DNA of 29,293 bases from a virus: IMG/VR virus record IMGVR_UViG_3300029787_000231, positions 1 to 29,293 of that record, one strand, 5' to 3'. The notes beneath the pieces are model-generated. The model was not told the origin of the DNA. It worked only from the letters and a program-made list of their open reading frames with translations, and did no database searches. A program made the translations under genes and the position numbers. How positions within the stretch are numbered: position 1 is the stretch's first letter; each line of letters starts with the position of its first letter. Shown piece by piece: positions 1-29,293 of the stretch.

Positions 1-36
1 GCTTATCTTTGTTTATTGGTGGCCGTTGGCGTTCCT

Positions 37-54
37 CCTGGGCAATTGACCAGG
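37..54. promoter_or_regulatory. 18-bp near-perfect palindrome, operator-like
   Basis: CCTGGGCAATTGACCAGG is an inverted repeat with a single mismatched pair around a CAATTG centre. A related element at 86-105 repeats GGGCAAT and ends in CCAGG. Two dyad-type sites about 50 bp apart fit a dimeric DNA-binding protein, but no such protein is in the window. The role is inferred from shape alone. Confidence 0.3.
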
Positions 55-139
55 CATCCAGCATTGAATGACATTATTAATGTTATCCAGGGCAATCATC
101 CCAGGCCCTCCCCTCCCTTAGTTGCATTTAGAGTTGCAT

Positions 140-164
140 CTATATAAAAAACCTTTTTTTATAG
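140..164. terminator. AT-rich hairpin with T-run, possible bidirectional terminator
   Basis: The two arms (140-150 and 154-164) pair with one T-T mismatch around an ACC loop. The right arm contains seven T and the left arm six A (146-151), so it could end transcription from either side. The stem is made almost wholly of A-T pairs, so it is weaker than a usual intrinsic terminator. Confidence 0.35.
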
Positions 165-184
165 AGGAATTCTAGGGGGGCTAT

Positions 185-220
185 GGGGAAAAGTAGCCGA
201 ATGACATTCGATTTCACCCC
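185..220. other. Imperfect RNA/DNA hairpin
   Basis: The core CGAATG-A-CATTCG (198-210) is a perfect inverted repeat. GGGG at 185-188 can pair with CCCC at 217-220, and AAA at 190-192 with TTT at 212-214, extending the dyad. The one-base centre makes a tight RNA hairpin unlikely at the core unless some pairs open. A protein-binding site or a processing signal is as likely as a folded RNA. Confidence 0.3.
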
Positions 221-337
221 TTAATCGTGAGACCCAAAAAGGGAATTATTACGAAAGAGACTTATCGAGGTAAGCTGAAAGGATATTAAGTTAGAGATAG
301 TAGGTAAGGTAAAGGTTATTTGCAGTTAATTCTCTAT

Positions 338-358
338 AGATTCTTGCCTAAGGAATCT
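338..358 (+). other. Stem-loop in leader of gene at 425
   Basis: AGATT-CTT (338-345) pairs with AAG-G-AATCT (350-358) with one bulged G and a GCCT loop. No T-run follows, so it is not an intrinsic terminator. In T7-like phages such stems can be RNase III processing sites or transcript-stabilising elements; here this is inference from the fold only. Confidence 0.3.
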
Positions 359-411
359 CCTTAACGTCTCTATCGTAGGCATATTCTGCTAATATGGCAA
401 GTATTGTTTTA

Positions 412-423
412 CACATATGTAGA
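412..423 (+). promoter_or_regulatory. CACATATGTAGA start-site motif, copy 1
   Basis: This 12-mer sits one base before the ATG at 425. An exact copy lies on the minus strand at 2987-2998, three bases before the start of the probable small terminase gene. A weaker version (CACATGTGTA, 8271-8280) precedes the tail-tube A gene. Neither of the first two starts has a clear Shine-Dalgarno sequence, so the motif may be part of a promoter or translation signal. An extended -10-like TGCTAATAT lies upstream at 387-395. Confidence 0.35.
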
Positions 424-424
424 T

Positions 425-664
425 ATGACAAAAATTGATGCAATGGAAAAAGAGCTAGAGGAATTTCGGATAAATTACGGAAAAGAAGAGAGAGACTTAA
501 CTCCGAGGGAAAGATATAGTTACAAGAGAAGTATGAGAAGGATAAGAGAAAGGCATGGATTAACAGATGGATTGAGGTGTAATAGGGAACAATTCAAAGA
601 TTATTTACAGAAACGTAGAGAACAGGATGCAAAAGATCGTCCAGGGCGTTATTTTAGTAGATAA
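425..664 (+). CDS. Small charged protein of unknown function
   Basis: A 79-residue protein dominated by K, R, E and D, predicted mostly helical and probably cytosolic. I do not recognise a family. The start at 425 (MTKIDAMEKELEEF) is preferred over the in-frame ATG at 404, because the seven extra codons lie in the CACATATGTAGA motif that also directly precedes another start at 2983. There is no clear ribosome binding site for either. It is the first rightward gene after the control region and is followed by a tiny basic peptide and a terminator, so the two may form a short separate transcript. The composition (RRIRERHG, KRREQD) suggests nucleic-acid contact, which is inference. Confidence 0.6.
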   Translation: MTKIDAMEKELEEFRINYGKEERDLTPRERYSYKRSMRRIRERHGLTDGLRCNREQFKDYLQKRREQDAKDRPGRYFSR

Positions 665-681
665 GTACCTGTAACACTCCT

Positions 682-750
682 ATGGCATACGGAAAGCTGA
701 AGAAAGTAAAACCTATAAAGAAGGCTGCGAAAACCGCTAAAAAGCGGTAA
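682..750 (+). CDS. Tiny lysine-rich peptide (22 residues)
   Basis: The frame begins MAYGKLKK and ends in KTAKKR; 10 of 22 residues are K or R, with no acidic residue. It lies 17 bases after the preceding stop and just before a strong terminator. Very short lysine-rich peptides occur in other phage genomes, but their role is unknown to me. No clear ribosome binding site is present, so expression rests on position and biased composition alone. Confidence 0.4.
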   Translation: MAYGKLKKVKPIKKAAKTAKKR

Positions 751-806
751 TCTTAACATAACCCTTGTAGCTTGCTGCTTGGTCGTGGTCAGCGGGGGTT
801 CGCAAG

Positions 807-828
807 ACCCCTTCTTGGGGTTTTGTTG
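807..828 (+). terminator. Intrinsic terminator upstream of the packaging genes
   Basis: ACCCC (807-811) pairs with GGGGT (817-821) around TTCTT, followed by TTTGTTGT. A second GGGGG run at 794-798 can compete for the CCCC arm, which would give an alternative fold. The whole stretch 751-830 is G+C-rich against its surroundings. It separates the transcript of the two small genes from the terminase transcript. The alternative pairing could make termination adjustable, which is inference. Confidence 0.65.
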
Positions 829-847
829 TATTTACTAGGAAAAACCA

Positions 848-1003
848 ATGCCTTATTTAACAAACAACCAGCGTCTTGATCTTAATCTAGTAGGATCATG
901 CGTTGTTAAGGATACTACCCTTAAAGAAAAAAAGCCTGCTACATATTATGTACAGGATGCACCAGTAGTAGAAGAAAAAAAAGAAGAAGAGAAGAGTGAG
1001 TAA
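848..1003 (+). CDS. Small acidic protein coupled to the large terminase
   Basis: A 51-residue protein starting MPYLTNNQRLDLNL. It has a single cysteine near residue 18 and a highly charged tail of E and K. An AGGA ribosome binding site (837-840) sits at proper distance from the ATG. Its TAA overlaps the terL ATG (TAATG), so the two genes are translationally coupled and this product is likely made together with the packaging motor. It is too short for a normal small terminase, and a better candidate for that role lies on the other strand at 2744-2983. No family recognised. Confidence 0.6.
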   Translation: MPYLTNNQRLDLNLVGSCVVKDTTLKEKKPATYYVQDAPVVEEKKEEEKSE

Positions 1004-2769
1004 TGAAAGAACTTTGGGAGCCATTACCTGAAGTTTTAAGAGATAGCTTTCCTAATTTCACTTGTTATTTATTAAGGGAATTAGGATTAGCTGATACTCC
1101 TACTCGTCAACAAGTAGCAGTTTGTGATTGGATGCAAAATGGGCCAGATAAAAGTCTTACTGTTGCATTTCGTGGATTAGGTAAATCAATTCTTGCGTCT
1201 TTCTATGCATTATGGCGTTTAAGAGTAGATCCCAATGAAAAAATTCTTGTTGTCTCAGCTACTGCTGTAAAAGCTACTGACTTTTCTGCTTTTATGTTGA
1301 GATGTATTGGTGAAATTGATATTTTAAGTTGTCTTATGCCTGGTAATACTGACAGGTTTAGTAATGTAGCGTTTGATGTTGCTCCTGGATCTAAAGAACA
1401 ATCTCCTTCTGTAAGATCAATGGGAATTATGGGGCAAACCACTGGTCAGCGTTGTACTTGTGCAATATTGGACGATGTAGAAACTTTAGCTAATGTCATA
1501 ACACAACTAAAACAAGAAAGAGTTGCTCATGCTGTAGAAGAAATTCAATCAATTATTAAACCTGATGAAGGTCAAATATTACCTCGTAAAATTTTATATC
1601 TAGGAACACCTCATACCGAAACAAGTATTTATTTACGTCTTGTGAGAGAAAGGAATTATTCTGCTCGTTACTGGCCTGCGTTGTACCCGAAGGATATGGA
1701 TTGCTACGAGGGCAACCTCGATCCTACGATCCAACAAGAGGTCATTTCTAATTCCAGCCTCGTGCAAGAGCCTACAGATCCAGAAAGATTTGGTCATGAA
1801 GATATTCTCCAGAGAAAAGCCTCTATGACTAAGGCTTCTTTTGAATTGCAGTTCATGCTTAATACTAGATTAGCTAACTTAGATCGTTTTCCAATACGTC
1901 TTGGCGATTTAATGGTAATGGATATTGATGGTTCTGCTTTACCAGAAACTGTAGTTTGGTCTAATCAACCTGATTGTCGTTTACAAGATTTGGTTTGCGT
2001 AGGTATGGGGGCTGATAGGTTTTATCACAAACCAATATTTCAAAATGGTTGGGTTTCTAAAGATGAACAATGGCGATGTGTGTTAGCTATTGATCCAGCA
2101 GGCCGAGGTCAAGATGAACTTGCCTGGGCTGTTGTTGCAGAATTAAATGGAAATATGTTTGTCCTAGAATCAGGTGGTTCTACTCTTGGTTATGCAGATG
2201 AAGTTCTTAAATATTTAGCAGATGTTGCTAAAAAATGGGATGTAAATTATGTCATCGCTGAATCTAATATGGGTGATGGTATGTTTTCTGCTTTATTAAA
2301 ACCTCATTTGATAAGAACTCATCCTGTAACTATTGAAGAAGTAAGACATAATGTTAGAAAAGAACATAGATTATGTGATGTTTTAGGGCCATTAATACAA
2401 CAGCATCGTTTAATAATTACAAGCAAAGTTATAAAAACTGATTACCGATTGCATGACGATGATCCTGAACATGGTTACTCCAGGAGTTTATTTTTTCAGG
2501 CTAGTCGTCTTACTGCTGAAAAAGGTTGCTTAAGTTTTGATGACAGATTAGATGCTTTAGCTATAGCATGTGGATTTTTTGTCGAGTCTGCTGCTCAAGA
2601 TCAACTTCAGGCACAAAGAACAAGAACGGATCAATTGGCAGAAGCTGAAATGGAAGCTTGGTTAGATGAAACAGTTGGTTCTATTGATTCTGTTTGTATG
2701 GGATGGACTAAAAAACAAATCTCAGGAAAATCTTATGGTGGTGTTAAGAGGCTGAGGGTGGGATCTTAA
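1003..2769 (+). CDS. terL: Terminase large subunit (T7 gp19-like packaging ATPase/nuclease)
   Basis: The motor that drives phage DNA through the portal and cuts concatemers. At 588 residues it nearly equals T7 gp19 (about 586) and can be followed alongside it from end to end. The Walker A-like FRGLGKS is at residues 56-62, Walker B ILDDVE at 155-160 and the coupling motif LGTPHTE at 200-206. The RNase H-type nuclease domain shows VLAIDPAGRG (D364), AESNMGDGMF (E420) and DDRLDAL (513-519). The start overlaps the stop of the upstream gene. The 3' end runs 26 bp into a convergent gene. Unlike T7, where terL lies after the fibre gene near the right end, it stands here before the portal. A roughly 110-bp patch at residues ~220-256 uses GC-ending codons unlike the rest. 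Confidence 0.97.
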   Translation: MKELWEPLPEVLRDSFPNFTCYLLRELGLADTPTRQQVAVCDWMQNGPDKSLTVAFRGLGKSILASFYALWRLRVDPNEKILVVSATAVKATDFSAFMLRCIGEIDILSCLMPGNTDRFSNVAFDVAPGSKEQSPSVRSMGIMGQTTGQRCTCAILDDVETLANVITQLKQERVAHAVEEIQSIIKPDEGQILPRKILYLGTPHTETSIYLRLVRERNYSARYWPALYPKDMDCYEGNLDPTIQQEVISNSSLVQEPTDPERFGHEDILQRKASMTKASFELQFMLNTRLANLDRFPIRLGDLMVMDIDGSALPETVVWSNQPDCRLQDLVCVGMGADRFYHKPIFQNGWVSKDEQWRCVLAIDPAGRGQDELAWAVVAELNGNMFVLESGGSTLGYADEVLKYLADVAKKWDVNYVIAESNMGDGMFSALLKPHLIRTHPVTIEEVRHNVRKEHRLCDVLGPLIQQHRLIITSKVIKTDYRLHDDDPEHGYSRSLFFQASRLTAEKGCLSFDDRLDALAIACGFFVESAAQDQLQAQRTRTDQLAEAEMEAWLDETVGSIDSVCMGWTKKQISGKSYGGVKRLRVGS

Positions 2770-2983
2770 GAGGTATTACTTTATCCGCTAAATTTGAAAA
2801 ATCTAATTTGTCTTTTAGTCTCTTTAATGTACTGCCTTCGGCTGCTGTAGCGGTTACATTGTTTTGTTTTAAAAGTTGCATTGCTTCTTGTCTTGCCTTT
2901 CGATCTCCGTTTCTTAAATCATCTAGTACTTGTTCTGCTACTAATTCGTGCATTTCTGCATAAGTTTCTGTTAAATCAGCCAT
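2744..2983 (-). CDS. terS: Probable terminase small subunit, on the opposite strand
   Basis: A 79-residue protein beginning MADLTETYAEMHELVAEQVL. It resembles the short podoviral DNA maturase A/small terminase pattern: an N-terminal helix, a D-L-R-N-G-D segment, then A-x-x-L-L-K-x-N-N-V-T, a small linker, and a C-terminal L-x-F-x-x-L segment. The length is close to T7 gp18 (89). The family call is from remembered patterns, not a search. TerS recognises phage DNA and loads TerL. The ATG at 2983 is preferred over the upstream in-frame ATG at 3040, whose 19 extra residues have no coding character and overlap the promoter-like stretch. It is the only leftward gene seen and converges on terL with a 26-bp overlap of coding ends. 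Confidence 0.68.
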   Translation of the reverse strand: MADLTETYAEMHELVAEQVLDDLRNGDRKARQEAMQLLKQNNVTATAAEGSTLKRLKDKLDFSNLADKVIPLKIPPSAS

Positions 2984-3077
2984 AAGTCTACATATGTGCA
3001 ATATATAATTTATATTATGCCAAAAGGTTACATAAATCATGTAAAAGGGGTAATCTATAGAGTATTACACCTCTGTA
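2984..3077. promoter_or_regulatory. Divergent promoter/leader region between terS and the rightward genes
   Basis: Ninety-four bases separate the leftward start at 2983 from the rightward start at 3078. On the minus strand, CTCTATAGATT (3062-3052) and CACATATGTAGA (2998-2987) recur in the same order as at 332-342 and 412-423 upstream of the gene at 425. Very AT-rich stretches such as ATAATATAAATTATATAT give possible -10 elements for the leftward direction. No clear ribosome binding site precedes the ATG at 3078. Confidence 0.5.
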
Positions 3078-3269
3078 ATGTCTTATTTACCTGATATTGA
3101 CAAGAAACTTGTATCTGCTTTAGCAGAAAAGTTTCCTGATAAATCACCGAGTCTTGACTTTAGTGATAAAGAGGTGTGGTTTAGGGCTGGTCAAGCATCT
3201 GTTGTTAGATACTTAGCAGCTCAACAAGAAGCTCAAGAACAAAATCCCTTAAATTTGGAGGTTATCTGA
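3078..3269 (+). CDS. Small conserved-looking phage protein, function unknown
   Basis: A 63-residue soluble protein, MSYLPDIDKKLVSAL at the start, with a central DKEVWFRAGQASVVRYL segment that looks like a compact helical core. Comparable short proteins sit ahead of the portal gene in some marine podoviruses, by my recollection, but I cannot name a function. The stop overlaps the ATG of the next gene by one base (TGATG), so translation is coupled to the following virion-protein genes. A structural or assembly accessory role is inferred from position. Confidence 0.7.
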   Translation: MSYLPDIDKKLVSALAEKFPDKSPSLDFSDKEVWFRAGQASVVRYLAAQQEAQEQNPLNLEVI

Positions 3270-3667
3270 TGTGTTTTGGTGGTGGCAGTAGAGCCACAAT
3301 TGTTCAGCCAGATTACAACGCTTATGACAAACAGTTTGAATTGCAAAAAGAAGCAATTCAAGCACAGATGAATAATGAATCAATGTTGATACAAAATCGA
3401 CTTACAGCTTCATTACAAGAAAAACAAGATGTCTTACAAGCGTTAAACACACAAAAACAGATAACTGCTAATAATGTTGATCGTCAGATTCAACAATTAA
3501 TGGCTTTAGCTGGGCCTCCTCCTCCAGAAAAAAGTGCAGAACCACCAACAATAGGAGCTGAAGCTAGAGGAATGAAAGGGAAAGGTAAAAGTAGTTTGCG
3601 TATTCGCAGAAAAACAGCTACAAAACAAGGTTCTGGCTCTGGTTTAAACCTCACTTACAATACTTAG
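3269..3667 (+). CDS. gp6.7/gp7.3-like small virion protein, copy 1
   Basis: A 132-residue protein starting MCFGGGSRAT, with a long Q-rich helical or coiled-coil middle (residues ~20-78), a proline stretch PPPPEKS and a basic end with KSSLRIRRK followed by GSGLNL. T7 gp6.7 also starts MCF, and T7 gp7.3 ends with a KKSLSVAR-type segment and GGGINI. Both are minor virion proteins encoded just before the portal and ejected into the host envelope. The GGAGG site ahead of the ATG is strong. The first of three tandem genes of one plan. Confidence 0.7.
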   Translation: MCFGGGSRATIVQPDYNAYDKQFELQKEAIQAQMNNESMLIQNRLTASLQEKQDVLQALNTQKQITANNVDRQIQQLMALAGPPPPEKSAEPPTIGAEARGMKGKGKSSLRIRRKTATKQGSGSGLNLTYNT

Positions 3668-3676
3668 GAGTTTATT

Positions 3677-4075
3677 ATGTGTTTTTTTGGTAGTCCTAGT
3701 GCCCCAAACATTGTCTATAAAGGGCCAAGCGAAGAAGATATTGCTGCTAACCAAGCTTCTCTAGATTTGTTTAGACAACAAATGGAAGATCAACAGTCAG
3801 CATTTCAAACTCAATTACAAAGTCAAATTGAAGCTGCAAATGCACAAACTGTTGCATTGCAAGAGCAATTAGGTAATGAACAAGCCGCTGCTGCCGCTGC
3901 TGCCGCTGCACAACAAACATCTACTTACGCTACTACAACACAGCAAGCAGAATTGCCAGATAATACACCAACAACAGCAGCAAGTGCTAAAAAGAAAAAA
4001 CCAACAAAAACTTTAAAAATTAGTAGATCATTAATGGCCGCAAGCGAAGGTGCTGGCCTTAATATAGGAGTTTAA
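3677..4075 (+). CDS. gp6.7/gp7.3-like small virion protein, copy 2
   Basis: A 132-residue protein starting MCFFGSPSAP. It has a helical Q/A-rich middle that contains eight consecutive alanines (~residues 71-81 region) and a C-terminus with TKTLKISRSL and GAGLNIGV, matching the end of the neighbouring two proteins. The GGAG site in TAGGAGTTTATT recurs, almost unchanged, ahead of the next gene, so the ribosome binding site seems to have been copied with the gene. Likely a tail or ejection accessory like T7 gp7.3; the exact role is inferred from position and the shared ends. Confidence 0.68.
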   Translation: MCFFGSPSAPNIVYKGPSEEDIAANQASLDLFRQQMEDQQSAFQTQLQSQIEAANAQTVALQEQLGNEQAAAAAAAAAQQTSTYATTTQQAELPDNTPTTAASAKKKKPTKTLKISRSLMAASEGAGLNIGV

Positions 4076-4077
4076 TT

Positions 4078-4557
4078 ATGTGTGCCCCTCCAGTTTTTGC
4101 AGGTGCTGCCCTTTTCGGTGGTGCTGCTGCTAGACGAAGTGCAAGAAGAAAAGCAGCTCAAGCAGCGGCTAAAGCTCAAGCAGCCGCTGATAAAAAAGCA
4201 GCAGAGAAAAAAGCTGAATTACAAAGATTAAAAATCCAAAGAGAGGCAACTGCCTCACAACAGCGAGCTAATTTGCAAGCAATGACAATAGAGCAAAATA
4301 AAGTTGTTGAAGGTCAAAGGTTAACAGCATCAACACTTAGAGCAGAGCAAGAAGAATTACTTGCAGGTATTAAAGCTAGAGGTGCAGCAGTTACAAGTTC
4401 TTTAAAAATACTTAATCAAGATCCACGAAGAGCACAAACGGCTCAAGTAACTAGGAGAAATCAGCCTAAGCGTGGAGCTAAAACCACAAAAGCTAATTTA
4501 AAAATTGGTTCTGGCAATCAATCTAAAACAGGTTCTGGAGCTAACATCTCTATTTAA
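4078..4557 (+). CDS. gp6.7/gp7.3-like small virion protein, copy 3
   Basis: A 159-residue protein starting MCAPPVFAGAALFGGAAARRS. It has a hydrophobic Ala/Gly-rich N-terminus, then a strongly basic A/K/Q-rich helix (residues ~20-70) and a C-terminus with ANLKIGSG and GSGANISI that matches copies 1 and 2. The N-terminal MCAPP with a hydrophobic stretch would allow membrane contact during ejection, an inference. The RBS GGAG lies in the last codons of the previous gene. The portal gene starts three bases after its stop. Confidence 0.66.
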   Translation: MCAPPVFAGAALFGGAAARRSARRKAAQAAAKAQAAADKKAAEKKAELQRLKIQREATASQQRANLQAMTIEQNKVVEGQRLTASTLRAEQEELLAGIKARGAAVTSSLKILNQDPRRAQTAQVTRRNQPKRGAKTTKANLKIGSGNQSKTGSGANISI

Positions 4558-4559
4558 TT

Positions 4560-6182
4560 ATGGCTTATTCTAATTCTGTTGCTATGGCTGAAAAGTTCTA
4601 TAGAACACACGAACTTGATAGAAATTACTATTTAGATCGGGCAAGAACTTGTGCTCGTCTTACAATGCCATATTTAGTTCCAGAATCAGCAGAGCCTACA
4701 TATAATTCTAAAGAAAGTTATCCTGTACCCTGGAATGGTATTGGCCCTAGAGGTGTTCTTAATCTTGCAAGTCGCATGTTGTTGGCATTATTACCGCCAA
4801 CACAACAGATGTTTAGATTTTCTTTAGATGAAGGTGAGTTAGCAAAGCAAGGTGTTGGTGCAGAAGAAAAATCAGCAACAGAAGAAGCTTTAAGCAAAAT
4901 AGAAAGAATGGTTTTAAGGGAAATAGAAGCAAGTAATGATCGAGTTGTATTTCATGAAGCCTTATTGCATTTAATTGTTAGTGGCAATGCAATGCTTTAT
5001 GTCGGAAGTGAAGGTTTAAGAGTATTTCATTTAAATAGGTTTGTAATTACAAGAGATCCAATGGGAAATCCAATGCAAGCTGTCATTTGTGAAGAATTAG
5101 CTTATGAAGTTTTGCCTGAAATTATAAAAGAAATGTTAATGGAAGAAAATGAAGAGTTAAAAGGTACTATTGAAGCTGAAAATCCAATGTCACAACCAGA
5201 TAATGAAAAAAAGTGTCGTTTATATACACATGTTGAATGGAGTGAAGGTCAAGTTTATTGGCATCAAGAAGTAAAAAATAAAATTATTCCAGGAACTGAA
5301 GGTAAAGCACCAAAAAATAGATCACCCTGGCTGCCATTACGTATGACTAGAGTAGATGGACAAGCATACGGAGTTTCTTATGTAGAAAGTGCAGCTTTAG
5401 CAGATTTACAAACAGTTGAAGCATTATGTCAAGCAATAGCAGAAGGAGCTTTAGCGTCATCAAAAGTTTTATTTCTTACCAAGCCTTCAGGAGTTACAAA
5501 GGCAGCAGATTTAGCTAAGGCTGCTAACGGATCTTTTGTTACAGGCGATCCAAATGACGTATTAGCGTTGCAAGTGCAGAAAAGTCAGGATATGTCAGTT
5601 GCAATGCAGGCAAAACAACAAATAGAAGCAAGATTATCGCAAGCTTTTATGTTGGCAGATATGAGAGATGCAGAAAGAGTTACGGCAGAAGAAGTAAGAC
5701 TCCAGGCATTGCAAATAGAAAATTCTTTGGGTTCAATTTATTCTATTTTAAGCACAGAATTTCAAATACCTTATGTTGCTAGAAAACTAGATATTCTTAC
5801 AAGAGAAGGTAAAGTACCAAAATTACCATCTGATTTAGTGCAGCCAGTTATAACAGTTGGTTTATCAGCCGTAGGTAGAGGTAACGATTTAGAACAATTA
5901 GTTAGGTTTGTTCAAACACTTGGGCAAACAATGGGGCCAGAATCATTAGCTACTTATGTAAAACCATCTGAATTAATTAAACGATTAGCTTATTCAATGG
6001 GTATTGACATAGTGGGGTTAGTGAAATCTGAGCAAGAGTTGATGCAAGAGATGCAACAACAACAACAGTTGCAACTTGCACAACAGGCTATGCAATCTGG
6101 CATGGCTGACCCACAAAAACTTGCAAATGCTGCACAAATGTCGCAGCAAATGGAAGAACCAACAGAAACACCTACTGAATAA
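4560..6182 (+). CDS. Portal protein (T7 gp8-like head-tail connector)
   Basis: Forms the dodecameric ring at one capsid vertex through which DNA enters and leaves and on which the tail is built. At 540 residues it matches T7 gp8 (536). Aligning segments include the N-terminal RARTCARLTMPYLVP, PWNGIGPRGVLNLASRMLLALLPP (residues ~59-81), RMTRVDGQAYGVSYVE, and ERVTAEEVRLQALQIENSLGSIYSILS (~375-400). The C-terminus is rich in Q and M, as in T7. There is no clear ribosome binding site, so it likely depends on translation of the gene ending two bases before. Downstream gene: scaffold, as in T7. Confidence 0.96.
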   Translation: MAYSNSVAMAEKFYRTHELDRNYYLDRARTCARLTMPYLVPESAEPTYNSKESYPVPWNGIGPRGVLNLASRMLLALLPPTQQMFRFSLDEGELAKQGVGAEEKSATEEALSKIERMVLREIEASNDRVVFHEALLHLIVSGNAMLYVGSEGLRVFHLNRFVITRDPMGNPMQAVICEELAYEVLPEIIKEMLMEENEELKGTIEAENPMSQPDNEKKCRLYTHVEWSEGQVYWHQEVKNKIIPGTEGKAPKNRSPWLPLRMTRVDGQAYGVSYVESAALADLQTVEALCQAIAEGALASSKVLFLTKPSGVTKAADLAKAANGSFVTGDPNDVLALQVQKSQDMSVAMQAKQQIEARLSQAFMLADMRDAERVTAEEVRLQALQIENSLGSIYSILSTEFQIPYVARKLDILTREGKVPKLPSDLVQPVITVGLSAVGRGNDLEQLVRFVQTLGQTMGPESLATYVKPSELIKRLAYSMGIDIVGLVKSEQELMQEMQQQQQLQLAQQAMQSGMADPQKLANAAQMSQQMEEPTETPTE

Positions 6183-6184
6183 CC

Positions 6185-7030
6185 ATGACCGATTCCGCAA
6201 ACACACCACAAATTTCTACACCTGAGCAATTAGAAGGTATTGTCGCTCCAGGACAAGAAAATATTCTTGAAGAATTTGTAAAAGAACAAGAAAATTCGCA
6301 AGAAAATGAAAAAATCTTAGGCAAATTTAATACATCAGAAGATTTAGCTAAGGCATATACAGAGCTAGAAAAGCGTGTTGGGCAAAATTCAGAAAAAGAA
6401 ACTGCCGAACCTTCATCGTATGAAGAATCTAGCGATAATTACACGCCTGAAGTTGCATCTGAAGTATATGGCAAGGAATATGTAGATGCTTTGGCAGAAA
6501 AAGGGATTGATATGGCTGATATTATGAAAAAAGCTGATAGTGGAGAAGATATAAGCAGTAGTTATGAAGCAATGGCTGAAGTTTTTAACGTTCCTAAAGG
6601 AATTATTGAAAATTATGTTAATGCTGCCCAGAAATCACAAACCAGTTCTGAAGGTCTTACTGCTGAAGACGGCAATGAAGTAAGAAATGCTATTGGTGGT
6701 GATGAAGCATTTAAAGAAGTTACTGATTGGGCTGTAAAAAATTTAGATAAAGAAACGTTAGATCAATATAACCAAATTGCTGACACTAATAAAGAAGCAA
6801 CTACTTGGGCATTGAAATTTTTTCAGTCTCAAATGAAGTCTCCTGGATCTGTTGTAGAGCCAAAACTCTACGGAGGTGGAAATGTACCAAGTGAAAATGT
6901 ATATGAAAGCGAGCAGCAAGTTTTAGATGCTATGAACAAAAAAAATAATAAAGGTCAAAGATTATATGACGTTGATCAAGCTTATAGAGATAAAGTTGCA
7001 AAAATACTACTCAATTCTAAAGTTTTCTAG
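6185..7030 (+). CDS. Capsid assembly scaffold (T7 gp9-like)
   Basis: A 281-residue acidic protein between portal and capsid, in the place and near the size of T7 gp9 (307). The N-terminal half is rich in E, S and N and likely disordered. A KFNTSEDLAKAYTELEKRVGQ segment (residues ~48-68) is a typical early motif of podoviral scaffolds. The C-terminus (YDVDQAYRDKVAKILLNSK) is the helical, more basic end expected to bind the coat protein. It guides procapsid assembly and leaves before DNA packaging. No ribosome binding site is evident; it starts two bases after the portal stop. Confidence 0.9.
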   Translation: MTDSANTPQISTPEQLEGIVAPGQENILEEFVKEQENSQENEKILGKFNTSEDLAKAYTELEKRVGQNSEKETAEPSSYEESSDNYTPEVASEVYGKEYVDALAEKGIDMADIMKKADSGEDISSSYEAMAEVFNVPKGIIENYVNAAQKSQTSSEGLTAEDGNEVRNAIGGDEAFKEVTDWAVKNLDKETLDQYNQIADTNKEATTWALKFFQSQMKSPGSVVEPKLYGGGNVPSENVYESEQQVLDAMNKKNNKGQRLYDVDQAYRDKVAKILLNSKVF

Positions 7031-7142
7031 TATATTTTAAGTAGTTAGCATTTCAAGCTCCAGGCCCACTTAGGTGGATAACCTTTAGGTGTAATTGAAT
7101 TGGGCGAACTAAAAGTTTTTGTAAATTTATTTTTTAATCCAA
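7031..7142 (+). promoter_or_regulatory. Capsid leader with a possible phage promoter
   Basis: This 112-base gap holds TTAGGTG twice (7070-7076 and 7085-7091), a short CCAC/GTGG stem in between, and ATTGGGCGAACTAAA at 7099-7113. The first seven bases of that stretch equal the start of the promoter I recall for the marine T7-like phage Syn5 (ATTGGGCACCCGTAA). The capsid ATG that follows is preceded by an AT-rich leader without a Shine-Dalgarno match, odd for the most-used virion gene. The promoter call is tentative and rests on one site. Confidence 0.35.
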
Positions 7143-8168
7143 ATGGCTGTAACACTAAGTCGTCTGGGTCAGATTAAGGGTTCTGGTGCTACTTGGCAAG
7201 CTGGAGCTACTGGTCTTGATACAGATAGAGCTTTAATGCTCAAACTCGGCTCTGCTGAGGTTCTAGATGCTTTTGAAAGAAACTGTGTTTTCAAAGGAAA
7301 AACTAGAGAAAGAAACATAAGAGGAGGCAAATCCGTAGCCTTCCCAATCACAGGTAAGCTACTTGCGGCCTACCATCAACCAGGAACTGTCATTACTGGA
7401 ACTGGTAATGATCCTTCTGATCTAAACGAAAGAATTATTAATCTTGACGCATTAATGGTTTCAGACGTAGCGATCCTAGAGGTTGATGAATTAATGTCGT
7501 ATTTTGACGTAAGGCAAATTTATACAACCGAATTGGGAAGGGCTTTAGCCGTAGAATACGATAAGCGTGTTGCGAGAATGATTTTCGCTGCTGCTTCTAA
7601 TTCAACTGAACCTTTAAACAAATCTTCTAACAGCGGAAGAACTGGTCAAGGTATCACTCTTGGAACTGATTACACTGCATCTGGTGCAACTCGTCAGGCA
7701 AAAGGTGATGCTCTTGTTAACGCTATCTTTGATGCTCGTGTAGGTTTTGAATCTAAAGACGTAAGCATTAGTGATATGTATGCAGTCTTTGGCCCAGAGG
7801 ACTACTACTTGCTTACACAATCATCTAGAGCTATCAACGTTGATTTTGGTGGTAAAGGAACTATTGCTGATGGTCGTACTTTGCAAATTGCAGGTATTCC
7901 TATTTATATGTCTAACCACGTTACTCAAGCTAGTTACTCACTTGTAGCTGGTGATCATAACGCTGATTATGCACAAAACTTAAGCAAATGCAAAGGACTT
8001 ATTTTTAATAAGGAAGCTGTTGGAGTTGTATCTTTACTATCACCTCAATTACAAATGACAGGTGCAGAATTTAGAGTCCAACATCAAGCTGATTTAATGG
8101 TTGCTCGTCAAGCATTAGGCATGGGTGTATTAAGAGCTGAGTCTGCTTGTAAAGTTGTTATCCCATAA
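7143..8168 (+). CDS. Major capsid protein (T7 gp10A-like)
   Basis: HK97-fold coat protein, 341 residues (T7 gp10A about 345). It shows the family pattern: LMLKLGSAEVLDAFERN (~residues 30-46), IRGGKSVAFPITGKLLAAYHQPG (~60-82), INLDALMVSDVAILEVDELMSYFDVRQIYT (~100-128), and the C-terminal half with FGPEDYYLLTQ. Codon use is more biased and richer in G+C than the neighbours, as expected for the most abundant product. It has its own leader and its own downstream terminator. I see no slippery site or extended frame that would make a 10B-type minor form. Confidence 0.96.
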   Translation: MAVTLSRLGQIKGSGATWQAGATGLDTDRALMLKLGSAEVLDAFERNCVFKGKTRERNIRGGKSVAFPITGKLLAAYHQPGTVITGTGNDPSDLNERIINLDALMVSDVAILEVDELMSYFDVRQIYTTELGRALAVEYDKRVARMIFAAASNSTEPLNKSSNSGRTGQGITLGTDYTASGATRQAKGDALVNAIFDARVGFESKDVSISDMYAVFGPEDYYLLTQSSRAINVDFGGKGTIADGRTLQIAGIPIYMSNHVTQASYSLVAGDHNADYAQNLSKCKGLIFNKEAVGVVSLLSPQLQMTGAEFRVQHQADLMVARQALGMGVLRAESACKVVIP

Positions 8169-8221
8169 GCTTGCTTTATATTTAAATTAATTTAATATTA
8201 AAGTGCAAACTTTGGTCATAA

Positions 8222-8249
8222 AAGAGTCATTTAGTGGCTCTTTTTTTTT
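8222..8249 (+). terminator. Intrinsic terminator after the capsid gene
   Basis: AAGAGTCA (8222-8229) pairs with TGGCTCTT (8235-8242) through one G-T pair around a TTTAG loop, with further T to 8249. It stands where T7 has its terminator Tphi, right after gene 10, and would reduce transcription of tail genes relative to the capsid gene. Confidence 0.85.
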
Positions 8250-8270
8250 ATTCTTGTACAATATACTCAA

Positions 8271-8280
8271 CACATGTGTA
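8271..8280 (+). promoter_or_regulatory. CACATGTGTA motif ahead of tail tube A
   Basis: A variant of the motif found at 412-423 and 2987-2998, with ACACATGTGT a perfect 10-bp palindrome (8270-8279). It lies eight bases before the ATG at 8288. TTGTACAATATACT upstream (8254-8267) could hold a -10-like TATACT. The tail gene directly follows a terminator, so a new start of transcription here is plausible. Confidence 0.3.
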
Positions 8281-8287
8281 AATAATT

Positions 8288-8950
8288 ATGGGGATTGCTA
8301 ATCAATCAATTACACAAGGCCGTACCACGTTATTAGACGCTGTAAATATTTTATTGGAAAATATTGGAGAACAGCCTATAAATAGTTTAGAAACAGAGCA
8401 AATAAGTGATGCTCGTATTGCAGAAAGAACAATATTAGAATTTCATAAAGAAGGTCAAACTAAAGGTTGGAGTTGGAATACTGAATATGAATATCCTTTT
8501 CAAAAAGATTCAATTACAGAAGAAGTTACAGTCTCAGCAAATATTTTGCAATTTGCATTAGATCCTTATTTATATGCTGGGCGTTATCAATTACGAGGTC
8601 AAAAAATATATGACTTACAAGAAAGAAGATACAAGATGGAAACAATAGTAAATGAAATTAAAGCTGATGTTGTTTGGTTGTTGTCTTGGGATACTGTTCC
8701 AGAACCATATAACAGATGGGTAACAATAAGAGCTGCAAGAGTATTTTCTGCTCGTGTTTTAGGTTCTGATGCTTTATTTAAATACACTACTCAAGATGAA
8801 AATGACGCATTAGTAGTTTTAGAAAGAATGGAACAACAGCAAGAAGCTCCTAATTTATTAACTGGTGGTAGAAACTATCTACCATTTCCAACATATGATC
8901 CAGCAATGGGTCTTGCTACGAGAAGGATTGGTACTGCATATAGGTTATGA
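8288..8950 (+). CDS. Tail tubular protein A (T7 gp11-like adaptor)
   Basis: A 220-residue protein (T7 gp11: 196) that forms the ring between portal and nozzle. The family pattern is clear: TTLLDAVNILLENIGEQPINSLE (~residues 13-35), a helix with ARIAERTILEFHKEGQTKGWSWNTE (~46-70), and YNRWVTIRAARVFSARVLGS (~137-156). Its last codons overlap the start of the next gene by four bases (ATGA), a coupled pair that in T7 also forms one complex. Confidence 0.95.
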   Translation: MGIANQSITQGRTTLLDAVNILLENIGEQPINSLETEQISDARIAERTILEFHKEGQTKGWSWNTEYEYPFQKDSITEEVTVSANILQFALDPYLYAGRYQLRGQKIYDLQERRYKMETIVNEIKADVVWLLSWDTVPEPYNRWVTIRAARVFSARVLGSDALFKYTTQDENDALVVLERMEQQQEAPNLLTGGRNYLPFPTYDPAMGLATRRIGTAYRL

Positions 8951-11493
8951 GTTCTTTAACAAGTTATTCAATACCAAATTTAGCTCAGGGTATTAGCCAG
9001 CAACCTGATGCCCAACGTGATCCTTCGCAAGCTGAGATCCAAATTAATGGAATGTCATCCATCGTTGAAGGTTTAAGAAAAAGAGATTGCAGCGAAACAA
9101 TAGGTTTAGTTTCTAGTAGTAGTTTTGGTGATTGTTTTATTCATAGTATTTTAAGAGATAAAGTAGAAGAATATTTAGCTGTAATAACTTCTTCAACTAT
9201 CCAAGTTTATGATTTAGATGGTGCATCAAAGACAGTTACACCAGCAACAAACGCTTATCAATATTTAAGTACGATTACAGATGCAAAAACACAATTACGA
9301 GCAGTAACGATTGCTGACTATACATTCATAACAAATACTCTTACAAAACCAGAAATGGAAAGCTCTACAGCTCCTGTTGTTGCAAGACCTAAAGCACATG
9401 AAGCATTGGTATGGGTACGAGCTGCTACTTATGGTCAGACATATAAAGTTAGTATTCAACGTGCGGGAGATTCAACTGCAACTGAAGTCTCAGTAACAAC
9501 CGCTGTTGCTCCTGTTGTTGCTAGTGGAAGTACAGTTACAGAAAATAGAATTAGTTCTGAAGATATTGCACAAAATTTAATTGCTGGTTTTTCTGCTTTT
9601 TCAGATGTTACTTTTACAAGAAGTGGTGCTGTTATTCATATCGAATCAGATAATGCTTTTAGTGTTTCCGTATCTGATGCAAGATCAAATGCTGATATAA
9701 CTGCAATATTTAATAAAGTTCAAGCTTTTACTGAATTACCAACAATAGCTCCTAATAATTATCAAGTAACTATAGAGGGTGATCCAACCAATAGTTTTGA
9801 TGATTTTCATGTGTCTTTTGTTCCTAAAAGTGGAAATTTTGGAGAAGGTACTTGGAGTGAAACTGTTAAACCTGGAGATAAATATAAAATTGATAAAAGT
9901 AAAATGCCGCATTTATTAGTGGCTTTGCCTGATAATACTTTTCATTTTGGCCCAGCAGACGGAACTACTAAATCAGGTACTTATAACGGCCAAGCTTGGG
10001 AAGTAAAGATTCCTAGCTGGGGAGAACGTATTGCAGGGGATACAGATACTGCTCCTGATCCTAGTTTTATTGGTAATCCTATAAATGATATTTTTATCTA
10101 CAAAAACAGACTTGGGTTTTTAGCTGATGAAAATGTAATTTTATCTAGAGTAAGAGCATTATTTAGTTTTTTTCCAGAAACAGTAACTACTGTTTTAGAT
10201 AGTGACCCAATAGATGTTGTTGCAAGTAACAACAGAGTAAGTATTTTAAAATATGCAATTCCTTACCAGGATGAATTGATTTTATTTAGTTCACAATATC
10301 AATTTAGATTTAATGCAGCAGAAACAATATTAACGCCAGCAACAGCACAAATTACAGTTTTAACGCAGTTTGAAATAGATACAAACGTAAGGCCACAGCT
10401 TGCAGGTGGTGGAATTATCTTTTGCCAGGCTAATGGTGATTTTTCACAATTTAGAGAATTTAGTGTAAGGGGTGCTGGTACTGCTTTAACTGCTGATGCT
10501 CAAGATTTAACAGGATATGTTTCAGCTTATGTTCCTAGTAGCGTTTTTAAAATAACTGTTAATGATACAAGTAATGCTTTATTTGCCTTAAGTAATAAAA
10601 CAGGGTTTAAGGATAGAATTTATATTTATAAATATTTTTTAAGAAATTCAGGTGGTGGCGTAGAAAGGGCACAGTCAAGTTGGAGTCATTGGTCTTTTAG
10701 TGGAGCAGATGAAATATTGCAAGTGCTTTGTATTAGAGAAACTTTATTTTGTTTAATGAGGTATGGCACAAAAGTATTTTTAGAAAAAATACCAGTACAA
10801 GATAGAAGCCCAGAACCGCCCTCTGGCAGCCCTTATCCGTTGTTGTTAGATAGAAGAGTTTCTACAACAACTGATACACCCTCTGCTATGAGGGTAGCTT
10901 CTGGAAATTATAGCCCTACCGCTAATACAACCACCTGGACTTTACCTTTTGCTGCTGCTGCTACAACACAAGCCTGGTCAGGATTCCATACGACATCAAA
11001 TGGAGGTGTTTTATTATCTATTATTACTTCAGGTAATACTGTCATTGCTTCAGGAGATTGGCGAAATGTACCAATCTTTTTTGGTGAAAGATATGAATTT
11101 AGATATAGATTTACCAAATTTAAACTATATAAAGAGATAGGTGGAGGTAAAGCTGCTGCAAACGTAGAGAGAACACAAGTAAGACATGCAAAACTTAGAT
11201 ACCATGAAACTGCATATTTTGATATACAAGTAACTGCTGAAAGAAGAAATACTTCTATTTATAAATTCGATGGAACAGTTCTTGGAAGTAGGTTGTCAAA
11301 AATAGGTACAGCTCTACCTAATGGATATGACCCTGACGATGACAGATATAAAGAAGGCGTATTTACTATTCCAATAATGTCCAGGGGAGAAAGATGTGTT
11401 GTTGAAATAAAGAATGACACACCACACCCATGTAAGTTTTCTACTTGTGAGTGGGTTGCATTGATAACAGGTAAAGCGAGGTCATTGCGATGA
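8947..11493 (+). CDS. Tail tubular protein B (T7 gp12-like nozzle)
   Basis: An 848-residue protein (T7 gp12: about 794) forming the hexameric tail nozzle through which DNA leaves. Landmarks are the N-terminal IPNLAQGISQQPDAQRDPSQAE (~residues 9-30), GLRKRDCSE, the middle FIYKNRLGFLADENVILSR (~377-395), and the C-terminal HETAYFDIQVTAERR with PIMSRGERCVVEIKNDTPHPCKFSTCEWV. The protein is mostly beta-rich. The start overlaps gp11, and the stop overlaps the next gene by four bases, so the order and coupling are those of T7. Confidence 0.95.
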   Translation: MSSLTSYSIPNLAQGISQQPDAQRDPSQAEIQINGMSSIVEGLRKRDCSETIGLVSSSSFGDCFIHSILRDKVEEYLAVITSSTIQVYDLDGASKTVTPATNAYQYLSTITDAKTQLRAVTIADYTFITNTLTKPEMESSTAPVVARPKAHEALVWVRAATYGQTYKVSIQRAGDSTATEVSVTTAVAPVVASGSTVTENRISSEDIAQNLIAGFSAFSDVTFTRSGAVIHIESDNAFSVSVSDARSNADITAIFNKVQAFTELPTIAPNNYQVTIEGDPTNSFDDFHVSFVPKSGNFGEGTWSETVKPGDKYKIDKSKMPHLLVALPDNTFHFGPADGTTKSGTYNGQAWEVKIPSWGERIAGDTDTAPDPSFIGNPINDIFIYKNRLGFLADENVILSRVRALFSFFPETVTTVLDSDPIDVVASNNRVSILKYAIPYQDELILFSSQYQFRFNAAETILTPATAQITVLTQFEIDTNVRPQLAGGGIIFCQANGDFSQFREFSVRGAGTALTADAQDLTGYVSAYVPSSVFKITVNDTSNALFALSNKTGFKDRIYIYKYFLRNSGGGVERAQSSWSHWSFSGADEILQVLCIRETLFCLMRYGTKVFLEKIPVQDRSPEPPSGSPYPLLLDRRVSTTTDTPSAMRVASGNYSPTANTTTWTLPFAAAATTQAWSGFHTTSNGGVLLSIITSGNTVIASGDWRNVPIFFGERYEFRYRFTKFKLYKEIGGGKAAANVERTQVRHAKLRYHETAYFDIQVTAERRNTSIYKFDGTVLGSRLSKIGTALPNGYDPDDDRYKEGVFTIPIMSRGERCVVEIKNDTPHPCKFSTCEWVALITGKARSLR

Positions 11494-11936
11494 AATTTGT
11501 AAAACCTACACAAGAAATGGCTATTGATATTGGCTTAGGAATGAGAGAAGAGGATGAAGTTGAAATTCGTCTTAGTCATAATGTAGATCCAGTATCAGCA
11601 ATGTTAGAAAGTTTTATAAACTCAGACATTTGCGATGCTTTACAGGGTGATGACGGAACTCCTGTTGGTATGTGTGGAGTTGCAAAGCAATCAATATGGC
11701 TATTAGGTACAGATAATTTAACAGTAAATAAAAGTCATAAAAAATTTCTATGTATAGAGGGGAAAGAATGGGTTGATAATTGTTTAAAAGAAGTTGGTAA
11801 ACCATTAGGTAATTGGGTTTATGCAGAAAATAAAAAGTCAATTAAATGGTTAAAATATCTCGGCTTTACAGTAAATGACCCAAGACCATATGGGCATAAC
11901 AGAGCCTTGTTCTGTCAATTTTGGAGGTTTAACTAA
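11490..11936 (+). CDS. gp13-like protein with GNAT acetyltransferase fold
   Basis: A 148-residue protein (T7 gp13: 138) in the gene-13 position. Its C-terminal half shows the GNAT-like pattern NWVYAENKKSIKWLKYLGF (~residues 107-125), comparable with NYVWVGNTSHIRFLKTIGA in T7 gp13. The N-terminus MKFVKPTQEMAIDIGLGM resembles the start of T7 gp13. In T7 it is needed for virion morphogenesis, although it is missing or scarce in mature particles. Acetyl transfer has not been shown for T7 gp13 to my knowledge. A good GAGG site precedes the ATG. The stop overlaps the next ATG by one base. Confidence 0.85.
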   Translation: MKFVKPTQEMAIDIGLGMREEDEVEIRLSHNVDPVSAMLESFINSDICDALQGDDGTPVGMCGVAKQSIWLLGTDNLTVNKSHKKFLCIEGKEWVDNCLKEVGKPLGNWVYAENKKSIKWLKYLGFTVNDPRPYGHNRALFCQFWRFN

Positions 11937-12718
11937 TGGGGCCAGCCGCAGCTTTTGGTGTCGTTTCTGGAGGTCTTAACTTTTTAAGTGGGATAGCCAA
12001 TTACCAGGCACAAAGACAAGATTATGTTAATAAATTAGCTTACAAGAAAGCATCTGATCAATTTGCTACTTGGTCTGCAAGACAGCAAGCATCACAGGCA
12101 GATATAAATAATCAATATAAATTTTGGGGTGAAAAAATAAATTATGGTCAAAATCTTGCATATACTAATTCCTTAAGAAATTACGAGCTAAGTAAAGCAA
12201 TAGTTAGTGCAGAAGAAGTTGCTAGAGCCAGGTCATCTGCTGGTGCAGATTATTTAAGTACAAGTCAAGCTTTTGCTGAAGGATTTCAACAAGAAGCAAT
12301 GTCTGATGCTGTTGCATTGTTTCAATTTAAAGTCCAGGCTTTAAAAGCAAGAAGTTCTATAGCAGCAGGTAATACCGCTGGGCCATCTGTAGATCGTTTA
12401 ATGAATGATTATGCGAGACAAGTTGGAGATTTTACAACTTTAAAACGTATTAATGACGGATTTAAAGAGAGTCAGTACACAAGGCAACAAGCTGGTGCTG
12501 TATCTCAATACTTAAATCAATACAATAGTCAGCAATTTTATCAACAGCAAGAATATCTTGATCCAATTCCTCCATTTGCTCCGTTACCTACTTTGATTGG
12601 CCCCGCTGGGCCGTCAATGGTTGGTGGTGGGCCTAGTGCTGGAGCTGGATTGCTTGGTGCTGTTGCTGGTGGTGTATCTACTGGCGTATCTACTTATGGA
12701 GCATTATCAGGAATCTAA
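11936..12718 (+). CDS. Internal virion protein B (T7 gp14-like)
   Basis: A 260-residue protein (T7 gp14: 196). In T7 it is ejected first and forms the pore in the outer membrane. It shows a hydrophobic N-terminus with AAAFGVVSGGLNFLSGIANYQ, a long Q/A-rich helix (~residues 25-190) and a Gly/Ala-rich hydrophobic end (~220-258), longer than the T7 protein. These ends suit membrane insertion. GGAGG lies ahead of the ATG; the stop TAATG overlaps the next start. The role is assigned from position and shape, since this family varies quickly. Confidence 0.85.
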   Translation: MGPAAAFGVVSGGLNFLSGIANYQAQRQDYVNKLAYKKASDQFATWSARQQASQADINNQYKFWGEKINYGQNLAYTNSLRNYELSKAIVSAEEVARARSSAGADYLSTSQAFAEGFQQEAMSDAVALFQFKVQALKARSSIAAGNTAGPSVDRLMNDYARQVGDFTTLKRINDGFKESQYTRQQAGAVSQYLNQYNSQQFYQQQEYLDPIPPFAPLPTLIGPAGPSMVGGGPSAGAGLLGAVAGGVSTGVSTYGALSGI

Positions 12719-14964
12719 TGGCTAAAGAATTACCAAAAAATCAATTAAGACCTACTGCTAAACCTGTAAATACATTTTTGTCTTATAGGTCAGAACAACC
12801 TCTTGCACCTGCAAAGTTAGTAGAAATGCCAACACCAAAAGGCATAAATATAATTCAACGATCTAACGAAATGAATGTTCAGGGCTATAACAGCTTTAAA
12901 CAATTATCTGATACTTTAGCAAAAACAAGTCAAGCAGTAAGTCAAGTAGGGCCAGTAATTAAAAGTAATCAAGAACAAAGAGGTAGAAATGATGTTATTA
13001 AATCTTTAGCTCTTGCTAACAGGCAGGCAATTAATAATGCAGAAAATTATGCCATTACTAATAGGCAGGTATCTAGGGAAGATGCAATTGCTGGCATGAT
13101 GATGGATGAAGTTAATCCCTGGAGGCAAAAAGGTAGAGAAGATCAATTAAGTAAATTAGCTGCTGGTGAAGCTGGTATATATTTCGATAGAGCTTTTAAT
13201 ACATATGCTTCAGAAATAATATCTTTAGATCCGCTAAATCCAAGACTAGATCAAATTAAAGCAGAAGCGGTTACACAGCTAGCACAAGATTGGGGCGTTG
13301 ATGAAACAAGTGCAAGTTTTATTGATTACACAACACCTGCTATAAACAAAGAGTGGCAAGGTTTTAATGAAAAACATTTAAAAGGTTATACAAAATTTCA
13401 AAAAGAATTTCAAAAAACTTTAACAAAAGGTCAGTTATATCAAGCTTTAGTTAATTGGAAACAAGATGAACTTACAGAAAATGATTTAGTAGCACAATTA
13501 GGGGTCATATTAAATGATCAAGTAAAGCAATTAGGTTTACCATTAGAGCCAACTGAATTTAAGAAAGAAGTACTTTTAGCATTAAGAGGACAATTAGAAG
13601 TAGAAGCTAACGATATAAATGGAAAGCATAGTCAAAGAGCTGCAAGTTTCTTGGGAATGTTAGATAGTGTGCCTGTTCATATTATTACTGACAAAAAAGG
13701 TAGGCCAAAAGAATTAATTTCTGCTGGTGAAATGTTTGGCGTAGATTTTTTACTTGAACAGAACAAAATTGGTAATGCTGCTCATCAAATAAACAAAAGA
13801 AAGGAAGAAAAAGCAGAAGGTGATTTTGTTTTGAAATGGGCTGAAACTATAGTTCCATTAGAAAAAGGAAGCGATGAGTACAACGCTGCTGTAAGTGAAT
13901 TATTTGCGGATGAAAATTTACCTTACGATAAAAAAATAACATTATTTGCTGATATAGATGAGATGGATGAAGCCAGGGCAAAAACAACTTTTAACACTGC
14001 ACCTGTAGAAGAAATATTTTCATTAAATCAAAGTAGGCATGGAGTTAAATTTGACGAAGTTGCAGTTAGGAAAGAGCTTACAGAAGCATTAGCTGGCGTA
14101 CCTCCAGAACTTGCAGAATATAAGTCACAAAAATGGAAAGAATTTGCAACTATGGCAAGGCAAAAAAGAGCTGAAGCTAGTGGTGCTTATGAAACAACCA
14201 TAATTAATAACAGAGTAAAAGAATCCACAAAACTACAAGTAGAGACTTATTACAAAGATACAGGAGATTTATATATGGATGGAAAGGTTGATACAAGCAA
14301 AATTAATTTAAACTCTTACATAAGCAATTTAAAAGCTAACAGGCAAGGAGGAGCTATAACTTATAGCCAAGCGTTAGAAGATAAAGTATATGCAGATTTA
14401 ACTAGCGAAATAAACGAAAGAGGTAGTTTAGATCCAGCAGAGCAAACGAAAATAATTGTTAATAGTATTACTGAATTTAACAAAGACAAAGAAGCTATAA
14501 AAAATATGTTTCCTTTGCCAGAAAAACAAATAAAAAAAGAAGATAAAGCAGTAGATGCACCTCCTACTTATAGGTTGTCTAGCTTAGATGTAGTACCTGA
14601 TTCCAGGATAGAAAAAAGAGACTATAAAGAGTTTCCAATAATGTCTGCAAATGATACGCAAAAAGTATTAAAGCTTGCATTGGATGGAGGAAAGATACCT
14701 ATGCCAATGCGATCACTTGCAATTAAATACAATATCTCGCCATATCAGCTACTTGTTGATACTTTAGAGCATTATAAAGATGAGGAGTTCTACCCTAGTG
14801 AAGAAGACAAAAATTTTCTACTACAGAAGGGTAACAAGCTTATGGGTCTTAAAGATTCAGTAAAAGGTATGTCTCCTGGAGATGGTCAATTATCTGATGC
14901 AACAAATTACGTTGCTTATGTTTTGTCAGGAACAGCACCAAAACGTCTTATTTACAGAGGTTAA
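12718..14964 (+). CDS. Internal virion protein C (T7 gp15-like)
   Basis: A 748-residue protein, almost the length of T7 gp15 (747), lying in the gene-15 position. It is mostly helical, with stretches such as QLSDTLAKTSQAVSQVGPVI near residues 62-81 and a DEVNPWRQKGREDQLSKLAAG segment (~131-151). T7 gp15 makes part of the internal core and, together with gp16, a periplasmic conduit during ejection. I see no catalytic motif and in particular no lytic transglycosylase signature. It overlaps gp14 by one base, and the next gene begins three bases after its stop. Confidence 0.85.
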   Translation: MAKELPKNQLRPTAKPVNTFLSYRSEQPLAPAKLVEMPTPKGINIIQRSNEMNVQGYNSFKQLSDTLAKTSQAVSQVGPVIKSNQEQRGRNDVIKSLALANRQAINNAENYAITNRQVSREDAIAGMMMDEVNPWRQKGREDQLSKLAAGEAGIYFDRAFNTYASEIISLDPLNPRLDQIKAEAVTQLAQDWGVDETSASFIDYTTPAINKEWQGFNEKHLKGYTKFQKEFQKTLTKGQLYQALVNWKQDELTENDLVAQLGVILNDQVKQLGLPLEPTEFKKEVLLALRGQLEVEANDINGKHSQRAASFLGMLDSVPVHIITDKKGRPKELISAGEMFGVDFLLEQNKIGNAAHQINKRKEEKAEGDFVLKWAETIVPLEKGSDEYNAAVSELFADENLPYDKKITLFADIDEMDEARAKTTFNTAPVEEIFSLNQSRHGVKFDEVAVRKELTEALAGVPPELAEYKSQKWKEFATMARQKRAEASGAYETTIINNRVKESTKLQVETYYKDTGDLYMDGKVDTSKINLNSYISNLKANRQGGAITYSQALEDKVYADLTSEINERGSLDPAEQTKIIVNSITEFNKDKEAIKNMFPLPEKQIKKEDKAVDAPPTYRLSSLDVVPDSRIEKRDYKEFPIMSANDTQKVLKLALDGGKIPMPMRSLAIKYNISPYQLLVDTLEHYKDEEFYPSEEDKNFLLQKGNKLMGLKDSVKGMSPGDGQLSDATNYVAYVLSGTAPKRLIYRG

Positions 14965-14967
14965 ATC

Positions 14968-17900
14968 ATGGAATTAAATCAAGAACAGCAAGATAAAGAG
15001 TTAATTACACCTCCTGTAGAAGAAGAAGAAACTCTTGTAGCAGAGAAAGAAAAAGAAGAAGAAAAGCCAAATTACCCCTGGTGGGATTTTACCCAGGGCA
15101 AAGCTGCTACGGCTTACCAAGCTTATGGTGATTATATAAACAAAGTATCTGAAGGTAATGTAACTGGCGGTGATAGAGGTAAATTATTTGGATCTTTAAT
15201 GCACCTGGGCTTTGACATGGCATTGCCTACGCATTTAGATAATACGGCAGCATTAGGAACTGTAAAAGCTATCGGTAACGCTACGAAAGCTGTTACAGAT
15301 ATGAGAAAAGGTGATTATACAGATTATGAAATAGGTAGAGGTTCAGATGAACTTGTAGATGAAGCATATAAAATTGGCGGTTTTAAACCACCCTCAGAAA
15401 TGACGGCTGGTGAAAAAAGAGGCGATGATATGCGGTCTGCATTAATGTTAAATATTTATTTAGCATTAGCTATGAAAGGTGTTGGAAATTTAGTTGCTCC
15501 AGCAATTCCAGGATTACCAAGCATGATGCAAGCTTTAGATCCTACAAAAGCTGGATCTTTTATGGGTGCATTAGGCAGGCTCGGAATCATAAACGCTATT
15601 GATGAAATACCAAGTACTTTTTTAGATGACAATAGAGGCAATTTTGGTACAAAACCAGGTATGAGCATGACAGAAGCATCGCAAGGTGCTTTTCCTTATA
15701 ACTTATCTATTTCAAGTGCTTTTGCAGGTTTATTAAATGCCAAACAATTATCTTCAATAGATTTTAAAAAAGTAAGAGAAGCATTTCCAGAAATAAAAAG
15801 AGCAAAGGAAACAAATAGTTTAACTAATCCAAGAAGGATGAATCGTAGTCAGCAAAAAGAAGACGGCATAATTACAGAAGATGCTGGCGGTAAAATTGCT
15901 TTTACTAAAGCTGTAGATCCAGACGGAACAAACGCACAAAAGGTAACACCACAAACACCAGAATCAGACGCTGTTGCTGAAACTTTAAATAATTTTGATG
16001 ATTCACAAATAGAAATAGTTGAGCAAGCTGATAAAAATATTCCTGAACTTATAGAAGAGGTATCTAAAAGAGTTGGTGACGGTGATCAGCAATTATTAAA
16101 ATACAGCGATGTATCTGCACCTACAAATAGTCTTGCAATAGCTGATATTAATACTCGTATAAATAAAGTACCAACTGATAATTTATTATCTCTTGCTAAC
16201 CCTAAAAATGGTACAGAATTATCAGATGTCATTACTGAAACTACTGGCAAAGATTTTGAGCAGTTTACAAGAACTGATGTAGTAAATGGTATTAAAAAGC
16301 TAGAAACTGAGGGTAAAACATTAATGCCTAATAGATTAATGGGCATGCCATATTTAAATGTAGATCAAATTAAATTAGATCCAGTTAGGTTTCAATATAA
16401 AGGCGGTGTAGATGCTCAAGGGGTGCAAAAAGGACAATCATTAGAAGGAGTAGAAAAATGGAATAATGATTTAGAAGGAGTAGTCCAGGTATGGGAAGAT
16501 TCGGACGAAGTAATTTATGTTGTTAATGGACATAACAGGTTACAAAAAGCGAAAGAACTTGGCATACCATCAGTAAAAGTTGAATTTTTAGATGCTCCAG
16601 ATGCTATTTCTGCGAGGCAGCAAGGTGCATTAACTAATATTGCTCAAGGTGGTGGTACGCCATTTGATGCTGCCAACTTTTTAAAAGAATCAGGTATATC
16701 AAGTCCAGAACAACTAACAGATATAGGTGTTCCATTAAAATCTGGTTTAGGAGCAAAAGGTTTAGCTTTAAGTAAATTACCTCCTAATATTTACCAAGAT
16801 GTATTAGACGGCAAAATATCACAAAACAGAGGACTATTACTTGGTGGTAGTGGTCTTGATGAAACTGGCATGCAAACTGCATATAAGGTTTTACAAAAGA
16901 AAGACGTTACTGACGCAACTTTTTCCGAAGTATTGCAACAAGCTAAAAATGCACCTACAGCAGAAGGTGGTCAGGTTGATTTGTTTGGTAATACAGAGAT
17001 GTTAAATCTAATGATTGAAAAGGGTCAATTAGCTGCATCAATAAAAAGAAATTTAGTCCAGGATCGTAATTTATTTAGTAGAGCTGGTAGAGGTGCAGAT
17101 AGATTAGAAGCTGCTGGTAGTAAGATTGATAGATTCGAAGCTGCAAATCAAAAGAATTTTGCTGATACTGCTATAGCTCAATTTGATGCAGAGAAATATG
17201 CAGACACAAATATTAGTAAATTACTTAACGAAGGAGCACAACAGATAAGTGAAGGAGCAAAAGTTGGTGTAGTTACAAGAAGAATACAGCCAAAGATCGT
17301 AAACGAAATAATAGATAATCCAGCTTTACCAACTAAGACACCTGAGATACAAACTGAGCTACCAACATCTACAGAATTGCCTGATAGAAGAGTAATGATT
17401 AACAATATTATTAAAAAAGCAGCACAAAATGGCGAAGTTAGACCTCCAACTACACCATTAATAGATACACCAAAGGCAGAAAATATAAATCTTACAAAAG
17501 TTATAAAAAATGTTAGAGATGGTAAACCAGATGGCGATGTAATACGCTTAGTGGCTGATGAACTAAGGCTTGCTGATGAACATAAGACGTTAGATGATGC
17601 CATAAATGCAGATCGTATTGCACAAAAAAGAGCTGAAATGGGTTGGGATAATATGACTTACGAGCAGAAAAAACAAAGAGACTTTTTTAAAGAAATGGAA
17701 ATGGGTAGTCGTAAGTTTGAATACGATATGATTACAGATCCGATTAATAAATTAAGAAAACAAGTTCCTACTTTGTCTGTAGATCAGCTAAAAGCTAAAA
17801 AGCTAGAGTTAGAACAAGGCGGGTTTCCTTTAACAGAAAGAGTTAAAAATAATATTGCAAGAAAACGTACACAATTCCCATATATTGCAACCAAGAAAAA

Positions 17901-19494
17901 AGCTTTAAAAATGAGAATGGATTTAGTATCGGATGCAAATATTGAAAAGTTATATAAAGATGGTGAAAAAATAGGTGATGAATTATTTGAAATTGAACTA
18001 AAAAAGATTACTGACTTAGAAGACGCTGCATCTGGCTCTTTAGATACAAGATTAGTTAGTCAGGCAGAATATGAATTAGTAGTAAACGAGCTAAACAAGA
18101 AAGCAGCAAAATCAACAGGATTTACATTACCTAACGAATTTGCAAGAATGAAACCTCGTTATGGTCTTGGTGAAATCGAATTTGAATCTGATTTAGATAG
18201 AGTTGCTTATATTATTAGAAGTAAAGCTAAAAAGTCTGCAAGAGAAGATGACATAGTTGCTTTACTTAAACAACAAAATGTAGATCCAAACGCAGCTAGG
18301 ATGCATGGTTCTAAAGTTCATCAATTTGTTAAAGATTATGTAAGAGAAGAAACTGGCAGTGCTGCTGCTAATAATGCTGCTGGCATGTTAATAAAAGTAC
18401 CTGACCAGGGTTTTGGTACTGCTCCGAAAATGAGTTTTGCTTCTGATATAGATTTTACTGACGGAGCTTATGACGAAGATATGATTCGTAGGTTACTAGA
18501 GACAGCAAAACAACGATTACAAATTAATTATTCAGATCGTTTAGCAGATTGGGGAAGACGTATAACTGGCAATGTTGAAGAAATATTTGAACAAAGTCAA
18601 TCATTAGCTTTTGAAGCTAGTAAAGCAATGAAAGAAGCATCAATAATTGCTGGTATAGATCCAAACAGGGTCAGATATTTAGAAGCAATAAACATGAACA
18701 GGTTATTTGGTAGGGATGAAAATGTATTGTCCACTGCTAATTGGCGGCCAGATTTAGCAACATTTATGGCTCGTAATCCTGATGATCCATTAAGTGCATT
18801 GGCGGAGGGTCAACCAACAGGGGTTTATGTTCCTCGTGGTTCAAAACACGCTTCTCGCAATTCAATATTTTTGGCTCTGTATCCAGGTATAGAGAAGCGT
18901 TACGGAGGACTGCTTTCAAACGTAGCAGAAGGTGGTAGAGCTTTTCGGATAGACGCATATCACGAGGCATTTCATTCAGTCCAGGAATGGTTGGAAGAAA
19001 TAGGTAATCCTAAATTAGCTGGAGCATTAGAAACTCCTGAAGCAATTAAAGAGATGTCATCCATTATTAAACGATCTAGAGGTAATTTTCAAGCTGGAAT
19101 GTCAAATCAAGAAATACAAGCCGAAGCTTTTGGTCATTGGTTAAACAATAAAAAGATCAAATTAGAAAATGGAGGTTTAAAAGGTGTATTTGAAAGAATG
19201 AAAAAATATCTTTATGAATTTGGTAAAAAATTAAGATTTATTCTTGGTAAAGATCCAACATATGTTGATGTATTTGAAATGGCGGCAAGTGGAGAAATAT
19301 CAAGAAAAGCCTTAATAAATAAATTAACTCCAGAACAATTAGAAGGTTTAATTACAAGAATGGATGCTGACACTAATCGGAGCATCCCTGAACTTACTAA
19401 TCGTATTAATGAATATTTAATCAGTAAAAAGATTGAATATGACAACATGCTTGGTGGTTGGAATGAAAACGTAGCTAGAGGAGGATGTCTCTAA
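14968..19494 (+). CDS. Giant internal/ejection protein with ParB-like and zincin domains (gp16 position)
   Basis: A 1508-residue protein in the gene-16 position, with a good GAGG ahead of the ATG. A charged N-terminus is followed by a hydrophobic stretch (~155-190) and then a ParB/sulfiredoxin-type domain (~455-580). Its core VVNGHNRLQKAKELGI is at 518-533 and a downstream helical part with LPPNIYQDVLDGKIS and DLFGN resembles the DdrB-like ParB domains of phage polyvalent proteins. The long charged helical middle leads to a C-terminal metallopeptidase-like domain: HEAFH at 1332-1336 and a possible third ligand in AEAFGHW (E1386). T7 gp16 is about 1318 residues and carries an N-terminal lytic transglycosylase, which I do not see here. 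Probably ejected into the cell, where the two enzyme-like domains could act on host targets. Confidence 0.8.
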   Translation: MELNQEQQDKELITPPVEEEETLVAEKEKEEEKPNYPWWDFTQGKAATAYQAYGDYINKVSEGNVTGGDRGKLFGSLMHLGFDMALPTHLDNTAALGTVKAIGNATKAVTDMRKGDYTDYEIGRGSDELVDEAYKIGGFKPPSEMTAGEKRGDDMRSALMLNIYLALAMKGVGNLVAPAIPGLPSMMQALDPTKAGSFMGALGRLGIINAIDEIPSTFLDDNRGNFGTKPGMSMTEASQGAFPYNLSISSAFAGLLNAKQLSSIDFKKVREAFPEIKRAKETNSLTNPRRMNRSQQKEDGIITEDAGGKIAFTKAVDPDGTNAQKVTPQTPESDAVAETLNNFDDSQIEIVEQADKNIPELIEEVSKRVGDGDQQLLKYSDVSAPTNSLAIADINTRINKVPTDNLLSLANPKNGTELSDVITETTGKDFEQFTRTDVVNGIKKLETEGKTLMPNRLMGMPYLNVDQIKLDPVRFQYKGGVDAQGVQKGQSLEGVEKWNNDLEGVVQVWEDSDEVIYVVNGHNRLQKAKELGIPSVKVEFLDAPDAISARQQGALTNIAQGGGTPFDAANFLKESGISSPEQLTDIGVPLKSGLGAKGLALSKLPPNIYQDVLDGKISQNRGLLLGGSGLDETGMQTAYKVLQKKDVTDATFSEVLQQAKNAPTAEGGQVDLFGNTEMLNLMIEKGQLAASIKRNLVQDRNLFSRAGRGADRLEAAGSKIDRFEAANQKNFADTAIAQFDAEKYADTNISKLLNEGAQQISEGAKVGVVTRRIQPKIVNEIIDNPALPTKTPEIQTELPTSTELPDRRVMINNIIKKAAQNGEVRPPTTPLIDTPKAENINLTKVIKNVRDGKPDGDVIRLVADELRLADEHKTLDDAINADRIAQKRAEMGWDNMTYEQKKQRDFFKEMEMGSRKFEYDMITDPINKLRKQVPTLSVDQLKAKKLELEQGGFPLTERVKNNIARKRTQFPYIATKKKALKMRMDLVSDANIEKLYKDGEKIGDELFEIELKKITDLEDAASGSLDTRLVSQAEYELVVNELNKKAAKSTGFTLPNEFARMKPRYGLGEIEFESDLDRVAYIIRSKAKKSAREDDIVALLKQQNVDPNAARMHGSKVHQFVKDYVREETGSAAANNAAGMLIKVPDQGFGTAPKMSFASDIDFTDGAYDEDMIRRLLETAKQRLQINYSDRLADWGRRITGNVEEIFEQSQSLAFEASKAMKEASIIAGIDPNRVRYLEAINMNRLFGRDENVLSTANWRPDLATFMARNPDDPLSALAEGQPTGVYVPRGSKHASRNSIFLALYPGIEKRYGGLLSNVAEGGRAFRIDAYHEAFHSVQEWLEEIGNPKLAGALETPEAIKEMSSIIKRSRGNFQAGMSNQEIQAEAFGHWLNNKKIKLENGGLKGVFERMKKYLYEFGKKLRFILGKDPTYVDVFEMAASGEISRKALINKLTPEQLEGLITRMDADTNRSIPELTNRINEYLISKKIEYDNMLGGWNENVARGGCL
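16330..16710 (+). other. ParB/DdrB-like domain within the 1508-residue ejection protein
   Basis: Residues ~455-580 of the gene at 14968. It opens with MPYLNVDQIKLDP, the usual lead strand of ParB-type domains, and contains VVNGHNRLQKAKELGI (NGHNR at 520-524), matching the D/N-G-x-x-R box. It continues with SARQQGALTNIAQGGGTPFDAANF. ParB-type folds bind or cut DNA, or hydrolyse CTP; which of these, if any, applies here is unknown. Confidence 0.7.
18700..19260 (+). other. Zincin-like metallopeptidase domain within the 1508-residue ejection protein
   Basis: Residues ~1245-1430 of the gene at 14968. HEAFH (1332-1336) gives the two histidines and the catalytic glutamate of a zincin. AEAFGHW about 50 residues later gives a candidate third ligand, as in gluzincins. 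The DNA over the first part of this domain is much richer in G+C than what follows: 50% in 18781-18840 against 23% in 19141-19200 by direct count. Confidence 0.65.
19477..19484 (+). promoter_or_regulatory. Ribosome binding site that decides the start at 19494
   Basis: AGAGGAGG is the strongest Shine-Dalgarno match in this part. It abuts the ATG at 19485 with no spacer, which is too close for initiation, but lies nine bases before the ATG at 19494. That ATG overlaps the stop of the preceding gene in a TAATG, the arrangement used elsewhere in this genome. Confidence 0.75.
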
Positions 19495-22400
19495 TGTCTA
19501 AATGTGATGATTTATTTGAACAACGTCAATCATTAATCAGAAAAAAAGCTGAAATTGACCAACAAATTGCAAAGATGAAGACTATACAGATGTCTAATCA
19601 AATGCCAAGCGATGAAACATTTCGTGACGCATTTGATAAAACAGCTCAATATTTAGAAGATTTAGAAGCACAAAGATTTATTAAAGAATCAATAGAAGCA
19701 GAAAAGAAACCAGGCGTAAGTATCCCTAGAAATCAACCTACTAATTTTGTAAAAGAATTAAGAGACAGGCCAGAGGAAGTGGTTGCTAATTGGGCTAATT
19801 ATTCTCAGGCTTTGCTTAGAAGTAGTAAAGAAACATTAGATGGAAGGTTTGCATTTCTTGATGTTGACCCTTTAAAAAGTGCTCAAATGTTATCTGATGC
19901 TTATGACGGCAAACTTAATGTTAATGAAGCATTGGATGCAATAAATAAATTAACAGAAGGAGAAAAAACTTTTGTAGAAGATTTAGTTAGAGCTAGATGG
20001 TTTCATGACACAGGTAAAGAAGCATATATAAAAGCTGTTGACGATATAGATATATTTATGGAGAAAAATCCTAATGCAGAAGTACCTCCAGAATTATTAG
20101 CTAAAACATTTAACACATACAAAGTAGCTTTAATGAGTGAAGCTACATACGATTTTTATAGAAACCAATGGTCAAAAGCTGGTAAAGCACAACAAGGTAG
20201 GTTGTTTACAGATCAATTAGAAGTAGTAGATGACGCTTCTTCTGTAATACCTGACGATATTAAATCTGCTGAATCTTATGTTGATTCTTTAGGTATTCTT
20301 GGGAAAAAAATTGGTGACACTACAGAAGAAGAATCTATTGCCAGAGTAATTACTGCTGCTTCTGAAAATATAACAAGACCAAAAGAAGCAATGGATCAGT
20401 TAAACCTGGAGTTAAACAATATAAGAATCCAGGGAACAGACGTAAGAAAAAGGTATGACCCTAAAAGATTAAAAGATGCCAGGTTTAGACATACAAATTT
20501 ATTAGCAAAAGATTCTCAATTATTTAATTTAAGAACTATGGGTCTTGCTTTTAGTTCTAACGTAGCTATGGCAATACGAGGGCCATATCATACTTTATAT
20601 AAAAATGCTTTATACAAACCTTACGGCACTAAATTAACTGACAGTTTTATGGATTCCTGGCAAGCAAACTGGAAAGGTTATGCCGCTGCATATAAGGCCG
20701 TAAGGGAATCAGGTAAGGAATTATTTATGGACGCCTGGAAGGGCGACAGAATGTTTTATTCCAGTAATGTAGAAACTTATGGAAAATTTTATGAACCAGT
20801 AGAGAAAAGAATTGCAGATGCAGAAAATGCAATGAATGTAGAAGGTAACTGGTTGAGTTATATAAATCCAGAAAAATATAGAAGAGAATTTCATGCGGCT
20901 ACACGTTTATGGCTATTTAGAAAAACAAAACATCCAGCGGCACTTAGACCAGGCTTTTCAGCACTAGCAGCTTTAGACGCTCCATTTGGTTATGGTTATC
21001 ATGTCTATAAACTAAGAACTGATCTTGAATTTAAAGCTAGAAGAGATGGAGTGCAGCTTGGATTGTTTGATGAAGAGTCCATAAATAAATATATAAATGA
21101 TCAGTTTGCAGAGCAGTTTTATAAGTTAGAACCAAGCGAAGCACAGATAAAAGCATATAGACAAGACCAAAACATTCCACCTGGAATAATGGATGATCGA
21201 GCTGTTGCTGATGAAATAATAAAAACTAGAGTTGCTAATACATATGGCGGGCCTGTTAATTTAGATGACCTTAGTAGAGGTGCATCTGAATTTTCACAAG
21301 ACATGAGATTTCAGAGTCCTCCAGGTGAAGGTAATTTAGGTAAAAAGTTTTATGAGGTTGTAAATAATGCTAGACAAAAATCTCCATTAATTGACATAAC
21401 TGTTGCACCATATCTTGTTGCACCAATGAAAGGCATTTCGTTAGACATGAAAAGTCTTGGGTTTTCGTCTGTGCAAGATTGGATAGGTCACGCTACTGGT
21501 GCTAGAAAATTAAATCCAAAACAAATAGCTAGTGCAAAAGCCGATGCAATTTTAGCTATGCACGTTTGGAGTATTGCTCTTATTGCAAAAGCAAATGATC
21601 AGATAATAGGTAACGGGCCAACCAACCCACAGGAGAGAGCAGCATGGCGTACAGAATTAAGAGCACAAGGCAAAAAACCTAACAGTATGTTTGGTGTTCC
21701 TTTAATTGGCGGTCTGCCAATTATCAATACTATGTTTCTTATAAGTGACATAATAGATGGCGGTCAAAAGGCTGTAAGAAGTGACTACGACAAGAAAACA
21801 ATAGGTGGTGCAATTTTAGATACGTTAGTCGGTAATATAAGAAGAAATACAGCACTAGGCACTATTTCACAAATAATGGAACTTGCTTATGGTGATCAAT
21901 ATGGCAAAAGAAGGCCAATGGATTTATTCGGTTATATGGGCGGTAGTCAAGTACCAGGTATAGGAATTATAAGAAGTACAGAAAGAGCAACAAATTCGAA
22001 AAAATCTAATTTATTTAGAGATGCAGAGCCAACAAAAAAAGATGAAGAACTTTACGATATTAATGTTTTGCAAAATGCAGAAAGAATATTAAAAAATGCT
22101 GCTACTGGCGTAACTGGTATTACTGGCGTAGCTGGCGGTGCATATAAAGATAAAGATTGGTTAGGGTCTGACATTAAAATGCCATTTGGTATGGAACTTG
22201 TTCATTATTTAGAGCATAGATTTTTCCCTCACTTGCATCCCAATGACAAGGTATATGCAGAATTGCAAATGCTAGAGCTACTAGATCCTCCTAATCCATT
22301 ACTTAGAAAAAGATTAATGGATGTACCTATGTCTGATGATTTACAAAAAGAATTTAACGATACTTATGGATCTATTGCTCCAGGAGTAAGTGATGTTCCA

Positions 22401-22913
22401 AATTTAGGGCCAGTAGCAAGAGCAGAATTAGGAGGTTCTAATAAATCTATAAGAGTAAGTTTGCCAGTATTTGTAAATTTAAAAGATTTAGGAATTAGAT
22501 TAAAAGAACAAAAAGAATTAGTAGATATAAAAATAAATCCATTAATTGAAAAGCATGTGTTTGACGAAAAAGGTAAAGGCAGAACATTTATAGATGCTGC
22601 CAGGTCATTAATAAATGATCCTATATATGACAATATGCAATCAGATCCAACAACTTCTGCTGATTTAAATGTTTCAGACAAAACTAATCAAGATAGAAAA
22701 AGGATGCCTGCATATTTGATGATGTCTCAATTAAAAAAATATTATGAATTGATTACAACTGATGCTATTGGTAGAAGCGATTCGCCTGCTGCAACTGAAT
22801 GGCAAGAACGTAATGATATTAAAGAAATTGAATTAAGAGATCAAGCATTGCAAGAAGCAAAGTCAACAGTTAATAATTTATCTCGTCAAAACCCTGTCAT
22901 TAATTTAGAATAA
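19494..22913 (+). CDS. Second giant internal/ejection protein (gp16-like second half)
   Basis: A 1139-residue protein between the gp16-position gene and the fibre gene; T7 has only one gene there. It begins MSKCDDLFEQRQSLIRKKAEI, likely a coiled coil. The middle is helical. Near residues 683-755 two hydrophobic stretches (ADAILAMHVWSIALIAKA and PLIGGLPIINTMFLISDII) flank a conserved-looking block, NGPTNPQERAAW then GKKPNSM. Blocks of this kind (G-x-G-P-x-D/N-P-x-E-R-x-x-W) occur, by my recollection, near the C-terminal part of T7 gp16-like and other large podoviral ejection proteins. It is therefore proposed that gp16 functions are divided between this protein and the one before, with this one supplying the membrane-spanning conduit. 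No catalytic motif recognised. Confidence 0.75.
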   Translation: MSKCDDLFEQRQSLIRKKAEIDQQIAKMKTIQMSNQMPSDETFRDAFDKTAQYLEDLEAQRFIKESIEAEKKPGVSIPRNQPTNFVKELRDRPEEVVANWANYSQALLRSSKETLDGRFAFLDVDPLKSAQMLSDAYDGKLNVNEALDAINKLTEGEKTFVEDLVRARWFHDTGKEAYIKAVDDIDIFMEKNPNAEVPPELLAKTFNTYKVALMSEATYDFYRNQWSKAGKAQQGRLFTDQLEVVDDASSVIPDDIKSAESYVDSLGILGKKIGDTTEEESIARVITAASENITRPKEAMDQLNLELNNIRIQGTDVRKRYDPKRLKDARFRHTNLLAKDSQLFNLRTMGLAFSSNVAMAIRGPYHTLYKNALYKPYGTKLTDSFMDSWQANWKGYAAAYKAVRESGKELFMDAWKGDRMFYSSNVETYGKFYEPVEKRIADAENAMNVEGNWLSYINPEKYRREFHAATRLWLFRKTKHPAALRPGFSALAALDAPFGYGYHVYKLRTDLEFKARRDGVQLGLFDEESINKYINDQFAEQFYKLEPSEAQIKAYRQDQNIPPGIMDDRAVADEIIKTRVANTYGGPVNLDDLSRGASEFSQDMRFQSPPGEGNLGKKFYEVVNNARQKSPLIDITVAPYLVAPMKGISLDMKSLGFSSVQDWIGHATGARKLNPKQIASAKADAILAMHVWSIALIAKANDQIIGNGPTNPQERAAWRTELRAQGKKPNSMFGVPLIGGLPIINTMFLISDIIDGGQKAVRSDYDKKTIGGAILDTLVGNIRRNTALGTISQIMELAYGDQYGKRRPMDLFGYMGGSQVPGIGIIRSTERATNSKKSNLFRDAEPTKKDEELYDINVLQNAERILKNAATGVTGITGVAGGAYKDKDWLGSDIKMPFGMELVHYLEHRFFPHLHPNDKVYAELQMLELLDPPNPLLRKRLMDVPMSDDLQKEFNDTYGSIAPGVSDVPNLGPVARAELGGSNKSIRVSLPVFVNLKDLGIRLKEQKELVDIKINPLIEKHVFDEKGKGRTFIDAARSLINDPIYDNMQSDPTTSADLNVSDKTNQDRKRMPAYLMMSQLKKYYELITTDAIGRSDSPAATEWQERNDIKEIELRDQALQEAKSTVNNLSRQNPVINLE

Positions 22914-22947
22914 TGTTACAGTAGCGTAGAACTCTGCTAATCCGTAG

Positions 22948-25900
22948 ATGCCATTATCATATAAAACTATTACAGGTAATAGTGGTAGTCCACAGAGTAC
23001 CTTTACGCTGGATTTTCCTTATATTCTTAAAGATCATATAAAGCTATATTATGGACGCAATATATTAAATAACACTCAAACATCTACATTATTAAATGGT
23101 ACTGACTATAACTTCACTAACGATAATACAATTCAATTAATTGGTTCTACTCTTAACTCAGGAACAACTACTGGAAATCCACATAATTTAGCTAATGGTG
23201 TTGCCTTAACTATTGAAAGAGATACTCCTGATAGTACCCAAATTGTTGAGTTTCAAGATGGATCTAACTTAATTGGAGATAACCTTAATAATGCAAACTT
23301 ACAGAATTTATTTGTAGTCCAGGAGCAGCAAGATAAGAATGATTTATCTGCTACTAAAGCACAAGCTGCTGAAACTGCATCAACTACAGCTACTTCTAAT
23401 GTCGCAACTTTAACAGCTACACAGTTTAAAGCTGATGGTTCAACATTAATGACAGGCAATATAAATGCCAATAGTAATAAAGTTATAAATGTTTCTGATC
23501 CAACCAATGCTCAAGATGCAGTAACGAAAAATTATCTTGAAAGAACTGGAAGTATTACTTCAACACAAATAGCAAACGGAACTATTGTTGATGACGATAT
23601 AAATGCCAGTGCAAATATAGACGGATCTAAAATTGCTAACGATTCCATATCTATGGATAAGTTAAGTTCTGGAGATTTGCCTGCTGATGTAAAAGTTGGT
23701 ACTGGCAGCATAATTGATGGAACTATTTTAGATGGCGATATAAATTCATTAACAGCTATTCAGGGATCAAAATTACAAGCTGCTACTGGCACTAATGCTG
23801 GTTCAATGTCAGCCGCTGATAAGGCAAAATTAGATGGGATAGAAGCTGGAGCTAAAGATGACTTAAATCCTGGAGAGGTTAGACAAAAGGTACAAGACGC
23901 ATCTGACTCTAATGTTTTTACTGATGATGACCATACAAAATTAAATAACGCAGTAACTTTAACTGACAACCAAACTTTAACTAACAAGACTTTGACAAGT
24001 CCTGTCATTAACCAAATGTCAGGTACTGCTATTAAGACTTCTGGTACATCTACAAGTGATTTAGAAGTTTATTCTGCTAAACGAGCTGGTGAAATATTTT
24101 ATCAAAAAGATACTTTATCAGAAATAATTTCTACTGAGACCTGGAGTGCTAGTGATGACAAGGTAGCTACTACTGCTGCAATAGATGCCAGGATAACTGA
24201 CCTAGTAGATGATGTTGGTGGGTTTGTCGCTATTGATAATGAAACATCTTTTCCAACTGCAAACCCTGATGTAAATAATGATGCTGGTACTATTGTGTCA
24301 GTTAAAGCGGCATCAACAAACTTAGTTCCAAACGGAACAACAGTTACTATCACAAATGGTAGAGGAAGTGGATTAGCAGTTATTATTACTGGAGTATCTA
24401 CAACTATCCCTTCTGGTTTTGGTTTTTTAGTAGAGACAACAACCACAGCTCATACATATACATTTCATAGGCTTACACCAAAGGCAACAGAGGTAACAAC
24501 AGTTGCAAGCAAATCTACTGAAATAAGTACAGTTCACACCAATATAAATAATATTAATTCTGTCTTTAATAATTTAACTGCTATAAATGCAGTTAATAGT
24601 AATTCAACAAATATCAATGCAGTTAATAGTAATTCAACAAATATCAATGCAGTTTCTACAAACGAAACAAATATCAATGCAGTTAAAAATAACGAGACAA
24701 ATATCAATGCAGTAGTTAGTAATGCAAGTAATATTAATGATGTAGCTAGTAACGAGACAAATATAAACGCTGTTAAAAATAACGAGACAAATATAAACGC
24801 TGTTAATAGTAATTCTACAAATATTAATACTGTTGCTTCTTCAGATACTAATATTAGCCAGGTAGCGACAAATATAAATAATGTAAGTAATGTTGCTAAT
24901 GCAATTACCGCTATAAATACTCTTAATAGTTCAATTAATAATGTAAATAGTGTTTTTAATAGCTTAACTAACGTAAATAATGTTGGAAATTCAATAACAA
25001 ACGTCAACGAAGTTGCTAATAATTTAGGAACTGTTAATGCTTTTGGTGAAAGATATCGTACTGGTGGAACTAACCCTACAACCAGTTTAACTACAGGAGA
25101 TTTATTTTTTAATACAACTTCTGATGAACTTAAGGTATATAACGGAAGTGCTTGGCAAAATGGTGTTACAGCGACAGGTAATATAGCCAGTTTAGGAGCT
25201 AACGTCTTTACTGCTGACCAAGAGATTCATGGTTTAAATTTTGGTAGAGGTGGTTATAACACTGGTAATAGTAGTAATGTCGGTATTGGTTATCAAACAT
25301 ATGGCTACAATAGCTCAAACACTACAAGCGGATATTCTAATGTAACTATTGGTGCTTATGCTTGGCAAGATGCCACTACTGGACATGATTCTGTTGTCAT
25401 AGGAAACAAGGCATTTCAAAGTGCAACTTCAAGTCGTTATAGCGTAGTTATAGGTTCAGAAGCTTACAAAGATATGACTACACAAGGAGGTAACTCTGTT
25501 GTTATTGGATATTACGCTGGAAGAAATAATAATGGTAATGGTGGACATAACGTACTTGTAGGTAGTCATGCTGGTGAAAATTGCCTGAATCCTAATATAG
25601 TTGCTGTTGGTAGTAGTGCTTTAAGATATAACACTACTGGTGGTGCTAACCAGGCCTTTGGTCGTGGAGCTTTAAGTCAGGTAACTACAGGTAGTTCCAA
25701 TGCAAGTGTTGGACAGAGTGGAAGCAACATAGTAACTGGTAGTAGTAACACTATTATGGGTCAGTATGCTATGACCTATAACGCTGGTCATACTTTTGCT
25801 AATGGTAGTGCTGTAACTAATGGTGGTAGTGCAAGTAATAACGTTGCGATTGGTCGTGAAGCTTTAGCAATGCATTGTGCGCAATCCGGCAATGTTGCTG

Positions 25901-28900
25901 TAGGTTATCAAGCTGGAAAGGAATTAAGAGATGGTCAACAAAACATATTTGTTGGAAATCAGGCTGGTCTAAATACAGTTTCATGTACCCATAACGTTGC
26001 TGTAGGTTCGCTTGCTTTTGCAAATGGTGCTGATACTGCAACTGAAAACGTAATTTTAGGTGTAAATTCTGGACGACATATTTCTGGGGATTACAATACA
26101 GCACTTTCATCCAGATCAATGAGTCAAGCAAGATCTGGAAGTCACAACATTGCTGCTGGTTATCTAACTTTAAATGGTACAGGTGGTGTTACAGCAACAG
26201 GATCTTATAACTTTGGAGGTGGATACAGAAGTCTTTACCTAAATACTTCGGGTGGTTTTAATATTGGTATAGGTTATGATTCTCTCTATAGCCTCACTGA
26301 AGCAAATGATTGCATAGCGATAGGTAGAAATACACTTAAGGCAACGACAACTGTAAGTAACAGTATTGCAATTGGTAAGGGTGCATTACAGAATAATACT
26401 GCTTCTTTAAATACTGCTGTCGGTAATCAAGCAATGACGGACAATACTACAGGTTATTACTGTGCTGCATTTGGATATAACGCATTACAAAATAATACTT
26501 CGGGTGGTCAAAACGTAGCCGTAGGTTTAGAAGCACTGAATTTTAATACCACAGGCTCAAACAATACCTCGGTTGGAACACAATCTTTAGAACATAATAC
26601 AGATAAAAGTGGTCACACTGCCGTTGGTAATGGTTCTCTTAGAGAAAACAGGACAGGAGAAAATTCAACAGCCGTAGGAATGCTAGCACTAAAGCAACAT
26701 CAAGCAGCTAGTAACTGTACTGCTGTTGGTTTCTATGCAATGCAATCAGTAACTGCTGGTTTACATACTGCTGTAGGTTCAAGAGCTTTGGTTAACGGAG
26801 GTGGAAATCATAACATCGCAGTAGGTTATTATACAGCGGCTAACGTTACAGGTAGTTATAACACTGCAATTGGAGATTATGCCTTAGATGCTGCTAGTAA
26901 CACAGCAAATTACAACGTAGCTCTTGGCTATGAATCATTAACTACAGCTACAAGTGGAGGCTATAACATAGCATTAGGTGGTCTTGCTTTAAAATTAAAT
27001 ACCACAGGGAGTTCAAACGTAGGTGTTGGTTATGGTGCTTTAGCGGCAAACGTTGGTGGTACCGAAAATACTGCTGTTGGTAATATTGCAATGGATGCTA
27101 ATACTTCTGGTACTAGATCAGTTGCTATAGGAACAAGTGCTTTAGGATCAAACACAACAGCCAGTTACAACACAGGTGTTGGTTATGGTGCGTTAGGACT
27201 TAACACTACGGGAGCATCAAACACAGCCTTAGGAACTGGTGCATGCTCAGTTTTAAATGGAGGTGCCGGTAACGTAGCAGTAGGTGTGTCTGCTATGCAA
27301 AATAGTACTACAGCTGGAAATTCTGTAGCCATTGGTAAAGAAGCTTTATACAACACGCTTGACGCAAGTTACAATATAGCGATTGGTTATAGATCATCTT
27401 TTGCAGGTGATCAAGAAACAAACAATGTTGCTGTTGGCCCATTTGCTTTATTAAATAACACTACTAATTCTTTAGTAGCTATAGGTTATGGAGCCTTACA
27501 AAATAATACAAGTGGAATTAAAAATACTGCTGTAGGGTATCAAGCCTTAGAAGAAAACGTTGATGGACAGAACAACACTGCTTTAGGCTATCAAGCATTA
27601 GACTCAAACACATCAGGAAGTAACAACACTGGTATTGGTTCTACAGCATTGCAAGCTGTCAGCTCAGGTACTAACAACACTGCTGTAGGTCAAATAGCTG
27701 GTTATGGAATTACAACGGGTGCTAACAACACAATAATAGGTTCCAGGAGTGGTGTAACTCTTGCTGGAGGATCTAGAAATGTAGGTGTAGGAAATGAAAA
27801 TTTCTTATCTGGAACAGGTAGTGATAATGTAGCTATAGGTTCAACTTCACAAAGAAATAATAGTACTGGTAACCAGAACGTAACTGTTGGAACGGAAGCT
27901 GGTAATAACATAACGTCTGGATCTTATAACGTAGCAATAGGATATCAATCAGGAAAATCTCTTAACGCAGCAATACATAACACTGCTGTCGGGTATAAAG
28001 CTATGGGATCTTCTACCAGTGGAAATCAAAACACAGCATTAGGTTATCAGGCTTTAAAATCAAACACTGGCAGTAGTAATGTTGCTGTTGGTTATAACGC
28101 ATCAGTATTAAATGTTGATGGAGTAGACAACGTAGCATTGGGTGGTATAGCGTTACAAAACAATGTATCGGGAGCTGGCAACGTAGCAGTTGGTAAAAAA
28201 GCTTTATTTGATGCAATTGGAAATTATAACATTGGTATTGGTTATGAAGCAGCAACTAACGTAAGTAATAATAACGATAATATTGCAATAGGTCGTGAAG
28301 CATTACACACCAAAACAACAAGCAACCCATCAATAGCTATAGGTTATCAAGCATCATACGCACAAACTACTGGTGCATATTCAGTTGCCATTGGTTATAC
28401 AGCTGCAAGGAATGTACAAACTGCTGGTACTTATGTTGCTATTGGTTATCAAAGTCAGAAACATAGCACTGGTCATAACAACATTACTGTTGGTGGTCAT
28501 GTTATGGAAGCCAGTGCTTCTTCTGGAAGTTACAACACTGCTATGGGTATGCAAGCCTTAGCAAGTCATGGATCTGGTAGTAATAACTCAGCATTTGGTC
28601 ATAAAGCTGGTTTTGATTTAACAAATGGTTCAAGTAATGCTTTGTTTGGACAAAGTGCTGGGTTGTATCTTACAACTGGAAGTTATAACACTGCCTTAGG
28701 TCAATCATCATTGTCATATGCAAATACTAATAGTAACTGCACAGCAGTAGGTAATAGTACTGCTCATTACGTTACTGGAAATAACAACACAGCAGTAGGA
28801 CATGATGCAATGCATGCTGCAACAACTTGCATAGATAATACGGCAGTGGGTGTAAACGCTTTAAAAAGTTCAACATCTAACCCATTAACTGGTAATTACA

Positions 28901-29293
28901 ACACTGCTGTTGGTATGAACTCGTTAGTAAATTGTAGATCTGGTCATTCTAATACAGCCCTTGGTTATCAAGCAGCAGATAATCTTACCACAGGTTATTA
29001 CAACATAGCGATTGGGCATCATACATTAGGAGCACTAACAGACGGACAAAATAACGTGGGTGTGGGTTATAGCACTTTGGCTAGTTGTACAGGTAGCAAT
29101 AACATTGCTTTTGGTACAAACGCTGGTATGACTACGACCGCTGGTAGTAATAATATAATAATGGGGCTAAACTCAACAGCTTCTTCTGCAACTGTTAATA
29201 ATGAAATAACACTTGGTAATTCAAGTCAATCAACAATAAGAACTGCTGCACATAATAATATTGTTTCACTTTCAGATGGTAGAGATAAAACAA
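22948..29293 (+). CDS. Very long tail fibre, cut by the window edge
   Basis: Open from 22948 to the right edge: at least 2115 residues against 553 in T7 gp17. The N-terminal ~190 residues match the T7-type fibre base that binds the tail (YKTITGNSGSPQSTFTLDFPY, VEFQDGSNLIGDNLNNANLQN, NANSNKVINVSDPTNAQDAV). Next come a phage fibre repeat (AADKAKLDGIEAGA, ~289-302), a decapeptide array (512-701), GDLFFNTTSDELKVYNGSAWQ (~715-735), about 75 head-type repeats (~765-2085), and finally EITLGNSSQSTIR with SDGRDKT (2109-2115). The last motif is the usual entrance to a peptidase S74 intramolecular chaperone, so probably only about 100 residues are missing. There is no clear SD; the ATG is 35 bases after the previous stop. 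Confidence 0.93.
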   Translation, partial: MPLSYKTITGNSGSPQSTFTLDFPYILKDHIKLYYGRNILNNTQTSTLLNGTDYNFTNDNTIQLIGSTLNSGTTTGNPHNLANGVALTIERDTPDSTQIVEFQDGSNLIGDNLNNANLQNLFVVQEQQDKNDLSATKAQAAETASTTATSNVATLTATQFKADGSTLMTGNINANSNKVINVSDPTNAQDAVTKNYLERTGSITSTQIANGTIVDDDINASANIDGSKIANDSISMDKLSSGDLPADVKVGTGSIIDGTILDGDINSLTAIQGSKLQAATGTNAGSMSAADKAKLDGIEAGAKDDLNPGEVRQKVQDASDSNVFTDDDHTKLNNAVTLTDNQTLTNKTLTSPVINQMSGTAIKTSGTSTSDLEVYSAKRAGEIFYQKDTLSEIISTETWSASDDKVATTAAIDARITDLVDDVGGFVAIDNETSFPTANPDVNNDAGTIVSVKAASTNLVPNGTTVTITNGRGSGLAVIITGVSTTIPSGFGFLVETTTTAHTYTFHRLTPKATEVTTVASKSTEISTVHTNINNINSVFNNLTAINAVNSNSTNINAVNSNSTNINAVSTNETNINAVKNNETNINAVVSNASNINDVASNETNINAVKNNETNINAVNSNSTNINTVASSDTNISQVATNINNVSNVANAITAINTLNSSINNVNSVFNSLTNVNNVGNSITNVNEVANNLGTVNAFGERYRTGGTNPTTSLTTGDLFFNTTSDELKVYNGSAWQNGVTATGNIASLGANVFTADQEIHGLNFGRGGYNTGNSSNVGIGYQTYGYNSSNTTSGYSNVTIGAYAWQDATTGHDSVVIGNKAFQSATSSRYSVVIGSEAYKDMTTQGGNSVVIGYYAGRNNNGNGGHNVLVGSHAGENCLNPNIVAVGSSALRYNTTGGANQAFGRGALSQVTTGSSNASVGQSGSNIVTGSSNTIMGQYAMTYNAGHTFANGSAVTNGGSASNNVAIGREALAMHCAQSGNVAVGYQAGKELRDGQQNIFVGNQAGLNTVSCTHNVAVGSLAFANGADTATENVILGVNSGRHISGDYNTALSSRSMSQARSGSHNIAAGYLTLNGTGGVTATGSYNFGGGYRSLYLNTSGGFNIGIGYDSLYSLTEANDCIAIGRNTLKATTTVSNSIAIGKGALQNNTASLNTAVGNQAMTDNTTGYYCAAFGYNALQNNTSGGQNVAVGLEALNFNTTGSNNTSVGTQSLEHNTDKSGHTAVGNGSLRENRTGENSTAVGMLALKQHQAASNCTAVGFYAMQSVTAGLHTAVGSRALVNGGGNHNIAVGYYTAANVTGSYNTAIGDYALDAASNTANYNVALGYESLTTATSGGYNIALGGLALKLNTTGSSNVGVGYGALAANVGGTENTAVGNIAMDANTSGTRSVAIGTSALGSNTTASYNTGVGYGALGLNTTGASNTALGTGACSVLNGGAGNVAVGVSAMQNSTTAGNSVAIGKEALYNTLDASYNIAIGYRSSFAGDQETNNVAVGPFALLNNTTNSLVAIGYGALQNNTSGIKNTAVGYQALEENVDGQNNTALGYQALDSNTSGSNNTGIGSTALQAVSSGTNNTAVGQIAGYGITTGANNTIIGSRSGVTLAGGSRNVGVGNENFLSGTGSDNVAIGSTSQRNNSTGNQNVTVGTEAGNNITSGSYNVAIGYQSGKSLNAAIHNTAVGYKAMGSSTSGNQNTALGYQALKSNTGSSNVAVGYNASVLNVDGVDNVALGGIALQNNVSGAGNVAVGKKALFDAIGNYNIGIGYEAATNVSNNNDNIAIGREALHTKTTSNPSIAIGYQASYAQTTGAYSVAIGYTAARNVQTAGTYVAIGYQSQKHSTGHNNITVGGHVMEASASSGSYNTAMGMQALASHGSGSNNSAFGHKAGFDLTNGSSNALFGQSAGLYLTTGSYNTALGQSSLSYANTNSNCTAVGNSTAHYVTGNNNTAVGHDAMHAATTCIDNTAVGVNALKSSTSNPLTGNYNTAVGMNSLVNCRSGHSNTALGYQAADNLTTGYYNIAIGHHTLGALTDGQNNVGVGYSTLASCTGSNNIAFGTNAGMTTTAGSNNIIMGLNSTASSATVNNEITLGNSSQSTIRTAAHNNIVSLSDGRDKT
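24481..25050 (+). repeat. Array of nineteen 30-bp (decapeptide) repeats in the fibre gene
   Basis: From 24481 the reading frame falls into exact 30-base units without insertions for 19 units. The consensus is N-x-T-N-I-N-A-V-x-S/N, with hydrophobic residues at positions 5 and 8. The middle units (24601-24810) are closely similar at DNA level: AACAAATATCAATGCAGTT recurs in three and nearly in a fourth, while the outer units have drifted. The 3-4-3 spacing of apolar residues is unlike the heptad of common coiled coils. Confidence 0.9.
25240..29200 (+). repeat. About 75 head-type repeats (N-T/V-A-V/I-G-Y-x-A-L) in the fibre gene
   Basis: Reading the frame by eye I count about 75 units, most 14-20 residues apart, each with a core such as NTAVGYQAL or NVAIGREAL. 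This pattern is that of the left-handed parallel beta-roll in the heads of YadA-type trimeric adhesins, also seen in long fibres of marine phages. Short exact DNA repeats such as AACACTGCTGTAGG return many times. The array probably forms the shaft, or a broad binding surface, of a trimeric fibre. Confidence 0.88.

Follow-up and report, generated by a model that had tools for sequence, protein, structure and literature searches.

Predicted zincin-type peptidase as an optional cassette beside a ParB-superfamily domain in a gp16-position protein of a marine T7-like phage

The usual view of the internal virion proteins of T7-like phages is that of a conduit for the DNA together with one cell-wall enzyme. 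In T7, gp16 has a lytic transglycosylase at its N-terminus and a channel/DNA-clamp region at its C-terminus. The locus described here raises the question of what a protein in the gp16 position may contribute when it carries domains of other kinds. The locus lies in a 29,293-base IMG/VR contig (the window, i.e., the whole stretch of DNA that was analysed), which may be a fragment. The original prediction had placed the open reading frame in question (the focal ORF) at 14968–19494; this location is correct, and the frame encodes 1508 residues. The window contains a late block of the T7 type, in which a terminase large subunit, a head-tail adaptor, a major head protein, and two tail proteins are followed, in this order, by gp13-like and gp14-like proteins, a 748-aa gp15-position protein, the focal ORF, a protein of about 1140 aa, and a fibre-like ORF. 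The part of the block that is relevant here is as follows:

11490–11936, + strand: gp13-like internal virion protein (phrog_308, E = 2.9e-25)
11936–12718, + strand: gp14-like internal virion protein (PF24072, E = 8.5e-5, a weak match under the Pfam cut-off)
12718–14964, + strand: gp15-position protein of 748 aa, which stops short of the region where some relatives have a C-terminal SLT domain
14968–19494, + strand: focal ORF, an open frame of 1508 aa; encodes the gp16-position protein that carries the ParB and zincin modules
19485–22913, + strand: next gene, up to 1142 aa, gp16-C-like ejection protein (family profile against P-SSP7 gp16; conserved start MSKCDD at 19494)

Like gp16 of T7 and P-SSP7, the focal gene comes after the genes in the gp13, gp14, and gp15 positions and before the tail fibre. 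The fibre-like ORF (22948–29292) is very long, leaves the contig at its end, and contains many short repeats of the VAIGYQAL...NTTGSNNTAVG type.

The original prediction had regarded the focal chain as a possible part of the ejection channel. The gp16 gene position agrees with this, but the recognisable gp16 homology is found in the next gene, the family profile of which matches the C-terminal part of P-SSP7 gp16 (residues 874–1021; E = 4e-6 in a search of eight sequences). T7 gp16 was not shown by this profile, and a C-terminal channel/DNA-clamp region of the T7 gp16 type was not found in the focal ORF. The channel half is most likely the product of the next gene. In each of the 27 split-type contigs that are non-redundant at 80% identity and have both neighbours present, the focal-type gene is preceded by a gp15-like gene and followed by a gp16-C-like one. 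This set was gathered with the scaffold block (see below) as the query and samples only phages that have the block, and the profile E-values for its module and neighbour calls refer to small sequence sets. In P-SCSP1g, a single 2563-aa protein (PSCSP1g_00025) stands in for the products of the two genes; its gene follows the gp15-like gene and precedes one that is annotated as hypothetical and occupies the fibre position by gene order. When the family of the next gene is compared, profile against profile, with the C-terminal part of the fused homologues, the similarity (hhalign probability 76%) suggests that this part of the P-SCSP1g protein may be homologous to the next gene of the window.

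The focal ORF is accordingly read as one half, the N-terminal one, of a gp16-type ejection protein that is split in this marine T7-like phage. It differs from T7 gp16 in the absence of the N-terminal transglycosylase and the addition of ParB and zincin modules, and the gp16 function is apparently split over two genes. Among the closest known counterparts are the P-SCSP1 protein and BAQ94395 of Nohivirus S31C1, both of which have ParB and zincin with the same residues. S31C1 is split, as in the window, whereas in P-SCSP1 the chain is fused and has a long extension at its C-terminus, and the preceding gp15-like protein bears an SLT domain. The internal virion genes of P-SCSP1 were guessed by the authors from size and position only, and the present analysis supplies domain assignments for proteins of this cultured cyanophage that they left unannotated (PMC9860041).

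Pfam and NCBIfam searches of the focal protein gave nothing useful. Its conserved scaffold consists of the N-terminal ~450 residues and a block at residues 1058–1134. Three features in the scaffold or at the end of the ORF are:

15439–15495, + strand: strongly hydrophobic 19-residue stretch, residues 158–176, the only one in the focal protein (Kyte-Doolittle scan, hydropathy only)
18139–18369, + strand: conserved scaffold block, residues 1058–1134 (KPRYG...SDLDR.AY), retained where ParB or zincin is missing
19479–19484, + strand: AGGAGG Shine-Dalgarno sequence of the next gene, situated in the last codons of the focal ORF, where it gives rise to the recurrent C-terminal GGC/EGC

The P-SCSP1g homologue has a comparable hydrophobic stretch at residues 157–175 (Kyte-Doolittle). 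The C-terminal GGC/EGC (19471–19494), which recurs in many relatives, was considered as a tag and rejected, because it reflects the AGGAGG sequence that serves as ribosome-binding site for the next gene, the start of which overlaps the stop codon of the focal ORF. The scaffold block is also present in gene 30 of P-SCSP2 (L097:7651–12441), in which both ParB and zincin are absent by profile.

The first of the two modules comprises:

16351–16692, + strand: ParB N-terminal (CTPase/Srx-type) domain, residues ~462–575 (phrog_21; model; Foldseek matches to ParB/Noc/KorB; PDB profile search)
16528–16539, + strand: GHNR motif, residues 521–524, aligned with GERR of ParB (conservation in 44 sequences)
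16693–16962, + strand: ParB helix-turn-helix-type region, residues ~576–665 (LALSKLP...) (Foldseek; PDB profile search; PF17762 in L079)

Residues 466–761 match phrog_21 with an E-value of 3.7e-33; the PHROG name, 'portal protein', is not taken as a function, since only positions 1024–1326 of the long profile are matched. The AlphaFold2 model of residues 444–778, built with 44 sequences, has a pLDDT of 81.4, and the top 29 PDB structures that Foldseek matches to it are ParB, Noc, KorB, or Spo0J without exception (best E = 4.6e-5, probability 1.00). The seven best hits of a profile search of PDB sequences are six ParB/Noc proteins and Spo0J (E = 0.0097 to 0.12), with a collinear alignment that sets GHNR opposite GERR and runs on through the helix-turn-helix. 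In the relative L079 this latter region matches HTH_ParB (PF17762, E = 4.8e-4). The ParB domain of the original prediction is thus borne out by three lines of search, and the assignment of residues ~462–665 to the ParB superfamily is firm. The narrower label 'DdrB-type' is not supported at the sequence level, because the ddrB-ParB family PF18763 gives no hit with E ≤ 1 in any of 11 records (the window and ten related ones) and the ParB profile of the present family does not find P1 DdrB. A scaffold-block protein with a true ddrB-ParB (PF18763, E = 3e-16) in place of the window's ParB type does occur, at L143:5305–10065.

Among the 44 sequences, N520 is present in 43, G521 and H522 are invariant, and R524 is nearly so. 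As in the ParB/Noc CTPase clamps, the N-terminal domain and the helix-turn-helix are collinear and GHNR corresponds to GERR. With regard to the CTP motifs, GHNRLxxA is conserved, whereas ENxQR is changed to NIa(e/q)G in both the 44-sequence and the PDB profile alignments. Unlike ParB and Noc, moreover, the focal ParB is embedded in a protein of the virion block.

The second module lies behind the scaffold block:

18574–19287, + strand: zincin-type peptidase module, residues ~1203–1440 (alignment of 24 sequences; model)
18961–18975, + strand: HEAFH, residues 1332–1336, two predicted zinc ligands and the general base (H, E, and H invariant in 24/24)
19111–19113, + strand: E1382, predicted third zinc ligand (E-x-x-A-x-A-F; E in 24/24)

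The HEAFH motif is present where it had been predicted, and by chance alone a protein with the composition of the focal one would be expected to contain about 0.005 HExxH motifs. In the alignment of 24 sequences, the relatives in which are 15–86% identical to the window, H1332, E1333, H1336, Q1339, E1382, and A1385 are invariant. E1386, originally proposed as the third zinc ligand, is E in only 12 of the 24 and otherwise I, V, or R, and it was dropped in favour of E1382. Residues H1332, E1333, H1336, and E1382 are therefore predicted to form the site of a zincin-type metallopeptidase, the identity of the domain being given by the invariant motif.

The model of the module has a pLDDT of 84.5 and a pTM of 0.85. 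Its elements are, in order, a helix, three strands (50–53, 100–103, and 114–118), a helix (141–160) with HEAFH, and a helix (195–215) with the Glu, and the polyvalent metallopeptidases have been described with the same order of strands, HEXXH helix, and Glu helix (PMC5512222). Foldseek searches of the PDB and BFVD gave no match to the model. Consequently, the zincin claim stands with respect to motif and invariant residues but not as a structurally matched fold; the putative zincin fold rests on the motif, the placement of the helices, and homology to the corresponding domain in L025. The latter is a 3121-aa protein with InPase, LPD5, LPD1, LPD3, ART-PolyVal, and LPD38 domains, and the zincin therefore provides a sequence link to accepted polyvalent proteins. 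The zincin profile does not match P1 DdrB or the N4 virion RNA polymerase.

Podophage core proteins diverge fast. Both modules might thus be structural or degenerate, non-catalytic spacers within a protein of the capsid core. However, the zincin residues do not vary even where identity to the window is as low as 15–40%, and GHNR and NI..G of the ParB are near-invariant in the 44 sequences. Spacers would not keep such motifs, and this explanation is very improbable.

It may be asked whether these modules stand in for the transglycosylase of T7 gp16, as the original prediction had it. The absence of a transglycosylase signature from the focal protein is confirmed, and domain-profile searches found no SLT or phage-lysozyme domain elsewhere in the 29.3-kb record either; the window's closest relatives are likewise without a recognised domain of these kinds. 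This would fit a zincin that opens the cell wall or periplasm at entry as a substitute for the missing enzyme. HExxH peptidases are not known as a usual class of cell-wall hydrolase, and the two activities show no complementarity. In P-SCSP1g, L046, and L072 the gp15-like protein carries a C-terminal SLT or SLT-like domain and the next gene has both ParB and zincin, L151 has an upstream SLT and no zincin, and in L137 neither PF01464 nor a zincin is found. A zincin 'instead of' a transglycosylase is hence rejected, because SLT on the gp15-like protein coexists with ParB and zincin, and a wall-opening role is the least probable of the explanations considered, with hardly any weight. Rather, the transglycosylase has moved or been lost independently of ParB and zincin, since it occurs on the gp15-like protein with or without a zincin, and the window's copy of that protein ends before it. 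The window may contain a divergent peptidoglycan hydrolase. In phage PhiM1, too, a lysozyme-like domain is reported to lie on the gp15 equivalent (PMC11440229). A separate arrangement is seen at L129:4366–9678, where a scaffold-block protein without the present ParB or zincin has an SLT and a different motif, HEFGH, in one chain.

The 27 split-type contigs comprise 20 with ParB and zincin, six with ParB only, and one with zincin only. The zincin is missing and the scaffold intact in L079, L134, L136, L137, L151, and L160, and those of the split type keep both flanking genes. L079, compared with L080 (about 60% identity), keeps the ParB and both flanks; its zincin segment is missing, and the search of the rest of its 39.9-kb record gave no zincin either. 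Conversely, L020 keeps the N-terminus, the scaffold block, and the zincin, but lacks the ParB region. The zincin lies before the scaffold block in L138–L140, but after it in the window.

The module is also exchanged. The DNA of L137, L138, and L135 is 90–93% identical before one site and 83–86% identical after it, and at this shared site L137 has an insert of 176 bp with no recognised domain, L138 one of 785 bp with the zincin motif TAYHEAWHRIQ, and L135 one of 878 bp with an ART-like LVHATVAESVSSIKQDGF...LGTGVYF (HAT...GTGVYF). The ART-like call in L135 is by motif alone, PDB and PARP searches having given no match. In a separate lineage, L047 (on the same contig as L115) keeps the scaffold and has a PARP-like domain where L046 has the zincin; this segment matches PF00644 with E = 4.1e-5, below the curated cut-off, and all of its 14 weak PDB hits are PARP10, PARP14, or PARP15. 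The evidence for exchange comes from metagenomic contigs, and each ART-like variant is represented by one contig. As judged from these sequences, the zincin is an optional cassette on a constant scaffold, because it is lost or exchanged among relatives while the scaffold stays.

The distribution bears on whether the zincin may be an autoprocessing protease, one that would cleave its own chain or the core proteins next to it, ahead of packaging or in the course of it, and so free the ParB module. Self-cleavage has been proposed for P1 DdrB, in which a ParB domain is likewise joined to a C-terminal metallopeptidase and which undergoes processing ahead of packaging (PMC5512222). In fused homologues, P-SCSP1g among them, the zincin follows the ParB module and precedes the long C-terminal part, so that a cut at this place would give roughly the separate products of the split type, and its retention beside ParB in 20 of the 27 split-type relatives also fits a maturation role. 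On the other hand, it is kept even in phages that encode the two halves separately, and it is absent from the six relatives named above and replaced by other domains in L047 and L135; such dispensability is not to be expected of a maturation protease. Autoprocessing, the strongest of the alternatives, is thus unlikely as the explanation, and a processing role in those phages that carry the zincin is possible.

Since the zincin is deleted, moved, or replaced while scaffold and neighbours remain constant, it is unlikely to be needed for building the channel or for virion maturation, and its dispensability favours a delivered effector over an autoprotease. It is reasonably probable that the focal protein is one half of the ejection machine, with ParB and zincin modules, the zincin being an effector delivered with the genome. 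Under this effector account, which draws for delivery on the gene position and on the published ejection proteins of T7 and N4, the focal protein would be packaged in the capsid core, exit ahead of the DNA, and join the ejectosome, and its enzyme modules would reach the cytoplasm. There the ParB module may act on entering or host DNA or on nucleotides, and the zincin may cleave host proteins at an early stage. The original prediction of an ejection protein that is also an early effector of the polyvalent type agrees with the gp16 position in the 27 contigs, the zincin shared with L025, and the gain, loss, and swapping of cassettes; transglycosylase replacement and membership in the ddrB-ParB Pfam family are the parts that did not hold.

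As in the polyvalent proteins (Iyer et al. 2017, PMC5512222), several effector-type domains occur in one chain (ParB and zincin in the focal protein), the gene lies among late structural genes, and the zincin is common to both through L025. Virion-borne polyvalent proteins have been published (PMC5512222). P1 DdrB resembles the focal protein in having a ParB-superfamily domain and a C-terminal HEXXH metallopeptidase. The focal gene differs from both in that it lies in a T7-like phage and takes the place of gp16, a position that belongs to the ejectosome, and from P1 DdrB in that its ParB is not matched by PF18763 and neither module profile finds P1 DdrB. The N4 virion RNA polymerase, an ejected giant virion protein, also has an HExxH domain (PMC12633501). 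The likeness is that of an HExxH domain in a large protein, N4's being ejected and the focal one known from sequence; N4, however, has an RNA polymerase in place of ParB, and its sequence is not matched by the zincin profile.

Literature searches found no published description of this ParB and zincin arrangement in the gp16 position. The chances are about even that the gp16 position in a broad T7-like group is a general cargo slot, with a conserved scaffold and exchangeable cassettes (zincin, ADP-ribosyltransferase-like, and ParB) that recombine between close relatives and would be pushed into the host before the genome. The gp16-position part of the injection machine has the look of a slot for exchangeable enzyme cargo, and if this is true, it would resemble the polymorphic toxins, in which a constant delivery part is combined with a variable effector. 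Close natural relatives whose main difference is the cassette (none, zincin, or ART-like) may point to host targets as the selective force. Optional and exchangeable enzymes on a gp16-position protein make it directly testable whether the ejectosome also delivers effectors. A further ART-like looking stretch, RKGTSNEAG...GQAVYF, for which Pfam and PARP searches gave no support, lies after the zincin in the fused P-SCSP1g protein (L012:16642–24330), at residues of about 1560–1800.
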